From contig NZ_AMGO01000068.1 of NCBI RefSeq assembly GCF_000299575.1, positions 62,001 through 126,000 on the forward strand: DNA of 64,000 nucleotides, read 5' to 3'. The notes under the pieces were generated by a model. That model made no database searches, was not told where the DNA came from, and saw nothing but the letters and a program-made list of their open reading frames with translations. The translations under genes and the position numbers were made by a program. Of this stretch, positions 1 to 64,000 are shown in pieces. The stretch comes from Oceaniovalibus guishaninsula JLT2003. GTDB taxonomy: Bacteria > Pseudomonadota > Alphaproteobacteria > Rhodobacterales > Rhodobacteraceae. Position 1 is the first letter of the stretch; each line of letters begins with the position of its first letter.

Positions 1-716
1 CGACCGAACATTACCGCGCCGTCTGGGTCGAGAACGGGTTTTACCGCAACTTCATCAACTCGATGATCGTCACCGGCGGCGTCGTCACGATCAGCCTGAC
101 GGTGGGCACGCTGGCGGGATACGGTCTGGCGCGGTCGGGGTCGAACCTGGCCTTCTGGCTGCTGATCGCGGCGCTGATCTTCCGCGCCCTGCCCCATTCG
201 GTGCTGGTCGCGGGCTATCTGCCGGTCTTCATCAATTCGGCCGAGATCCTGCGCCCCATCCTCGGCGACGCGGCCCCCACGCTTTACGGCCAGCCCTTGG
301 CGGTCATCATGGTGCTGGTGGCGATCAACCAGCCCTTCACGATCTGGATGCTGCGCAGTTTCTTCCAGTCCATCCCGATGGAGCTGGACGAGGCCGCGCG
401 CGTCGATGGCTGCACCCATTTCCAGGCCTTCCGCCGCGTCATCATGCCGGTGATGTGGCCCGGCGTCATCACCACGGGGCTGTTCAGCTTCCTTCTGGGC
501 TACAACGACTTTCTGGTGACTTCGCTGCTGCTGGATTCGCAGAACCAGACGATGGTTCCGGCCATAGCCGGCTATTTCAACCGCGAGACGACGACCACCG
601 ATCAGGTCGAGGCGATCGCTGCCGCCGTCAGCATCACCGCGCCGCTGTTCCTGCTGGTCATGGTGTTCCAGCGCCAGATCGTCAGCGGGCTGACGGCGGG
701 CGCGGTCAAGGGATGA
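1..716 (+). CDS. Carbohydrate ABC transporter permease, MalG type (5' end outside window)
   Basis: Inner-membrane permease subunit of a sugar-type ABC importer. The open frame runs in from the left edge (codons in phase from base 3) and ends at 716, so the N-terminus is missing; an internal ATG at 63 is unlikely to be the start because coding continues upstream with an NFINS segment typical of MalG proteins. The visible part has about five hydrophobic segments and the EAA loop (DEAARVDG...F...VIMPVMWPG) that docks on the ATPase. The ATPase, partner permease and binding protein must lie to the left. The start of the TRAP binding-protein gene follows 14 bases after the stop, so the two importers look co-transcribed. 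Confidence 0.88.
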   Translation, partial: TEHYRAVWVENGFYRNFINSMIVTGGVVTISLTVGTLAGYGLARSGSNLAFWLLIAALIFRALPHSVLVAGYLPVFINSAEILRPILGDAAPTLYGQPLAVIMVLVAINQPFTIWMLRSFFQSIPMELDEAARVDGCTHFQAFRRVIMPVMWPGVITTGLFSFLLGYNDFLVTSLLLDSQNQTMVPAIAGYFNRETTTTDQVEAIAAAVSITAPLFLLVMVFQRQIVSGLTAGAVKG

Positions 717-730
717 AAAGGGAGAGACGA

Positions 731-1711
731 ATGAGATACGCAACGATCCTTGGCGCGGGGCTGATCGCCGCCGCGACGGGCGCGCAGGCGGAAACCACCA
801 TCCGCATCGGCCATGCCACGCCCGAAACGTCGCCCATCCATCAGGCGCTGACCTATTTCGAGGAGGAGCTGGAAAAGCGGTCGGACGGCGAGATGCAGGT
901 CGAGATCTTTCCGGGCGGCCAGCTTGGCAGCGTGCAGGAGATGACCGAGCTGGTCCAGTCGGGCAACATCACCATGACCACCGGCGCGTCGGTGCTGCTG
1001 TCCTCGACCGTGGACCAGTTGGCGATCCTCGACCAGTTCCTGCTGTTCGACGATGTGGATCAGGCCCGCGCGGTGCTGGACGGCCCCGCCGGCGACGCGC
1101 TGAGCGCGGCGATGGAGGAACGCGGCCTGAAGAACATGGGCTTCATGGAGCTGGGGTTCCGCAGCTTCACCAACAGCCGCGCGCCGCTGGACAGCTATGA
1201 CGCCTTCGCGGGCCTGCGGATGCGGTCCGCCGACAACCCCATCGCCATCGCCGCCTGGCGGTCCGTCGATGCGGTGCCGGTACCGCTGGCCTGGGGCGAA
1301 ATCTATTCCTCGCTTCAGCAGGGGCTGATCGACGGGCAGGAAAGCGCGCTGAGTTCGATGGTGGTCGAACGGTTCTACGAGGTGCAGGATTACGTTTCGC
1401 TGACCGAACACATCTATTGGCCGGAATTGTGGCTGGCAGATCTGAACTGGTTCAACGGCCTGACCGAAGACGAACAGGCGCTGGTGATGGAGGTTGCCGC
1501 CGAGACGGTCGAGCGCCAGCGCCAGATCGCGGCCGACCTGAACGCCGCGACGCTGGAGCAGCTGAGGGCCGAGGGGGTGGAGGTCAACGAGCTGCCTGCC
1601 GAAGACAAGCAGAAGCTGGGCGAGACGATGAACGCCGCGATCGAGCCGGACATCCGCGCCAAGGTCGGCAATGCGTTCTACGACGACTTCATGTCCAACC
1701 TGAACCGCTGA
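731..1711 (+). CDS. dctP: TRAP transporter solute-binding protein, DctP family
   Basis: Periplasmic receptor of a TRAP (Na+-driven, ATP-independent) importer for a small organic acid. Of 326 aa, about 20 form a signal peptide (MRYATILGAG...AQAE). The mature part begins with TTIRIGHATPETSPIHQAL, as in DctP proteins, and contains LGFRSFTNSRAP and GLRMRSADNPI, the region with the conserved Arg that pairs with a ligand carboxylate. The ATG at 731 follows a GGAGAGACGA ribosome site. The small and large membrane subunits follow directly. The ligand cannot be told from sequence. Confidence 0.93.
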   Translation: MRYATILGAGLIAAATGAQAETTIRIGHATPETSPIHQALTYFEEELEKRSDGEMQVEIFPGGQLGSVQEMTELVQSGNITMTTGASVLLSSTVDQLAILDQFLLFDDVDQARAVLDGPAGDALSAAMEERGLKNMGFMELGFRSFTNSRAPLDSYDAFAGLRMRSADNPIAIAAWRSVDAVPVPLAWGEIYSSLQQGLIDGQESALSSMVVERFYEVQDYVSLTEHIYWPELWLADLNWFNGLTEDEQALVMEVAAETVERQRQIAADLNAATLEQLRAEGVEVNELPAEDKQKLGETMNAAIEPDIRAKVGNAFYDDFMSNLNR

Positions 1712-1726
1712 CGGAAGGGCGAAGCG

Positions 1727-2218
1727 TTGCGCGCGTTGGAAAAATGGTTCGAACCGACAGTGATCGTCGCCATGCTGGGCGCGATCATCGTGCTGGTTTT
1801 CGCCGACGTGATCGCGCGCTTCGCCTTCTCGACTTCCATCGCCGTCGCGAACGAGCTGGCGCGCCTGTCCTTCGTCTGGATGATCTATTTCGGCGTCAGC
1901 TATGCCATCCGCGAACGCCGCCACATGCGGGTGACGGTGATCCTCGACATGCTGCCCCAAGGGCTGCGGCGCTGGGTCTTCGCATTGTCCGAGGCGGTGT
2001 TCCTGATCTATTCGGTGGCGGTCTGCTGGCTGGGCATCGTCATCACCCAGCAATCGCTGGACCGGGGCAAGATCCTCAGCTCGACCGAATGGCCCACGGC
2101 GGTGCTTTACGCGGCGATCGTCTTTTCGGGCGGGCTGAGTGCCGCGCGGCTGGTCCATTCGCTGTGGCGGGTGCTGGCGCGGGGCGATCTGCGCCTCGGG
2201 CCGCAGACGGATGTCTAG
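1727..2218 (+). CDS. dctQ: TRAP transporter small permease, DctQ family
   Basis: Small membrane subunit of the TRAP importer, 163 aa with four hydrophobic segments. Typical DctQ features are FADVIARFAFSTSIAVANEL near the first loop and the RRHMRVTVILDMLP stretch. The start appears to be TTG at 1727, after GGAAGGGCGAAGCG; no in-frame ATG fits the family N-terminus. It lies 15 bases after dctP and 3 bases before dctM. Confidence 0.9.
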   Translation: MRALEKWFEPTVIVAMLGAIIVLVFADVIARFAFSTSIAVANELARLSFVWMIYFGVSYAIRERRHMRVTVILDMLPQGLRRWVFALSEAVFLIYSVAVCWLGIVITQQSLDRGKILSSTEWPTAVLYAAIVFSGGLSAARLVHSLWRVLARGDLRLGPQTDV

Positions 2219-2221
2219 GCG

Positions 2222-3514
2222 ATGACGACCGCGATCCTTTTCGGCAGCTTCTTCCTGCTTCTGGCCATCGGGGTGCCCATCGGCATCGCGCTGGGATCGG
2301 CCAGCCTGCTGGCCATCGCCTATATCCCGTTCCTGTCCTTCGATCTTTACGCGTTGGGGCTGGTTTCGGGGATCGACAGTTTCACGTTGATCGCGGTGGT
2401 GCTGTTCACGCTGGCGGGCAGCCTGATGGCGCAGGGCGGCATTTCGCGACGGCTGGTGGCGGTGGCCGACCGCGCCTTCGGCCGCGCGCCGGGCGATCTG
2501 GGGACAGTCACGATCATGGCGTGCCTGTTCTTCGCCGCGATCTCGGGCACGGGCAGCGCCACGGTGGCGGCCATCGGTCTGGCGATGATCCCCGCCCTGG
2601 TCGAACGCGGCTATGACCGCGCCTATGCCGGGGCGATGGTGGCCAGCGCGGGCGGTCTGGGCGTGATGATCCCGCCATCGGTGGTGATGATCGTCTATGC
2701 GGTGGCGGCGGGCGTGTCGGTGACGGCACTGTTCATGGCCGGCATCGTGCCGGGCTTCGTCATCGCGCTGTCGCTGATCGCCTACAACGTCTGGAAGCGG
2801 CGCGGCATCCCCCCTTCGGACACGGTGCTGACCGCCGCCGGGGGCAGCCTGTGGTCCGCGCTGAACCAGGCCAAGCTGGCGCTGGCCATGCCCATCGTCG
2901 TGCTGGGCGGCATCTATTCGGGCATCGTGACGCCGACCGAAAGCTCGGCCGTGGCGGTCGTCTATGCGCTGATCGTCAGTTGCTTCGTCTACCGCGAATT
3001 GCCGTTCCACGCGATCCCGCGGATGATGCTGGATTCGGCGCTGCTGGTTTCGGCGGTACTGGTCATCATCGGCGCGTCGGTCGCGTTCGGGCGCATCATC
3101 GCGCTGGAGCGGATCCCCACGGAATTGGCGCAATTCGTGCTGTCGCTGACCGACAGCCGCCATGTCGTCCTGCTGGCCGCCATCGTGCTGCTGCTGATCG
3201 TCGGCACGTTTCTGGAAACGCTGGCCGCCATCGTCATCCTGACGCCGGTGCTGCTGCCGATCATGCTGAGCCTGGGGGTCGATCCGGTGCATTTCGGCAT
3301 CGTGATGATCGTCGCGCTGGCCATCGGCTTCGTCACGCCGCCCCTGGGCGCCAACCTGTTCATGGCGGCGCAGGTGGGGCAGATCCCCTTCGACCGGATC
3401 GCGGCCCGCATCCTGCCCTGGGTCGTGACGATGATCGTGGCGCTGCTGGTCATCGCGTTCGTGCCGTGGCTGACGCTGGTGCTGCCGCAACTCTTTCTCG
3501 ACTATGGAGGCTGA
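2222..3514 (+). CDS. dctM: TRAP transporter large permease, DctM family
   Basis: Translocation subunit of the TRAP importer, 430 aa with about 12 hydrophobic segments. Hallmarks are GVPIGIALGSASLLAI at the N-terminus, AAISGTGSATVAAIG, GGLGVMIPPSVVMIVYA and GFVTPPLGANLFMAAQV near the C-terminus, which match the DctM scaffold. It completes the DctPQM set and ends two bases before the start of the first NTF2-like gene, whose ribosome site (GGAGG at 3507-3511) lies inside this gene. Confidence 0.94.
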   Translation: MTTAILFGSFFLLLAIGVPIGIALGSASLLAIAYIPFLSFDLYALGLVSGIDSFTLIAVVLFTLAGSLMAQGGISRRLVAVADRAFGRAPGDLGTVTIMACLFFAAISGTGSATVAAIGLAMIPALVERGYDRAYAGAMVASAGGLGVMIPPSVVMIVYAVAAGVSVTALFMAGIVPGFVIALSLIAYNVWKRRGIPPSDTVLTAAGGSLWSALNQAKLALAMPIVVLGGIYSGIVTPTESSAVAVVYALIVSCFVYRELPFHAIPRMMLDSALLVSAVLVIIGASVAFGRIIALERIPTELAQFVLSLTDSRHVVLLAAIVLLLIVGTFLETLAAIVILTPVLLPIMLSLGVDPVHFGIVMIVALAIGFVTPPLGANLFMAAQVGQIPFDRIAARILPWVVTMIVALLVIAFVPWLTLVLPQLFLDYGG

Positions 3515-3515
3515 C

Positions 3516-4061
3516 ATGAAGGGCGCCCGCCCCGAACAGGCCGTGCTGACGCGCGACGCCGACCTGACCAAGACCGACGAGACGCGCCGCGTGATCGAAG
3601 GCATGGTGGACGGTCTGAACGACCACCGGATCGACGATATCGGCCAGTTCTTCGCCGACGATTTCCGCTGGATGGGCAATCAGGGCTGCGGCACCAAGAC
3701 CGGCCTGCGCGAGTTTCAGGAAAACTGGCAGCGGCCCTTTCAGGCGGCGTTTTCCGACAAGGTCTGCGTGGACGAGGCGCGGCTGTTCATGGGCGAATGG
3801 GCCGCCGCCTTCGGCCGTCAGGAGGCGACCCATTCCGGCCCCTTCATGGGGCTGGCCCCCACGGGCCGGCGCGTGACGATCCGCTACATGGATTTCTGGC
3901 GCGTCGAGGACGGACGCATCGCCGACAACTGGGTGATGGTCGATTTCCCGCATGTGCTGGCCCAGCTTGGCCACGACGTCTTTGCCGGCGAGGGCTGGGA
4001 GGCCTTCGACCGCGGCGAGCGCACGCCGCCCCGGCCCGAACCCCAAGGAGAAGCGCGATGA
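3516..4061 (+). CDS. NTF2/SnoaL-like protein (ester cyclase-like), single domain
   Basis: 181 aa cone-fold protein of the SnoaL/polyketide-cyclase superfamily, probably cytoplasmic with no signal peptide. Visible features are [20 protein letters not shown] at the start of the fold and the C-terminal strand pair [20 protein letters not shown]. That closing motif recurs in the second half of the protein encoded at 5383-6435, so the two are paralogues. The ATG at 3516 is preferred over the in-frame one at 3504 because GGAGG lies 4 bases before it. The stop overlaps the next start as ATGA. The reaction is unknown; members of this fold include cyclases, isomerases and hydrolases. Confidence 0.8.
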
Positions 4062-5386
4062 CCGTCGAATACCTCAAGCGCGGCAAGTCCGAAACCGAAC
4101 GCGGCGAGGACGATGCCAAGACCCGCAAGATCGTCGAGCAGACGCTGGCCGATATCGAGGCGCGCGGCGATGCCGCCGTGCGCGCGCTGTCGAGGAAGTT
4201 CGACGATTACGAACCCGACAGCTTCCGCCTGACCGAGGCCGAGATCGAGGCGCTGATCGGCAAGCTGTCCCGGCAGGAGCTGGCCGACATCCGCTTCGCG
4301 CAGGCACAGGTCAAGGCCTTCGCCGAGGCGCAGCGCGCGTCGATGACCGATATCGAGGTCGAACCGATCCCCGGCGTGATCCTGGGCCACCGCAACATCC
4401 CGGTGCAATCGGTGGGCTGCTATGTGCCGGGCGGCAAGTTTCCGATGGTCGCCAGCGCGCATATGTCGGTGGCCACGGCGGCGGTCGCGGGCGTGCCCCG
4501 CATCGTCGCCTGCACGCCGCCCTTCCGCGGCGAGCCGAACCCCGGCGTGATCGCCGCCATGCATCTGGGCGGCGCGCACGAAATCAACGTGCTGGGCGGC
4601 ATCCAGGCCATCGGCGCCATGGCCATCGGCACCGAGACGTTGGCGCCGGTGCACATGCTGGTCGGTCCCGGCAACGCCTTCGTGGCCGAGGCCAAGCGGC
4701 AGCTTTTCGGGCGGGTGGGGATCGACCTGTTCGCCGGGCCGACCGAAACCATGGTGATCGCCGACGATACCGTGGACGGCGAGATCTGCGCGACCGACCT
4801 GCTGGGGCAGGCCGAACACGGATACAATTCGCCCGCCGTCCTTGTCACCAATTCGCGCCGGCTGGCCGATGAGACGCTGGCCGAGATCGACCGCATCCTG
4901 ACGATCCTGCCCACCGCCGACACCGCGTCGGTATCCTGGCGCGACTACGGCGAGGTGATCCTGTGCGACACCTATGACGAGATGCTGGCCGTCGCCGACG
5001 ACATCGCGTCCGAGCATGTTCAGGTGATGACCGACCGCGACGACTGGTTCCTGGACAACATGACCAGTTACGGCGCGCTGTTCCTGGGGCCGCGCACCAA
5101 CGTGGCCAACGGCGACAAGGTGATCGGCACCAACCACACGCTGCCCACCAGCAAGGCGGGGCGCTATACCGGCGGGCTGTGGGTCGGCAAGTTCCTCAAG
5201 ACCCATTCCTATCAGAAGATCACCACCGACGCGGCGGCGGCGAAGATCGGCGCCTACGGCTCGCGGTTATGCATGCTGGAAGGGTTCGTCGGCCATGCCG
5301 AGCAATGCAACCTGCGCGTCCGCCGCTATGGCGGGGTGAACGTGCCCTATGGCCAGGGCGCCCCGGCGACGGAGGCGGCCGAGTGA
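4058..5386 (+). CDS. Histidinol-dehydrogenase family enzyme, HpsN-like NAD-dependent dehydrogenase
   Basis: 442 aa zinc- and NAD-dependent alcohol-to-acid dehydrogenase of the HisD superfamily. HisD-type metal and active-site elements are visible: [10 protein letters not shown], the [10 protein letters not shown] segment (Gln and His), TNHTLPT and the C-terminal EGFVGHAEQ His. It is not near any his gene but sits beside a TRAP transporter and NTF2-like proteins, and the N-terminus ([10 protein letters not shown]) and [14 protein letters not shown] resemble the sulfopropanediol dehydrogenase HpsN branch. A catabolic hydroxyl oxidation is therefore more likely than histidine synthesis. It is coupled by 4-base overlaps on both sides. 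Confidence 0.85.
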
Positions 5387-6435
5387 CCGACCGGCATACC
5401 CGGATGAAGGCGGCCTTCGCCCCGGTCGGGGCGGCGATGCGCGACTTCGACGAAAACGGGGTGCGCGCGGCGCTGGATGCCGTGGCGGCACCGGCCGCGG
5501 TGTTCCGGCTGGCGCATCCGTTCGGCACGGTCGAGGGCGCAGGCGCCTTCTATGACGCGGCCCTTGCGCCGCTTTTCGCGGCGTTCCCCGATCTGGAACG
5601 GCGCGACTGGATCGTCATGGCCGGGACCACGCCCGAAGGGGCGGACTGGCTGGGCTGCTGCGGCTGCTATACCGGGTTGTTCGCGCGCCCCTTCCTCGAC
5701 ATTCCGCCGACCGGACATTTGGCGCGGATGCGGTTTCACGAATTCTTCCGCTTCGAGGACGGGCGCGTCACCGAGATGCAGGCTGTCTGGGACATTCCCG
5801 AACTGATGATGCAAGCGGGCGCCTGGCCGATGGCGCCGTCGCTGGGGCGCGAGGGCATCGTGCCCGGCCCCGCGACGCAGGACGGGCTGGTGCCTGGTCC
5901 GCGCGACGCGGCCCGGTCGGATGCCAGCCGCGATCTGGTATTGGACATGCTGGCGCATATGATACGCCACCCGGCCCAGGGCGGACCCGAGGCGATGGAG
6001 ATGCCCCGCTTCTGGCATCCGCGCCTGTCGTGGTACGGCCCGGCGGGCATCGGCACGGCGCGCGGGATCAGGGGGTTCCGCGACTGGCACCAGATCCCGT
6101 TCCTGCGGGCCATGCCCGACCGCGGGGCGGACCGCGCGGGGCTGGATTTTCACGCCTTCGGGGACGGCGATTATGCCGCCGTCACCGGCTGGCCCAACAT
6201 GCGCCAGACCGTGACCGGCGACGGCTGGCTGGGCATCGCGCCCGCGGGCCAGACGGTCGCGCTGCGCAGTCTGGACTTCTGGCGGATCGAGCGCGGCCTT
6301 ATCCGCGAGAACTGGGTGCTGGTCGATCTGCTGGACATGTGGCGGCAACTGGGCGTCGACGTGCTGGCGCGGATGCGCGCGTTCAACAAGGCGCGCGGCG
6401 GTTTCGACACCGAAACCGGGCGGGCTGCGGCATGA
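5383..6435 (+). CDS. Tandem NTF2/SnoaL-like protein (two domains)
   Basis: 350 aa with two cone-fold units of about 150 residues each. The first ends around [20 protein letters not shown] and the second around [19 protein letters not shown]. Each carries the F.R.E.GR/L...E..... closing strand pair of SnoaL-like proteins. The second half matches the single-domain protein at 3516-4061 in this motif and in the following QLG.DV, which suggests duplication and fusion. The start is GTG at 5383, overlapping the previous stop as GTGA; no better ATG keeps the first domain complete. Function unknown. Confidence 0.78.
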
Positions 6436-7190
6436 CCTTGCCGCGCACACCGTCGTTCCGGCTGGACGGCCGCCGCGCGCTGGTCACGGGCGCCTCGTCG
6501 GGCATCGGGCTGGGCTGCGCCGTGGCGCTGGCCGAGGCGGGGGCGGACGTCACCTGCGTCGCCCGCCGCGACGGCCCGCTTAACGAGGCGGTGCAGGCGA
6601 TGCGTGCCGAAGGCTGGCAGGCCCGCGCCCAGGCGGCCGATGTGACCGATCCCGAAGCGCTGGACGCGCTGTTCGCCCGGCCTTTCGACGTGGTGGTGAA
6701 CGCGGCCGGCATGGCGCGCCACGCCCCGGCGATGGACACCGATCCCGCCGATTTCGACGCGGTGATGTCCGTGAACCTGCGCGCGGCCTATTTCCTGTCG
6801 CAACGCGCGGCGCGGACGCTGCGGGATGCGGGGCGGGGCGGGTCGATCGTGCATGTGTCCAGCCAGATGGGCCATGTCGGCGGGCTGGACCGCGCCGTCT
6901 ATTGCGCGTCCAAGCACGGGGTCGAGGGCATGGTGAAGGCCATGGCGATGGAATGGGGGCCGCTGGGCATCCGCATCAACACGGTCTGTCCGACCTTCAT
7001 CCGCACGCCGCTGACGGAATCCACCTTTCAGGATCCCGGCAAGCGGGCCTGGCTGGAACAGAAGATCAAGCTGGGCCGTGTCGGCCGGGTCGAGGACGTG
7101 ATGGGCGCGGTGCTTTATCTCGCGTCGGATGCGTCGGCGCTGGTGACGGGATCGGCGCTGATGGTGGACGGGGGCTGGACGGCGGGATGA
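6432..7190 (+). CDS. SDR family NAD(P)-dependent oxidoreductase
   Basis: 252 aa classical short-chain dehydrogenase. The nucleotide-binding motif is TGASSGIG, followed by NAAG, the catalytic Ser in HVSSQMG, YCASKHG (Tyr-x-x-x-Lys) and the usual C-terminal GSALMVDGGWTAG. Start and stop overlap the neighbours by 4 bases. Together with the HpsN-like enzyme it gives the operon two dehydrogenase steps. The substrate is unknown; the SDR fold alone does not define it. Confidence 0.9.
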   Translation: MTLPRTPSFRLDGRRALVTGASSGIGLGCAVALAEAGADVTCVARRDGPLNEAVQAMRAEGWQARAQAADVTDPEALDALFARPFDVVVNAAGMARHAPAMDTDPADFDAVMSVNLRAAYFLSQRAARTLRDAGRGGSIVHVSSQMGHVGGLDRAVYCASKHGVEGMVKAMAMEWGPLGIRINTVCPTFIRTPLTESTFQDPGKRAWLEQKIKLGRVGRVEDVMGAVLYLASDASALVTGSALMVDGGWTAG

Positions 7191-8209
7191 GGGGCGGACA
7201 GGTCACGGCAAGCGACGTGGCCCGGCAGGCGGGGGTCAGCCGGTCGGCGGTCAGCCGCACCTTCACCCCCGGTGCGCCGGTCTCGGACGCGACGGCGCAA
7301 AAGGTCCGCGCGGCGGCGGCGGCGCTGGGATACCGCCCCAACGCGCTGGCCCGGTCGCTGATCACCGGGCAAAGCCGGATCGTCGGGCTGGTCGTCGCCT
7401 ATCTGGAAAACTTCTTCTATCCGCAGGCGCTGGAGAAGCTGTCGAATGCCTTGCAGGCGCAGGGCTATCACGTGCTGGTCTTCCTCGCCTCGCAGGATCG
7501 CGGGCATATCGACGACGTGGTGGACGAGATCCTGGATTATCAGGTGGCGGGCATCATCGCCGCGTCGGTGGCCATGACCTCGGATCTGGCGGTGCGGTGC
7601 CGGGCGGCGGGCGTGCCGGTGGTGCTGTTCAACCGCGGGCAGGACATCGACGGGGTGGCCAGCGTCACGTCGGACAACGCCGAAGGGGGCCGCGTGCTGG
7701 CCCGGTTCCTGGCGGCGGGCGGGCACAGGCGCATCGGCCATATCGCGGGATGGGACGGCGCCTCGACCCAGCGGGACCGCGAGGCGGGCTTTCGCGCCGG
7801 CCTGGCCGAGGTGGGGCTGGACCTTTTCGCGCGCGAGGCGGGCGAGTTCAACGCCGACGAGGCGCGCCGCGCCGCCCGTGCCATGTTCGCCGGGCAGGCC
7901 CGCCCCGACGCGGTGTTCGTCGCCAACGACCATATGGCCTTTGCGGTAATGGACGTGCTGCGGTTCGAACTGGGCCTGTCGGTGCCCGACGACGTGTCGG
8001 TGGTGGGGTTCGACGATGTGCCCCCCGCCGGCTGGCCCGCCTATGCGCTGACCACGATCCGCCAGCGCGCCAACGCGATGGTCGAAAGGACGGTCGAGAT
8101 CCTGTTGCAGCAGATCGCCGCCCCGACCGCCCCCGCCACCCGCGCGATCATCGACGCGCCGCTGATCATACGCCGCTCGGCCAGGATACCGGAAGGATGG
8201 ACACAATGA
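7187..8209 (+). CDS. LacI family transcriptional regulator
   Basis: 340 aa. Residues 5-50 form a LacI helix-turn-helix (SDVARQAGVSRSAVSRTF) with the hinge helix GYRPNALARSLITG, followed by a periplasmic-binding-protein-like sensor domain (GLVVAYLENFFYP, VFVANDHMAFAVMDVL, DDVSVVGFDDVPPA). Such proteins usually repress their own catabolic operon until a pathway ligand binds. It is embedded mid-operon and coupled on both sides by ATGA, so it is probably autoregulated. No clear operator could be placed, because the operon's promoter lies left of the window. Confidence 0.94.
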   Translation: MRGGQVTASDVARQAGVSRSAVSRTFTPGAPVSDATAQKVRAAAAALGYRPNALARSLITGQSRIVGLVVAYLENFFYPQALEKLSNALQAQGYHVLVFLASQDRGHIDDVVDEILDYQVAGIIAASVAMTSDLAVRCRAAGVPVVLFNRGQDIDGVASVTSDNAEGGRVLARFLAAGGHRRIGHIAGWDGASTQRDREAGFRAGLAEVGLDLFAREAGEFNADEARRAARAMFAGQARPDAVFVANDHMAFAVMDVLRFELGLSVPDDVSVVGFDDVPPAGWPAYALTTIRQRANAMVERTVEILLQQIAAPTAPATRAIIDAPLIIRRSARIPEGWTQ

Positions 8210-9201
8210 CGATGCAGGGCTTCGACCCGAAATTCCGCGATTTTCCCGACTACATCATCGGCATCACCAAGGAGATCTGGGAAGATCGCGGGGTCGCCAC
8301 GCTGCACGACTATTACGGCAAGAACATCGTCGTGCGCTCGCCCGCGTCCGTGGTGGTGGGCAACCGGGGCGTGATCGCGGCGACGCTGGCGACGCTGGCC
8401 GAGTTTCCCGACCGCACCCTTTACGGCGAGGACGTGATCTGGTGCGGCGCGCCCGAACAGGGCATGCTGAGTTCGCACCGCATCATGTCGCATGCCACGC
8501 ATCTGGGCGACGGCGTATTCGGGCGCGCGACCGGCACGCGGCTGCGCTATCGGATCCTCGCCGATTGCCATGCCAGGGACAACGCCATCGACGACGAATG
8601 GCTGATCCGCGACCAGGGCGCCATCGTGCGGCAACTGGGATGGGATCCGCGCGACTTCGCCCGCGACCTGATCGCGCGCGAGGGGGGGCCGGACAATTGC
8701 GTGCGCCCCTGCACCCCCGAGACGGACATGGCCGGTCCCTACGGGGGACGCGGCAACGACGACGAATGGGGCGCGCGCTATGCCGATATCCTGACGCGCA
8801 TCATGGGGGCCGACCTGACGGTAATCCCGCGCGAATACGACCGCGCCGTGCAGTCGCATTATCCCGGCGGCAGGGAGGATCATTCGCTGCAACCCGTCGA
8901 TCGCTTCTGGATCGGCCTGCGCGCATCCTTTCCGTCCGCCCGGTTCGAGATCCATCACCGGATCGGACGCGAGGATGCCATGATGCCCCCCCGCGCCGCC
9001 CTGCGGTGGAGCCTGACGGGCGCCCATGACGGCTGGGGCGCGTTCGGCCGCCCGACCGGCGCGCAGGTGCATGTCATGGGCATCAGCCATGCCGAGTTCG
9101 GGCCCTGGGGCCTGCGGCGCGAATTCACGCTTTACGACGAGGTGGCGATCTGGAAGCAGATCCTGCTGGCCACCGGCGCCGCCGACGCGACCCATTCCTG
9201 A
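8206..9201 (+). CDS. NTF2/SnoaL-like protein, third copy
   Basis: 331 aa, with two cone-fold-sized halves recognisable by size and by stretches such as RDFPDYIIGITKEIWEDRG, which resemble SnoaL-like proteins of catabolic clusters. Two in-frame ATGs exist, at 8197 and 8206. The later one is chosen because GGAAGG (8191-8196) is well spaced before it and it overlaps the lacI stop as ATGA. It lacks the DFWR...ENWV motif of the other two NTF2-like proteins, so it is a more distant member. Function unknown. Confidence 0.75.
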   Translation: MTMQGFDPKFRDFPDYIIGITKEIWEDRGVATLHDYYGKNIVVRSPASVVVGNRGVIAATLATLAEFPDRTLYGEDVIWCGAPEQGMLSSHRIMSHATHLGDGVFGRATGTRLRYRILADCHARDNAIDDEWLIRDQGAIVRQLGWDPRDFARDLIAREGGPDNCVRPCTPETDMAGPYGGRGNDDEWGARYADILTRIMGADLTVIPREYDRAVQSHYPGGREDHSLQPVDRFWIGLRASFPSARFEIHHRIGREDAMMPPRAALRWSLTGAHDGWGAFGRPTGAQVHVMGISHAEFGPWGLRREFTLYDEVAIWKQILLATGAADATHS

Positions 9202-9223
9202 CGCATAACGAGGAGAGACGACG

Positions 9224-10216
9224 ATGACCCCGCAGGACATGAGCGCCCGGATCGTGCGCTATGGCGAATTGCAGCCCTGCAAGACCGCCTTCATCGACGC
9301 GCATACGCCCGGTTCCAACCAGAAGGAAAACTTCACCATCATCGGCGGTGGCGTGTCCGAAAGCGCCGACCAGCACGTTCACATCACTATCCCCCACGGC
9401 TTCAACATCGGGGCGGCGGGCCAGCCGCCGCGCTGCCGCAACAGCCTGCATTCGCATCGCACGGCCGAGGTGTTCTATGTGCTCAAGGGCCGCTGGCGGT
9501 TCTTTTGGGGCCGCTGGGGCGATGCGGGCGAGGTGACGCTGGAGGAAGGCGACATCATCAACATCCCCACCGGCATCTTCCGCGGGTTCGAGAATACCGG
9601 CACCGATTACGGAATGATCATGGCGGTGCTGGGCGGCGACGATGCGGGCGGCGGCGTGATCTGGGCGCCGCAGGTGATCGAGGACGCACGCGATCACGGG
9701 CTGGTGCTGGGCGAGAACGGCAAGCTTTACGACACCAAGAAGGGCCAGTCGCTGCCCGAGGGCGTCAAGCCCATGCCGGTGCTGACCGACGAGGAACTGC
9801 GCGACTTTCCCGAGCCCACCCCGGCCGAGGTGGTGCCGAACTTCGTGGCGCGGTATTGGGACATGATGAGCCTTGCCGACAAGGCGCCGGTGCAGGTCAT
9901 CGGCGAAAAGGGGATGCTGCGCGACCGGCCCGGATTCGAGGTGGGATTGCTCAACCACAATTCGGCCACGTCCGACATGCACAGCCACGATCGCCCGTCG
10001 GTCCTGATGCCGATGCGCGGACATTGGCGGGTGACGTGGGAAAACGGCGAGAGGGGCGAGGCGATCCTGGCGCCCGGCGACACGATGAGCGTGCCCGAAA
10101 ACCTGCGCCACACGGCCCAGCCGTCGATGACAGGCGAGGCGTCGCTGTTCCATGTCATCGCCACCGACGATCCCGCCGGCCCGACCCGGTGGACGGCCGA
10201 GAAGGACCGGCGATGA
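9224..10216 (+). CDS. Double cupin-domain protein
   Basis: 330 aa with two cupin barrels. The first, around residues 80-130, has HSHRTAEVFYVLKG and GDIINIPTGIFRGFEN. The second, around residues 245-320, has MHSHDRPSVLMPMRG and GDTMSVPENLRHTA. The His-x-His and later residues suggest bound metal in each half. Two-domain cupins include gentisate-type dioxygenases, but the usual ring-cleaving signature is not clearly present, so the activity is open. It starts 22 bases after the third NTF2-like gene with a GGAGAG ribosome site, and its stop overlaps the methyltransferase-like start. Confidence 0.82.
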   Translation: MTPQDMSARIVRYGELQPCKTAFIDAHTPGSNQKENFTIIGGGVSESADQHVHITIPHGFNIGAAGQPPRCRNSLHSHRTAEVFYVLKGRWRFFWGRWGDAGEVTLEEGDIINIPTGIFRGFENTGTDYGMIMAVLGGDDAGGGVIWAPQVIEDARDHGLVLGENGKLYDTKKGQSLPEGVKPMPVLTDEELRDFPEPTPAEVVPNFVARYWDMMSLADKAPVQVIGEKGMLRDRPGFEVGLLNHNSATSDMHSHDRPSVLMPMRGHWRVTWENGERGEAILAPGDTMSVPENLRHTAQPSMTGEASLFHVIATDDPAGPTRWTAEKDRR

Positions 10217-11331
10217 TCCGCACGACGCATACAGGCTCGCTCCCCCGGTCGCAGAAGGTGGTGGATTTTCTTTTCGCGCGGGAACGGGGGCAGGATTACG
10301 ACCCGCGCGCCTTCGACGCCGCCATGACGCAGGCGGTGTCGGAAACCGTCCGCCGGCAGGTCGCGGCGGGCATCGACATCGTGTCCGACGGCGAAACGTC
10401 GAAGATCAGCTATGCCACCTACGTCAAGGACCGCTATACCGGGTTCGACGGCGACAGCCCGCGCAACGCCCCCGCCGACCTCAAGCTGTTTCCGTCCTTC
10501 CTGAAGCGGATCGCCGACGAGGGCGGCACGCCGCAATACGCGCGCCCGATGTGCGTGGGCGAGGTGCGGTCGAAGGGGCAGGGCGAGCTGCAAAAGGACA
10601 TCGCCAACCTTCGGGTGGCGATGGACGCGCACGGGGCCGGACGGGGCTTCATGAACGCGGCCAGTCCCGGCGTGATCTCGCTGTTCCTGCAAAACGACTT
10701 CTATCCGACGCGGGACGCCTATCTGGCGGCATTGGCGGATGCGATGCGCGACGAATACCGCGCCATCGTCGATGCGGGGCTGGATCTGCAACTGGATTGT
10801 CCCGACCTGGCGCTGTCGCGGCACATGCTGTTCGCGGATCTGTCGGACGATGCATTCCTCAAGGTCGCCGCGTCGCATGTCGAGGCGCTCAATCACGCGC
10901 TGGACGGGCTGCCGCAGGACCGCATCCGCGTGCATATCTGCTGGGGCAATTACGAAGGCCCGCATGTCTGCGACATCCCGATGGAAAAGATGTTCGACAC
11001 GCTGATGTCCACCCGGTCGCGCTATGTCCTGTTCGAGACCTCCAATCCCCGGCACGGCCATGAATGGACGGTGTTCCGCGACCGCCGCGCCGACATCCCC
11101 GACGACAAGGTGCTGGTGCCGGGCGTGGTGGACACGACGACGAACTTCGTCGAGCATCCCGATCTGGTGGCCCAGCGTCTGCGCCATTTCACCGATATCG
11201 TCGGGGCCGAGCGGGTCGTCGCCGGGTCCGATTGCGGGTTCGGCACCTTCGCGGGCTTCGGCGCCGTCGATCCCGAGATCGCGTGGGCCAAGCTGTCGTC
11301 GATGGCCGAAGGGGCGGCGCGCGCGGCATGA
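10213..11331 (+). CDS. Free-standing MetE C-terminal-type zinc methyltransferase/alkyltransferase
   Basis: 372 aa, only the catalytic barrel of cobalamin-independent methionine synthase. It starts RTTHTGSLPRSQ as in COG0620 proteins. Probable zinc ligands are His and Cys in HICWGNYEG and Cys in GSDCGFGTF, with Glu in LFETSNPRHGHE. The N-terminal half of true MetE is absent. Relatives of this size include archaeal-type core methionine synthases and epoxyalkane:coenzyme M transferase, so the substrate may be any thiol. Its position in a catabolic operon argues for transfer to or from a thiol during degradation rather than methionine synthesis; this is inference. Confidence 0.83.
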   Translation: MIRTTHTGSLPRSQKVVDFLFARERGQDYDPRAFDAAMTQAVSETVRRQVAAGIDIVSDGETSKISYATYVKDRYTGFDGDSPRNAPADLKLFPSFLKRIADEGGTPQYARPMCVGEVRSKGQGELQKDIANLRVAMDAHGAGRGFMNAASPGVISLFLQNDFYPTRDAYLAALADAMRDEYRAIVDAGLDLQLDCPDLALSRHMLFADLSDDAFLKVAASHVEALNHALDGLPQDRIRVHICWGNYEGPHVCDIPMEKMFDTLMSTRSRYVLFETSNPRHGHEWTVFRDRRADIPDDKVLVPGVVDTTTNFVEHPDLVAQRLRHFTDIVGAERVVAGSDCGFGTFAGFGAVDPEIAWAKLSSMAEGAARAA

Positions 11332-12023
11332 TCCCCCTTGTCCTTCTTCCCGGCATGATGTGCGACGCGCGGCTGTTCGGGCCGCAGATCGCGCGCTTCT
11401 CGCGCAACAGGGCCGTGCATGTGGCGCCGGTGACGGGCTTTGACGACATGGGCGCGCTGGCGGCCGATGTTCTGGCCAATGCGCCGCCCCGTTTCGCGCT
11501 GGCGGGCCTGTCGATGGGCGGCATCGTCGCGATGGAGGTGCTGCGCCAGGCCCCCGACCGGGTGGACCGTATCGCGCTGCTCGACACCAACCCCAAGGCC
11601 GAGCCGCCCGCCTTTGCCGAGGCGCGCGAACCCCAGATCGCCCGCGTGCAGGACGGCGATCTGGCCGCCGTCATGCGCCACGAGATGATGCCGCATTATC
11701 TGGCGGACGGATCGGTCGAGGGCGCGATCCCCGATCTCTGCCTCGACATGGCGCTGGCGCTGGGGCCGCAGGTCTTCGTCCGCCAGTCGCGCGCGCTTCA
11801 GGCCCGACCGGACCAGCAGGCGGTGCTGGCCGCCGCGCGGCTGCCCGCGCTGATCCTGTGCGGGCGCCACGACCGGCTGTGCCCGTTGCACCGGCACGAA
11901 CTGATGCAGTCGCTGATGCCCCATGCGCGGCTGCGGGTGATCGAGGGGGCGGGGCATCTGCCGACGCTGGAAGCGCCCGAGGCGACCGGCGACGCGATGC
12001 AGGACTGGCTGGAGGAACGATGA
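11328..12023 (+). CDS. Alpha/beta-fold hydrolase
   Basis: 231 aa small alpha/beta hydrolase. LVLLPGMMCDARLF gives the oxyanion loop, GLSMGGIVAM the nucleophile elbow (Ser), ILCGRHDRLCP the acid residue (Asp) and GAGHLPTLEAPE the catalytic His. There is no signal peptide, so it is cytoplasmic. The MetE-like stop overlaps its start and its own stop overlaps the next start. It likely cleaves an ester or enol-lactone intermediate; the substrate is not known. Confidence 0.88.
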   Translation: MIPLVLLPGMMCDARLFGPQIARFSRNRAVHVAPVTGFDDMGALAADVLANAPPRFALAGLSMGGIVAMEVLRQAPDRVDRIALLDTNPKAEPPAFAEAREPQIARVQDGDLAAVMRHEMMPHYLADGSVEGAIPDLCLDMALALGPQVFVRQSRALQARPDQQAVLAAARLPALILCGRHDRLCPLHRHELMQSLMPHARLRVIEGAGHLPTLEAPEATGDAMQDWLEER

Positions 12024-12715
12024 CGCCCGACCTACTGGACCTGCTGCGCAAGGTCGACACGCCCACCGTCTGCAACGCCATCGAGATCGTGCAGGGCCGA
12101 CGCGGCTTCGACCGGTTCACCCGCGGCACGATGCTGTCGAGCGCGCCCGAAGCGGGTGCTATCGTCGGCCGCGCCCGCACCGCGCAGATCGCGGCCCTTG
12201 CCCCCAGCGACGAGCCGGCCGAGACGATCCGCGCCCGGCGCATGGCCTATTACCGCCACATGGCCGAAGGCGACGGTCCCGCTGTCGCGGTGGTCGAGGA
12301 TCTGGACGGCGCGGACGCCATCGGCGCCTTCTGGGGCGAGGTCAATACATGGGTGCACAAGGCGTTCGGCCTGTCGGGCACGCTGACAAACGGCGTCATG
12401 CGCGATCTGGGCGATCTGGCCCCCGGATATACCGTCATCGCGGGGTCGGTCGGACCCAGCCACGGCTTCGTCCATGTGCGCAGCGTGGCGCAGCCGGTGA
12501 CGGTGTTCGGCCTGACCGTCGCGCCCGGCGACTGGGTCCATGCCGACCGGCACGGCGCGGTCGTCATTCCCGACGACGTGCTGCCCGGCCTCAAGGACGC
12601 CATAGCGACGCTGTGGCGCACCGAAGCCATCGTTCTGGACGCCGCCCGCGACCCGCAATTCGACCTTGCCCGGTTCGAGAAGGCCTGGGCCGCGTTCGAG
12701 GCTGCGCGGACGTAA
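12020..12715 (+). CDS. RraA family protein (HMG/oxaloacetate aldolase-decarboxylase-like)
   Basis: 231 aa. The RraA/HMG-aldolase fold is recognised by TNGVMRDLGDL (the G...RD metal/carboxylate site) and GDWVHADRHGAVVIP. Members either inhibit RNase E or act as Mg2+-dependent 4-carboxy-2-oxo acid aldolases and oxaloacetate decarboxylases. The catabolic neighbours and retained Arg-Asp pair favour an aldolase or decarboxylase acting late in the pathway, releasing central metabolites. The start overlaps the hydrolase stop as ATGA. Confidence 0.86.
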   Translation: MTPDLLDLLRKVDTPTVCNAIEIVQGRRGFDRFTRGTMLSSAPEAGAIVGRARTAQIAALAPSDEPAETIRARRMAYYRHMAEGDGPAVAVVEDLDGADAIGAFWGEVNTWVHKAFGLSGTLTNGVMRDLGDLAPGYTVIAGSVGPSHGFVHVRSVAQPVTVFGLTVAPGDWVHADRHGAVVIPDDVLPGLKDAIATLWRTEAIVLDAARDPQFDLARFEKAWAAFEAART

Positions 12716-12775
12716 GCGCCCTTCGATCTTCCGCGCCGCGGTGCTACGGATGCGGCGATCGGGGGTGGTCGCGCG

Positions 12776-13669
12776 GTGGCGGTGTATCTGGGCGTCGATA
12801 TGGGCGGCACCGCGTCGCGGTGGGTGGCGCTGGACGAAAGCGGCGGGGTCGCGGCGCGCGGGCAGGGGCGCGGGGCAAGCGGGCTGATCCATGACGCGCC
12901 CGGCCTTGCGGCCTTCGACGGCGCGCTGGCCGACATCCGCGCCGCGCTGCCGGACCGGGCGATCGCGGCGCATCTGGGCATCACCGGCGCGGGATTTTCG
13001 CCCCATCCGCTGATCGAGGAACGGGTCGGCGCGGTGTTCGGCCTGCCGCGCGCGCGGTTCGGCTATTCCACCGACATCGTTCTGGCCTGGCACGCGGCCT
13101 TCCCGCAGGGCGGGGGCTGTCTGGTGTCGGCCGGGACCGGATCGGTCGGCATCTTCATCGATGCGGGCGGCGCGGCGACGGTCGTGGGCGGGCGCGGCGT
13201 TCTGGTCGATGACGGCGGATCGGGCGCTTGGATCGCCCTGCGCGCCATCGCGCGGCTGTTCCGTGTCATCGACGATCACGGGCATCCCGAGGGGGCGGAA
13301 CGCCTGGCCGCCGCATTGTTCACGGGCATCGGCGGCAGCGACCGCGACGCCCTGCGCGCCTTCGTTCATGGCGGGGATCGCGGCCGGATCGGAATGCTGG
13401 CGGTGCCCGTCGCCCAGGCGGCGCGGGCGGGCGATCCGCTTGCCCTTGCCGTGATCGAGGATGCGGGCGGCGAGCTGGTGCGCCTGGCGCGCGCGCTGCT
13501 GGGGCGCGGCGGCCCGGCGCCCGTCGCGTTCGTCGGCGGCGTTCTGGGGCTGCACCCCGCCATCCGCCGGCGGATCGAGCGCGACCTGGCCGGGACCGTC
13601 GCCTTCCCCCGCATCGACGCCGCGCTGCATGCGGCCCATATTGCCCGCCAGAAGGATCTGACTGCATGA
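12776..13669 (+). CDS. BadF/BadG/BcrA/BcrD-type ATPase, probable N-acetyl-amino-sugar kinase
   Basis: 297 aa ASKHA-fold kinase. The phosphate-1 loop is YLGVDMGGTASRWV, phosphate-2 is CLVSAGTGSVG, and GGRGVLVDDGGSGAWIALRAI follows, as in N-acetylglucosamine kinases of this family. The GTG at 12776 is the only start that keeps the first loop. It lies 60 bases after the RraA-like gene and overlaps murQ, so phosphorylation of an amino sugar before ether cleavage is the simple reading. Confidence 0.85.
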   Translation: MAVYLGVDMGGTASRWVALDESGGVAARGQGRGASGLIHDAPGLAAFDGALADIRAALPDRAIAAHLGITGAGFSPHPLIEERVGAVFGLPRARFGYSTDIVLAWHAAFPQGGGCLVSAGTGSVGIFIDAGGAATVVGGRGVLVDDGGSGAWIALRAIARLFRVIDDHGHPEGAERLAAALFTGIGGSDRDALRAFVHGGDRGRIGMLAVPVAQAARAGDPLALAVIEDAGGELVRLARALLGRGGPAPVAFVGGVLGLHPAIRRRIERDLAGTVAFPRIDAALHAAHIARQKDLTA

Positions 13670-14577
13670 CCACGACCGAAACCGCCTCGTCCCGTTTCCG
13701 CGAGATCGAGACCTGGGACAGTGCCGAGATGATGGATGCCATGATCGAGGGGCAGCTTGCCGCCATCGCCGCCGTCCGGTCGCAGGCGGCGATCATGGCG
13801 CAGGCGGTTGATGCGGCGGCAGCGCGGCTGGAACAAGGCGGCCGGCTGATCTATCTGGGCGCGGGAACGTCGGGGCGCATCGCCACGCTGGATGCCGCCG
13901 AATTGCTGCCGACCTTCGCCTGGCCGCCCGAACGGGCCGTGTCGCTGATGGCCGGCGGCAGCGCGGCCTATACCCAATCCATCGAAGGGGCCGAGGACGA
14001 CACCGAGGCGCCGGTCGAACGCCTTGCCGCGTTGGGGCTGACCGGCGACGACGTGGTGATCGGCGTCGCCGCGTCCGGGCGCACCCCGTTCGTGCGCGCC
14101 GGTCTTGCCCATGCGCGGGCGCAGGGCGCGCTGACCGTCGCGGTTGTGAACAACGCGGGCACCGCGGTGGCGGGCGCGGCCGAGATCGCCATCGTTCCCG
14201 AAACCGGCCCCGAAGTTCTGGCCGGATCGACCCGGATGAAGGCCGGAACCGCGCAGAAGGCCGTGCTGACCTGCCTTTCGACCGGCATCTTCCTGAAGAT
14301 GGGCTATGTGTATCGGGGCCGGATGGTGGAAATGGCGCCCTCGAACGCGAAGCTGCGCGAACGCGCGGTCGAGATGATCGCCGACCTTGCCGATGTCGCG
14401 CCGGACATCGCGGAAGCGGCGCTGCGCGACGGCGGCGATTCGATCAAGCGCGCGGTGGTGATGCTGAAACGCGGCGTCACGCCCGACGAGGCGGACGCGC
14501 TTTTGGTGGATGCCGGCGGGCGGCTTCATCGGGCGATCGCGCCGGGGTTTCAGGCCCAGTCGGCATCGGACGCATAG
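13666..14577 (+). CDS. murQ: N-acetylmuramic acid 6-phosphate etherase
   Basis: 303 aa SIS-domain lyase that splits the lactyl ether of MurNAc-6-phosphate to GlcNAc-6-phosphate and D-lactate. Visible motifs are LIYLGAGTSGRIATLDAAEL, the sugar-phosphate site GVAASGRTPFV, and ETGPEVLAGSTRMKAGTAQK, which are diagnostic of MurQ. Length matches the family. It is coupled to the upstream kinase and ends the operon. Its last 28 bases overlap, tail to tail, the sulfotransferase gene on the other strand. Confidence 0.94.
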   Translation: MTTTETASSRFREIETWDSAEMMDAMIEGQLAAIAAVRSQAAIMAQAVDAAAARLEQGGRLIYLGAGTSGRIATLDAAELLPTFAWPPERAVSLMAGGSAAYTQSIEGAEDDTEAPVERLAALGLTGDDVVIGVAASGRTPFVRAGLAHARAQGALTVAVVNNAGTAVAGAAEIAIVPETGPEVLAGSTRMKAGTAQKAVLTCLSTGIFLKMGYVYRGRMVEMAPSNAKLRERAVEMIADLADVAPDIAEAALRDGGDSIKRAVVMLKRGVTPDEADALLVDAGGRLHRAIAPGFQAQSASDA

Positions 14578-15491
14578 ACCGGAAGGTCGAACGGATCGAG
14601 CACGGCGCGGAGGCGCGCGATGTCGCGGTCGCTGAACGCCGTTTTCCAGCTTCGGATGCGGTCGGACGATTTGCGGATCGTGGCCGTGGCGGGGGCATCC
14701 GACCTTGTCCGTTCGCCGATCCAGCGTTCGGTCCCGGCGCTCCATTCCAGGCCGAGGGCGTCGTAAAGCATGCGAAACTCTGTCACGGGATTGCCGGCCA
14801 GGTCTTCGTAGCGGATCACGCGCCAGTCGGGATGGCGCTGGCGGCGCGCCTGCATCACCGTGCGGGTGCGGATCGCCCAGCTTGCGGCGATGGCCCCCAG
14901 CGGATCGTCGATGCCGGCCAGGTGGTCATGCAGATCCGCCAGCGGACCGGCCCGAAGGTACGGATCGGCGCGCAGGCGCTGAAAGCGCGTCATCTCCTGG
15001 CGGTTCTGGTCCATCGCCTGCACCGACGCGGCATAGGCGGCGGGATGGCGCAGGATGATCAGAACCTCGGGATCCCAGCGGGCGACGACCCATTCCAGCG
15101 AGACGAAGCTGGCCACTTCCTTAATCAGGATCCGGGGACGCGTCACCGTGCGGCGCAGGATCGTGCCGGGCTTCAGGCCGCTGCCGTGCCAGGCATGGCC
15201 GCGAAAGGCGGCGTCGAGCCGCTGTTCGAAATAGGGGTCTCGTCCGTCCGGCGGCAGGTAACGGGACCAGATCGGGTCGATGCGGTCGGGCGGCATCCTG
15301 TTGCGCTCGGGATGGCAGGGTTCGCGGTAGTAAAGAAGGCCCGGCGCGCGGGCCAGCGTCTCGCCCAGCCAGGTCGTGCCGGAACGCCCGTTGCCGGTCA
15401 CGAAGATCGGCCGCCCCGTTATCCGGCCCCCGCCGACGACGCCGTTGGAAACCCTGCATCCCAGGGAATAGAGGGCCGACGATGTGTTCAT
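14550..15491 (-). CDS. PAPS-dependent sulfotransferase family protein
   Basis: 313 aa, predicted to transfer sulfate from PAPS to a carbohydrate or similar hydroxyl. The 5'-phosphosulfate loop is TGNGRSGTTWLGETLA and the 3'-phosphate site is LIILRHPAAYAASVQ; RVIRYEDLAGNP follows. The ATG at 15491 is used because AAAGGA lies just before it; the open frame continues upstream but overlaps the glycosyltransferase out of phase. It lies 32 bases downstream of the glycosyltransferase on the same strand. Sulfation of the polymer made by its neighbours is a reasonable inference. Confidence 0.85.
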   Translation of the reverse strand: MNTSSALYSLGCRVSNGVVGGGRITGRPIFVTGNGRSGTTWLGETLARAPGLLYYREPCHPERNRMPPDRIDPIWSRYLPPDGRDPYFEQRLDAAFRGHAWHGSGLKPGTILRRTVTRPRILIKEVASFVSLEWVVARWDPEVLIILRHPAAYAASVQAMDQNRQEMTRFQRLRADPYLRAGPLADLHDHLAGIDDPLGAIAASWAIRTRTVMQARRQRHPDWRVIRYEDLAGNPVTEFRMLYDALGLEWSAGTERWIGERTRSDAPATATIRKSSDRIRSWKTAFSDRDIARLRAVLDPFDLPVYASDADWA

Positions 15492-15523
15492 GCCATCCTT
15501 TCGGGTGCGCGTTGGGCCGTTTC

Positions 15524-16597
15524 CTAGCACAGAACCCGGCGCCACGCATCGCGGAACCTTTCGGGCGTGAATCGGGTGATCGCCTGCGAAAGGTCGCTGC
15601 GCCGCCGGGCCTTTTCCGCCGCGGTCATCGCGGCAAGCGCCGACATCTGCCGCGCGATCCCCGCTTCGTCGCCGGGATCGGCCGTCAGCGCCGCCGGGCC
15701 TGCAACTTCTTCCAGCACGCCACCGGCGGAGATGAGCGGCACCAGATCGCGCGCGATGGCTTCGGCCACCGGCATTCCGAACCCTTCCAGCCGGCTGACC
15801 AGCACGAATCCGGCCGCGTTGTCGTAAAGCCATGCAAGAACCTCGTCGCTGACATGGTCGAGCAGGACCACCCCCGGCGTCGCGGCCGCCGCCTTCGCCA
15901 CATCCTCGCAACCGGGTTCGCGGCTGCCGCATAGGACGTAGCCGACGCCCCGGCCCGCAAGACCCGATGCGGCATAGGCACGGATCGTCGCCGCCTGGTT
16001 CTTGCGCGCGCCGATACTGCCCACGGTCAGCAGGAAGGGCCGTCCGACACCGCGCGGGGGATCGGGGGGATCGCCGGCCGGCCCCCCGCTTGGAAAGCGG
16101 ATCGGAGGATAGATGATGTCCGACCGTCGAAGCGGGCCATAGACGTCCCGATACGCGCGGCGCGACGCTTCGCTGACGAAGATCGTGCGGGGGCCGATAT
16201 CGGCAATCGTCGCAAAGGCCCGCCGGTAGAGGCTCACGACTTGGGGGGTGAAAAGGCCGGGATGGGTGATCGGCCCCATATCGTGACAAAGCACCATGTC
16301 GTCCGGCGTCAGCGCGTGGATCGTGACCGTGAACGGGTCGAGATGCAGAACCGGACGCCCGGTGCGGATGCGGGCGGGCGCGGCAAGGCGCGGGTCGGCG
16401 CGAAGGCGGATCTCGGTCTGAAGAAGCTTGCCGATAACCCGCGCCCGGAGGCCCGAAGGGATATCGGCGGCGGCCAGGCGCCAGTAATATGTCCTGGCGA
16501 TCAGGTCGGCATGGTCGGCGAGAATGGCGCGGCCGATCTGGTACTTGCCGGTGCGATTGTGCAGCGCCAGCGAGAATTCGACGTTCCACAGCGTCAC
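15524..16597 (-). CDS. Glycosyltransferase family 4 protein
   Basis: 357 aa GT-B glycosyltransferase. The C-terminal half shows LLTVGSIGARKNQAATIRAY (start of the donor domain) and EGFGMPVAEAIA (the E-x7-E motif that binds the nucleotide sugar). The N-terminal half has LCHDMGPITHPGLFTP, common in mannosyl/rhamnosyl transferases of this class. There are no membrane segments; it should act at the cytoplasmic face on a lipid-linked or protein acceptor. It is divergent from the pyruvyl transferase gene. Confidence 0.88.
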   Translation of the reverse strand: MTLWNVEFSLALHNRTGKYQIGRAILADHADLIARTYYWRLAAADIPSGLRARVIGKLLQTEIRLRADPRLAAPARIRTGRPVLHLDPFTVTIHALTPDDMVLCHDMGPITHPGLFTPQVVSLYRRAFATIADIGPRTIFVSEASRRAYRDVYGPLRRSDIIYPPIRFPSGGPAGDPPDPPRGVGRPFLLTVGSIGARKNQAATIRAYAASGLAGRGVGYVLCGSREPGCEDVAKAAAATPGVVLLDHVSDEVLAWLYDNAAGFVLVSRLEGFGMPVAEAIARDLVPLISAGGVLEEVAGPAALTADPGDEAGIARQMSALAAMTAAEKARRRSDLSQAITRFTPERFRDAWRRVLC

Positions 16598-16887
16598 GGC
16601 GGCTGATCTCCTGCGCTGTCGTGGATGAGGCCGTGGGTCGTCAAGAGGCCTGCCCTTCCGATGACGCTGCCGGCCCTACCCTTCGGCAACTGGCACCCGG
16701 CGAACCCCCGAGGGAGTGTGATCGGTCGAAGGCGCTTCGCCAAGCCCCTTACCGGATGACGTGTCATGTGCGACAAAGGATGCAGGGCGCGGACCCGCCG
16801 GGTTTCGGGCCTGCACGGGCGCGTTCCAGCGAAGAAGGTCATGATCCTGCCCCCGATCCGTCGAAAACAAGCAGGGCAAAGTCGGTC

Positions 16888-18084
16888 ATGGCGATGAAGA
16901 TCGTCCAGTTCGGTGTCGCCTTTAGCCCCAACATGGGCGACGGAATCATCTCGGATTGTCTTGAATTCGCCTTGAAACGTCTTGTGCCGGATCTGGACTT
17001 CGCGCGGATCGACCTTTCGGGCCGCACCGCGCCGGGGGATGTCGCTGTCGGCAACCGCCTGCTGATGCTGCGGATCCTGGCCCTGATGCCCGGCACGCTG
17101 CGGCAGCGGGTCGTCTCGCTGCGGTTGCGGCAGCTTCTGGATGCGGCCACCCCGCGATGGCGCGCGACGCTCGACCGGGCCGATCTGGCAGTCTTCGGCG
17201 GCGGTCAGATCTTTTCGGACGCCGATCTGAATTTCTGCCTCAAGATCGCGCGCGCAAGCGATCTGGCCGTCGAGGCGGGCGTGCCCACGGTCGTTCATGC
17301 CGCGGGGGTGGCGCGGAACTGGTCGCCACGGGGCCGCGTGCTGTTTTCCCGCGTGCTGGAGACGGATCTGAGGATGATCGGGCTGCGCGACGACCGCTCG
17401 ATCGCCGCTTGGAACGATCAGATGCCCGCCGGGCAGAACGCGCCCGCGCCGGTGCTGACGCGGGATCCGGGGCTTCTGGCGGCCGCCTGTTACGGCGCCG
17501 TCGCGACGACGGGCGAGATCGGCATCGGCGTGACAGCGCCCGAAATCCTGGCCTACCATGCCAACATTGCGGTTCGCAGCGATGGCGGGGCACTGTTCGC
17601 CGCCGCGGCGGCGGCCCTTTGCGCGCGCGGTCATCGCGTCGCGCTGTTCTGCAACGGCGCGGCGGAAGACGAGGCGCTGCTGCGGCGTCTGGGCAGGCGC
17701 GCGAACCTCGCCGGACACGTGGCGGACGGTCTCCTGCGGCTGGCGGCCAGGCCCGACAGCCCGGCCGCGCTGGCCCGCCTGATCGGCGGTTTCGACGCAA
17801 TCGTGGCGCACCGGCTTCATGCCTGCATCGTCGGCTATGCCTATGCGAGGCCGGTGGTGGGTCTGGGATGGGACCGCAAGGTCGAGAGTTTTTTCGCGTC
17901 GATCGACGGTGCCGACCGTTTTCTGGGCGCGGACGCCGTTTCAGCCGACGCAATTGTCGCGGCGGTCGAGCGCGGGTTGGCGGCAGATATCGACCCGGCG
18001 ACCCATGCGCGCGTCCTGGACGAGACATGGCGCGGCGTGGGGCGAATGCTGGCCAGCGTCGCGGACGGCACCGACCTGACCTGA
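16888..18084 (+). CDS. Polysaccharide pyruvyl transferase family protein
   Basis: 398 aa, CsaB/WcaK-like. FSPNMGDGIISDCLEFAL at the N-terminus, AVFGGGQIFSDADLNF in the middle and AHRLHACIVGYAYARPVVGL followed by WDRKVESFF near the C-terminus are the usual landmarks. Such enzymes add ketal-linked pyruvate from PEP to polysaccharide sugars. The start could be 16888 or the ATG two codons later. It is divergent from the glycosyltransferase across a 290-base gap. With the sulfotransferase it points to an acidic, decorated polymer. Confidence 0.86.
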   Translation: MAMKIVQFGVAFSPNMGDGIISDCLEFALKRLVPDLDFARIDLSGRTAPGDVAVGNRLLMLRILALMPGTLRQRVVSLRLRQLLDAATPRWRATLDRADLAVFGGGQIFSDADLNFCLKIARASDLAVEAGVPTVVHAAGVARNWSPRGRVLFSRVLETDLRMIGLRDDRSIAAWNDQMPAGQNAPAPVLTRDPGLLAAACYGAVATTGEIGIGVTAPEILAYHANIAVRSDGGALFAAAAAALCARGHRVALFCNGAAEDEALLRRLGRRANLAGHVADGLLRLAARPDSPAALARLIGGFDAIVAHRLHACIVGYAYARPVVGLGWDRKVESFFASIDGADRFLGADAVSADAIVAAVERGLAADIDPATHARVLDETWRGVGRMLASVADGTDLT

Positions 18085-18111
18085 AGAACGTCACGTCCCA
18101 CCGTGACCCGA

Positions 18112-18154
18112 CAAATTCTCGCCGGTTCTCGATCGGATTCCTAGCGAGAATTTG
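18112..18154. repeat. Perfect 11-base inverted repeat, 21-base spacer
   Basis: CAAATTCTCGC at 18112-18122 is repeated in reverse complement at 18144-18154. It lies 28 bases after the pyruvyl transferase stop. There is no T-run after it and the loop is long for a terminator, so an operator or a processed 3' end is as likely. The AT-rich arms stand out from the GC-rich surroundings. Confidence 0.6.
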
Positions 18155-18382
18155 CCGACAAAGGCCGGTCCTGCCTGCAACAGTGCGATAATCGGCCGCA
18201 AATCGGCAATGTCGGGCAGGCGAATAGGCTTCTGTCATCGGCCTGTCGAACCTGCGCCGCCCGCTCTGGAATGACAGCAAGCTTCTGGATCCCAATCCAT
18301 TCCCGGCCAGCGGGGGGCGTTCGCTAAGGGCCGATGGCGCGCCGACAGGGTCCGGCGCTTCCGCATTTCCGCGCGTTTGCGG

Positions 18383-18398
18383 TTAACGAATTATTAAC
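18383..18398. promoter_or_regulatory. CtrA-like binding box (TTAA-N7-TTAAC)
   Basis: TTAACGAATTATTAAC reads as TTAA, seven bases, TTAA, then C. This is the spacing and sequence of the full CtrA site known from alphaproteobacteria. It lies inside the symmetric stretch GGTTAA...TTAACC (18381-18399), about 150 bases before the LamG protein start. CtrA itself is not in the window; the call rests on the motif only. Confidence 0.45.
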
Positions 18399-18549
18399 CT
18401 AAGCGGACGACTGACCACCACGCGCGGAAAGAATTGCCCTGAACCGGGTCGGCAGGCGTCCTGCCGGACAGGCTGTCAGGTGATTGCCCCGCGCGTTCAC
18501 TGCGTCGGTCTGAAACGATTTTATGGATGTCAGAACAAGGATAGCGGAT

Positions 18550-20190
18550 ATGGGAAATGGAACGGACGCCCACGATATTGGAAACGCGATCTGGTCCCAT
18601 GGCCGGCAAAGCGGCAAGGCGGCTGTATTGGACCACGATGCCGGCTGGAATATTTCGCAAGGCACGGTCGCGCTGAATTTCACCACCGCCGATGCCTCGT
18701 CCCGGCAGGGTCTTCTTTCAAGGGATGCCAGGCAATTCGGGGATGGCGGACATATGACGATCATGATCGAGAAGGGCCATGTGGTGGCCCGCCTGCAATC
18801 GGAGGACGGATCGCACACGGTCGCGGGCGGCCGGGTCCAGAATGGCCGGGTACACGACATCGCGCTGACATTCGGGGATGACGGCATGACGCTGTGGTTC
18901 GACGGCGACGAGGTCGACAGCAACGGCTATCGGGGCGGACTTGACGGCAATGACGAGAAGATCGTCGTCGGGGCCAACAACTGGGCGTCCCCTTCGGGAA
19001 CGACGGGCCGTCTGAAGCATGATCTCGACGGATCGGTTGAAAACGTCCGGCTGTTCGATACCGCCCTGCCCGATGAAAGCATCCGCGCCCTGCATGGCGG
19101 CGCGCCGGACAAGGCCCAACCCGAGCCCGCACCGACGCCGACCGTCCCCGGCAACAGCGCCCCCGAAGCCCTTATCGACGGGCGCGGCCTGTCCATGGCG
19201 GAAGGGCAGCGCAAGGGAATGGAACTGAGCCGCTACTTTTCGGACGCCGACCGGGACACGCTGGTGTTCAAGTTCGAGGACGATCCGTCATGGGCGACGA
19301 TCGCAGGCAACAAGATCAAGTTCGCCCCCGGCGCGGATGACAGCGGCAGCCATACCTTGCGGGTCAAGGCATTCGATGGCCAAGCGTTCAGCGATTACAT
19401 CGACATCCAGGTGGACATTGCAGACGTTCTTGGCGGGAGCGGTGGCGGTGACGATGCCGGGGGCGGCAACGGTCACGGGGCCAGCGGGAAGGGCGACAGC
19501 AACACCGGCGGTCCGGGCGGACACGACGGCGGCGCCAGCAGCGGCGGCAGCGGCAACGACAGCGGCAGCGGCGGGTCGCCTGGCAAGACGGTCACACTGG
19601 TGGCCGGGCAGGGCGTCCTTTCGGGCCCGGTGGGCAACCAGACATGGGGCGATGGCGTGACGCTTGTCGGCTACAACCTCAAGGGTCGGCCGGCCGAGGT
19701 GGCGTGGGGCAACCAGCACCGCGACGACAGCTTCGGGATCAAGGGCGGACGCTGGGACGGCCAGATCGACTTTTACGAAGGCGACGGGGGCAAGAGCGAG
19801 AAGCTGGTCATCGACTTCGGCGGCGCGGTGACGGACGTGGTGCTGGACGTGGCGCTGATGGGCATTCACGAAGGCCCCCGCATCAAGGGCGAAAAGGGAT
19901 CCGAGACGGGCAAGTGGACCGCCCTCGACGATCAGGGCCGGATCGTGGATTCGGGGCTGATCGGCCCCGAGCTGAGCATGCTGGGCCGCGACAAGGCGGC
20001 GGCGGGCAGCTACGGCACCTATCCCATCGACATCGACGCGGATGCCTATTTCTCGCAACTGGTGATCGAGGCGACGCAATTCGAGCATGGCCGCGGCCAT
20101 TCGACCGAGCGGTCTTACGGCGAAAACAACTCGGACATCGCCATCGCCGAAGTGACCTATACCCGCATCGACGATTTCGACTTCGGGTGA
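18550..20190 (+). CDS. LamG/concanavalin-like surface protein with Gly/Ser-rich linker
   Basis: 546 aa without a signal peptide. Residues about 10-180 look like a LamG jelly-roll (NISQGTVALNFTTAD, GTTGRLKHDLDGSVENVRLFDT). Next come a Pro-rich link and a cadherin/Ig-like unit (EGQRKGMELSRYFSDADRDTL to SHTLRVKAFDGQAFSDYI), a linker of about 50 Gly, Ser, Asp and Asn residues, and a C-terminal beta-rich domain with many acidic residues. Such an assembly without a Sec signal suggests export by a type I system, but no RTX nonapeptides are seen. AAGGA at 18537-18541 favours the ATG at 18550 over the one at 18523. Confidence 0.7.
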   Translation: MGNGTDAHDIGNAIWSHGRQSGKAAVLDHDAGWNISQGTVALNFTTADASSRQGLLSRDARQFGDGGHMTIMIEKGHVVARLQSEDGSHTVAGGRVQNGRVHDIALTFGDDGMTLWFDGDEVDSNGYRGGLDGNDEKIVVGANNWASPSGTTGRLKHDLDGSVENVRLFDTALPDESIRALHGGAPDKAQPEPAPTPTVPGNSAPEALIDGRGLSMAEGQRKGMELSRYFSDADRDTLVFKFEDDPSWATIAGNKIKFAPGADDSGSHTLRVKAFDGQAFSDYIDIQVDIADVLGGSGGGDDAGGGNGHGASGKGDSNTGGPGGHDGGASSGGSGNDSGSGGSPGKTVTLVAGQGVLSGPVGNQTWGDGVTLVGYNLKGRPAEVAWGNQHRDDSFGIKGGRWDGQIDFYEGDGGKSEKLVIDFGGAVTDVVLDVALMGIHEGPRIKGEKGSETGKWTALDDQGRIVDSGLIGPELSMLGRDKAAAGSYGTYPIDIDADAYFSQLVIEATQFEHGRGHSTERSYGENNSDIAIAEVTYTRIDDFDFG

Positions 20191-20312
20191 TCGCGCGTCC
20201 CGCCGCAAGGCGGGACCGCATGACACGGCCCCGATGAACGAAAAGACCCGGCCCCGACCATGCGTCCTGCATGCGGGCCTTCCCTTGCAGCGCGACGACA
20301 GGAGATGACGGA

Positions 20313-22991
20313 TTGCAACTTGGCGCGGTAACTCACTTCAATCAGGGCTGGCCGATCTCGATCCTGCCCTTTGCCAAGGATATCGGTATCGACCTGGTGC
20401 GCGACGGCGTAAGCTGGAGCAACATCGAGGTCAGGGCCGGCATCTACGAGTTCGACCGAGGCTCGATGCGTTATCCCGACAAGCTGGCGGAGGCGGGCGT
20501 GCCGCAGATCATGGTGTTCGGCCGCCCGAAGGCGCATGTGGACGGGGGGCGCACGCCCTATACGGACGCCGGGCGCGAAGCGTTCGCAGATTTCGTCGCC
20601 GCCATGCTGGACGAGTTTCCCAGCATCGGCGTGATCGAGATCGGCAACGAATTCAACGGCCAGAACTTCGTCAGCGGCCCGGTGAGACGGGCCCGGCTGG
20701 ACGACCGCGCGGATTATTACGTCGATCTGCTGAAGGCGGTGCATGACCGGCTGGAAGACGACCATCCCGACGTCACGATCCTGGGCGGCGCGACCCATTC
20801 CATCCCGGTCGGCTATCTGAGCGCGACGTTCGATCGGGGCGCGCTGGACTATTCCGACGGTCTAGCCATCCATCCCTACACCTCCCGGCCCGAGCATGTG
20901 GGCGACCACCTGGATATTCTCAGGCAAGCGATGGGCGACAGGGTGCAGCCGATCCATGCGACCGAATTCGGCGCGAACTTCGCCGCGCCGGACGAGGCGC
21001 CGGGTTATCTGGTGCGCATGGTCTCGGCCATGGCCGGGGCCGGGGTCGAGACCGCCACCTGGTATGCCCTGCGCAAGCAGAAGGCATATCCGCATATGGA
21101 ACTGATGGACGAAAAGGGCGTCCTGACCCCTGGCGGAGACGCGTTCGAGATCATGGCGACGGTTCTCGACCGCGGGGAGGCCCGCGATGTCAGCCCCGAT
21201 GCGCTGACCTTCGCGTATGGTTTCGGCAGCACCGCCATGGTGCTTTGGGGCGCCGCGCGCGATGTCACGCTGGCCCGAGGCGTCACCGCCTATGACGCGC
21301 GCGGAAACAGGATCGACGGCACGGTGCGCATCGACGACGACGCGCCGGTGATCCTGATGTCCGACCATGCGATCGCGCTGGGGGACGAGGTGATGCTGGA
21401 GGACACGCGTCTGGCGGGCGACAGCTATCTCGAATTCGCCGTGACCAACTCGGCCGACGGGTCGATGACCTTCGAGGGAAACTGGTCCTGGTACGACGTG
21501 CGCGGCGACGGCAAGATGGCGCAGATGGTCATGGCGCCGGGTCAGGAACGGTCCGGCACCGTCTGGCGGCCGTATCTGGAAGGCACGAAAAAGCCGGTCA
21601 TGGCGACCGAGGACAACCTGCGGCCGGCCGAGTTTGCCGATGGCAGCAATCCCAAGACCGGCCGTGCCGTGATGGAGCGCTTTACCGCTCCCGAAACCAT
21701 GGATTTCTCGGTCGAGGCATGGTGGGACGTTCAGGATACCAGCAAGGACGGCATCGACGTCACCATCCGCATCGACGGCAAGGAGGTCTGGAGCCGGGTG
21801 ATCGCGGACCGCTATGAACTCGATCTGCCGGGCCTGCATGTCGAGGCGGGACAGACCGTCGATTTCATCGTCGGATCGAACCGCAACGGCAAGAACGACC
21901 TGACCGAGCGGCGGATCAGGATCTGGAAGGACGAGGCCGCGGCGGACGACGACGGCTCGGCGGTGGCGGTTGTGGATGTGAGCGTCGGTGATCTTCTGTC
22001 GCCGGTGACGGCGGGGCTGGTGGCGCATTACGAATCGGACGTGAACGTGACGCTTTCGGGCGGCAACGTGGCGGGCTGGCTCGACGGGTCGGGGCTGGGC
22101 AACGATCTGACCGCGCGGGGCGATCCGGTGCTGACGCCCGGCGCCACGCCCACCGGCGAGCGGGCGATCGTGCTCGACGGGGCCGGCGATCTGCGGGATC
22201 GTCATGGCGGTGGGGTATCTGATCGGAAGCATCGGGATGCTGGTCTGGCGGCTGCTGGAATTGCCCGAAGCGACGGGACGCCGCGCGGATGCTCTGCGCC
22301 TTGGCGTCATTCTTCCCATGGTTGCCCTTGTCGCATGGAACACGATCCATGTAAGCGAATGGCAAAGTTCCGTCCGGCTGGCCGTCGGCATGCCCCCGGT
22401 CGAGGGGGCGCACGCGATCCGCACGCTTCTGATCGCGGTCGCGATCTTCGCGGCATTGCTGGTGACGGGTCGCGCCATCGGCCTGATGTTCGACTGGCTG
22501 CGCGCGCGCCTTGTCCCGTTCATGCCGCGCCGTGTCGCCAACCTGGCGGGCGGCCTGATCGCGGCGGCGATCCTGCTGGTCGTGACGCGCGACGGGATCG
22601 TCAACGCCGCATTCGGGGCGGTGGATCGCAGCCTTGCGCGTGCGGCCCATTTCTTCGAACCCGACGGGCCGCCGCCCTCCGATCCCCGCGCGTCGGGCGG
22701 GCCGGGATCGCTGATCGACTGGGGCGAGATGGGCGCGCAGGGGCGCGACTTCGTGCTGCGGGGGCCGGTCCAGGCCGAAATCGCGGCGTTCACCGGCCGG
22801 CAGGCGACGGCGCCCCTGCGGATCTATGTCGGGCTGGAGGCCGCACAGACGCCCGAGGATCGCGCCGCCATCGCCGTGGCCGAGATGGAGCGCGTGGGCG
22901 CGTTCGACCGTGCCAACCTGATCGTCGCGATGCCCACCGGCACGGGATGGCTCGACCCCGGCTCGCACGGGCCGGTCGAATATCTGCTTGA
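20313..22991 (+). CDS. Clan GH-A glycosidase-like protein with truncated LamG domain; 3' part is out-of-frame readthrough
   Basis: The first 290 residues form a TIM barrel resembling GH5/GH39-type enzymes. The likely acid/base is Glu in VIEIGNEFNG and the nucleophile Glu in HATEFGANF. Beta-rich accessory domains follow, then the opening of a LamG-type domain (GLVAHYESD...WLDGSGLGNDL) that stops abruptly near 22190. Beyond that the frame reads only low-complexity Arg/Pro-rich sequence antisense-like in quality, and the real coding frame is that of the next gene. TTG at 20313, after AGGAG, is a likely start; ATG at 20271 is the alternative. The gene is probably a 3'-truncated remnant. Confidence 0.6.
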   Translation: MQLGAVTHFNQGWPISILPFAKDIGIDLVRDGVSWSNIEVRAGIYEFDRGSMRYPDKLAEAGVPQIMVFGRPKAHVDGGRTPYTDAGREAFADFVAAMLDEFPSIGVIEIGNEFNGQNFVSGPVRRARLDDRADYYVDLLKAVHDRLEDDHPDVTILGGATHSIPVGYLSATFDRGALDYSDGLAIHPYTSRPEHVGDHLDILRQAMGDRVQPIHATEFGANFAAPDEAPGYLVRMVSAMAGAGVETATWYALRKQKAYPHMELMDEKGVLTPGGDAFEIMATVLDRGEARDVSPDALTFAYGFGSTAMVLWGAARDVTLARGVTAYDARGNRIDGTVRIDDDAPVILMSDHAIALGDEVMLEDTRLAGDSYLEFAVTNSADGSMTFEGNWSWYDVRGDGKMAQMVMAPGQERSGTVWRPYLEGTKKPVMATEDNLRPAEFADGSNPKTGRAVMERFTAPETMDFSVEAWWDVQDTSKDGIDVTIRIDGKEVWSRVIADRYELDLPGLHVEAGQTVDFIVGSNRNGKNDLTERRIRIWKDEAAADDDGSAVAVVDVSVGDLLSPVTAGLVAHYESDVNVTLSGGNVAGWLDGSGLGNDLTARGDPVLTPGATPTGERAIVLDGAGDLRDRHGGGVSDRKHRDAGLAAAGIARSDGTPRGCSAPWRHSSHGCPCRMEHDPCKRMAKFRPAGRRHAPGRGGARDPHASDRGRDLRGIAGDGSRHRPDVRLAARAPCPVHAAPCRQPGGRPDRGGDPAGRDARRDRQRRIRGGGSQPCACGPFLRTRRAAALRSPRVGRAGIADRLGRDGRAGARLRAAGAGPGRNRGVHRPAGDGAPADLCRAGGRTDARGSRRHRRGRDGARGRVRPCQPDRRDAHRHGMARPRLARAGRISA

Positions 22992-23757
22992 TGGGGATGT
23001 GGCGACGGTCGCGGTGCAGTATTCCTATCTGACCTCGCCGCTCGCCCTGGTATTCGAGACGGAGCGCGGACTGGACCAGTCGCTCGCCCTGATGCGCGCC
23101 GTCACCGAACGCTGGGACCAGATGCCCGAGGATGCCCGGCCCCGGCTTTATCTGCACGGCCTGTCGCTGGGCGCGTGGTCGTCCATGTATGCGGTGGACC
23201 TGTTTCAATTGGTCAACAACCCCATCGACGGCGCGCTTTGGGCGGGGCCGCCCTTTCCGTCCGATCTGTGGCGGCGGGCGACCGCGCGACGCGACCCCGA
23301 CAGCCCCTATGTGCTGCCGCGGGTCGGAAACGGGCGTCTTGTGCGGTTCGCCGACCAGCGGACGCGGATCGCGCCGGGGGGATGGGGGCGAATGCGCATC
23401 GTGTTCCTGCAATACGCGTCGGATCCCATCGTCTTCTACGAACCCGCTGCCGCATGGCGTCGTCCCCAGTGGATGCGCGAACCGCCGGCCTTCGACGTGT
23501 CGGATGAGCTGAGCTGGATGCCGGTCGTGACGATGCTGCAACTTGCACTGGACATGGCGCTCGCCACCGATGTGGCGCCGGGTTACGGGCACAACTACGT
23601 CGCCGAGGACTATATCCCCGCATGGGCCGCGGTGCTGGGCCTCGATTGGCCCCGATCCGAGATCGCGCGCCTTCAGGCGCATTGCGGATCGGATCGAAGC
23701 CCCGGTTGCCGACCGCCCGCCGGCGGGGCCTTCGTCGATGCGGGATCGCGCCTGTGA
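22204..23757 (+). CDS. Membrane alpha/beta hydrolase, DUF2319 type, N-terminus truncated
   Basis: 517 aa as drawn. The first part has two or three membrane spans (GYLIGSIGMLVW, RTLLIAVAIFAALLV, GGLIAAAILLVV). The second is an Abhydrolase_9-type domain with YLHGLSLGAWSSMYA (nucleophile Ser) and GYGHNY (probable His). Homologous proteins usually have more membrane sequence before the first segment seen here. Coding similarity begins right at the out-of-frame junction near 22190, so the native start is probably lost and ATG 22204 is a fortuitous start, if it is used. It overlaps the AI-2E permease start by 4 bases. Confidence 0.65.
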   Translation: MAVGYLIGSIGMLVWRLLELPEATGRRADALRLGVILPMVALVAWNTIHVSEWQSSVRLAVGMPPVEGAHAIRTLLIAVAIFAALLVTGRAIGLMFDWLRARLVPFMPRRVANLAGGLIAAAILLVVTRDGIVNAAFGAVDRSLARAAHFFEPDGPPPSDPRASGGPGSLIDWGEMGAQGRDFVLRGPVQAEIAAFTGRQATAPLRIYVGLEAAQTPEDRAAIAVAEMERVGAFDRANLIVAMPTGTGWLDPGSHGPVEYLLDGDVATVAVQYSYLTSPLALVFETERGLDQSLALMRAVTERWDQMPEDARPRLYLHGLSLGAWSSMYAVDLFQLVNNPIDGALWAGPPFPSDLWRRATARRDPDSPYVLPRVGNGRLVRFADQRTRIAPGGWGRMRIVFLQYASDPIVFYEPAAAWRRPQWMREPPAFDVSDELSWMPVVTMLQLALDMALATDVAPGYGHNYVAEDYIPAWAAVLGLDWPRSEIARLQAHCGSDRSPGCRPPAGGAFVDAGSRL

Positions 23758-24773
23758 ACATGAACGCCTTTCGCACCGCCATGGCGATCATCGGCGTTCT
23801 GGTCCTGCTGATCCTGCTCGGCCAGCTTCTGATCGTGCTGCTGCTGGTCTTCGCCGCCATCCTGCTGGCCATCCTGTTGCGCAACCTCGGCCTTCTGATC
23901 GCGTCCCGGACACCGCTGTCGCCCAATGCCGGGGTCGGGGTGGTATGCCTGCTGCTGGTCGCCGGCCTGGCTGGGTTCTTCATGTCGGAAGGGCCGCGCA
24001 TGGCCGCCCGGCTGGGCGAGGTGATCGAGGTTCTGCCCGACGCCGCGGCGCAACTGCGCGTCGCGATCGCGGGGACGGATTGGGGCGCCTATGTGCTGGA
24101 CAACACGCCGAACCTGACGGGCGGCGGCGACTTTTCGGTGACGGGCGCGCTTGGCGGAACGCTGTCGCGGGCCGTGGGCGTGGTGGCCAACACGGTCGTC
24201 GTGCTGTCGGTCGGCATCTATCTGGCCCTCGATCCGCGCCTCTATCGCCGGGGGCTGCTGCATCTGGTGCCAACCCGCCGGCGCAGGCGCGCGGCCGAGG
24301 TGCTGGACGCGGTCGAGAAGGGGCTGTGGAAATGGCTGATCGGCCAGTTCGTCGACATGGTCGCGGTGGGGCTGATGATCGGTGTGGGCCTCTGGGCGCT
24401 CGGGATACCGCTGCCCATCGCGCTGGGGCTGATCGCGGGGCTGACGAACTTCATCCCCATCCTCGGCCCCTTCCTGGGCGGTGCCGCCGCCGTTCTGATC
24501 GCCTTCGCGCAAAGCCCGGTCGATGCGCTTTACGTGGTGATCCTGATTGTCGTCGTCCAGCAGATCGACGGCCAGGTCCTGATGCCGCTCATCCAGCAGC
24601 GCGCCACCGCCCTGCCGCCCGCGCTGACGGTTCTGGCCGTGGTGGTGGGCGGCATCCTGTTCGGATTTATCGGCGTCCTTCTGGCCACGCCCATGCTGCT
24701 TGTCATTCTGATCGCGTCGCGCATGATCTATGTGAACGACCTGCTGGACGGGGACGCGCGCGACGGCCCCTGA
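23754..24773 (+). CDS. AI-2E family transporter (PerM/YdiK type permease)
   Basis: 339 aa polytopic membrane protein. The N-terminus has two close hydrophobic segments; the C-terminal half has the family signature [18 protein letters not shown] followed by [17 protein letters not shown]. This family includes the AI-2 exporter TqsA, but most members have unknown substrates. The GTG at 23754 overlaps the preceding stop as GTGA; ATG 23760 is also possible. It converges with the small gene on the other strand, 7 bases apart. Confidence 0.88.
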
Positions 24774-24780
24774 CGCCCGA

Positions 24781-24984
24781 TCATTCCCGCAACGACGCAA
24801 GCGCCTTCTTGATCCTCTTGAGCAGATCGGCGCTCACCTCGCCGCCCATGCCTTCGCCCGATGCGCGCAGATAGGCGGTCTTGTCGTCGCGCCATTGCTC
24901 CAGCATGCGGATCTTGTCCTCGCGGCCAAGGTCGTCGTCCTTCAGGATGTCCTCGGGCGCCTCGTATTTTCCGTGATATGCCAT
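24781..24984 (-). CDS. Small hypothetical protein, 67 aa
   Basis: Starts [16 protein letters not shown] and continues with a Lys/Arg/Glu-rich helical stretch ([15 protein letters not shown]). It contains no cysteines and no membrane segment. Proteins with this layout (aspartate-rich N-terminus, then KI.LL.QWR.DE) are common in alphaproteobacteria, but I know of no function. The open frame extends further upstream, but an in-frame ATG with GAGGAACGAACG before it sits at 24984. Divergent from ureA. Confidence 0.65.
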
Positions 24985-25164
24985 CGTTCGTTCCTCGTTC
25001 GCGGATGGGGGGAAAGGATAGGTTTCTTCTCCGCCGGAAACAGACATGCAGAGCGGCGCGTCGTCCATCCCCGTTTTCGATCTGTCATTTTGCGGGTGAC
25101 ACCGGGACGTTGGAAGGTCAACATGATCTTGTTGCACACGGCCGAAGACCCAGGGAGAACGAAG

Positions 25165-25467
25165 ATGTTGCTCAGCATGCACGAACAAGAGCGGCTGATG
25201 GTTTACACCGCCGGCAAACTTGCGCTGGAGCGGCGGGAGCGCGGTCTGAAGCTGAACCTGCCCGAAGCGACGGCGCTGCTGACATCCTATCTTCTCGAAG
25301 GCGCGCGGGACGGCGAGACCGTGACGGACCTGATGGAATCGGGCCGCAACCTGCTGAGCCGCGACGACGTCATGGAAGGCGTTCCCGAGATGCTGGCCCA
25401 GGTCCAGGTCGAGGCGACCTTCCCCGACGGCACCAAGCTTGTCACCGTGACGGAGCCGATCCGATGA
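25165..25467 (+). CDS. ureA: Urease subunit gamma
   Basis: 100 aa, the usual gamma-subunit length. Contains [28 protein letters not shown] and the C-terminal [16 protein letters not shown] of UreA. GGGAGAACGAAG precedes ATG 25165. First gene of the urease operon and overlapping ureB by 4 bases. The promoter should lie in the 180-base divergent gap before it, where no clear regulator box was recognised. Confidence 0.96.
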
Positions 25468-26021
25468 CCCTGAAACCCAATCCCTTCGCCGCGCTGTTGT
25501 CCGAAAATGCAGGCGGCGGCGTGGCGCGGCATCCGACCGACGATCCCGGACGCGACTACGACCGGACCAGTTCCGAGGCGCCCGAACAGACCCGGTCCTC
25601 CGGCGTCAGCGCGCCCAGTGAACCGCGCCGTCCCGGCGGCGGCACACGCCAGGCGCCGCGCCGCAAATCGGACGCGCCGCTGGACGACGAGGCCGAGCCG
25701 CTGGTTCCCGGCGAGATCCTTTATGCCGACGGCGACGTGATCATCAACGAGGGGCTCGAGGTCACGACGCTGCGGGTCGCCAACACGTCGGACCGCCCGA
25801 TCCAGATCGGATCGCACTACCATTTCGCCGAGGTGAACGCGGCACTGGAATTCGACCGCGACGCGGCCTGGGGCAAGCGTCTTGCCGTGCTGTCGGGCGG
25901 CGCCGAACGGTTCGAACCCGGCGCGGTCGAGGAGGTGGAGCTTGTCCCGATCGGGGGACGGCGCATCGTGTTGGGACTGCGTGGACTTTGCCGTGGGGGG
26001 CTGGACGATGCAAAGAATTGA
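25464..26021 (+). CDS. ureB: Urease subunit beta with long N-terminal extension
   Basis: 185 aa. The beta-subunit proper begins near residue 80 ([18 protein letters not shown]) and includes [18 protein letters not shown], which packs against UreC. Standard UreB starts at the PGEI motif, so about 80 extra residues precede it here: Pro-, Arg-, Gly- and Ser-rich, probably disordered. The C-terminus also ends unusually ([14 protein letters not shown]). Its start overlaps ureA as ATGA and the stop lies 14 bases inside ureC. Confidence 0.93.
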
Positions 26022-27717
26022 CCGGCGCGAATACGTCGCGTCCTACGGGCCGACCAAGGGCGACCGGATCCGCCTGGCCGATACCTGCCTGACCATCGAG
26101 GTCGAGGAGGATCGTTCGGGCGGCGGCGACGAATCCGTCTTCGGCGGCGGCAAGTCGATCCGCGAATCGATGGGCCAGTCCGCCGCGACGCGCGCCGAGG
26201 GCACGCCCGACCTCGTCATCACCGGCGCCGTGATCCTCGACCACTGGGGCGTCATCAAGGCCGATATCGGCGTGCGCGACGGGCGCATCGTCGGCATCGG
26301 CAAGTCCGGCAACCCCGACACGATGGACGGCATCGACCCCGCCCTCGTCATCGGCCCCTCGACCGAGATCATGTCGGGCAATGGCCTGATCGCCACGGCC
26401 GGCGCGGTGGATACGCATGTCCACTTCGTCGGGCCGCAGATGCTGCAACTGGCGCTCGCCTCGGGCGTCACCACCGTCACCGGCGGCGGCACGGGCCCGA
26501 CGGAAGGGTCGAAGGCCACGCTGGCGACGCCGGGCGCCTGGTGGATGGCGCGGATGCTGGAGGGGTTCGATCCCTGGCCGGTCAACGTGCTGTTCCTCGG
26601 GCGCGGCAACACCATGTCGAAGGAAGCGATGTGGGAGCAGTTGCGCGGCGGCGTCGGCGGCTTCAAGGTGCACGAGGACTGGGGTTCGACCCCCGCCGTG
26701 ATCGACGCCTGCCTGTCGGTGGCCGAGGAATCGGGCGTGCAGGTCGCGATCCATTCCGACACGCTGAACGAGGCGGGTTTTGTCGAGGATCTGCTCAAGG
26801 CCGTCGCCGGGCGCACCTTCCACGCCTTCCACACCGAGGGCGCGGGCGGCGGGCATGCGCCCGACATCATCTCCATCGCCGGGGAGCGCAACGTGCTGCC
26901 CGCCTCCACCAACCCCACGCGGCCCTTCACGCGCAACACGGTGGCCGAGCATCTCGACATGGTGATGGTCGCCCACCACCTGAACCCGCAGGTGCCGAAC
27001 GACCTGGCTTTCGCCGAAAGCCGCGTGCGCGCGGGCACCATCGCGGCCGAGGACATCCTTCAGGATATGGGCGCAATTTCCATCATGTCCTCGGACGCGC
27101 AGGCCATGGGTCGTATCGGCGAGACGGTGATGCGCACGTGGCAAACCGCGCACCAGATGAAGAAGCTGCGCGGATCGCTGCCGGGAGACGACCGTGCCGA
27201 CAACCATCGCGCGCGGCGCTATGTGGCGAAATATACGATCTGCCCGGCCGTGGCGCACGGGCTGGAACGCGAGATCGGGTCGATCGAGGTCGGCAAGAAG
27301 GCCGATATCGTAATGTGGCAGCCCGCACTTTTCGGGGTCCGGCCGCATACCGTCTTTACCGGCGGCATGGTGGCGAGCGCGGCGTTGGGCGATCCCAACG
27401 CTTCGATCCCGACGCCGCAGCCGGTGATGCCGCGGGTCGGCTATAACGTCCATTCGCCCGCCGCCGGGGCCACCGGGGTCGCCTTCGTCTCGCAGGCGGC
27501 GATGGATGACGGCCTGCCGGACAGGATCAACACCAGCCGCCGCTTCGTCGCCATCGAAAGCACGCGCGGCCGCACCAAGGAAGACATGCCGGAAAACACC
27601 GCGCTGCCGCGCATCGAGGTCGATCCCGACACCTATTCGGTAAGGATCGACGGCGAGATCGCCGACCACGAACCGGCGGATGTGGTGCCGATGGCGCAAC
27701 GCTACTTCCTGTTCTGA
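26008..27717 (+). CDS. ureC: Urease subunit alpha (catalytic)
   Basis: 569 aa nickel hydrolase splitting urea to ammonia and carbamate. Nickel ligands are in place: H137 and H139 (DTHVHF), carbamylated K220 ([10 protein letters not shown]), H249 (AIHSDT), H275 ([10 protein letters not shown]) and D363 (SSDAQAMGR). The catalytic flap reads VAHHLNP: H323 is kept but the usual Cys before it is Ala322. Numbering is three higher than in Klebsiella urease. The N-terminal stretch [16 protein letters not shown] is recognisable but somewhat divergent. Confidence 0.96.
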
Positions 27718-27719
27718 CC

Positions 27720-28400
27720 GTGCGGGACGGGGGGGGATCGGCGGCGCTGCTGCTGCTTGCGGATGGCCGCCTGCCCGCCGGAAGCTATGCCCATTCGGGC
27801 GGGCTGGAACCTGCCGTCGCGTCGGGTCGGGTTGTCGATATGGCCGGTCTGGAACGGTTCCTGATCGGGCGCGCCGAAACGGCGGGGTTGATCGTCGCCG
27901 CCTTCGCCGCCGCCGCCTGCGCCTGCGCGGCCCGCGATGACATCACCGCGATGGCCGGCCTGGAAACCGAGCTCGACGCGCGCATCCCGTCGGCGGAACT
28001 GCGCAAGGTCTCGCGTGATCTGGGGCGGCAGTTGCGCCGCGCGATGGGCGCGGTCCATCCGCATCCGCACTATGCCGCCCTTGGCGCGGCCCCTCATCAC
28101 CCCGTCGTGCTGGGCGTGGTCGCGGCGGCGTTGGGTCTGGACCCCAGGGACGCCGCATTGGCGATCCTGCACGAAAACAACGCAGGCGCCGCCGCCGCGG
28201 CCGCGAAGGTGATGCGGGTGGATCCGTTCGATGTTCACGCCATCATCGCGCGCATGGCCGGACGGCTGGACCAGCTGGCGGGGATTGCCGCGAACGCGGC
28301 GGCGGGTCCGGCCGCCGATCTGCCGTCGCCCGGTTCGCCCTTGGCCGACATCGCCGCCGAGCATCACCGGAGGAGCGATGTTCGTCTCTTCGCTTCCTGA
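27720..28400 (+). CDS. ureF: Urease accessory protein UreF
   Basis: 226 aa all-helical chaperone that, with UreD and UreG, delivers nickel to apo-urease. LLLLADGRLPAGSYAHSGGLEPAV is the UreF N-terminal signature, and the central GLDPRDAALAILHENNAGAAAAAAKVM is typical. GTG at 27720 starts two bases after ureC; the 3' end overlaps ureD by 23 bases. It follows ureC directly, the place where ureE often stands. Confidence 0.9.
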   Translation: MRDGGGSAALLLLADGRLPAGSYAHSGGLEPAVASGRVVDMAGLERFLIGRAETAGLIVAAFAAAACACAARDDITAMAGLETELDARIPSAELRKVSRDLGRQLRRAMGAVHPHPHYAALGAAPHHPVVLGVVAAALGLDPRDAALAILHENNAGAAAAAAKVMRVDPFDVHAIIARMAGRLDQLAGIAANAAAGPAADLPSPGSPLADIAAEHHRRSDVRLFAS

Positions 28401-29205
28401 ACCTGCCGCCGCGAACAGGATGGTGGCGCGGGCCGCGCTGGCCAGCGAGCGGTCCGCCGATGGCCGCACCAGCCGCATCCGCACGCTGCGTTCGGACGGG
28501 CCGCTGGTGCTGCGCCCCTCCAACCCCAAGGGGGCCGAGCCGCTGACCCACCGCCGCCACGATGTCGCCCGCATCTCGCTGGCGGCGGGAACGGCCGGGC
28601 CGCTCGGCGGGGACGATTACGCGCTCGACATTCATGTCGGGGCCGGCAGCACGCTGGTGTTGCAGGAAGTGGCGGCGATGCTGGTGCTGCCGGGCGCGAC
28701 CGGCGGCCGATCGCGCATGTCCATCGACATCCGCATCGAACGGGACGCCACCTTCGTCTGGTGGCCCGAACCCATCATCGCCGCCGGCCGCTGCGACCAT
28801 TGCCATAACGTGCGCATCGCGATGGACCCCGCGGCGCGATTGGTCCTGCGCGAGGAAACGATCCTGGGCCGTCACGGCGAGGCGCCGGGCGCTTTCGCCA
28901 GCCGTCTGCGCATCACCCGCGCGGGCGCGGCGCTATACGATCAGCGGCTGTCCTTTGGCCCGGCTTCGACCGGCTGGAACGGCGCGGCGGTGCTGGGCAA
29001 TGCCAAGGCGGTGGGGTCGGTCGTGGCGGTCGATCCCGGCTGGGGGGATGCGCCGCCATCGGCCGCGCCCTTCGACCGCGACGCGGCGCTGACGCCGTTG
29101 GCCGGACCGGGCATCGCCATCGGTGCCGTGGCGGCCGACAGCCTGACGCTGCGCCGCCTGCTGATCCGTGGATTGAACGAACTCGGCTCGCCCTGGGCGA
29201 TCTGA
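28378..29205 (+). CDS. ureD: Urease accessory protein UreD
   Basis: 275 aa. Residues about 45-150 carry UreD landmarks: LRPSNPKGAEPLTH, VGAGSTLVLQEVAAMLVLPG and FVWWPEPIIAAGRCDH. UreD (UreH) forms the platform on which UreF and UreG bind the apo-enzyme. The ATG at 28378 follows GGAGGAG, a strong ribosome site inside the end of ureF. Confidence 0.9.
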   Translation: MFVSSLPEPAAANRMVARAALASERSADGRTSRIRTLRSDGPLVLRPSNPKGAEPLTHRRHDVARISLAAGTAGPLGGDDYALDIHVGAGSTLVLQEVAAMLVLPGATGGRSRMSIDIRIERDATFVWWPEPIIAAGRCDHCHNVRIAMDPAARLVLREETILGRHGEAPGAFASRLRITRAGAALYDQRLSFGPASTGWNGAAVLGNAKAVGSVVAVDPGWGDAPPSAAPFDRDAALTPLAGPGIAIGAVAADSLTLRRLLIRGLNELGSPWAI

Positions 29206-29223
29206 CATGAAGGAGGACGACAC

Positions 29224-29991
29224 GTGACCGACCAGACGACAAACGACCGCCGCGCCCTGCGCCTCGGCGTCGCGGGCCCGGTGGGCACCGGCAAAAGCTC
29301 GGTGATCGCCACGCTTTGCCGGCATCTGCGCGACGAGTTCGCCATCGGCGTCATCACCAACGACATCTATACCGACGAGGATGCGCGCTTTCTGAAATCC
29401 GCGGGCGTCCTGCCCGAAGAACGCATCCGCGCCGTCGAGACGGGCGCCTGCCCGCATACCGCGATCCGCGACGATGTGACGATGAACCTGATGGCGGTCG
29501 AGGATATGGAACGCGATTTCGCCCCCCTCGACATCGTGTTGATCGAAAGTGGCGGCGACAACCTGACGGCGACATTCTCGCCCGCCCTGGTGGACGCGCA
29601 GCTTTTCGTGCTGGACGTTGCCGGCGGCGGCGACGTGGCGCGCAAGGGCGGACCGGGAATCGGGCGCGCCGATCTGCTGGTCATCAACAAGATCGACCTC
29701 GGCCCGCATGTGGATGTGGACGTGGAGCAGATGGTCGCCGATGCGGAAAGGGCCCGCGACGGCGCGCCGGTCCTGGCGCTGTCGCGCAAGCGCCCCGAGA
29801 CGGTGGACAAACTTTGCGACTGGGTGCGCGGGCTGCACGAATCCTTTGCCGCAGGCGGTCACGTTCCCATCGACCCCGGCCCGATGGCCCCGCACCACCA
29901 TGCGCATGACGACGGCCATCACCACCACCACGGGCACGGTCATCGGCACGATCACACCCACACACCGGCGCACCACCACGCGCATGAGTGA
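29224..29991 (+). CDS. ureG: Urease accessory GTPase UreG with His-rich C-terminal tail
   Basis: 255 aa SIMIBI GTPase. The P-loop is [36 protein letters not shown] (metal-binding Cys-Pro-His) and [19 protein letters not shown] follow; NKIDLGPHV is the base-recognition motif. About 205 residues make the normal protein. The remaining tail has 18 His in the last 33 residues, mixed with Asp, Gly and Thr. UreG usually has its His-rich stretch at the N-terminus if at all. GTG 29224 follows AGGAGGA. Confidence 0.94.
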
Positions 29992-30034
29992 CCCCTACAT
30001 GCCTTCACCTCTCCATCGAGAAAGGATCCCCCCG

Positions 30035-30622
30035 ATGAAACGCCTTCTTCCTATCGTCTGCCTCGGCCTTGCAGCGACGCCAGCTGCGGCGCATGTCCCG
30101 GCCGGCGCCTATGGTTCCTTTGCCGCAGGCTTCACCCATCCGCTCTTCGGTCTCGATCATCTGCTTGCCATGGTCACGGTTGGGCTTTGGGCCGGCCTGC
30201 TTGGCGGGCGCGCGGTCTGGGCGGTGCCGACCGCCTTTGTAGCCGTGATGATTGCAGGCTTTGCACTGGCTTTAAGCGGTGCTTCTTTGCCCGTGGTCGA
30301 GCCGATGATCCTTGCTTCCACGGTCGTGCTTGGACTTGCCGTCGCCTTTGCGGTGCGCGTCGATCTGCGGGTTTGCGCTGTGGTCGTCGGTGTCTTCGCG
30401 CTGTTCCATGGCTTTGCCCACGGCACGGAACTTGGCGGCGCGGGTGCCTTGCGGTTCGGCGCGGGCTTTGTCCTGGCGACCGTGCTGCTTCATGCCTTGG
30501 GGGTAGCGATCGGCCTTCTTGCAGGTCGGATTGCAGGCCGGAACGGCGGTCGCTGGCACATCGTGACGCGCGGGTTGGGCACGGGCGTCGCGGTCGCAGG
30601 CGTCGTGCTCGCCTTCGGATGA
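30035..30622 (+). CDS. HupE/UreJ family nickel permease-like protein
   Basis: 195 aa. A signal-like N-terminus (MKRLLPIVCLG...AAAH) is followed by six hydrophobic segments. The family signature THPLFGLDHLLAMVTVGLWA and the later LFHGFAHGTELGG, rich in potential metal ligands, are present. Such proteins supply nickel for urease or hydrogenase. It starts 43 bases after ureG and is followed by a strong hairpin, so it ends the operon. Codon use is less strictly GC-ending than in ureA-G, which may mean a separate origin. Confidence 0.87.
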   Translation: MKRLLPIVCLGLAATPAAAHVPAGAYGSFAAGFTHPLFGLDHLLAMVTVGLWAGLLGGRAVWAVPTAFVAVMIAGFALALSGASLPVVEPMILASTVVLGLAVAFAVRVDLRVCAVVVGVFALFHGFAHGTELGGAGALRFGAGFVLATVLLHALGVAIGLLAGRIAGRNGGRWHIVTRGLGTGVAVAGVVLAFG

Positions 30623-30630
30623 ACCGGCAT

Positions 30631-30661
30631 GTCGGGGACAGGCAACCTGCCTGCCCCCGAC
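30631..30661 (+). terminator. Strong hairpin after the urease operon
   Basis: GTCGGGGACAGGCA (30631-30644) pairs with TGCCTGCCCCCGAC (30648-30661), 13 of 14 positions, around a 3-base loop. It begins 9 bases after the hupE/ureJ stop. No clear T-run follows, so termination may need help, but the position and strength fit the end of the urease transcript. Confidence 0.65.
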
Positions 30662-30897
30662 TGAAAGTGTGCCTGGGCGCGGCCTTGATCACCCGGCCAA
30701 TCGGCCCGCAGGCCATGGCGATAAGGCTTTCACGGAACGTCCAGTCTTGAGACGCCTGATGCGATGATGACGTTCCGTGCGACCTCGCTAGACGTGGATC
30801 GACTTGCGTTCCAGTTCCGCTTTACATGTGATGGAGCGGGGTCGGTCCACCCTTTCCCGAGCCGGGGTAGTGTCTTGGCTGAAGATGCTGAAGACGA

Positions 30898-31989
30898 ATG
30901 CGCGCGGCGATGAGAAAGTTGTTCAACCGCCATGGATGGTGGGCGGTTCACGCGATCCGCATGGTTGTTGCCGGCGTCGCTACGCTTGCGATTGTCTATG
31001 CATTCGGGCTGCCGGTGGAACTTTCGGCTGTCATCAGCGCCATAGCGGTGACGCAAAGCAACATCGGCAGTTCGCTTGGCAAGGCGTTCGAGCAGGGAGC
31101 GGGGTCGGTTCTCGGGGGGGCCGTCGCCGTCATCGTTGCCCTTGCTCTCAAGCCGGACGATCCCTCCTCGACCGCTTTGGCCCTTGCGCTTGCCCTCGCG
31201 CCGTTATCTGTGCTGACGGCGTTTTCGGTCGGGTTCCTGATCGCGCCGATCACCGCCACCGTGGTTTTGCTGGGATCACCGGGCTTCGAGGTCGGAGCCG
31301 AGATCCTGGCCGTCGAGCGTTTGCTTGGCGTGGCGCTTGGTTGCGTTGTCGGACTTGTGACAGGCGCGCTGGTGCTTCCCGCGCGGGCCTCGCGCCTGGT
31401 CGTCCTGAAGGCGGCGCGGGTGGTGGGACTGCTCGGCGCTCAGCTGCGCGCCATGGCTCCGGGTGATGACACGGGCCGGGACGCCCTTGCGGCGCGCGCA
31501 TCCGAAATCCGCCGCGGTTTGTCCGAGTTGGAAATTCATGCAACAGAAGCGGCGCGGGAACGGCGACTTGCCATCGGCCGCACGCCCGATCCCGAACGTG
31601 CGCTGCGCGCTCTGCGACGGGTGCGTCACGATGTCGACATGCTGCGCCGCGCTGCCCGCGGTGCAGGCGACGACATGTTGACGGGCCCGCTTGCCGATCC
31701 TTGGCGTCGTGCGGCTAACGGTGCCGCCGGGGCGCTGGCCCATATCGAAGCACTGCTGCTTGGGCGTCCCATCGCCGGCCCGATCGTGCCGCTGGAGCCG
31801 ATCGTGCGCGACTATCGTGCGGCGCTGGACGAGATGCGGCAGCAGGGCCTGACGTCAGCCATGCCGACCCCCGATCTGGCGCGCCTCTTCGGAACCAAGT
31901 TCGCCCTCCGTCAGCTCGCACGCGATCTCGCCGATCTCGATACGGTCGCGCAAGATCTTGCCGCGCCTCGACGAGGGCAGCGGCCCTAG
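30898..31989 (+). CDS. FUSC family (aromatic acid exporter-like) membrane protein
   Basis: 363 aa. The first half has about six hydrophobic segments, with AVISAIAVTQSNIGSSLGKAFEQ and VLGGAVAVIVALAL typical of the FUSC/ArAE domain (the ...R..GT..G motif is recognisable as a variant). The second half is a soluble helical region rich in Arg and Glu (RRGLSELEIHATEAARERR). Relatives export p-hydroxybenzoate and similar weak acids; the substrate here is unknown. Start may be 30898 or the ATG four codons later. Confidence 0.78.
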   Translation: MRAAMRKLFNRHGWWAVHAIRMVVAGVATLAIVYAFGLPVELSAVISAIAVTQSNIGSSLGKAFEQGAGSVLGGAVAVIVALALKPDDPSSTALALALALAPLSVLTAFSVGFLIAPITATVVLLGSPGFEVGAEILAVERLLGVALGCVVGLVTGALVLPARASRLVVLKAARVVGLLGAQLRAMAPGDDTGRDALAARASEIRRGLSELEIHATEAARERRLAIGRTPDPERALRALRRVRHDVDMLRRAARGAGDDMLTGPLADPWRRAANGAAGALAHIEALLLGRPIAGPIVPLEPIVRDYRAALDEMRQQGLTSAMPTPDLARLFGTKFALRQLARDLADLDTVAQDLAAPRRGQRP

Positions 31990-32182
31990 GCTTCTGTCGC
32001 GCCGGAATACTACCGGGCGGTCAGGTCTCTATCGAGATGGAACGGCCAAGTCTTCGAAACGCGAGGCACGCGGCGATCAGTCTTCGGACGCGTACCGACC
32101 TCAATCGCACGTTTGCGCCATCAGACATTCGGGCTAGGCTTGCCTACGGCCCGACGGCGGGGTGAGGACACGAAAGCGGCCC

Positions 32183-33490
32183 ATGGCACATGCCCTCAGC
32201 AGCCTTCTGCGTCCCGTCGGCGCCCTTCTCGGCGGAACGATAGCGTTCAATGCGGGAAACAGCCTTCTGGGTGTGGTTCTGCCTTTGCGGATGGAGGCGG
32301 CCGGCCATCCCGTCTGGCTGACCGGGGTTGTGATGGCCGCTTTCTATCTGGGGCTGGCGCTGGGTGGTCTGCGGGCGAAACGCGTCATTCTTCGGATCGG
32401 GCATATCCGGGCTTTCGCCGCTTTCGCGGCAATAACAGCGGCAAGCTGCCTTGCCTATGGCCTTTCGCCGTCCCCGCTTTGGTGGATGATGCTGCGGATC
32501 GTGGGCGGCTTCTGTATCGCCGGCATGACGACCGCGATCGAAAGCTGGCTCAACGAACGCAGCGCCAACGAGACGCGCGGGCGGGTGCTGGGGTTCTACA
32601 TGCTGACCTTCTACCTGGCCGTCGCGGCAGGGCAGACGATGGTGAACCTCGCGCCGGTGGGCGGGGAGGGGCATCTGATGATCGCCGCGGCGCTGATCGG
32701 CCTTTCGCTGGTTCCGGTCGCCCTGACACGGCTGGGCGAACCGAGCCTGCGCGAAGTCCGGGTATTGGATGTGGCCGCCCTGTTTTCGGTGTCGCGAACA
32801 GGGGTGGCGGGGGCGGGCGTCGCCGGAATGATCGTCGGCTCGTTCTATTCGCTGGGCATCGTCTTTGCCCGGCAATCGGGGTTCGGCGTCCCCGAGGCGG
32901 CGCTTCTGGTCAGCACGGTCGTGATGGGCGGGCTGGCGTTCCAGGTGCCCGTGGGCCTGCTGGCCGACCGGATCGACCGGCATGTCCTGCTGGCCGGCCT
33001 TCTTCTGGCGGTCGGGGCGACCTGGGGGCTTCTGTCCTTCTCGATCTGGCAAGGCGCACCCTACGTCGTCACGGGCGGTCTGGCCCTCGTGTTCGGGGGC
33101 GCCATCAGCAGTCTTTATCCGCTTTGCGTGGCGCAGACCTTCGACCGGATGGACAGGCGCTATTACGTTGCCGCTTCGGGGCGGCTGCTCATGGTCTATT
33201 CGATCGGGGCGGTGATCGGACCGGTTCTGGCATCGGCCGCGATGTCCGCCTTCGGGACGGCATCCTTCTTCGTGCTGGAATCCTCCATAGCGATGGCTTT
33301 CGCGATCGCCGTCCTCTGGCGCGCGCGCAACGGCCGCGCCCGGCCCACGCAAAACCGCAGGCCCTTCGTTCCGTTTCCCGACGGCGCGCCGGTGGCGACC
33401 GGCCTCGATCCGCGCACCGATCCCGGTGAATCGGACGACATGACCCGCGACATGGGACGCAACGCCGGGTTCGGCCGCCGCGCCGATTGA
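32183..33490 (+). CDS. MFS transporter
   Basis: 435 aa, about 12 membrane segments. The N-terminal half contains GVVMAAFYLGLALGGLRAKR and a loop-like GMTTAIESWLNERSANETRGRVLGFY; the C-terminal half has QVPVGLLADRIDRH. This belongs to the YcaD/Arabinose-efflux-like group of small-molecule exporters. The cytoplasmic tail of about 50 residues is hydrophilic. GTG at 32162 is an alternative start in the same frame. Substrate unknown. Confidence 0.85.
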   Translation: MAHALSSLLRPVGALLGGTIAFNAGNSLLGVVLPLRMEAAGHPVWLTGVVMAAFYLGLALGGLRAKRVILRIGHIRAFAAFAAITAASCLAYGLSPSPLWWMMLRIVGGFCIAGMTTAIESWLNERSANETRGRVLGFYMLTFYLAVAAGQTMVNLAPVGGEGHLMIAAALIGLSLVPVALTRLGEPSLREVRVLDVAALFSVSRTGVAGAGVAGMIVGSFYSLGIVFARQSGFGVPEAALLVSTVVMGGLAFQVPVGLLADRIDRHVLLAGLLLAVGATWGLLSFSIWQGAPYVVTGGLALVFGGAISSLYPLCVAQTFDRMDRRYYVAASGRLLMVYSIGAVIGPVLASAAMSAFGTASFFVLESSIAMAFAIAVLWRARNGRARPTQNRRPFVPFPDGAPVATGLDPRTDPGESDDMTRDMGRNAGFGRRAD

Positions 33491-33594
33491 AATATGCGGT
33501 CGCAGGCATACCCTTGAGAGGAGCGGTCTGGATAAAGTCAGTCACTGACGCGAAAGGGCAGGCCTTTCGTCCAGCCGACCGAAAGGACACTGCA

Positions 33595-34749
33595 ATGTTC
33601 ACGAAATCCGATCTCTTTGCCCTCATGAACGCCACGCCGGATATGGGCGTCTCCATCTTCATGCCCACCCATGTGCGCGGCGCGGAGATCCGGCAGGGGC
33701 CGATCCGCCTCAAGAACCTGTTGTCGGAAGCGCGCGACCGGCTTGCGGCAAGAGGGATGCGGGGTGCCGAAATCGACGCGCTACTAAAGCCGGCCACGGC
33801 CCGGATGGACGATTATTCCTTCTGGCAGCATCAGAACGAAGGACTGGCGCTCTTTCTCGGGGCCGAAGCGCCGTACGAATATCGCGTGCCGCTTTCCTTC
33901 GATGAACGCGTCGTGATCGGTTCGGGGTTTCACGTGAAGCCGCTGCTGCCGCTTCTTGCGGCCGATGGCGCCTTCCATGTCCTGACGATCACAGCCGAAC
34001 GGGTACGCCTTTACGATGCGTCGCGCTTCGGCATGCACCGGGTGGATCTGGACGACGCGCCCGACGATCTTGCCGAGGTGATGGGTCGCGCCGATTACGA
34101 GAACCCTCTGCAAGGGCCGCCGGCGACGCGGCCTCGCGCGGGCGGACCGGCAGCGGGTGGTCAGACGATCTCGAAATCGGAGGTCATGGGCGACAGCCCC
34201 GAGGATTGGCGCAAGGACCGTCTTGTCGAATACATACGCCGTGTCGCGTCGGCGGTGGAAGACCGGCTCGCCTCCGACGCCGTTCCGGTCGTGCTGGTGG
34301 CCGATGCCGAGACGGGCGGACATTTCCGCAAGCATTCCGCCCTTGGGCCATTACTGGCCGAGGTGGTAGAGCGCAATCCGGGCTCCATGGATGACGACGC
34401 GCTGCACGCCGCGGCCTACGAGGCGATGCGACCGCATTTCGAAGCGGGGCGGCAGGAGGCGGTGGACCGGTTCGCATCCTTGCACGGAAGCGGCGACGCG
34501 CGCGCGGCGGTCGGCCTCGACGGTGTGAGCGATGCCGCCGCAGAGGGCCGGATCGACACGCTTTTGATGGCAGAGGACGTCTTTTCGCATCAGCCCGGCA
34601 CGGAAACGGGTGCGGATGGTGGGGATGCGATGCGCGACCGTCTGGACGAAGCGGCGGTCGGCACCTTGCAGCAGGGCGGCACGCTTTACATCGTCCCCAA
34701 CGCGGACTTGCCCGAAAATGCGTCCGTCGCCGCCATTCTGAGATACTGA
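33595..34749 (+). CDS. Bacterial archaeo-eukaryotic release factor-like protein (baeRF family)
   Basis: 384 aa soluble protein. It begins FTKSDLFALMNATPDMGVSIFMPTHVRGAEIRQ..IRLKNLL, as in the baeRF_family3 group of eRF1/peptide-release-like proteins. The middle has FHVLTITAERVRLYDASR and the C-terminus LDEAAVGTLQQGGTLYIV, the usual end of this family. Roles in stress or ribosome hibernation/rescue have been suggested for such proteins but not proven for this one. GAAAGGA lies just before ATG 33595. It appears monocistronic and is followed by a hairpin. Confidence 0.8.
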   Translation: MFTKSDLFALMNATPDMGVSIFMPTHVRGAEIRQGPIRLKNLLSEARDRLAARGMRGAEIDALLKPATARMDDYSFWQHQNEGLALFLGAEAPYEYRVPLSFDERVVIGSGFHVKPLLPLLAADGAFHVLTITAERVRLYDASRFGMHRVDLDDAPDDLAEVMGRADYENPLQGPPATRPRAGGPAAGGQTISKSEVMGDSPEDWRKDRLVEYIRRVASAVEDRLASDAVPVVLVADAETGGHFRKHSALGPLLAEVVERNPGSMDDDALHAAAYEAMRPHFEAGRQEAVDRFASLHGSGDARAAVGLDGVSDAAAEGRIDTLLMAEDVFSHQPGTETGADGGDAMRDRLDEAAVGTLQQGGTLYIVPNADLPENASVAAILRY

Positions 34750-34754
34750 TCTCA

Positions 34755-34801
34755 AGAACCGCCCACGGGGGCGCGTCAGGCGAAAGACCGCCCCCGGTTC
34801 T
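34755..34801 (+). terminator. Probable terminator hairpin after the baeRF-like gene
   Basis: AGAACCG plus GGGGGCG (34755-34773, with a 5-base bulge) can pair with CGCCCCCGGTTCT (34789-34801), six bases after the stop. A competing stem, GCGCGTCAG (34771-34779) with CTGACGCGC (34800-34808), uses overlapping bases. No T-run follows. Confidence 0.45.
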
Positions 34802-34888
34802 GACGCGCGGAACCCCCCACCATCAGCGCCGTTAAGAAGGTTAACCCTTAGCAACCAAGGCGCATCGGCGCGCTGGGGATCTTGTCTC

Positions 34889-36082
34889 ATGTCATCGACC
34901 ATCGCCAGCAGGCCCCGCGCGGGACAAACCTTTTCGTGGTTCATCTTCGGCCTGATGTCGAGCGTGACCTTCGTCGGCATCCTGTCGGAACTCGTGCCCT
35001 CGGGCATCCTGCCGCAGATGGCGGCCGATCTGGGGATCGACGAGGGCGACGTGGGCTTTCTGGTCGGCGTTTACGCACTGGCTTCGGCGGTCTTCGCGAT
35101 CCCGCTGGTCAGCGCGACGCTGTCCGTCAACCGCAAGCTGATGTTGCAGCTTCTGCTGGCGGGTTTCGCCGTCTCGAACCTCGTGGTGGCCTTCGCTTCG
35201 TCCTATACACTCATCGTTGCATGCCGGATCCTTGGCGGCATCTGCGCGGGCGTGATGTGGCCGATGATCGCCGCCTATGGCACGCGCCTTGTGCCCGAGA
35301 ACCTGCATGGCCGCGCCATTACTGTCATCATGGCGGGCAATACGCTGGGTATCAGCATCGGCTTGCCGCTGATGACGACGATCGGCGTGACCTTCGGCTG
35401 GCGATCGGCTTTCGCCGTGCTGGGGCTGGTCGTGGTCGTCATCGGGGTGCTGGTTCAGGTCTTTCTGCCTTCCGTCGAAGGCCAGCGGATGAGCAAGGCC
35501 AACTCGCCCTTGGCCATCGTCCGCATGCCCACGATCCTGATCGTGCTGCTGCTGACCTTTCTGTCGGTCATCGCCCATTATGGCGTCTACACCTACATCA
35601 CGCTTCTGGTGGCGCGGCTGAACCTGCCCGGCGGCATTGGACTGGCGCTTCTGATCTTCGGCATAGGCTCGGTGATCTCGGTGATCCTCTCGGCGCGCTA
35701 TATCGACGCCTATCTTCGCCCCCTTATTGTCACGGCGCTGGTCGCGGGTGGCGCGGCGATGGCGCTATTTCTGGCCTTCCCCGCCAGCACGATCATGTCC
35801 ATCGCGGGCTTTTTCCTGTGGGGGCTGGCCTTCGGGCCGCTGGTGACGATGTACCAGACCGCCGTCAGCCGTCAGATCGACGAGGCCAAGGACGTCGCCA
35901 CCTCGGTGCAGTCGAGCGTGTTCAACCTGTCGATCATGGTCGGCACCTGGATCGGCGGGCTGCTGCTCGACGGCTTTCTTGGCTCGTCGAACGTCTCGGG
36001 CGTGGTCTGGCTGTCGCTCGGCTGCTTCGCTCTCGCCACCATCGTCGCGTTTCTGTCCAGAACGACTTTGCGCCCGGCCTGA
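34889..36082 (+). CDS. MFS transporter, AraJ/drug-efflux-like
   Basis: 397 aa with 12 predicted spans. It has LSELVPSGILPQMAADLGIDEGDVGFLVGVY at the N-terminus, the DHA1-type arrangement, and GVMWPMIAAYGTRLVPENLHGRA for motif B/C-like segments. It precedes a cytosine-deaminase-like amidohydrolase by 48 bases on the same strand, so it may move the substrate or product of that enzyme. A half CtrA-like TTAACC lies in the gap before it (34840s). Confidence 0.86.
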   Translation: MSSTIASRPRAGQTFSWFIFGLMSSVTFVGILSELVPSGILPQMAADLGIDEGDVGFLVGVYALASAVFAIPLVSATLSVNRKLMLQLLLAGFAVSNLVVAFASSYTLIVACRILGGICAGVMWPMIAAYGTRLVPENLHGRAITVIMAGNTLGISIGLPLMTTIGVTFGWRSAFAVLGLVVVVIGVLVQVFLPSVEGQRMSKANSPLAIVRMPTILIVLLLTFLSVIAHYGVYTYITLLVARLNLPGGIGLALLIFGIGSVISVILSARYIDAYLRPLIVTALVAGGAAMALFLAFPASTIMSIAGFFLWGLAFGPLVTMYQTAVSRQIDEAKDVATSVQSSVFNLSIMVGTWIGGLLLDGFLGSSNVSGVVWLSLGCFALATIVAFLSRTTLRPA

Positions 36083-36130
36083 TCGGCCGCCTTCGGCCAT
36101 GACCCTTCCGCCCTGTAAAGGAGACCGTCC

Positions 36131-37381
36131 ATGAAAAAGTTCACCAACGCCCGCATTTATGGCCAGCACGACGGAATCTGCGAAATCACCGTGGATGATG
36201 GCGTCATCAAAGAAATCGGACCGGATCTGGCGCCGGCTGACGATACTATCGACCTGAAGGGACGTCTTGTCGTTCCGCCTTACGTCGATCCGCACCTGCA
36301 TCTCGATTACGTCTATACTGGCAGCGGACCGGGTGCCGCCAACGAAAGCGGCACGCTGTTCGAAGGCATTGCCCGCTGGCACGACGTCAAGAAAAGCCAG
36401 ACCAAGGAGGACGCCCGCGAGCGCGCCCTGCGCGGCATCCGCGAGGAGATGTCCCACGGCGTGCAGTTCATCCGTACCCATATCGACGTCTGCGACCCGA
36501 ACCTGACCGGCCTCAAGGCCTTGCTGGATCTGCGCGAGGAGCTGGCCGACAAGATCACCATCCAGATCGTCGCGTTCCCGCAGGAGGGGATGTACGCCTA
36601 TGAGGGCGGCGACGAGATGGTCGAGGAGGCGCTGCGCATGGGTGCCGACTGCGTCGGCTCCATCCCGCATTTCGAATGGGCTTACGAGATCGGCGAGAAG
36701 TCGGTCCACCGCACCGTCGAGCTGGCGATGAAATACGACAAGCTGATCGACGTGCATTGCGACGAGACCGACGATCCCCAAAGCCGGCATGTGCAGCTTC
36801 TCAACGCACTGGCGATGACGGAAGGGATCGGCCGGCGCACCACCGCAAGCCACACCTGTTCCTTCGGCTCGGCCGACGACGCCTATGCCTTCCGCATGAT
36901 GGGCCTGTTCCAGAAGTCGGGCATGAACTTCATCTCGCTGCCGACCGAGAACGCCTATCTCCAGGGCCGGCAGGACAGCTATCCCAAGCGCCGCGGCCTG
37001 ACCCGCGTCAAGGAGTTCTGGGAAAGCGGCATCAACGTCTGCTTTGGGCAGGATTCGATCAACGATCCCTGGTATCCGGTGGGCAACGGCAACCTGATGA
37101 ACATCCTCGACAACGGCATTCACCTGGCCCAGACGATGTCCATGGACCAATTGAGCCGCTGCCTCGACCTCATCACGGTCAACGGCGCAAGGACCATGAA
37201 CATCCAGGACAGCTACGGGATCGAGACCGGCAAGCCCGCCAACTTCCTCGTGCTCGACGCCGAAACCCCCTTCGAGGCCGTGCGCACGCGCGCCGGCGTC
37301 CTCGCCTCCATCCGAAACGGCGAATACCTCTTCAAACGCCCCGACCCGAGCTTCGAAACCGAACTCGACCTGACCCAGTGA
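36131..37381 (+). CDS. Cytosine deaminase-like amidohydrolase
   Basis: 416 aa metal-dependent deaminase of the CodA/amidohydrolase superfamily. Metal ligands visible: DPHLHLDYV (HxH), DVHCDETDD (His), SHTCSFGSAD (His) and FGQDSINDPWYPVGNGNL (Asp), the last being characteristic of cytosine deaminases. The N-terminus carries a small beta-sandwich (KKFTNARIYGQHDG...). It hydrolyses an amino-heterocycle or related amide; cytosine itself is not certain, since isocytosine, creatinine and hydantoin-like substrates occur in this group. AAAGGAGA lies before ATG 36131. Confidence 0.87.
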   Translation: MKKFTNARIYGQHDGICEITVDDGVIKEIGPDLAPADDTIDLKGRLVVPPYVDPHLHLDYVYTGSGPGAANESGTLFEGIARWHDVKKSQTKEDARERALRGIREEMSHGVQFIRTHIDVCDPNLTGLKALLDLREELADKITIQIVAFPQEGMYAYEGGDEMVEEALRMGADCVGSIPHFEWAYEIGEKSVHRTVELAMKYDKLIDVHCDETDDPQSRHVQLLNALAMTEGIGRRTTASHTCSFGSADDAYAFRMMGLFQKSGMNFISLPTENAYLQGRQDSYPKRRGLTRVKEFWESGINVCFGQDSINDPWYPVGNGNLMNILDNGIHLAQTMSMDQLSRCLDLITVNGARTMNIQDSYGIETGKPANFLVLDAETPFEAVRTRAGVLASIRNGEYLFKRPDPSFETELDLTQ

Positions 37382-37407
37382 CGCAGGCCAGCGGAAAGGA
37401 CAGAACC

Positions 37408-38145
37408 ATGAAGGACCACACCGCCATCGTCACCGGGGGCGCCGCCGGCATCGGCCACGCCATCACAACAGAACTCGCCCGACGGGGCACCCGCGTCCTC
37501 GCCGTTGACATCGACGCCGAGGCCGGCAAGGCGCTCGCCGCCATGGACCCGGACCGGATCGCCTTCATGGAGGGCGACATCTCGAAGGAGGAGGTGGCGC
37601 GCGCAGCCGTGGCGCGCGCCGTCTCGACCTTCGGCAAACTCACCGGGCTCGTCAACAACGCCCACGCCTCGCGGCAGAAGCCGCTGCTGGAGCTGGCGCC
37701 CGATGACTGGGCCCTGTCCTTCGACACCGGGTTTCGGGGCACGCTGAACTTCATGAAGGCCGCGCATCCCGAATTGCTCAAGACCGAAGGCGCCATCGTC
37801 AATTTCGGATCGGGCGCAGCGTTGAACGGGCAGCCGAACCAGGCCGCCTACGCCGCGGCCAAGGAGGCGATCCGCGGTCTGAGCCGGGTGGCCGCCAACG
37901 AATGGGCGACGGACGGCATCCGCATCAACGTCGTCTGCCCGCTCGCCCTGACCGAAGGGGTGGCCAAGTGGAAGGAGGCCCATCCCGACCAGTACGACGA
38001 AATCGCGGCCAAGGTCCCCCTCGGCCGGCTGGGCGATCCGCAAAAGGACATTGCGCCGGTCGTCGCCTTCCTGCTGAGCGACGACAGTCGCTACATGACA
38101 GGACAGACACTGATGGCGGATGGCGGCGGCACGATGCTGCGGTAA
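37408..38145 (+). CDS. SDR family oxidoreductase
   Basis: 245 aa short-chain dehydrogenase: TGGAAGIG cofactor loop, NNAHAS (in place of the common NNAG), the catalytic Ser in NFGSGAAL, YAAAKEA (Tyr-x-x-x-Lys), and the C-terminal GQTLMADGGGTM. It starts 26 bases after the amidohydrolase with GGAAAGGA as ribosome site, so the two are likely co-transcribed. Substrate unknown. Confidence 0.9.
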   Translation: MKDHTAIVTGGAAGIGHAITTELARRGTRVLAVDIDAEAGKALAAMDPDRIAFMEGDISKEEVARAAVARAVSTFGKLTGLVNNAHASRQKPLLELAPDDWALSFDTGFRGTLNFMKAAHPELLKTEGAIVNFGSGAALNGQPNQAAYAAAKEAIRGLSRVAANEWATDGIRINVVCPLALTEGVAKWKEAHPDQYDEIAAKVPLGRLGDPQKDIAPVVAFLLSDDSRYMTGQTLMADGGGTMLR

Positions 38146-38619
38146 GCCGCGACATCACGAAACGGAGCTATGGAACGGCTGTACCTGCGCGCCTAGCAAG
38201 ACGAAGCTTGTCTTCTTCGACACAGGCCAGCCAGCGCGATATTTCGGCGAAGACCTCGCCAACTTGGCATGTTGAACAAACCTTGGCGAGATATGCTTTT
38301 TCAGATCCATGCACGCGTTACGACAGGCGGCCGTGCTGAGTACGATGCCTTTCTCGAGGTAATACCTGATTGCAGAAGCATTCTACCATCGGATATTAGC
38401 AGAATGTTACATAATACGACTTAACGGACAGTGAGTTATGCTGATCTTGAGGCGGCTTACGTCCTTCTTTGAATGCCCCAAGAGGTTCGCCCGACCTTGA
38501 TCCGTTGACTCCGCCTCGGAGGCGTCCGATCGGTGCGTCGACCAATGTCTCTGCGGGCTCATATGTTTCCGCACGATAGCCCGGTTGGGGCTGCGACACC
38601 TGCTTTGACAAGAAAGCCT
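38146..38619. other. Gene-poor stretch of lower GC
   Basis: No well-supported gene. A possible 48-codon frame on the minus strand (38314 to 38168, GTG start) reads ...YLAKVCSTCQVGE..AEISRWL and could be a small Cys-x-x-Cys protein, but its codon use is not the local GC-ending pattern. The rest is AT-richer than its surroundings and may be decayed sequence. Confidence 0.4.
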
Positions 38620-39234
38620 ATGCTGCCTGACATCCTGTCCCCGCTGATCGATTGCGCTTTCACATCCTGGTCGCCGGGCATCGGAGATCCGAATCTGGCG
38701 GGATGGGCAATCGTCGGCGCCTATCTTGGCGCCGCCTTCCTTTCCCTTCGGCTTGCAATCGGCCGGGATGGCCATACCGCCGAGCGGATATTCTGGGCGG
38801 TTGCGGGGGTCGGCCTTCTGTTTCTGGCGGTGAACAAGCAGCTCGACCTTCAAAGTTTCCTGACGGCCGTCGGGCGCTGCGCGGCCAAGCAACAAGGCTG
38901 GTACGACATGCGACGGGCCGTGCAGGCCGGATTTATCGGCGTTCTGATCGCCACGACCCTCGTCGGAGGAGGCGCCGTTCTTTGGGCCCTGCGCCATACG
39001 GCGCGCCGGACCGGCATCGCCCTGCTCGGCCTTGTCTGGATCACTGCGTTCGTCCTCGTCCGCGCCGTCGGCTTTCACCATTTCGACCGGCTGATCGGCC
39101 TCCGGCTGGCGGGCTTCCGCCTGAACTGGGCCTTCGAACTGAGCGGGATCGCCATCTTTGCCCTCGGCTGCCTGCTTGCGCTATTCGTTGCACAACGAAA
39201 GCGACCCGATCATCGCCAGGTACCTAAAGAATGA
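38620..39234 (+). CDS. Hypothetical membrane protein, five spans
   Basis: 204 aa. Five hydrophobic segments are visible, beginning AGWAIVGAYLGAAFLSL, IFWAVAGVGLLFLAV, GVLIATTLVGGGAVLWAL, GIALLGLVWITAFVLV and LSGIAIFALGCLLALFV. A conserved-looking VNKQLDLQS...GWYDMRR stands between segments 2 and 3 and VGFHHFD after segment 4. I do not recognise a function. ATG 38620 is used as it begins just before the first hydrophobic part; an in-frame ATG at 38533 would add a polar leader. Confidence 0.62.
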   Translation: MLPDILSPLIDCAFTSWSPGIGDPNLAGWAIVGAYLGAAFLSLRLAIGRDGHTAERIFWAVAGVGLLFLAVNKQLDLQSFLTAVGRCAAKQQGWYDMRRAVQAGFIGVLIATTLVGGGAVLWALRHTARRTGIALLGLVWITAFVLVRAVGFHHFDRLIGLRLAGFRLNWAFELSGIAIFALGCLLALFVAQRKRPDHRQVPKE

Positions 39235-39322
39235 TCTCTGCCGGGGTCGGCAGACGGTCGCGACCATCGGCGAATGCCAATTTGTAGCAGGTTTCTATTG
39301 CCGTCGAACCGATTCGCCCTCA

Positions 39323-39342
39323 CCGTTAACGAATATTAACGG
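39323..39342. promoter_or_regulatory. Palindromic TTAA box upstream of the OmpA-like gene
   Basis: CCGTTAACGAATATTAACGG: seven-base arms CCGTTAA and TTAACGG around six bases. It resembles the box at 18383 but has a spacing of six rather than the seven usual for CtrA. It ends 37 bases before the OmpA-like start, where a promoter element would be expected. Confidence 0.35.
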
Positions 39343-39379
39343 GGATCGCGCTGTGCGGCGCCTGAATTGAGGATGAAAC

Positions 39380-39799
39380 ATGCGCGAACTATCGCTTGTC
39401 CGTGCGGTGGGTGTGGTCGGATTGCTGACCTTGGCGACCACAAGCGGGATGGCGCAGGACGCCGAGGCGCCCGACAGTCTGAAAATCTACTTCCAGACCG
39501 GCAGCGATCGGGTATCGTCGGATGGCGTCGCTGTCCTCGACAGTGCGGCGCGGCTTTACCGAGAAGGCACGCCAATCGTGATGATCGTCGCCGGTGTGGC
39601 CGACACCGTAGGCAGTCCCGTCAACAATCTGGCCCTGTCCATTCGGCGGGCGCGAGCTGTGGCAGACGGATTGGCGGCGCGGGGCATCCCGGCTGAACGC
39701 CTTCAGGTTCTAGGGCGGGGCAACAGTGAACTTGAGGTGCCGACCGATGACGGCGTGCCCGAGCGGGAGAACCGCGTGGTCGAGATCACCTGGCGCTGA
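39380..39799 (+). CDS. OmpA-like peptidoglycan-binding domain protein
   Basis: 139 aa: a signal peptide (about 25 residues, ending ...SGMAQ) followed directly by an OmpA_C-like domain. IYFQTGSDRVSSDG, the long LALSIRRARAVADGLAARGIPAERL helix region and VPERENRVVEITW are typical. There is no barrel domain, so it is a small periplasmic peptidoglycan-associated protein. The next gene, for a Sel1-repeat protein, begins within a few bases, suggesting a joint envelope role. Confidence 0.84.
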   Translation: MRELSLVRAVGVVGLLTLATTSGMAQDAEAPDSLKIYFQTGSDRVSSDGVAVLDSAARLYREGTPIVMIVAGVADTVGSPVNNLALSIRRARAVADGLAARGIPAERLQVLGRGNSELEVPTDDGVPERENRVVEITWR

Positions 39800-39803
39800 G
39801 AGT

Positions 39804-40889
39804 TTGCACATTCTTGTCCCCGCCGCCATCTTCGCGGCGCTGGTTTGGGCCACCGCGACGGGCGCGCAGCCGGCGACGGGCAATGCGGCCTTTGCCGAGG
39901 CCGACTACGATACCGCTTTTGCGCTCTGGCAGACCGAGGCGCTGAAAGGATCGTCCGAGGCGGCCTTCGGGCTTGGACTGCTGCACGATCTGGGGCTCGG
40001 CAGGCGCCGCGATCCTGTCCAGGCGCTGCAATGGTATCGGCTGGCGGCGGTCAGGGGATTGGCGGATGCCCAGTTCAATGTCGCCGTGATGCTGGACTCG
40101 GGCGGCGTCGGGCCTCCGGATCCCCAACTGGCGGCGTTATGGTACGCGCGGGCAGCGGCGTCGGGGCATGTGCGGGCACAATACAATCTGGGCTTGCTAT
40201 ACGAGCAGGGCAGCGGGGTCCCTCGGAATGCTGATCTGGCCCGCCACTGGTTCGACCGCGCCGCCTCTGCCATCCCTCAGGCCGCCGCGAAGCTTACGGC
40301 TTTGACGAATGCCGTGAAGGGACGCGGCGTCCTGGATGCGCCGCTGATGCCGACGGGTGTTTTGATCAGAAAGGACGATACGGTTTTCGCCGAACTGGTC
40401 TGGACAGCTCGCCCCGGCCCCGACGCTACCTCTTATCTGGTCGAATTGGCAGACGGTGGCGATATAATTGCCAGCAAAACGACTGCCGGTTCGGCGGCAA
40501 TCCTGCCGGTTGCGGTGCGGCAGGGTAATCTGCGCTGGCGAGTGACGGCTCTTGGGGCGGACGGCAACGAGGCGCCCGCGCCATGGCAACCGCTGATCGA
40601 AGCGGCGCCCGTTCGAATCGTCGTTGGGACGCAGGATAAAGACGCGGACATGCTGGCGGCCGACCTTGCGGCGGCGCTGGATAGGGCGGGCATCGCGGCC
40701 GTCACCGAAAAAACGGATCGTGATGCGGACCGAAGCAGCATCGTCCACGGACCGGACGACGATGCGGCGGGATTGGCCCAGGCGATCGCCGCCTATTTGC
40801 CGCCTGGGGTGTCGTCGACGACCGGGGCCGTCGTGGCAGATTGGATCGTCACCGTCCGTCTGGTCGGCGGTCCAATCCCGACCCGCTGA
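39804..40889 (+). CDS. Sel1-repeat (TPR-like) exported protein with LytR_C-like C-terminal region
   Basis: 361 aa from the TTG at 39804, which gives a plausible signal peptide (HILVPAAIFAALVWATATGAQ); upstream in-frame GTG 39726 would bury it. Three Sel1 repeats cover residues about 47-155 (AFGLGLLHDLGLGRRRDPVQA, AQFNVAVMLDSGGVGPPDP, AQYNLGLLYEQGSGVPRN). The last 90 residues (RIVVGTQDKDADMLAADLAAAL ... WIVTVRLVG) resemble the C-terminal region of the oppositely encoded protein at 40849-41805. It overlaps that gene tail to tail by 41 bases. Confidence 0.75.
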   Translation: MHILVPAAIFAALVWATATGAQPATGNAAFAEADYDTAFALWQTEALKGSSEAAFGLGLLHDLGLGRRRDPVQALQWYRLAAVRGLADAQFNVAVMLDSGGVGPPDPQLAALWYARAAASGHVRAQYNLGLLYEQGSGVPRNADLARHWFDRAASAIPQAAAKLTALTNAVKGRGVLDAPLMPTGVLIRKDDTVFAELVWTARPGPDATSYLVELADGGDIIASKTTAGSAAILPVAVRQGNLRWRVTALGADGNEAPAPWQPLIEAAPVRIVVGTQDKDADMLAADLAAALDRAGIAAVTEKTDRDADRSSIVHGPDDDAAGLAQAIAAYLPPGVSSTTGAVVADWIVTVRLVGGPIPTR

Positions 40890-41805
40890 ATGCCGGGGCC
40901 GTCAGCAGGATATCGACCGTCCCCGGAGGCGGCAGCGGGCGAAAAGACGCGAAGTCCTGCGCCTGCCCGCCGAGCGTACGCGCCAGACTTTCGGATGCCG
41001 CCCGGTCGCGCGGGTGATAGAAGCGCACGCTGGTCCGCGTCGGTGCCAGCCGTCCTTCGATGACGTGTTCCAGCCTGGCCCCGATCGCCGCCACCGCCGC
41101 GACAGCCTCAATATCCGTGCCGTTTGCCGGAACGTGCAGCGTCACACTCAGCTTCCCGGCGGTCGACGGCGGTTCCGATTGAACCGATGGATCGGCCGCG
41201 GCTGCGGGCTGCGACGGCCGCGCGGCAGTCGCGGTCATGGTGACGTCGAAGACAGGCGGCAGGGAAGGCGCCCGGTCGAACGCCAGCGACCGACGCAATC
41301 GCGCGACCTGCGTAGCGGTGGCTATGGCCGCCGGGGGACGGGAGTCGATGCCGGGTATGTCGCCGCCTGGACCGGAGGCCGCCAGCGGGGGAACGCGGTT
41401 CGGGTGCGAGGCTCGCGGACGAGTCGGAAGAACCGGCAAGGGTGCCAGTTTGCCCGGTTGAGGCAATTGCACCGTGTTCGGGAACGCGACGGGGTTTTTC
41501 GGCCATGATTGTGGCGCGCCCCAGATTGCCATTCCGAACAGGATCAGTCCGGTTGCCAATGCTGCACCCGCCGCAAGGCCGCCCGCGCTAGGCTGCGTGC
41601 CGTGGCGGGCGCCCTGTTGACGGACGACCGGTGCGGCGGCCAATCTATCGGCGCGTGCGGCCATCGCCTTTTCGCGTTGGCGACGGGCCTCGGCCAGTCG
41701 CCGTTCCCATTCCGGCGACGAAAGAAGGGCGTGCATTACATCGTTCGGGGCCTGACCCCGATCTGCGATCTTCCGGCTTACCAACGACTCGCTTCGGACT
41801 GCCAT
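40849..41805 (-). CDS. Hypothetical single-span membrane protein with LytR_C-like C-terminal domain
   Basis: 318 aa. A charged N-terminal part of about 75 residues is followed by one membrane segment (GLAAGAALATGLILFGMAIWGA, residues 76-97), a long Pro-rich linker, then a compact C-terminal domain beginning KLSVTLHVPANGTD and containing TSVRFYHPRDRAASESLA, typical of a LytR_C/SPOR-like fold. It is probably anchored in the inner membrane with its C-terminus in the periplasm. Start chosen at ATG 41805; the frame is open further upstream. Confidence 0.62.
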   Translation of the reverse strand: MAVRSESLVSRKIADRGQAPNDVMHALLSSPEWERRLAEARRQREKAMAARADRLAAAPVVRQQGARHGTQPSAGGLAAGAALATGLILFGMAIWGAPQSWPKNPVAFPNTVQLPQPGKLAPLPVLPTRPRASHPNRVPPLAASGPGGDIPGIDSRPPAAIATATQVARLRRSLAFDRAPSLPPVFDVTMTATAARPSQPAAAADPSVQSEPPSTAGKLSVTLHVPANGTDIEAVAAVAAIGARLEHVIEGRLAPTRTSVRFYHPRDRAASESLARTLGGQAQDFASFRPLPPPGTVDILLTAPAFSGSGLDRRPDGR

Positions 41806-41841
41806 GGCCGCAGCATACCATCCTTTCGACGCTAATCTCGC

Positions 41842-42219
41842 ATGATCACAGAAGTTTGGAACAGGTCGAGCATCATCTTCCCAACGCGCGATTTGGTGGG
41901 GGTCAGGATAGAGACGCCGCAAGTCCGACTGTTGTTGCCTCCGAATGATCGGACAGAGTCAGATTGGAATTTGATCGGCGTTGCGCGCCGCAATGGCATC
42001 GCGCCGAACTTGCTGTATCATTGGCGGCGTCTGATGTTGGGGGAAGCACTGGACCTGGAGTCTGAGACTTATGAACTAGCTGGAGCCGTCGCACCGGGGT
42101 GGGACATCCGGCGTCTTGAACAGGAGTGGCGCAACTGGATGATGGAACCTTCACGCGATCCCGACCGCGCATTTGCCGGTTTCTGCCGCAAGTGGTTCGA
42201 GAAGCGGGGACGCCCGTAG
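41842..42219 (+). pseudogene. Chimeric remnant: IS66-type transposase piece joined to a RepA-like C-terminus
   Basis: A 125-codon open frame with two unrelated halves. ESDWNLIGVARRNGIAPNLLYHWRRL is the helix-turn-helix of IS66-type small transposase proteins. From GWDIRRLEQEWRNWM to DPDRAFAGFCRKWFEKRGRP it resembles the C-terminal end of plasmid RepA initiators of Rhodobacteraceae. Neither is complete, so it is probably a relic formed when an insertion sequence landed in or beside a replicon gene. Both assignments are by recall of family sequence. Confidence 0.45.
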
Positions 42220-42650
42220 GTTCGGGAGCGGCCCCCTGCGGATTGGCACCGCGAAGGCGGTGACGAGCTCCGGCATGGTTGGCAGGACCTAAAGACAATC
42301 GCCGTGAGCATCAGATAACCCCAGGGCTTACAGGGGGGCTTTCGGGAATGCAGGTTCGGCTGTGATGAGTGTGACGATGCTCGCCGGGTCGGGCATGCGA
42401 GGGAACCCCGAGCGGATGTCGCAATCGGCGTATGCAGACGGCGGGCTTCAGCGATAAAACCTCAGGCCTTTTCGGCCGTACCGATCCGGCGGCCGTTCCG
42501 GATTGAGCAACACATGACCATCCTTGATGGTCGCGCCGTTTTTAGTTGTTTCGCTTGGGCGACCGACATGTACAAATTGACCTACGTCCGGTTCGCCACC
42601 AGGCAAGGTGCGCGTGTCTGTCATCACATCGATACGAATAGGATTATCCA
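42220..42650. other. Gene-free stretch before the NCS1 permease
   Basis: No convincing gene. A 67-codon minus-strand frame (42651 to 42448, TTG start) reads DNPIRIDVMTDTRTLPGG...YGRKGLRFYR; it has no recognisable family and begins on the permease start codon, so it is not called. GC is lower than in the neighbouring genes; promoter elements for the permease are expected here but none is clear. Confidence 0.4.
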
Positions 42651-44093
42651 ATGACCGCGCTTCAGGAAAGCCAAGTGACGCATGAAGGCACGCTCGATCC
42701 GTCTGGCAACGTCCTCAATCCAGTGCGCGCGGACGAGAAGACCTGGGGCTGGTTCGCGATCTTCAACGTCTGGGCGAACGACATCCAATCGCTCTTCGGC
42801 TACTCGCTTGTGGCCTCGCTTTTCATCTCCTACGGCGTAGGAGGCTGGACGGCCTTCGCCGCGCTGATCACCGCCGGACTCTTCACGATGTGGATGGTCA
42901 ATCTGTCAGGCGCTCCGGGCGAGCGATACGGGATCCCCTACCCTGTCCTGGCCCGTGCCAGCCTTGGCACCCAAGGGGCCAAGCTGCCCGCCATCCTGCG
43001 CGCCGTGGTCGCCGTATTCTGGTACGGTGTCCAGGTCTACTTCGCCTCGACGGCCGTGGCGCTTCTGATCCATTCGGTGACGGGTATGGAAGGGGGCACT
43101 CCGATCATGGGCCTGACCGGGGTCGACTGGGTTTCGTTCCTGATCGTCTGGGGACTTCACATCGTCATTTTCTGGCGGGGCATGAACTGGATCGAGACGT
43201 TCCTCAACGTCGCCGGACCGTTCGTCTATCTTGTGATGGTCGGCCTTGTCATCGTGCTCTGGCAACGCTCGGACGGTCAACTTCTGCAGGCTGCGGCCAC
43301 CATCTTCGCAAATCCCGAGGGCACTTTAGCGACCGAAATCGCCGGCTTCATTGCTATCGTCGGTACGATGGTCGCCTATTTCGCGGCGGTGATGATCAAC
43401 TTTTCGGACTTTTCACGCTTCGCGCGGGACAAGCGCGCGATGAAGACGGGCAACCTTGCCGGCCTGCCATTCAACATGATCCTGTTTTCGGCGCTGGCCC
43501 TTCTGACCACCGCAGGGGCCGCCGTCGTCTATGGTGAAGAGATGATCAACCCGGCCGAAATCGTCGAACGCACCGACAGCGTGCTTCTGGGCGTGATCGC
43601 GGCGATTACCTTCCTCGCCGCCACGGTCGGCATCAACCTCGTGGCCAACTTCATTCCGGCGGTCAACGGTATCGCCAACCTCGCCCCCGAGAAGATCAGC
43701 TTCCGCAAGGCGGGACTCATCACGTCGGCCTTCGCGCTGGTGATCGGCGGGTTCTGGAACAGCTTTATCAGCCAGGTCGGGATCGGCGGCTTCGTCAATA
43801 CCCTGGGCGCGGTTCTGGCCCCGGTCTTCGGAATCATGATCGTGGACTACTACGTTCACCGGCGGCAGGAGCTTCGGCTCGCCGATCTTTACGACACGGA
43901 CGGCGGGCTCTACCACTATGGCAACGGCTGGAACGGCGCGGCGGTCAAGGCGTTCGCGGTGGCCGCGATCTTCTCGGTGATGACGGTCTGGGTGCCGAAC
44001 CTGAGCTTCCTGTCCGGCTATGCCTGGATAATCGGCGCCATTCTCGGGGGCATCCTGTTTCACGCCTTCGCAAAGCGCCAAGCGACCGCCTGA
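42651..44093 (+). CDS. NCS1 family nucleobase/cation symporter (cytosine/allantoin/hydantoin permease type)
   Basis: 480 aa, 12 hydrophobic segments. KTWGWFAIFNVWANDIQSLFGY at the N-terminus and SGAPGERYGIPYPVLARASLG match NCS1 permeases; NFSDFSRFARDKRAMKTGN is the family's loop motif, and FGIMIVDYYVHRRQEL near the end is typical. It takes up a nucleobase, hydantoin or allantoin. The cytosine-deaminase-like gene about 5 kb upstream could use the imported compound, although the genes are not in one operon. Confidence 0.9.
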   Translation: MTALQESQVTHEGTLDPSGNVLNPVRADEKTWGWFAIFNVWANDIQSLFGYSLVASLFISYGVGGWTAFAALITAGLFTMWMVNLSGAPGERYGIPYPVLARASLGTQGAKLPAILRAVVAVFWYGVQVYFASTAVALLIHSVTGMEGGTPIMGLTGVDWVSFLIVWGLHIVIFWRGMNWIETFLNVAGPFVYLVMVGLVIVLWQRSDGQLLQAAATIFANPEGTLATEIAGFIAIVGTMVAYFAAVMINFSDFSRFARDKRAMKTGNLAGLPFNMILFSALALLTTAGAAVVYGEEMINPAEIVERTDSVLLGVIAAITFLAATVGINLVANFIPAVNGIANLAPEKISFRKAGLITSAFALVIGGFWNSFISQVGIGGFVNTLGAVLAPVFGIMIVDYYVHRRQELRLADLYDTDGGLYHYGNGWNGAAVKAFAVAAIFSVMTVWVPNLSFLSGYAWIIGAILGGILFHAFAKRQATA

Positions 44094-44195
44094 CCAATCC
44101 AACCTGCTTGAATACCATGGTCGGCAAACGGGCTGGGTCTTGTCTTGCGCGACACGATCTTCTATCTAGTCAGACAGGTGGTCAGGAGTTCGATC

Positions 44196-44447
44196 GTGTG
44201 GACACTTCAGGATGCAAAGGCCCGGTTCAGCGCGGTCGTCGAGGCGGCATTGGCGGGCGAGCCGCAGGAGGTGACGCGCCGGGGGAAGCCTGCTGTCGTG
44301 GTTGTCGGCGCGGATGACTGGGCGCGGATGACGGGCGCGGCGCGGGCAGCGGGCTTCGGCGCACATCTGGCGGCGATCCCCAAAGGCAGGGACAGTGTCG
44401 ATCCGTTCCAGCGTCCATCGCTGGAAGCGCGCGACGTCGATCTCTGA
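44196..44447 (+). CDS. Antitoxin of the Phd/YefM type
   Basis: 83 aa. WTLQDAKARFSAVVEAALAGEPQEVTRRGKPAVVVV and the following ADDWARM are the Phd/YefM N-terminal dimer fold. A C-terminal flexible part (RPSLEARDVDL) would wrap the toxin. GTG 44196 is chosen because CAGGAG lies 9 bases before it. The toxin gene begins two bases after the stop. Confidence 0.88.
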   Translation: MWTLQDAKARFSAVVEAALAGEPQEVTRRGKPAVVVVGADDWARMTGAARAAGFGAHLAAIPKGRDSVDPFQRPSLEARDVDL

Positions 44448-44448
44448 C

Positions 44449-44859
44449 ATGTACCTGATCGACACCGATGTCCTATCGCTCCTGCGCCGGCCTGATCGTG
44501 CGCCGGCGATAACCCGGTGGATGGCGGCGCAGTCGGATACGGCCCTCTTCCTCTCGGCCGTGACCTTGGGAGAAGTGACACGCGGAATCGAGTTGCAGCG
44601 GCCGCGCGATCCCGGTTTCGCAGCGGATCTCGACGCGTGGCTCGCGGTAATCTCGACGCGCTATGCCGACCGTGTACTGCCCTTCGGCGCGGCAGAGGCC
44701 GCGCTTTGGGGCCGCCTTTGCGCGTCGGTCGGTCATGTCTCCATCGATCTCATGATCGCCGCGACGGCACGGTCGCGCGGCCTCACGGTGGTCACGCGAA
44801 ACCTGCGCCACTACGCCGGCACGGACGTTCCGACCCTGGATCCAGGAAGCGGCGGGTAG
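44449..44859 (+). CDS. PIN-domain toxin, VapC/FitB type
   Basis: 136 aa ribonuclease-type toxin. Acidic PIN residues appear in MYLIDTDVLSLL (first Asp), SAVTLGEVTRGIE (Glu) and HVSIDLMIAATARSRGL (third Asp). The closing motif is VTRNLRHYAGTDVPTLDP, where RHY replaces the more common RDF, so the fourth acidic residue may be missing. It is co-transcribed with the Phd-type antitoxin and probably cleaves an RNA target when freed. Confidence 0.86.
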   Translation: MYLIDTDVLSLLRRPDRAPAITRWMAAQSDTALFLSAVTLGEVTRGIELQRPRDPGFAADLDAWLAVISTRYADRVLPFGAAEAALWGRLCASVGHVSIDLMIAATARSRGLTVVTRNLRHYAGTDVPTLDPGSGG

Positions 44860-45039
44860 GACTGGCTGCCAACGACTTCGGACAGACCGGATCTTGTTGG
44901 CGCTGAGACGTGTCCGACGATCCCGGCGATCTAGCGGCCCGCCTCGTTCTGTAGCCGACGGACATCCTGGCATTGCCGGTGGGGGAAGGCAGAAGGCCGG
45001 GCTCCGACCCGGTCCGGGCGACAACCCAAAAAAGCCGTT

Positions 45040-45753
45040 TTATTCCTGCAAGCCGCCATGTAGGCGATCTGCAAGGAGGCTAATGTCCTTTTCGATCCGT
45101 TCCGTAATGATGGACGAATAAGCGAGGCGAAAGAACGGGACCGGACCCTTTGGCAAGTCGTAGAACGGCGTTCCGGGTTCAATGAGCACCCCGCTTTTTC
45201 GCGCTGCATTCGCGAGCCGCAACGCATCGAGACCGTCGGGGCCGCGAACCCACAGGTTGGTTCCGCCAATGGTCGCTGCGCCGCTGACTTCGAGTCCGAC
45301 CCGTTCGATGGCGCGGGCAGCGATTGTGGGCCGTTCGGCGAAGGCGATCCGCATGTCGCGGACAAGCTGGTCGTAATGACCAAGCGCCAGAAAATATGCC
45401 GTGGTGCGCTGCATGTGACCAGGCGGATGGCGCAGGATCAGCAATCGCAGCCGTCGCGCTTCGGCGATGAACGGAGCCGGAGCAACGAGATGGCCGATGC
45501 GGAGACCGGGAAACAGTGCCTTGGAAAAGCTGCCGACATAGATGACCCGGCCGGTCTGATCGAGCGATTTCAGCGACGGGCTGGGAGCGTGCAGAAAGCT
45601 CATCTCGAAGTCGTAGTCGTCTTCGACGATAAGAAAGTCGCGCTCTTGTGCCGTGGCGAGCAGCTGCCGGCGCCGTTCCATCGGCATGGTGACGCCGGTC
45701 GGCACCTGATGACTCGGCGTCACAAAGACCGCGTCGTTTGGGGACAATGATGT
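45040..45753 (-). pseudogene. MocR/PdxR-type regulator, 5' part lost; only aminotransferase-like domain remains
   Basis: About 235 codons of the fold-type I PLP domain: AVFVTPSHQVPTGVTMPMERR, EDDYDFEM, and the PLP-lysine motif YVGSFSKALFPGLRIGHL. A complete GntR/MocR protein is about 470 aa with a winged helix first; that part is absent. The frame meets the start of an IS3 OrfA remnant near 45752, so insertion or deletion at that point removed the DNA-binding domain. The exact boundary within a few bases is uncertain. Confidence 0.75.
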
Positions 45754-46520
45754 CATGAGCAATCGCGCCGTTCGGCAAATGGAAGACCGCATCCGCGAGG
45801 TGGAACGCCAGCTCGGGCGCGGGATGCTGAAAGTCGAGATTCTGAAGGAACCACTCGATAAGTCACGCTAAGAAAACTGAAGTGGCATGTGCAGTCGCAG
45901 CCGAAGGACGGTTCCCAATGAGCGTCGTAGCCGAGACCCTGGGCGGCGCCAGATCGACCGACCGCACCCACGACGAAGGTCGGGACGCTGCGCTCAAACC
46001 TGCGCTGGTGCAGTGATGGCTTCGTTCACTTGCTGGAACGGCGACATCGTGCGCGGGGCCTTCATCATCGACGCGCATGACCGCGAGATCATATCCTGGT
46101 GCGCCGTCGTAAACGCAGGTATTGGCGGATCGGACGTGCGTGACACGATGCTGGCGGCGATCGAGGCGCGATTCGGCGGCTATCGCGCGCCGCACCAAGT
46201 CGAGATGCTCAACGACAACGGCTCGCCCTACATCGACAAGGACACCCGCATCTTCGCCCGGCAACTCCGCCTGAAGCCCTGCTGCACGCCGGCAAAGAAC
46301 CCGCAGAGCATTGGTGTATCAGAGGCCTTCGCCAACACGCTTAAGCGGGATTACGTGGACATCACGCCGCTGCCAGATGCCGCCACCATGCTTGAATTGA
46401 TTGCCGGGTGGTTCGAGGACAATAACGACAATTACCCGCATTCAGGGCTGAAGATCCGTTCACCGCGGGAGTTCATCGCAGCTCAAACCGCAACCGCCTG
46501 AATGTCCGGTGAAGCGGGCG
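45752..46520 (+). mobile_element. Decayed IS3-family insertion sequence
   Basis: OrfA survives only as its C-terminal end (45755-45871: MEDRIREVERQLGRGMLKVEIL). OrfB begins near 45870 (AAEGRFPMSVVAETLG) but most of its N-terminal half is missing. A 2-base loss near 46022 shifts the frame just before CWNGDIVRGAFIIDAHDRE. The DDE part (46035-46501) then reads well, with MLNDNGSPYIDKDT and SEAFANTLKRDYV, ending HSGLKIRSPREFIAAQT. No intact terminal repeats could be set. Confidence 0.78.
46018..46501 (+). pseudogene. IS3-family transposase OrfB, C-terminal integrase-core fragment
   Basis: Open frame from ATG 46018 gives ASFTCWNGDIVRGAFIIDAHDREII onward. The first catalytic Asp is in IIDAHDRE, the second in LNDNGSPY, and the Glu in GVSEAFANTLKRDY. 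The N-terminal half of OrfB has been lost, and a frameshift separates this part from upstream, so it is inactive. Confidence 0.75.
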
Positions 46521-46731
46521 CAAGATCACCAGGTTCTTGCGCCAACCGCATCTTGGATTCGGTCCGGATACCGCCCTGCGATGTCCCAAGGTCGGTCGAA
46601 CCGTCCCGCTTCCGGCGTTCCGGGCTTGTGCGCTTAGGCGAAAAACCACACACTTCCCTTGTAATGATACGGAAATCTGCGGGCGCAATGAATCGCGAAG
46701 ACCAGGAGCCGCCTCGGCCTGTGAGGGAACG

Positions 46732-47406
46732 ATGATCGGGGCAATTCCGTTTCCCTTCACCCTGCTGCATGTCGATCCCCACCGGCTGGAGCGGTATGTC
46801 GATGAGCCGCACCAGAACTGGTATCTGTGGTCGGCACAGCACCTGCCCCGCTTCCTGCATCGGAATGCGGTCGTCAGGGTGAAATACCTGTTGGGCCGCA
46901 AGGGCGTTTTCGGGGGGAACTGGGATCTGGAAAGCCGCCTTCTGCCGGAACTGCCCAGCTATCGGTTGGTCGAAGACCTGCATCGGGTTCTGCCGGATTT
47001 CCGGAAGTCCCTGTGGTATGCGCGGGGACTGGAGGCGCTGGATCGCGGAAGGCCGTTCGTTCACAAGACCCTGACCGCCAGAACGGTGCCGGAACTCGAC
47101 CGCATTTTCGTCGAGAACCTGGTCGCATTGATCGAAACCATGAAAAAGGACGGCTATCGTCAGGTGCAGGGCGCGGATCTTCCGGGGGGCATGATCGGGC
47201 GCGACGGCGCATTGCTGAAAGGCAATCGCGGCAGGCACCGGCTGGCGGCCGCGCAGGTCACCGGCGCTTCGGGGCTCTATCCGATAGAAGTGACCGGCGT
47301 GCATCGCCTGTGGCTGGCCGGCCGCCAGAGAAGAAACGGCGAAAGCCGCAACGCAATGCTCGTCCGCGAATTCGCGCAGGTGGAGAAGCGATATTCCGGG
47401 TCCTGA
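46732..47406 (+). CDS. Hypothetical protein with ParB/Srx-like motif
   Basis: 224 aa with no signal peptide or membrane span. It begins IGAIPFPFTLLHVDPHRLERYVDEP. Residues about 165-195 (GGMIGRDGALLKGNRGRHRLAAAQV) resemble the ParB/sulfiredoxin nucleotide-binding loop (G...NG.HRL.A). Such proteins have been seen beside polysaccharide genes in rhizobia and Rhodobacteraceae, but the role is unknown. It is followed, after about 80 bases, by a kinase-like gene on the same strand, so the two may be functionally linked. Confidence 0.62.
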   Translation: MIGAIPFPFTLLHVDPHRLERYVDEPHQNWYLWSAQHLPRFLHRNAVVRVKYLLGRKGVFGGNWDLESRLLPELPSYRLVEDLHRVLPDFRKSLWYARGLEALDRGRPFVHKTLTARTVPELDRIFVENLVALIETMKKDGYRQVQGADLPGGMIGRDGALLKGNRGRHRLAAAQVTGASGLYPIEVTGVHRLWLAGRQRRNGESRNAMLVREFAQVEKRYSGS

Positions 47407-47488
47407 CATCCGCGATCGGGAACCGCGCGGCCGGGCGGATGCGGACCGCCCGCGCCGGGCCGTCCCTTCGGGCCGTTCGGAAAGCCGC

Positions 47489-48451
47489 ATGACGCCGGCC
47501 GCCGAAACCGGCATGGCCGCTGTCGCGAAAGAGGCCTCGGATCGCCTCGGGGGCCTTCTTCGCCCCGACACGACCCGGCCGATCGAAAGCGGGCCGTTCA
47601 AGGACGTGGTGGTGGATTCGACCCAGGCCTTTTTCGTGGACGGCGTGTCGCGACGGAAAAACTATGTGATGATCGTTTCGAACCCCATATTTCCGGGTTT
47701 CGTCGATCGCGCGGTCGGGAAATCCTTCGAGGCGCGGTCGGTCCTGGGCCCCGCGCTTGGAAAGGCGATCTGCACGCCGCTTCTGGCCGGGGCGTGGAAC
47801 GGCCGGTCCTATGCCTTGTACGAACGGCTGATCGGATATTCGGAAAACAGGTATCTCAGGCGGCTTCAGACCCTTCGTTCGGGCGGCCGGGTGATCTCCT
47901 GGCTGGCGGCCGTCTTTCGCAAGACAGCGGTCGTCTCGGCCGGCCCGGACGACCGGGAACGCCGCTTTCTTGTCCCCCTGCGCGCCCTTTCGTCCGACAG
48001 AAATCTGGACGATACCGTCCGGAAGGCCGCTCTGGCGATGGAATCCGCCCTGGATCGCGGCCGGTTGCGGACGTTCAGCTGCCTCGAACACGGGGATTTC
48101 TGGACCGAGAACATCCTGTTCGCGGATGGCGGGAACGCAGTCCTGCCGGTCCGGCGGGACTTCCGGGTCATCGACTGGGGCGGCAGCAATCCGGCCGGCT
48201 ATCCCGGCATAGATGCGCTGCGATTTTCCCTGTCCGCATTTGGCCGGGGCAGGCTGGCCGCAGACAGGCTCGGTCTTTATTGCAGACTGACGGGATTGAC
48301 CGGGGAAGAGCTGGGCTTTTCGTGCCTCTGTGCCCTGGGCAGGCTTTCCCTCAATCTCGACCAGTTCCCGAAACACCGGTTCGATCGGCTGGCCGCGCAT
48401 ACGACCGGCTTCCTGGGAAGGCACGGTTACGTCGCGATGGACGGGGCCTGA
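47489..48451 (+). CDS. Aminoglycoside phosphotransferase-fold (APH) protein
   Basis: 320 aa small-molecule kinase of the APH/choline-kinase fold. The catalytic loop is CLEHGDFWTENILF (Brenner motif, H-G-D-x-x-x-x-N) and the metal-binding Asp is in FRVIDWGGSNPAGYPG. The N-lobe is poorly conserved and has no clear nucleotide loop. Proteins like this phosphorylate sugars, choline, or antibiotics, and occur in capsule clusters. Resistance is not implied. Confidence 0.72.
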   Translation: MTPAAETGMAAVAKEASDRLGGLLRPDTTRPIESGPFKDVVVDSTQAFFVDGVSRRKNYVMIVSNPIFPGFVDRAVGKSFEARSVLGPALGKAICTPLLAGAWNGRSYALYERLIGYSENRYLRRLQTLRSGGRVISWLAAVFRKTAVVSAGPDDRERRFLVPLRALSSDRNLDDTVRKAALAMESALDRGRLRTFSCLEHGDFWTENILFADGGNAVLPVRRDFRVIDWGGSNPAGYPGIDALRFSLSAFGRGRLAADRLGLYCRLTGLTGEELGFSCLCALGRLSLNLDQFPKHRFDRLAAHTTGFLGRHGYVAMDGA

Positions 48452-48559
48452 GGGGGGCCTGAACGGGGCTTGCCGTTCGATGCCGGGATCGGCAGGATCC
48501 GCCGTGCCCGCCCCTTGCGGGCCGAAGCCGCGCGTCGCGCTTGCCCGAGGAAAGACCCC

Positions 48560-49009
48560 ATGAACGACGACGACCCGCCGCGGGTGACATACTGGCATCT
48601 TCACGTGGACGAGGACGGGATCAGCCGTCAGGTCGAATGCGCGATGACGAAGTTCGAGCTTGCCTCGATCCAGCCGGAGGCCGCGCCGCAATGGCAGGGG
48701 CAAAAGCACCGTGACGGCATGACGGTGATGGTGACCGTCATGCCCGTCGGCTGGGTCGGCGAATGGCACGAGAACCCGGCGCCGCAATGGATCATCCCGC
48801 TTGACGGCAGGTGGTCGGTCGAGGCGATGGACGGGACGGTGCGCGAATTCGGGCCGGGCGAGATCTCTTTCGGCGAGGATCAGGGCTGCCGGGAGGTGGA
48901 CGGCTGCAAGGGCCACAAATCCGCCACCGTCGGGGACCGGCCCGCGACGCTGATGATCGTGCAGTTGGACACCGCGCGCGACACGACCCCGCCCTGCCGC
49001 TTCTCGTGA
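48560..49009 (+). CDS. Small cupin-fold protein
   Basis: 149 aa. GWVGEWHENPAPQWIIPLDGRWSVEAMDG and FGPGEISFGEDQGCREVDGCKGHKSATVG outline a single cupin barrel, with His and Glu as possible metal ligands. ATG 48560 has AGGAAAG before it. The gluconolactonase-like gene starts 7 bases after the stop, so the two are probably one transcript. The reaction is unknown. Confidence 0.72.
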   Translation: MNDDDPPRVTYWHLHVDEDGISRQVECAMTKFELASIQPEAAPQWQGQKHRDGMTVMVTVMPVGWVGEWHENPAPQWIIPLDGRWSVEAMDGTVREFGPGEISFGEDQGCREVDGCKGHKSATVGDRPATLMIVQLDTARDTTPPCRFS

Positions 49010-49016
49010 GGCCGCG

Positions 49017-49934
49017 ATGACCGACGCCGATGCCGGCCCCTTCGAGATCGTCGATCCGGCGTTCGCGGGCTATCTGCTGGGAAACGCGCCGCTCGAGACG
49101 CTGGCCTTCGGATTCCGCTGGATCGAGGGGCTGGTATGGATGGGGGACTGGAACTGCCTGCTGTTCCAGGATCTGCCGCGCAACCGGACGATGCGCTGGT
49201 CCGAGGATCTGGGCCAGTCGATCTATCGCGCCCCTTCGGGTTACGCGAACGGACAGACCCGCGACCGGCAGGGCCGGCTGATCGCCTGCTCGCACGAGGC
49301 GCGATCCGTCACCCGGACCGAGCATGACGGCCGCGTCGTCACCTTGGTGGACCAGCATGCCGGCAAGCGGCTGAATTCGCCCAACGACGTGGTCGTCAAG
49401 TCGGACGGGACGATCTGGTTCTCGGATCCGCTTTACGGGATCTCGAACGATTACGAAGGCGGCCGCCAGGCGTCCGAACAGCCCGCGGCCCTTTACCGGC
49501 TCGATCCGGCGAGCGGAGAGATCGCGATCGCAGCGGGCGATTTCGCGGGGCCGAACGGCCTGGCATTCTCGCCCGACGAGCGGCGTCTTTATGTGGCCGA
49601 GACCGGCGACCAGACCCGCCCCGATCCCGAGCAATTCATCCGTGTCTTCGATGTCGATGCCGACAACCGGCTGTCGGGCGGGGACGTCTTCCACACGATT
49701 TCGCCCGGTTACTGCGACGGCATGACCGTGGACGAGGACGGCAACCTGTGGTCCAGCGCGGGCGACGGCGTGCATTGCCTGGCGCCCGACGGGCATCTGA
49801 TGGGCAAGATCCGCATCCCCTGCCCCGTTTCGAACCTGACCTTCGGAGAGTTGCGCCGCAACCGCCTGTTCATCGGCGGATCCCACACGCTTTACGGATT
49901 GTTCCTGAACCGCCGCGGCCTGCCCTTTCCCTGA
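49017..49934 (+). CDS. SMP-30/gluconolactonase/LRE family lactonase
   Basis: 305 aa six-bladed propeller. Metal and active-site segments of the family: FRWIEGLVWMGDW (first ligand Glu), RLNSPNDVVVKSDGTIWFSDP (Asn and Asp), GPNGLAFSPDERRLYVAETG (Asn), and CDGMTVDEDGNLW (catalytic Asp). It hydrolyses an aldonolactone or similar lactone in sugar oxidation. No signal peptide. ATG 49017 follows GAGG. Confidence 0.88.
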   Translation: MTDADAGPFEIVDPAFAGYLLGNAPLETLAFGFRWIEGLVWMGDWNCLLFQDLPRNRTMRWSEDLGQSIYRAPSGYANGQTRDRQGRLIACSHEARSVTRTEHDGRVVTLVDQHAGKRLNSPNDVVVKSDGTIWFSDPLYGISNDYEGGRQASEQPAALYRLDPASGEIAIAAGDFAGPNGLAFSPDERRLYVAETGDQTRPDPEQFIRVFDVDADNRLSGGDVFHTISPGYCDGMTVDEDGNLWSSAGDGVHCLAPDGHLMGKIRIPCPVSNLTFGELRRNRLFIGGSHTLYGLFLNRRGLPFP

Positions 49935-50182
49935 CCGTATGGCGGAACGTCTGAGACGCCGGCAAGACATGCGGCCGACCGGTCCGAATCCCGCGCGGGT
50001 ATTCGCAACCGTCAGACGCCGATGTTATGCCCTCTCGGGCGCCGCGATCGGACCCTTGTGGCGCTGCTTGGCTGCGTCAATGCCTTCGGGCATGGCATTG
50101 TGATCCGGTCACCGGGAAAGACTGGCCAGAGCCGCACGAACAAGACGGGGGATCGTCCGCTGAAGGGCTGTCCGTTTCCTTG

Positions 50183-52828
50183 TCAACGAAGTTTTTCTCG
50201 CCTCCTGCCGCGTGCCGCGACAAGCCGGTTCACCCAGGCCAGCCCGGCAAGGCTGAGGCCGAGGATCAGGAACGAGCCTGCCCGCACAAGGCCGTCGAGC
50301 CCCGACACATCGACGAGGAAGACCTTGGCGATGGCCGCAAGAAGCAGACTGTTGGCCACCATCCGCAGCGGCCGCGAGCCGCCGATCAGCGATGCGCCGA
50401 ATAGCGCCGCCCCCGTCAGCAGAAGGACCGCGGTCATTGTCCAGAGTTCGCCCGCCCCCATCGACGCGGCGGCCAAATCCGGCCCGCGCCAGCCATGGGC
50501 GATCGCAAGCCAAGCCCAATGCGCCACAAGGATGCCGCCAAGCGCCGTCCCCGCCAGACGCGGCCATCGCCCCAGTCCGGGCAGTCGCAGCGCGCAGCCC
50601 AGCACGATCGTCGCGGGCAGCAGATAGCCCGGCACCAGCGTGTTGAAAAGGACCGGCCCGGCGACCCGCTGCCCCCCGGCAAGCGGATGGACGAAGATCA
50701 GACCGCCTGCCATCAGCGCCAGCGCCACAAGAAGCGCCACGGATGCAGATGTGTAGCGGATCGCCTGCCCGAAGCGATGGCGCAGGGACGGCGTCGCTTC
50801 GCCCCGCGCTTGCCGGGCAAGGGCGGCGCCGCGGATGGAGGCCGCCGCCGAAAGCAGCCAGACCGATGCAAGCAGCCCGGCCAACCAATGCGCGCCCACA
50901 TCCCATAATGCGGGTCGGTCGTCGGCAAGGCGCAGCAGCCAGACGCTTGCCGCGATCCCCGCCAGCACTATACCGCCCCCTTCGAGCGAGGCGCGCGCGC
51001 CGGGTCGGTCCGCGCCCCGCATCAGCAGCCATGCCGCGCCGACCAGGATCGCCGGCACCCCGTGCAGCAGCATCGCTTCCAGGGCGGGATCCTCGATCCC
51101 TGCTGCCAGGCCCGGATCGACCAGCCCCCGCCAGATCAGCACCGCCACGCCCACCTGCACGAAAGGCGACAGCGCGGGCAGGTCGAACCGGTCGTCGAGC
51201 GCCGCCGCGCCCAGCACCAACACCCCCAGCGCCAGGCTGAGCGCGCCTGCCGACACGGTAACGAAAAGCGCCAGCGCGAGGGCCGACATCGCCACAAGAG
51301 CGGCAAGTGCCGTGCGGACCCTGTCGTCGCCATCCCTTCGCGCCGCCCGCACCGCCAGCCCCGTGGCCGTCGCGGCAAGCGTCATCGCAAGGGCCGCGCG
51401 CGCACCCGTGCCGGGCATCGCCCATGCGGGCCAAAGAAGTTCCATCAACGCCGGCACTCCCGGCCCAACGATCGCCGCCGCGAAGGCCCAGGCACGTCCC
51501 TGCCAACCCGAGGCGGCGGCGCTGCGGATCACGGCAGCGGCGGCCATCGCCAGCGCGGCGCCCGCCAGCGCCGCATAGACCGCATAGGCCCCAGGCTCCA
51601 CCTCCTCCGCCCCGTCCACCAGGATGCCGGCGGGAATCCACGAAGGCTGCGCCTGCCACGTCAGGACAAACAGTGCCGCCGCGACAATTGCGGCCATGTC
51701 GAGTGCCGCGTCCCAGCGTCGCGACCAGAGCGCCGCCACCGCGAAAAGCCAGGCCAGCCCCAAGGCCGCCGCGGGGGCGAGGCCGGGCGCGCGGGCCGTG
51801 GCGTCCAGCACGGCCAGCCCGGCCACCCCCCAGACGACGAGGGCGCGGATCGACGCGCCTGTCGGCGTTCCGCGCGCCCGGACCCGCGCCAAGATCGGGC
51901 CCGGCCCCGGCACATCCGGCATGACCGTGCCGTGCATCAGAACGATGGCCACGGGGGCGAGGGTGAGCGCCAGCGCAAGAAACGCGCCCTCGCCGCCCGC
52001 AAGCGCCATCACCGCCCAGGCGGCGCAAAAAGGGGTCGCAAGCGAGAGAGCGTCGATCCCGCGCCAGCGCCGCAGGACGTTCACCGTCAGCCCGGCAATC
52101 GCTACCATGCCGAAATAGCCTTGCAGCAGCGCCGCCTGCCCTGTTTCGCCGCCGATCAGGAAAGGCGCGCCCGAGGCGCCGAGGATTCCGATCGCGGCAA
52201 GGGCAGGCCCGTGAAACCAGCCGAGCGCCACCGCCAGCGCGGCCACCGCGACCAGCCCCGCAAGCGCGGTGTCGGGGCCGATCATGGCATAGAGCATCCG
52301 CGCCGCGAGCACCGCACCGAACACCGTCACGACCCCCGCCCCCGCGAAGACCGCGGCGAGCGGCCCCGCCGCGATGCCGCGCCGGCCGGTCGCGCGGCGT
52401 CGGATCGCGTCGCCAGCCACGACGAAGGCCACGCCGAGCGCCATCGCAACGGCCACGCGCAGACCGGGCGACAGCATTCCGCGCTCGGCGGCATATTGTG
52501 TAGCGAACAGCCCGGCCAGCGAGAGCGAAAGCGCCGAGACCGCAAGCACCCCGTTCGCCCGCAGCCACGCGGCACCGCGCGCCAGAACACCGAAGCGCGA
52601 GGCGAAGGATTGTTCCGCCGGACGCGAAACGACGGGACCGCTTGCGCCGTCCGCCGCACGGGGCGCATCCGGCAGCTCCATCGGGTCCGCCGGCGGCGCG
52701 ACGGCAGGCAACTGCGCCGCAAGACGTTCCAGCGCCGAGATGCGCCGCCCCAGCCGGCGGTTCGCGATAACCAGCCACAGGACCGCAAGCGGAACCAGCA
52801 CGTTCAAAAGGGGCGCCAGATCGTTCAT
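50183..52828 (-). CDS. Large DUF2339-type multi-span membrane protein
   Basis: 881 aa. After a short N-terminal span and a polar stretch (RISALERLAAQ..., with a coiled coil), there are more than 20 hydrophobic segments rich in Ala, Leu and Gly. Landmarks are FGVLARGAAWLRANGVLAVSALSLSLAGLF and, near the C-terminus, IAKVFLVDVSGLDGLVRAGSFLILGLSLA, the typical DUF2339 end. Function unknown; related proteins cluster with envelope genes. ATG 52828 begins the short first span; an in-frame start at 52885 is less likely. Its downstream end is the left side. Confidence 0.82.
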   Translation of the reverse strand: MNDLAPLLNVLVPLAVLWLVIANRRLGRRISALERLAAQLPAVAPPADPMELPDAPRAADGASGPVVSRPAEQSFASRFGVLARGAAWLRANGVLAVSALSLSLAGLFATQYAAERGMLSPGLRVAVAMALGVAFVVAGDAIRRRATGRRGIAAGPLAAVFAGAGVVTVFGAVLAARMLYAMIGPDTALAGLVAVAALAVALGWFHGPALAAIGILGASGAPFLIGGETGQAALLQGYFGMVAIAGLTVNVLRRWRGIDALSLATPFCAAWAVMALAGGEGAFLALALTLAPVAIVLMHGTVMPDVPGPGPILARVRARGTPTGASIRALVVWGVAGLAVLDATARAPGLAPAAALGLAWLFAVAALWSRRWDAALDMAAIVAAALFVLTWQAQPSWIPAGILVDGAEEVEPGAYAVYAALAGAALAMAAAAVIRSAAASGWQGRAWAFAAAIVGPGVPALMELLWPAWAMPGTGARAALAMTLAATATGLAVRAARRDGDDRVRTALAALVAMSALALALFVTVSAGALSLALGVLVLGAAALDDRFDLPALSPFVQVGVAVLIWRGLVDPGLAAGIEDPALEAMLLHGVPAILVGAAWLLMRGADRPGARASLEGGGIVLAGIAASVWLLRLADDRPALWDVGAHWLAGLLASVWLLSAAASIRGAALARQARGEATPSLRHRFGQAIRYTSASVALLVALALMAGGLIFVHPLAGGQRVAGPVLFNTLVPGYLLPATIVLGCALRLPGLGRWPRLAGTALGGILVAHWAWLAIAHGWRGPDLAAASMGAGELWTMTAVLLLTGAALFGASLIGGSRPLRMVANSLLLAAIAKVFLVDVSGLDGLVRAGSFLILGLSLAGLAWVNRLVAARGRRREKLR

Positions 52829-53011
52829 TGCGGGCTCCGTATCGGCCGTTTGGCCCGCTCTATACGCCCGCCGGGTCGCGCGCATCCTTGCTCTTTGCGG
52901 GAAAGTCGCGTCGCGTTCGTCGGCGTCAGACTCCGCGTTGCGCCGGACCTTCCGGCTTGCCCGGACACCCCCCGGTCGGGCCTGGCCGTCAGCCTCGCCC
53001 GCTGAGACCCG

Positions 53012-53698
53012 TCACACCCCCAGCCAGCGATCCGTCATCTCGTCTGTCAGGTCTTGCACCGGGCCGGCCCAGACGGTCTCGCCCCGCTCCAGCACGACGG
53101 CGCGGTCGGCCAAGGCTTTGAGTTCGCGCAGCGACTTGTCCACCAGCAGGATCGCCAGGCCTTCGGTCTTCAGCTCGCGGATGGCGGACCAGATTTCCTG
53201 ACGCACGACAGGCGCCAGACCTTCGGTCGCCTCGTCGAGGATCAGCAATCGCGGGTTGGTCATCAGCGCGCGGGCGATGGCCAACATCTGCTGCTCGCCC
53301 CCCGACAGGGTCCGGGCGGGCTGGCGGCGGCGTTCGGTCAGGCGCGGAAACAGACGACCGATGCGGGCGGCATCCCACGGGCCGGGGCGCGCGGCGACGG
53401 TCAGGTTCTCGGCCACGGTCAGGGGCGCGAAGCAGCGCCGCCCCTCGGGCACCAGTCCCAGCCCCAGCCGCGCGGCCCGGTGCGGCGGCAGGGACAGCAG
53501 GTCGCGCCCGTCGAAGCGCAGCGTGCCCGCCGCGGGCAGCAGGCGCATGACGGCGCCGATCGTGGTGGTCTTGCCCATGCCGTTGCGCCCCATCAGCGCG
53601 ACCACCTCGCCTTCCGTCACCGTCAGATCGACGCCGAACAGCGCCTGAACCGGGCCGTAGCCCGCCGTCAGGCCCGCGACCTCCAGCAGCGGGGTCAT
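53012..53698 (-). CDS. livF: Branched-chain amino acid-type ABC transporter ATP-binding protein LivF
   Basis: 228 aa. Walker A is GRNGMGKTT, the signature is TLSGGEQQMLAIARAL and Walker B is RLLILDEATEGLAP, as in LivF. It overlaps livG by 4 bases and is the last gene of this operon. In this context it probably serves an aromatic acid such as 2-aminobenzoate or benzoate rather than branched-chain amino acids; relatives in aromatic clusters are known. Confidence 0.92.
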   Translation of the reverse strand: MTPLLEVAGLTAGYGPVQALFGVDLTVTEGEVVALMGRNGMGKTTTIGAVMRLLPAAGTLRFDGRDLLSLPPHRAARLGLGLVPEGRRCFAPLTVAENLTVAARPGPWDAARIGRLFPRLTERRRQPARTLSGGEQQMLAIARALMTNPRLLILDEATEGLAPVVRQEIWSAIRELKTEGLAILLVDKSLRELKALADRAVVLERGETVWAGPVQDLTDEMTDRWLGV

Positions 53699-54447
53699 GC
53701 GTCGTCCCCGCCCAGATAGGACCGCCGCACCTCGGGGTCGGCGCGGATTTCGTCCACGGTCCCGGTCGCGACGATGCGGCCATAGACCAGCACCGAAACG
53801 CGGTCGGCCAGCGCAAAGACCGCGTCCATGTCATGCTCGACCAGCAGGATCGGCGCCTCGGTCCGCAGGTCGGACAGCAGCGCGACCAGCGTTCTCGCCC
53901 CTTCCGCGCCCATCCCCGCCATCGGTTCGTCCAGCAGGAAGGCGCGGGGGCGCAGGGCAAGGGCCATTGCGATTTCCAGCTTGCGGCGTTCGCCGTGGCT
54001 GAGGGCGGCGGCCGGCGTATCGGTTCGTTCGGAAAGGCCCGCCTGGCGGATGTGAAACAGCGCAGGTTCGGTCAGCGCCGGATCCTTCAGCACCGGGCGC
54101 AGGAAGCGGAAACTGGCCCCCGATGCCCCCTGCACGGCAAGGACGACGTTTTGCAGCACCGTGAAATCGGCGATGACCGAACTGACCTGAAAGCTGCGCG
54201 CAAGACCCAGACGCGCGCGCGCGGCGGCGTCGAGGCGGTCGATGCGCTGCCCCTCGAACCGGATTTGCCCGGCATCCTGCCGCAATTCGCCGACGATCTG
54301 CTTGATGAGGGTCGATTTGCCCGCGCCGTTCGGACCGATCAGCGCGTGGATTTCGCCCGGATGCAAGGTCAGGTCCACATCGTCGGTCGCCGTCAGCGCG
54401 CCGAAGGATTTGCGCAGGCGGCTGACATGCAGGATCGGGTCAGACAC
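53695..54447 (-). CDS. livG: Branched-chain amino acid-type ABC transporter ATP-binding protein LivG
   Basis: 250 aa. Walker A is GPNGAGKSTLIKQI, the signature is ALSHGERRKLEIAMAL and Walker B is RAFLLDEPMAGMG, as in LivG with the Liv-specific spacing. It overlaps livM (the next gene upstream) by 8 bases and livF by 4. Confidence 0.93.
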   Translation of the reverse strand: MSDPILHVSRLRKSFGALTATDDVDLTLHPGEIHALIGPNGAGKSTLIKQIVGELRQDAGQIRFEGQRIDRLDAAARARLGLARSFQVSSVIADFTVLQNVVLAVQGASGASFRFLRPVLKDPALTEPALFHIRQAGLSERTDTPAAALSHGERRKLEIAMALALRPRAFLLDEPMAGMGAEGARTLVALLSDLRTEAPILLVEHDMDAVFALADRVSVLVYGRIVATGTVDEIRADPEVRRSYLGGDDA

Positions 54448-55420
54448 GCCGCCGCCCCCCGGTCAGGATGCCGACAATGCCGCCAGGCGCGAACAGCACG
54501 ATCCCCAGCAGCACCAGCCCCAGCAGCGCGGGCCAATATTCGCTGACGCCACCCAGAAGATGCTCCATCGCCACGAACAGCATCGCGCCCGCCACCGGGC
54601 CCGTCAGCCGCCCGACCCCGCCAAGGATGACGAAAACCATGATTTCGCCCGACATGTGCCAGTTCAGCATAGCCGGCGACACGAAACGGTTGAGGTCGGC
54701 ATAAAGCGATCCGGCCAGCCCGGTGATCATCGCCGACAGCACGAAGGCGGTCAGGCGGATGCCGAACGGCCTGATCCCGACCGCCACCGTCCGTTGCGGA
54801 TTGCGTCGCGCCGCCTGCAAGGCCAGCCCGAACCGCGCCCGCATCACCGTCGCCGTAAAGACCAGCGCCAGCAGCAGCAGCCCGGTGCAGATCGCGAACC
54901 ATGTCAGCGGCTGCATCGAGTTCACGCCGGGAAAGACGTTGCGGACATAGAAGGACAGCCCGTCCTCGCCGCCATAGCGGGGCCAGCCGACAGCGAACCA
55001 GTAGATCATCTGCGCGAAGGCCAGCGTCACCATGATGAAATAGACGCCCGATGTCCGCAGGCTGAGGGCGCCGATGGCCAGCGCCGCCAGCCCGCAGACC
55101 AGCATCGCCATCGGCCAGATCGCCAGCATCTCGTTGGTGCCGTTCATCGTGTAGGGCAGCGTCGTCAGCGGTTCGCCCGACATCGCGTGACTGGCCAGGA
55201 TGCCGGTGACATAGCCGCCCAGACCGAAGAACGCCGCGTGGCCGAAACTGATCAGGCCGCCGTATCCCAGCGCGAAGTTCAGCCCGACGCCCGCCAGCGC
55301 GAAGATCGCGGCCTTGGTGGCAAGCGTGACGACGAACAGCTCGCCCGCCAGATGCGCGGCGATGGCGCCGCCGATCAGCACCGCCAGAAGCGCCGCGTTC
55401 ACCGTGCCCGCGCGGCTCAT
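54440..55420 (-). CDS. livM: Branched-chain amino acid-type ABC permease LivM
   Basis: 326 aa with about nine hydrophobic segments. The pair LNFALGYGGLISFGHAAFFGLGGY and FILGGVGRLTGPVAGAMLF are the LivM core. It sits between livH and livG with short overlaps. Confidence 0.92.
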   Translation of the reverse strand: MSRAGTVNAALLAVLIGGAIAAHLAGELFVVTLATKAAIFALAGVGLNFALGYGGLISFGHAAFFGLGGYVTGILASHAMSGEPLTTLPYTMNGTNEMLAIWPMAMLVCGLAALAIGALSLRTSGVYFIMVTLAFAQMIYWFAVGWPRYGGEDGLSFYVRNVFPGVNSMQPLTWFAICTGLLLLALVFTATVMRARFGLALQAARRNPQRTVAVGIRPFGIRLTAFVLSAMITGLAGSLYADLNRFVSPAMLNWHMSGEIMVFVILGGVGRLTGPVAGAMLFVAMEHLLGGVSEYWPALLGLVLLGIVLFAPGGIVGILTGGRRRV

Positions 55421-56325
55421 CCGCGGACGCCGAAAAGGCCGGTGGGCCGCCAGACCAGCACCGCCGCCATCAGGATATAGACCAGCATCGACGCAAGCGA
55501 TGCCGCCACCGCCGTCGCCGAAGCCTGCGGCATGATCGTGGCCAGCGCGGCAGGCAGCAGGGCACGGCCCAGCGTGTCGGTCATCCCGACCAGCAACGCC
55601 CCCGCCAGCGCGCCGCCGATGGACCCGATGCCGCCGATCACGATGACGACGAAGGCCAGGATCAGCACCGGCTCGCCCATGCCGACCTGCACCGACTGCA
55701 CCGCGCCGACCAGCGCCCCCGCCAGCCCCGCCAGCCCCGCCCCCAGCGCGAAGACGACGGTATAGAGGCTGCGGATGTCCACGCCGAGCGCGCCGATCAT
55801 CTCGCGGTCGGCCTCGCCCGCGCGGATGCGGATGCCCAGCCGGGTGCCGCGCATCAGCCAGAACAAGAACACGGCGATGGCAAGGCCCAGCCCGATGACG
55901 GCAAGGCGGAAGCTGGGATAGACTAGCCCGCCCAGCGACACCGTGCCCGACAGCGACGGCGGCAGCGACAGGTAAAGCGGGAACGATCCGAACACCCAGC
56001 GCGTGCCTTCGGACGCGATCAGGATCAGCGCGAATGTCGCCAGAACCTGGTCCAGGTGGTCGCGGTGGTAAAGGCGGCGGATCACCGCCAGTTCGATCAG
56101 CGCCCCCGCCGCGGCCGCCGCGGCAAGGCTGGCGCCCACCCCCAGCCAGAACGATCCGGTGGCCTGGGCGACAGCGGCGCAGGCGAAGGCCCCGATCATG
56201 TAAAGCGATCCGTGGGCAAGGTTGATCAACCCCATGACGCCAAAGACCAGCGTCAGTCCCGCCGCCATCAGAAACAGCGTCATGCCGTATTGCAGCCCGT
56301 TCAGAAACTGCTCGAAGATCAGCAT
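55417..56325 (-). CDS. livH: Branched-chain amino acid-type ABC permease LivH
   Basis: 302 aa, eight or nine spans. LVFGVMGLINLAHGSLYMIGAF near the N-terminus and VVIVIGGIGSIGGALAGALLVG later are the LivH signatures. It starts 46 bases after livK, with a stable hairpin in the gap. Confidence 0.92.
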   Translation of the reverse strand: MLIFEQFLNGLQYGMTLFLMAAGLTLVFGVMGLINLAHGSLYMIGAFACAAVAQATGSFWLGVGASLAAAAAAGALIELAVIRRLYHRDHLDQVLATFALILIASEGTRWVFGSFPLYLSLPPSLSGTVSLGGLVYPSFRLAVIGLGLAIAVFLFWLMRGTRLGIRIRAGEADREMIGALGVDIRSLYTVVFALGAGLAGLAGALVGAVQSVQVGMGEPVLILAFVVIVIGGIGSIGGALAGALLVGMTDTLGRALLPAALATIMPQASATAVAASLASMLVYILMAAVLVWRPTGLFGVRG

Positions 56326-56343
56326 CGGGGTGCCCTTCCGCGG

Positions 56344-56364
56344 GCGGGGGCGGTGCGCCCCCGC
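56344..56364 (-). promoter_or_regulatory. Intergenic hairpin between livK and livH
   Basis: GCGGGGGCG (56344-56352) and CGCCCCCGC (56356-56364) form a perfect 9-base stem with a 3-base loop, between the livK stop and the livH start. Hairpins at this place in binding-protein operons usually protect the 3' end of the binding-protein mRNA and so raise its amount over the permeases. Partial termination is another reading. Confidence 0.6.
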
Positions 56365-56371
56365 GCCGGCA

Positions 56372-57511
56372 TCAGTTCGTGCAATCGGCCGCGTAGGCGT
56401 CGCCGCGGTCGGTCATGGCGGTGTCCACGATCCGGTTCGTCAGGGTGCCATCGTCCAGCCTGACCACCTCGCGCAGATAGAGATCCTGGATCGGATGCCG
56501 GTTCGGCCCGAAGCGGAACTTGCCGCGCACGGTGGGAAAGTCCGCCGCCATCAGCGCGTCGCGGAATGCATCGCGGTCGGCGATATCGGCCGTGGCGACG
56601 GCCGACAGGATCAGGTTGGCGGTGTCGTAACCCTGCGCGGCATAGACCGAGGGCAGACGCCCGTATTCCGCCTTGAACGCATCCACGAAGGTCTTGTTGG
56701 CCTCGTTGTCGAGGTCGGGCGACCAGCTTGCCGTGTTCCTGATGCCAAGGGCCGCATCGCCCGCTGCGGGCAGGATGTCCTGGCTGAAGCTGAAGGCGGG
56801 GCCGATCAGCGGCGTGGTCACGCCCGACCCCGAATACTGCTTGAGAAAGCTGATCCCCATGCCGCCCGGCAGGAAGAAGAACACCGCGTCGGCATCCGCG
56901 TCGCGGATCTGCGCGATCTCGGCGGCATAGTCGGTCTGTCCGACCTGGGTAAAGATTTCGGACGCGACCTCGCCCTCGTAGAAGCGCTTGAAGCCGGTCA
57001 GCGCGTCCTTTCCGGCCGGATAGTTCGGCGCCATGATGACCATGTTTTCGTAACCGGCATCGGTCGCCGCCTGGCCCGCGGCCTCGTGAAAGTTGTCGTT
57101 TTGATAGCTGAGCGAGAAGTAATCCTCGTGACACTGCGCGCCTGCCAGCGCCGAGGGGGCCGCGTTGGTGGACAGATAGAACTTGCCCTGCTGGACCGCG
57201 GCCGGAACCACCGCCATGGCAAGGTTCGACCAGACGATCCCGGTCAGGATGTCCACCTCCTCCGACTGGATCATCCGGTCGGCGATCTGCACGGCGACAT
57301 CGGGTTTCTGCTGATCGTCCTCGGTGATGACGGTGATGTCGACGGCGGCGTCGCCCGCCAGCTTCATCGCCAGATCGAAGCCGTCGCGCGTATCGACGCC
57401 AAGGCCCGCGCCGCCGCCCGACAGCGTGGTGATCATGCCGACCTTGATCGGGTCGGCCATCGCGGGCGCCGCCAGCAGCGCCGCCATGGCAAGGGTCAGG
57501 GTGTATCTCAT
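56372..57511 (-). CDS. livK: Branched-chain amino acid-type ABC substrate-binding protein LivK
   Basis: 379 aa with a signal peptide (MRYTLTLAMAALLAAPAMA) and then DPIKVGMITTLSGGGAGLG, the start of the type I periplasmic-binding fold. GIVWSNLAMAVVPAAVQQGKFYL and the Cys pair (AGAQCHEDYF with the C-terminal AADCTN) fit aromatic-acid-associated members. The in-frame upstream extension lacks a signal peptide, so ATG 57511 (GGAGGA before it) is chosen. Confidence 0.9.
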   Translation of the reverse strand: MRYTLTLAMAALLAAPAMADPIKVGMITTLSGGGAGLGVDTRDGFDLAMKLAGDAAVDITVITEDDQQKPDVAVQIADRMIQSEEVDILTGIVWSNLAMAVVPAAVQQGKFYLSTNAAPSALAGAQCHEDYFSLSYQNDNFHEAAGQAATDAGYENMVIMAPNYPAGKDALTGFKRFYEGEVASEIFTQVGQTDYAAEIAQIRDADADAVFFFLPGGMGISFLKQYSGSGVTTPLIGPAFSFSQDILPAAGDAALGIRNTASWSPDLDNEANKTFVDAFKAEYGRLPSVYAAQGYDTANLILSAVATADIADRDAFRDALMAADFPTVRGKFRFGPNRHPIQDLYLREVVRLDDGTLTNRIVDTAMTDRGDAYAADCTN

Positions 57512-57600
57512 GGATCGTCCTCCTTGTTGGGCCATCATGGGCCGTTCGTGTCGCGGCGGCCTTGCGCGGCCGTCTTGTCGTGAAGTCCGGTTCGTCGCCG

Positions 57601-59232
57601 TCATGCCCCGTCCTTCAGGCGGAAGCGCTGGTTCTTGCCGCTTTCGGTCTTGGGCAGCGCGTCGGTGAAGACGACGCTGCGCGGATACTTGAACGGCGCT
57701 ATCGTGCGCTTCACATGGTTTTGCAGGTCATGGACCATCGCGCGGTCGCGTTCGTGTCCGGGTTGCAGGACGACATGCGCCTGCACGATATGCCCGCGTT
57801 CGGCGTCCGGCGCGGCGATGACCGCGCATTCCGCGACCGCCGGATGCGACAGCAGCGCGGCCTCGACCTCGGGTCCGGCGATGTTGTAGCCCGCCGACAG
57901 GATCATCCCGTCGGTGCGCGCGGCGAAGTGAAAGCGCCCGTTCTCGTCCTGGCTGAACACGTCGCCGGTCAGGTTCCAGCCGTCGCGCACATAGTCGCGC
58001 TGCCGGTCCTCGTCGGCCAGATAGCGGCAGCCGACCGGCCCCTTGACCGCCAGCCGCCCGACGGTGCCGCGCGGCACCTCGTGCATGTCGTCGTCGACGA
58101 TGCGCGCCTCGTATCCGGCAAGCGTGCGGCCCGTGCAGGCGGGATGGTGGTCGTCGAAACGGTTAGTGATGAAGATGTGCAGCATTTCGGTCGAACCGAT
58201 GCCGTCCAGCATCGGCCGCCCGGTCTTGGCGCGCCAATCCTCGTAGACCGGCGCGGGCAGCGTTTCGCCCGCGGAAACGGCCGCGCGCAGGCTGCCCAGA
58301 TCGGCGCCCGCCTCCATCGCGTTGAGCATCGCGCGATAGGCGGTGGGGGCGGTGAAGCAGATCGTGGCGCGATACTTCTGGATGATCTCGACCATGTTTG
58401 GGGGCGTGGCGTTTTCCAGCAGGCAGGCGGCGGCGCCGAAGCGCAATGGAAACACCGCCAGCCCGCCCAGTCCGAAGGTGAAGGCCAGCGGCGGGCTGCC
58501 CACGAACACGTCGTCGGGCCGCACGTCCAGAACCTCGCGCGCATAGGCGTCGGCGATGATCAGGATGTCGCGGTGAAAGTGCATGGTGGCCTTGGGCGTG
58601 CCCGTGGTGCCGCTGGTGAAGCCCAGCAGCGCCACGTCGTCGCGCCCGGTGCGGGCCGCCTCGAACCGCACCGGCTTGCCCAGGGCCGCGCGGTCCAGCT
58701 CGGCGTCGTGGTTGGCGGACCCGTCGAAGCCCACCACCGTGTCGAGGATGCCGGATGCCTGCGCGCAGGCCGTCATCTCCTCCGTCAGCCGCGTATCGCA
58801 CAGCGCCAGCGTCACCTGCGCCTTGTCCACGATCCTGCCCAGCTCGCCCGCGCGCAGCATCGGCATGGTGTTGACCACCACCGCCCCCGCCTTGGTCGCG
58901 GCCAGCCAGCAGGCCACCATGGCGGGGTTGTTGGCCGATCGGATCAGCACGCGGTTGCCGGGCCTGACGCCGTAATCCTCGACCAGGGCATGGGCGATGC
59001 GGTTGGTCCAGTCCGACAGTTCCTTGTAGGTGCGCTGCCGCCCGTTGCCGATCAGCGCGACGTTGTCCCCGAAACCCCGCGCGACCATCGCATCGGTCAG
59101 CTCGTGCCCCACGTTCAGCCATTCGGGATAACGGAAGGTGCCCAGCCGCAATTCGGGCCACAGACCCGCGGGGGGCAGGTTGTCGCGGGCGAAGCTGTCG
59201 ATGTGCCCCGAAGGGCCCAGGGCGTCGTTCAC
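57601..59232 (-). CDS. Aryl-CoA ligase, 2-aminobenzoate-/benzoate-CoA ligase type
   Basis: 543 aa ANL-superfamily enzyme forming an aryl-CoA through an acyl-adenylate. The AMP loop is LLGFTSGTTGTPKATMHF; GIGSTEMLHIFI and GWNLTGDVF with DGMILSAGYNIAGPEVE follow; the catalytic Lys is in KTESGKNQRFRL. The arrangement GYNIAGPEVE and the cluster (bifunctional hydroxylase/reductase, RidA, Liv transporter) favour 2-aminobenzoate, or benzoate-like acids, over fatty acids. GTG 59232 overlaps the RidA stop as GTGA. Confidence 0.88.
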   Translation of the reverse strand: MNDALGPSGHIDSFARDNLPPAGLWPELRLGTFRYPEWLNVGHELTDAMVARGFGDNVALIGNGRQRTYKELSDWTNRIAHALVEDYGVRPGNRVLIRSANNPAMVACWLAATKAGAVVVNTMPMLRAGELGRIVDKAQVTLALCDTRLTEEMTACAQASGILDTVVGFDGSANHDAELDRAALGKPVRFEAARTGRDDVALLGFTSGTTGTPKATMHFHRDILIIADAYAREVLDVRPDDVFVGSPPLAFTFGLGGLAVFPLRFGAAACLLENATPPNMVEIIQKYRATICFTAPTAYRAMLNAMEAGADLGSLRAAVSAGETLPAPVYEDWRAKTGRPMLDGIGSTEMLHIFITNRFDDHHPACTGRTLAGYEARIVDDDMHEVPRGTVGRLAVKGPVGCRYLADEDRQRDYVRDGWNLTGDVFSQDENGRFHFAARTDGMILSAGYNIAGPEVEAALLSHPAVAECAVIAAPDAERGHIVQAHVVLQPGHERDRAMVHDLQNHVKRTIAPFKYPRSVVFTDALPKTESGKNQRFRLKDGA

Positions 59233-59651
59233 TGGCCCCGCTCCTCTGCCGGGATGACGGCCGTGGCCTCGATCTCGACCTTGGCGCGATCTTCCAGCAG
59301 GTCGGCGACCTGCACTAGCGCCATCGCCGGAAAGTGCTTGCCCAGATGCCTGCGATAGGCGCGCCCGATTTCGCGCGCGTTGGCCAGGTAATCGCGCTTG
59401 TCGACGATATACCACGTCAGCCGAACCAGATGTTCGGGCCTGCCGCCCGCCTCGGCCAGAAGCGTGACGATACTGGCGAGGATGCGGTCCACCTGACCCA
59501 CCAGATCGTCGGTCTGCCATTGCTGCTGCGCGTCCCAGCCGACCAGCCCGCCCAGAAACACCTGCCGCCCCTCAGCGACGACGCCGTTCGCATAGCCGAT
59601 GGCGGAGGCCCAGCCGTCGGGTTGCAGGATGTCGTGGGGGGTGCCGCTCAT
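59229..59651 (-). CDS. RidA family enamine/imine deaminase
   Basis: 140 aa trimeric YjgF/YER057c/UK114-type protein. WASAIGYANGVVAEGRQVFLGGLVGWD, LIRLTWY-like LVRLTWYIVDKRDY and VADLLEDRAKVEIEATAVIP are the family blocks. The Arg that usually binds the substrate carboxylate is not obvious in the expected place, so specificity may differ. It lies between thioesterase and ligase genes of the aryl-CoA operon. Enamine hydrolysis during 2-aminobenzoyl-CoA breakdown is an inferred role. Confidence 0.86.
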   Translation of the reverse strand: MSGTPHDILQPDGWASAIGYANGVVAEGRQVFLGGLVGWDAQQQWQTDDLVGQVDRILASIVTLLAEAGGRPEHLVRLTWYIVDKRDYLANAREIGRAYRRHLGKHFPAMALVQVADLLEDRAKVEIEATAVIPAEERGQ

Positions 59652-60064
59652 CCGTCGTCCTCCTCTATGCTCTCGGTCAGCCTGTCGCGGATGCGGTCGG
59701 GCCAGGGGGCGGCGCGCTTGTCGGGTCCGATCCAGACGATGCGCTTGGCCGCCCTGAAACGCAGGTCGTCCGCCGGGCCGCGTCCGGCCACCGTCAGATC
59801 CAGACTGGATCGCCCCACGGCCGTCACCCGCAAGGTCAGCGTCAACCGCTCGCCCAGCCGGGACGGCGCGCGAAAATCCACCTCCAGCCGGACGGTGGGG
59901 CAGCCGTTGCCGTCGGCGATCATTTGGGCATAGCCATGACCCACAACATCGGCGAAGAAGTTTTCCGCCATGTGGTTCACCATTTCCAGATAGCGCGGAT
60001 AGAAGACGATCCCTGCCGGGTCGCAATGGTTGAACTCGATCCCGAAGGGGCGGCTATAGGGCAT
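59648..60064 (-). CDS. Acyl-CoA thioesterase, 4-hydroxybenzoyl-CoA thioesterase type
   Basis: 138 aa hotdog-fold protein. The active-site signature is IEFNHCDPAGIVFYPRYLEM, with catalytic Asp, as in 4-hydroxybenzoyl-CoA thioesterases. In an aryl-CoA pathway it may recycle CoA from dead-end thioesters, or release the product. It overlaps RidA by 4 bases. Confidence 0.87.
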   Translation of the reverse strand: MPYSRPFGIEFNHCDPAGIVFYPRYLEMVNHMAENFFADVVGHGYAQMIADGNGCPTVRLEVDFRAPSRLGERLTLTLRVTAVGRSSLDLTVAGRGPADDLRFRAAKRIVWIGPDKRAAPWPDRIRDRLTESIEEDDG

Positions 60065-60095
60065 CAGGCACCGGCCCCCGCCTTGTCTGAATCCG

Positions 60096-61253
60096 TCATC
60101 GCCCCGTCCCTTCCGCCGCTTCCAGCACCGCGCGCGCGATCACCACGCGCTGCACGTCGCTGGCCCCTTCATAGATGCGCAGCGCGCGCACCTCGCGATA
60201 GAGGCTTTCGACGATCTCGCCCGTTTTCACGCCGTCGCCGCCATGAAGCTGCACCGCCAGATCGACAACCTGCTGCGCGGCCTCGGTCGCGTAAAGCTTG
60301 GCCATCGCCGCCTCGCGGCTGACGCGGGGGGCGCCGCGGTCCTTGGTCCAGGCGGCGCGATAAACCAGCAGTGCCGCCGCATCGACCTTCAGCGCCATGT
60401 CGGCCAGATGCCCCTGCACCATCTGCAACCGCGCAAGCGTGCCGCCATCCGCGCGCGGCCGCTGCACGCGCACCAGCGCCTCGTCCAGCGCGCGGCGCGC
60501 GAATCCCAGCGCCGCCGCCCCGACCGTCGCGCGGAACACGTCCAGCACCGACATGGCGATCCTGAAGCCCCCGCCCGCCTGTCCGATCAGCGCGTCGGCG
60601 GGCAGGCGCACCCCTGTCAACCGCAGATGCGCCAGGGGATGCGGGGCCATGACCTCGATCCGGGCGGCGACCTCCAGCCCCGGCGTGTCGGCAGGCAGCA
60701 GGAAGGCCGACAACCCCTTCGCACCCGGCGCCTCGCCCGTGCGGGCGATGATCGTATAGATGTCGGCGATGCCGCCGTTCGAGATATAGGTCTTCTCGCC
60801 GTCCAGCACCCAGTCGCCGCCGTCGCGCCGGGCCGTGGTGGCGGTCGCGGCCACGTCCGATCCGGCCCCCGGTTCCGTCAGCGCGAACCCCGCGATGGCC
60901 CGACCGGCCCGCGTCCGCGCCAGCCATTCGCGTTGCGACGCGCTGCCGAATAGGCTGACCGCGCCCATCCCCAGCCCCTGCATCGCAAAGGCGAAATCGG
61001 CCAGCCCGTCATGGCGCGCCAGCGTTTCGCGGATCAGGCACAGGCTGCGCACGTCCAGCGCCTCGCCCTCGGCCGCGCCGGTATGGCGCAGCCAGCCGCC
61101 CTGCCCCAGCCGCGCCACCAGATCGCGGCAGGCGGTATCGGTGTCGGCGTGATCGACATGGCGCAGTTCCGTCCCGGCCCAATCGTCCAGCGCCGCCGCC
61201 AGGTCGCGGTGGCGGTCCTCGAAGAAGGGCCAGTGCAGGAAGGTGTGATCCAT
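60096..61253 (-). CDS. Acyl-CoA dehydrogenase
   Basis: 385 aa flavoprotein. [16 protein letters not shown] and [18 protein letters not shown] bind FAD and substrate; the catalytic base is probably Glu in [17 protein letters not shown]. The [19 protein letters not shown] segment is typical. It should oxidise a ring-opened or ring-reduced acyl-CoA in the pathway. It lies 27 bases downstream of the enoyl-CoA hydratase-like gene. Confidence 0.92.
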
Positions 61254-61280
61254 AGGCGCGTCGCAATCCCCGTTCGTCGT

Positions 61281-62105
61281 TCAGTCGCCGGAGAAAACCG
61301 GCCGTTCCTTCGCCACGAAGGCGTTGTAGGCGCGTTCGAAATCGCGGGTCTGCATGCAGATGGCCTGCGCCTGCGCCTCGGCCTCGATCGCCTGTTCCAG
61401 ACCCATGTTCCATTCCTGGTTCAACTGCGTCTTGGTGATGCCATGCGCGAAGGTCGGCCCGTCGGCGATCCGCCGTGCCAGCACCATCGCCGCGTCCTCA
61501 AGTTCGCCGGCGGGATGCAGCGCGTTCCAGAACCCCCAGGCCGCCCCTTCCTCGGCGCGCATGCTGCGCCCGGTATAAAGCAGCTCGGCCGCGCGGCCCT
61601 GCCCGACGATGCGCGGCAGCATCGCGCAGGCGCCCATGTCGCATCCCGCAAGGCCCACGCGCGTGAACAGGAAGGCGCAGGTCGCGTCATGGCTGGCCAG
61701 CCGCAAATCGGACGCCATGGCCATGATCGCCCCCGCGCCCACGCAGACCCCGTCCACCGCGGCGACGATGGGCTTGCCGCAGCCGATCATCGCCTTGACC
61801 AGATCGCCGGTCATCCGGGTGAAGGCCAGCAGATCCTTCATGTCCATCCCGACCAGCGGTCCGATGATGTCGTGCACGTCCCCGCCCGACGAAAAATTGC
61901 CGCCGTTCGAGGCCAGCACCACCGCGTCCACATCCGCGGCATAGGCCAGCGCGCGGAACGTGTCGCGCAGTTCGGCATAGCTGTCGAAGGTCAGCGGGTT
62001 CTTGCGCTCGGGTCGGTTCAGTCGGATCGTGGCGATCCCGTCCGCCGCGTGCCACAGGAAATGCCGCGGCGTCAGGTCCGCCATGCGCGTCGCGTTCAGA
62101 CTCAT
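61281..62105 (-). CDS. Enoyl-CoA hydratase/isomerase family protein
   Basis: 274 aa crotonase fold. The oxyanion-hole motif is [13 protein letters not shown], and [19 protein letters not shown] is typical. In place of the two catalytic glutamates of crotonase the corresponding stretch reads [19 protein letters not shown], so hydration by the usual mechanism is doubtful; such members take part in CoA-linked aromatic degradation. The start overlaps the MarR stop as ATGA. Confidence 0.88.
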
Positions 62106-62551
62106 GCCCTCGCCTCCCGTTTCGGGCCGACCTTGCGCAGCCCGTCGCGCATCGCATCCAGATCGCCTTCGTCCAGCGCGCCCAGCATCCGGTTCAGTTC
62201 CCGTTCGTGCCCCGCCGCCATGGTTTCGAAAGTCGCGCGGCCCCGGTCGGTCAGCGCCACCCGCACCGTCCGGCGGTCGCGGTCGCAGGGGCTTCGGACG
62301 ACCAGCCCCTCGCCTTCCAGTCGGCCCACCACGTCGGTGGCGTTGCCGTTCGACACCAGCAGCATGCGGCTCAGCTCGCCCATCGCCACCGGCACCCCGC
62401 GCCGCCAAAGCGCCGCCATCACGTCGAAACGCGGCAACGAGGTGCCGTGTTCGCGCCGCAGGTAATCCCGCAATCCCGCCTCGACGAAACGCGTGACGCC
62501 CAGCATGCGGATCCACAGCCGCAGACGGCGCTTGGCGATGGCGTCGCTCAT
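62102..62551 (-). CDS. MarR family transcriptional regulator
   Basis: 149 aa winged-helix regulator. The wing and recognition helix lie in [48 protein letters not shown]-type sequence, given here as [19 protein letters not shown] and [18 protein letters not shown]. It probably represses this operon and is released by an aromatic acid or its CoA ester. The genes on both sides overlap its ends by 4 bases, so it is inside the operon and may control it from a promoter right of the window. Confidence 0.9.
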
Positions 62552-63288
62552 ATCTCGCCCCCTGCTATGGCGATGGCCTGTCCGTTGATGCCTTCCGATC
62601 CCGGCGCGCAAAGCCACAAGGCCGCCGCCGTGACCTCGGCCGGGGCGATCAGCCGCCGCTGCGGGTTCGCCGCTTTCAGCGCCTCCAGCGCCTCGGACGG
62701 GGATCGGCCCGTCGTTTCGGCGATGGTGGCTACCGAGCGGTCGGTCATGTCGGTGTCCAGAAACCCCGGACACAGCGCGTTCGCCGTCACCGGACGGCGG
62801 GCGACTTCCAGCGCAAGGCTTCGGATCAGCCCGACCGCGCCGTGTTTGGCCGCAGCATAGGGCGCGGCATAGGCATAGCCCTTCAGCCCGGCGGTCGAGG
62901 CGACGGCGATCAGACGCCCCCAGCCATCCATCCGCCGCAGCCCTTCGCGAAAGGTCAGGAACACGCCGGTCAGGTTCACCGCCAGCATGGCGTTCCACTG
63001 GGCAAGGCCGGTCCTGGTCAGCAGCGCGCTGTCCGACGCGCCCGCATTGGCCACGACGATATCGACAGGCCCGGCGGCGTCGAACAGCGCCGCGACGGAC
63101 CCCTCGTCGGTCACGTCCGCGACGACGGGCATGGCGCCGATGCGCGCGGCCACATCCTCCAGCGGGGCGCGCCTGCGCCCGGCGATGACGACGCGCGCGC
63201 CTGCTTCGGCGAAACCGCGCGCCAGGTCCGCGCCCGCCCCGGTGCCGCCGCCGGTGACAAGCACCGTATGCCCCGCCAGATCAGGCAC
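62548..63288 (-). CDS. SDR family dehydrogenase (3-hydroxyacyl-CoA type)
   Basis: 246 aa. [20 protein letters not shown] binds the cofactor; [13 protein letters not shown] (Ser) and [11 protein letters not shown] (Tyr, Lys) are the catalytic parts, and the C-terminus is [14 protein letters not shown]. It resembles the beta-hydroxyacyl-CoA dehydrogenases of aerobic 2-aminobenzoate clusters. GTG 63288 overlaps the oxidoreductase stop by 8 bases and gives the N-terminus [14 protein letters not shown]. Confidence 0.85.
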
Positions 63289-64000
63289 GGATCGTCTCCT
63301 GCTCGCGCTCGCGCAGACGCCTCGCCTGATCGCCGCCGGCGGCATAGGGTTTGGGCCATTGCGTGCCCTCGTCGCCGAGCGCCGTCGCGGCATGCAGCGT
63401 CCAGTAAGGGTCCGCCAGATGCGGCCGGGCCAGGCAGACCAGATCCGCCCGCCCTGCCATCAGGATCGAATTGACGTGGTCGGGTTCATAGATGTTGCCC
63501 ACGGCCATGGTCGGAACGTGCAGCTCGTTGCGGATGCGGTCGCTGAACGGCGTCTGGAACATGCGGCCATAGACGGGTCTGGCCTCGGGGCTGGTCTGTC
63601 CGGCGGACACGTCGATGATGTCGGCGCCCGCTTCGTGGAAGGCGCGCGCGATCTCGACGGCCTCCTGCGGGGTGACGCCGTTCGCGTCCAGCCAGTCATG
63701 GGCGCTGATCCGCACCGACATCGGCTTGCCCGCTGGCCAGACGGCGCGCATGGCACGGAACACCTCGAGCGGCCAGCGCAGCCGATTTTCAAGAGAACCG
63801 CCATAATCGTCACCGCGGATGTTGGTGGCGGGCGACAGGAAGCTGGCGATCAGATAGCCGTGGGCGGCGTGCAGCTCGATCATGTCGAAGCCGCAGCGCG
63901 CGGCCATCTCGGTTGCCGCGACGAACTGCTCGCGCACCGTATCCATGTCGGCACGGTCCATCGCCCTGGGCGTATCGCTGCCCTCGGCCCAGGGGATCGC
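63281..64000 (-). CDS. C-terminal part of an aryl-CoA hydroxylase/OYE-type reductase (truncated by window edge)
   Basis: About 240 codons of a flavin oxidoreductase of the Old Yellow Enzyme type: [47 protein letters not shown], and [16 protein letters not shown] with [11 protein letters not shown]. The N-terminus is beyond the right edge. Such domains form the C-terminal half of bifunctional 2-aminobenzoyl-CoA monooxygenase/reductases and salicylyl-CoA 5-hydroxylase fusions; the surrounding operon fits that better than a free reductase. It is the first gene seen of the left-running operon. Confidence 0.82.

Follow-up and report, generated by a model that had tools for sequence, protein, structure and literature searches.

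The locus analysed here shares parts with several described systems. With DHPS degradation (HpsN, TRAP transporter HpsKLM) it has in common a HisD-family dehydrogenase, an SDR and a TRAP transporter, and with the non-phosphorylative sugar-acid pathways, which are 2-keto-3-deoxy acid aldolase routes, it shares a lactonase, an SDR, an aldolase of the HpaI/GarL or RraA type, a LacI regulator and sugar or sugar-acid transporters. Individual families recur in the SnoaL/AknH polyketide ester cyclases (NTF2 fold, Pfam SnoaL above cut-off) and in the MetE C-terminal domain and core methionine synthases (H-C-E-C residues, Pfam Meth_synt_2). Pseudomonas sp. NGC7, in its syringate/3-O-methylgallate route (MgaC, MgaD, GalC; PMC12314914), likewise uses an alpha/beta hydrolase, a SnoaL-like isomerase and a CHA aldolase.

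The cluster lies at the start of the window, the 64,000-nucleotide stretch of Oceaniovalibus guishaninsula JLT2003 DNA that was analysed. A sequence-only reading had proposed it as a long, coupled and undescribed catabolic operon. This view has held up: the cluster is conserved elsewhere, and we found no description of it in the literature (open-licence PMC papers), where "ester cyclase", in PMC11762602 and PMC10653896, refers to BchE or is a table entry.

Gene organisation and transporters

Sixteen genes, all in frame and on a single strand, fill positions 3-14577 of the window. The nine ATGA/GTGA start-stop overlaps claimed for this run of at least 16 same-strand genes are all present (4058, 5383, 6432, 7187, 8206, 10213, 11328, 12020 and 13666), and a tenth 4-base overlap, ATGA, joins the MalG stop to the DctP start at 713. 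The names MalF, MalG and DctQ were given by eye and from annotated orthologues.

3..716, + strand: MalG-like permease, part of a sugar-type (CUT1) ABC transporter; an orthologue carries the annotation carbohydrate ABC permease; truncated at the window edge, with its 5' end outside
713..1711, + strand: DctP, TRAP solute-binding protein
1727..2218, + strand: DctQ, TRAP small permease, from position and by eye; start codon uncertain
2222..3514, + strand: DctM, TRAP large permease (TIGR00786)
3504..4061, + strand: SnoA1, single-domain SnoaL/NTF2-like protein
4058..5386, + strand: HisD, histidinol-dehydrogenase-family enzyme, HpsN-related but outside the HpsN clade
5383..6435, + strand: SnoB2, tandem SnoaL/NTF2-like protein
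6432..7190, + strand: SDR oxidoreductase (S144-Y157-K161 conserved)
7187..8209, + strand: LacI-family regulator
8206..9201, + strand: SnoC2, tandem SnoaL/NTF2-like protein (predicted fold, mean pLDDT 93)
9224..10216, + strand: two-domain cupin (bicupin)
10213..11331, + strand: MetE-C-like protein
11328..12023, + strand: alpha/beta hydrolase (presumed triad Ser62-Asp182-His210 conserved)
12020..12715, + strand: RraA-like aldolase/decarboxylase (Glu107-x20-Arg128-Asp129)
12776..13669, + strand: BadF/NagK-like sugar kinase, a local extra
13666..14577, + strand: MurQ-like N-acetylmuramic acid 6-phosphate etherase, a local extra

A scan for consensus promoters and terminators gave fewer matches than shuffled sequences did. 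The unit itself starts upstream of the window, where MalK, SBP and MalF precede MalG (contig C68:58057-61559); a gap upstream of MalK holds two LacI-type sites (C68:57951-58018) and separates it from a divergent two-domain SnoaL gene.

The sequence-only reading had an organic acid entering by TRAP, and here the comparison divides. MalK was found at 50% identity or more in 39 of 61 loci from the same family, and close DctPQM (at least 58% identity) in only one of these (L083) and in one of 40 further loci (L116). Across these loci the TRAP genes are thus a local extra rather than the defining importer, and the usual transporter is a sugar-type ABC system, whose SBP weakly resembles solved binding proteins. 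The other half of the claim fared better, since DctP is a probable acid-binding TRAP receptor. It keeps two of three carboxylate-binding residues (both Arg), with Asn213 replaced by Ser as counted on the alignment; according to PMC11668362, two Arg and one Asn contact the carboxylate in a CxaP-like sugar-acid TRAP receptor. The solved relatives of DctP include structures with 2-keto-3-deoxygluconate, uronates, pantoate or erythronate bound (structure matches; PMC11668362). The kinase and MurQ had no match in the 61 family loci or the 40 further ones, a negative limited by the many compared loci that stop about 4 kb past MetE-C or sooner, and we reject both as pathway members.

Conserved core and predicted LacI regulon

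Many genomes of the same family carry a conserved core consisting of a HisD/HpsN-like dehydrogenase, an SDR, LacI, several SnoaL/NTF2 proteins, a bicupin, a MetE-C-like protein, an alpha/beta hydrolase and RraA. Rearranged, this core is found in sphingomonads, Alteromonadaceae, freshwater Burkholderiales and others (rearranged sets with the same families lie in L120 with L152, L121, L125 and L135), with marine gammaproteobacteria among the hosts of related sets. In a sample of 198 same-family genomes from 197 genera, 82 have a strong MetE-C match, and 80 of these carry the HisD subfamily; among the remaining 116 it is present in 19 (Fisher p 8.5e-34, kinship ignored), so the association is not due to chance. 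The co-occurrence check proposed earlier for HpsN-like, NTF2-like and MetE-C-like genes in other Rhodobacteraceae thus returned a recurrent core, with HisD and MetE-C together in 80 of 198 genomes, or about four in ten. The two genes lie within 12 kb of each other in 62 of 79 mapped genomes, contig positions having been entered by hand for 79 of the 80 with both. Among the best 80 of at least 587 named HisD loci, SnoaL-type genes lie nearby in 19, the HpcH label appears in 12 and RraA in three, the last two never together. Genes in the compared loci were called with a simple script that makes starts over-long. Many of these loci break off within the cluster, L086 and L143 overlap at the same genome place, and in one locus tally most loci were picked via MetE-C, so that the count of that tally is by construction. 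Among the bacteria that carry the full cluster are a coral isolate and an Arctic offshore isolate. On a Marinovum plasmid dmdA adjoins the cluster; it was not seen at the four other annotated cluster loci, and we treat it as a chance neighbour and set aside a link to DMSP.

A core palindrome occurs in 43 of the 61 family loci and has 67 copies there; none of the 23 alternative half-site orderings exceeds 19 copies, a control that is not independent, the palindrome having been derived from the same 61 loci. All copies but one (66 of 67) lie no more than 250 bases away from a cluster gene's matched start; 31 of the 67 fall inside genes by crude gene calls, which we attribute to over-long called starts. 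As an independent check, 20 chosen genomes were searched, with sites in already compared cluster loci set aside and exact copies of TTGCAACCGGTTGCAA, which represents another regulon, also left out, and nine extra sites remained. Four (in G123, G173, G081 and G184) led to the system's MalK, in unlinked transporter genes, three of them also with LacI and SnoaL genes, and five had no cluster gene nearby (G075, G055, G081 C1, G123 C1:135398 and G184 C1:535365). They were examined in two batches: the first five comprised the four matches and the G075 miss, and the last four were all misses. Extra sites of the strict core TTGCAnACGTnTGCAA matched in three of three cases, other forms in one of six (G184 C1:3003340). 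In the window's own genome, three of five sites (C7, C38 and C46) lie outside the promoter without a cluster gene and look like chance. The cluster is probably a LacI-controlled regulon with a predicted operator; the misses make our main reading slightly weaker and that of independent pathways, discussed below, slightly stronger.

Enzyme families and presumed active sites

For the two oxidations, the hydrolysis and the aldol or decarboxylation step suggested earlier, the predicted products include candidate parts: two oxidoreductases, a hydrolase and an aldolase-family protein. A cyclase step in the SnoaL sense did not survive for SnoA1. This protein has the NTF2/SnoaL fold and scores above the Pfam SnoaL cut-off and below that of the curated NCBIfam NF033407 (44.8 bits, cut-off 200). 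The position of Asp121, presumed to be the catalytic residue of SnoaL, is occupied by Val144, which 95% or more of 30 sequences share; on this comparison, which covered SnoA1, we reject an ester-cyclase reading of that protein. Foldseek ranks tandem epoxide hydrolases (Lsd19, MonB) highest for the predicted fold of SnoC2, and these superpose poorly. Taken singly, the domains of SnoC2 resemble SnoaL-like proteins, ketosteroid isomerase and limonene epoxide hydrolase, with a similar Z for each.

In the first cupin domain HxHxxxE is conserved, and the metal-ligand His that usually follows later is missing. Fold comparison ranks oxalate decarboxylase, quercetinase, gentisate/salicylate dioxygenase and seed proteins as equally close neighbours, so that no function follows from the fold. 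The RraA-like domain scores 61 bits (cut-off 24.5), and the motif position, presumably D-x20-R-D in RraA-type pyruvate aldolases, reads E-x20-R-D in at least 95% of 38 sequences; GalC of the syringate route is RraA-like. Fuconolactonase-like, SMP-30 and HpaI/GarL-like proteins serve as partners or substitutes in other lineages, and the compared loci show that one type of transporter, aldolase or lactonase takes the place of another from lineage to lineage.

Proposed pathway, alternatives and known systems

Tentatively, and with slightly less than even confidence, we propose that the genes form a catabolic regulon under LacI control and serve the breakdown of one small polyhydroxylated compound. 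This would most likely be a sugar acid, or a sugar or cyclitol becoming one; its release by aquatic phototrophs is a guess. The proposal builds on what sequence comparison gives, namely the gene set, its conservation, the enriched promoter palindrome, the conserved presumed catalytic residues and the interchange of transporters, aldolases and lactonases. The ABC system, here also TRAP, would import the compound, the SDR would convert a secondary alcohol into a ketone, HisD would oxidise a primary alcohol as far as the carboxylate, and the NTF2-fold proteins could carry out dehydration, isomerisation or beta-elimination beside the ketone. The cupin would act as an isomerase or dioxygenase, the hydrolases would open a lactone or ester, and RraA (in other lineages an HpaI/GarL-type aldolase) would split a 4-hydroxy-2-oxo acid, releasing pyruvate and one other fragment, with MetE-C in an accessory step, perhaps passing a methyl group to a thiol; LacI would leave the promoter when substrate or an intermediate is present. 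The sugar-acid direction comes from the ligands of DctP relatives, from the lactonase and HpaI/GarL-like partners, from the HpcH and RraA labels that never share a named HisD locus, and from the neighbours of related HisDs, which by eye include 2-keto-3-deoxygluconate-kinase-like, DUF849-like and PdxA-like genes. Against it, inspection by eye brought up neither an IlvD nor an enolase-type dehydratase, the likeness of the SBP to solved binding proteins is weak, the HisD subfamily has no SnoaL genes beside it in many loci, and MetE-C and the cupin have no clear place in such a route.

The cluster might instead hold two or more independent pathways kept together, for example HisD-SDR-RraA for one compound and the SnoaL/ABC part for another. 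HisD-SDR-RraA stands apart in L154, L237-L240 hold separate ABC genes that in most cases have LacI and SnoaL with them, and in many loci the HisD subfamily occurs without SnoaL genes; in G123 and G173, however, the separated pieces both carry the palindrome, and we consider this division unlikely. We think it rather improbable that MetE-C performs the key step, moving the methyl group of a methylated substrate to a thiol. Its presumed metal ligands H241, C243, E275 and C341, together with E61 and D195 (presumed zinc-ligand and homocysteine-contact roles), recur in 97% or more of 96 sequences, and HisD accompanies MetE-C in 80 of 82 genomes. Yet six genomes (G007, G018, G064, G086, G115 and G119) have retained SnoaL and HisD genes without a close MetE-C; two of them are incomplete (G115 81%, G119 78%). 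MetE-C thus seems dispensable, and the thiol alkyl transfer of the sequence-only reading is rejected as an obligatory step. Its distant homologues in sphingomonads, Rhodococcus, haloarchaea and Pantoea have other settings and do not fix the reaction.

A DHPS-type sulfonate pathway with HisD as an HpsN, the direction in which the earlier label HpsN-like had pointed, is very unlikely. HpsN/DHPS dehydrogenases are the best PDB matches of HisD (48-49% identity), which conserves Glu319-His320 and the presumed metal ligands Q251, H254, D353 and H413 (roles assumed from HDH), and an isethionate (sulfonate) TRAP receptor is among the DctP matches. In a quick tree, with 75-89% identity rows sampled down to 12 and a tool warning of long branches, the characterised enzymes 8v35 and 8wwe nevertheless form a pair (55%) that lies outside the 91-row clade (SH-aLRT 98) to which the window protein belongs. 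HisD is accordingly not an HpsN by this tree and a sulfonate is not indicated; the usual transporter here, a sugar-type ABC system, also argues against one. Also very unlikely as substrate is a C7 methoxylated cyclitol of the mycosporine/gadusol kind, a non-aromatic sunscreen-type core that HisD would oxidise at HOCH2-C(OH) and an NTF2 dehydratase would aromatise to an O-methylgallate-like compound, with ring cleavage by the bicupin, methyl ester removal by the alpha/beta hydrolase, and a gallate-like finish by an NTF2 isomerase and RraA. For every family there is a precedent of the step assigned to it, gentisate/salicylate dioxygenases are among the tied structural neighbours of the cupin, and the coral and Arctic offshore isolates carry the full cluster. 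Syringate breakdown, according to PMC12314914, uses the SnoaL-like MgaD, the alpha/beta hydrolase MgaC and a CHA aldolase. The cupin, however, lacks its usual later metal-ligand His, sugar-lactonase-type partners fit less well, and no paper on such a route was found among the matches listed in the open-licence PMC literature. If true, it would be the first bacterial route of that kind, and heterotrophs could consume algal UV-screens.

A cluster so common implies a common metabolite. Naming its substrate would give functions to genes whose sole annotation is "ester cyclase", "histidinol dehydrogenase" or "cobalamin-independent methionine synthase II", and the predicted operator is a starting point for regulon mapping.

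Set against the known systems, the cluster differs from DHPS degradation in its HisD outside the HpsN clade, CUT1 ABC transporter, LacI, SnoaL proteins, bicupin, MetE-C and RraA, and no sulfonate-specific gene was noticed in it by eye. Compared with non-phosphorylative sugar-acid pathways, it has NTF2 proteins, HisD and a bicupin, with no IlvD/enolase dehydratase noticed; compared with the NGC7 syringate route, it has sugar-type transport and regulation, with no LigAB-type dioxygenase noticed. Unlike SnoaL/AknH, SnoA1 has Val at the presumed catalytic Asp, the setting is catabolic and the other members are tandem-domain proteins. MetE-C, finally, is above the Pfam Meth_synt_2 cut-off and, unlike core methionine synthases, falls below every listed NCBIfam methionine-synthase cut-off (best 83.7 bits, cut-off 406) and sits inside a catabolic operon.

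Layout and surroundings of the operon

The sequence-only reading had described at least 16 same-strand genes joined by nine 4-base overlaps, all of which we found in the sequence, together with a tenth at position 713. MalG, which is truncated by the window edge, and DctQ were assigned by eye and position. MalK, the solute-binding protein (SBP) and MalF lie upstream of the window on the same strand. The genome itself is 2.9 Mb in 68 contigs, of which C68 contains the window at 62001-126000, and matches at 79-82% identity to plasmids of Ruegeria, Marinovum and Octadecabacter put it within or close to the Roseobacteraceae.

The cluster and its surroundings (window positions, unless given for L010, the upstream locus on the same contig, C68)
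3-14577, one strand: MalG, DctP, DctQ, DctM, SnoA1, HisD, SnoB2, SDR, LacI, SnoC2, cupin, MetE-C, alpha/beta hydrolase, RraA, NagK-like kinase, MurQ
Beyond MalK, SBP and MalF, after a 124-base gap: divergent two-domain SnoaL gene, with a dihydrolipoamide-dehydrogenase-like gene (by eye)
L010:10584-11422 (C68:54584-55422), minus strand: two small genes resembling a RES-domain toxin and Xre-type antitoxin pair (by eye)
L010:3913-10309 (C68:47913-54309): second ABC cluster, glycerol-type-transporter-like, including a pair of MalK-like ATPases and a binding protein of 577 residues (by eye)
14550-18084, after the operon: sulfotransferase-like and glycosyltransferase-like genes (minus), polysaccharide pyruvyl transferase-like gene (plus) (by eye)

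The cluster is real, common and catabolic, and its mechanism can be drawn in outline only. It had been put forward as a candidate for an undescribed catabolic system, and this apparently holds, in that no description of it was found among the matches listed in open-licence PMC papers; since these matches cover only part of the literature, other papers could hold one.

Conservation and interchange of parts

The suggested search for co-occurrence of the HpsN-like (HisD) and MetE-C genes in other genomes of the family gave a positive result: of 198, 82 have MetE-C (E 1e-40 or better), 99 have a member of the HisD subfamily (E 1e-150 or better) and 80 have both, and in 62 of 79 mapped genomes the two lie within 12 kb on one contig. 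At E 1e-60, MetE-C relatives occur in 72/385 genomes of a class-wide sample and 26/398 of a phylum-wide one; among 25 loci with MetE-C 38-58% identical (L122-L146), HisD appears only in L125, L132 and L135.

Across 85 loci, nearly all picked by MetE-C and clustered by script, we counted MetE-C in 79, HisD 65, SnoC2 62, cupin 57, LacI 54, SBP 51, MalF 48, SnoB2 48, SDR 46, MalK 45, MalG 45, alpha/beta hydrolase 36, RraA 34 and SnoA1 25, the late genes being undercounted because many loci have little downstream sequence. Optional genes encode a SAM-dependent methyltransferase (10), a fuconolactonase-like amidohydrolase (9) and a GMC oxidoreductase (4). Since six genomes have HisD and SnoaL genes but no close MetE-C, this protein is either accessory or substituted by an unrecognised gene.

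Genomes with HisD and SnoaL genes but without a close MetE-C
G007: ABC, SnoaL, cupin
G018: ABC, LacI, SnoaL-like, cupin, hydrolase, RraA
G064: ABC, LacI, SDR, SnoaL
G086: ABC, LacI, SDR, SnoaL, cupin, hydrolase, RraA
G115 (81% complete): ABC, LacI, SDR, SnoaL, cupin
G119 (78% complete): 5.7-kb contig with MalF, SnoaL, HisD

On Novosphingobium and Sphingobium plasmids (L042, L043), a MetE-C relative, within 1-7 kb of an aminomethyltransferase-family/methylenetetrahydrofolate reductase cluster, precedes a lone NTF2 gene and a gene for an IclR regulator. A second HisD (45-48% identical) lies at or near the cluster in nine loci (L047, L054, L055, L063, L064, L078, L153, L218, L247), with an amidase-like gene alongside and, in most, an extra SnoaL-like gene, possibly a companion pathway for an amide.

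Transporters are interchanged. There are two types of ABC transporter, whose MalG shares 50-65% or 85-97% identity with that of the window, and two gene orders; TRAP genes stand without ABC genes in L116, and the window and L083 have the two side by side. In L120/L152 and L121 the set is accompanied by a sodium:solute symporter and a TonB receptor (TonB and the L121 symporter by eye), and in L125 by an MFS-like protein and TonB (both by eye). An HpaI/GarL-type aldolase is found in L152 and L125, where RraA was not seen; in Ruegeria SCSIO 43209 an aldolase/citrate-lyase gene and SMP-30 lie close to the cluster, and RraA is not annotated there. From these enzyme swaps we take it that the pathway requires both the opening of a lactone or ester and an aldol-type cleavage, whichever enzyme does the work.

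A palindrome shared by cluster promoters

The cluster is probably one regulon. A palindrome scan returned TTGCAnACGnnTGCAA at many cluster promoters. The core of this sequence, TGCAnnCGnnTGCA, occurs 67 times across 61 family loci and is present in 43 of them, and none of the 23 other half-site orderings exceeds 19 copies. For 66 of the 67 sites the matched start of a cluster gene is no more than 250 bases away (MalK for 42, HisD for 9); 36 are intergenic and the remainder fall inside genes as crudely called, which we ascribe to over-long starts.

Because the motif was derived from these same 61 loci, an independent test was sought outside them. A search of 20 chosen genomes left nine extra sites once cluster loci already known and another palindrome (TTGCAACCGGTTGCAA) had been excluded, and four of the nine led to MalK (74-77% identical). 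Three of these (L237, L238, L240) also have LacI (60-64%) and SnoaL genes; the fourth, L239, has SBP and MalF, with LacI and a SnoaL gene not among its gene calls. The other five adjoin unrelated genes. For the strict form, TTGCAnACGTnTGCAA, all three extra sites matched the system. The O. guishaninsula genome holds five TGCAnnCGnnTGCA copies, two in the divergent promoter and three that look like chance.

The TTGCAACCGGTTGCAA palindrome occurs twice, about 4.3-4.6 kb apart, in five genomes of the family (G049, G055, G075, G152, G173) and, where examined by eye (L266, L269, L270), adjoins another LacI-family gene and inositol-catabolism-like genes, which suggests that it marks another LacI-family regulon.

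Enzymes and substrate class

Residues whose roles we take as given from related enzymes are kept in HisD (Q251, H254, D353, H413, E319-H320; at least 98% of 121 sequences), SDR (S144-Y157-K161; 97% of 72), the hydrolase (S62-D182-H210; 95% of 42), MetE-C (H241, C243, E275, C341, E61, D195; 97% of 96) and RraA (E107-x20-R128-D129; 95% of 38). The SnoaL proteins retain their fold, and SnoC2 is a tandem NTF2 protein (predicted fold, mean pLDDT 93); in a sequence alignment SnoA1 lacks the catalytic Asp at what we presume to be its position in SnoaL. For the cupin, which is a bicupin, the predicted fold (mean pLDDT 88) matches quercetinase and oxalate decarboxylase with a VIA Z of about 20 across 226-252 residues and gentisate/salicylate dioxygenase with about 19, a tie.

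Two characterised DHPS dehydrogenases share 55% identity with each other and 48% and 49% with HisD. Membership of their clade was rejected, both enzymes falling outside the 91-row HisD clade (SH-aLRT 98) in a quick tree with long branches. By eye, HisD relatives outside the cluster adjoin TRAP, CUT2 ABC, 2-keto-3-deoxygluconate-kinase-like and other sugar-acid-type genes, as well as other settings.

The nearest solved relatives of DctP include 4p47, 7bbr, 4nq8 and 4p9k, and 4n8y, 4x8r and an isethionate receptor are also on the list of its matches. PMC11668362, whose ligand list was compiled for another protein, gives 2-keto-3-deoxy-D-gluconate for 7BBR, galacturonate for 4N8Y, glucuronate for 4X8R and pantoate or erythronate for other receptors of that group; of the three carboxylate contacts described there, DctP keeps two Arg and has Ser in place of Asn. 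Taken with the LacI, CUT1 ABC, SSS, lactonase and pyruvate-aldolase partners, these DctP relatives suggest as candidate substrate a polyhydroxylated acid, or some compound that oxidation would turn into one.
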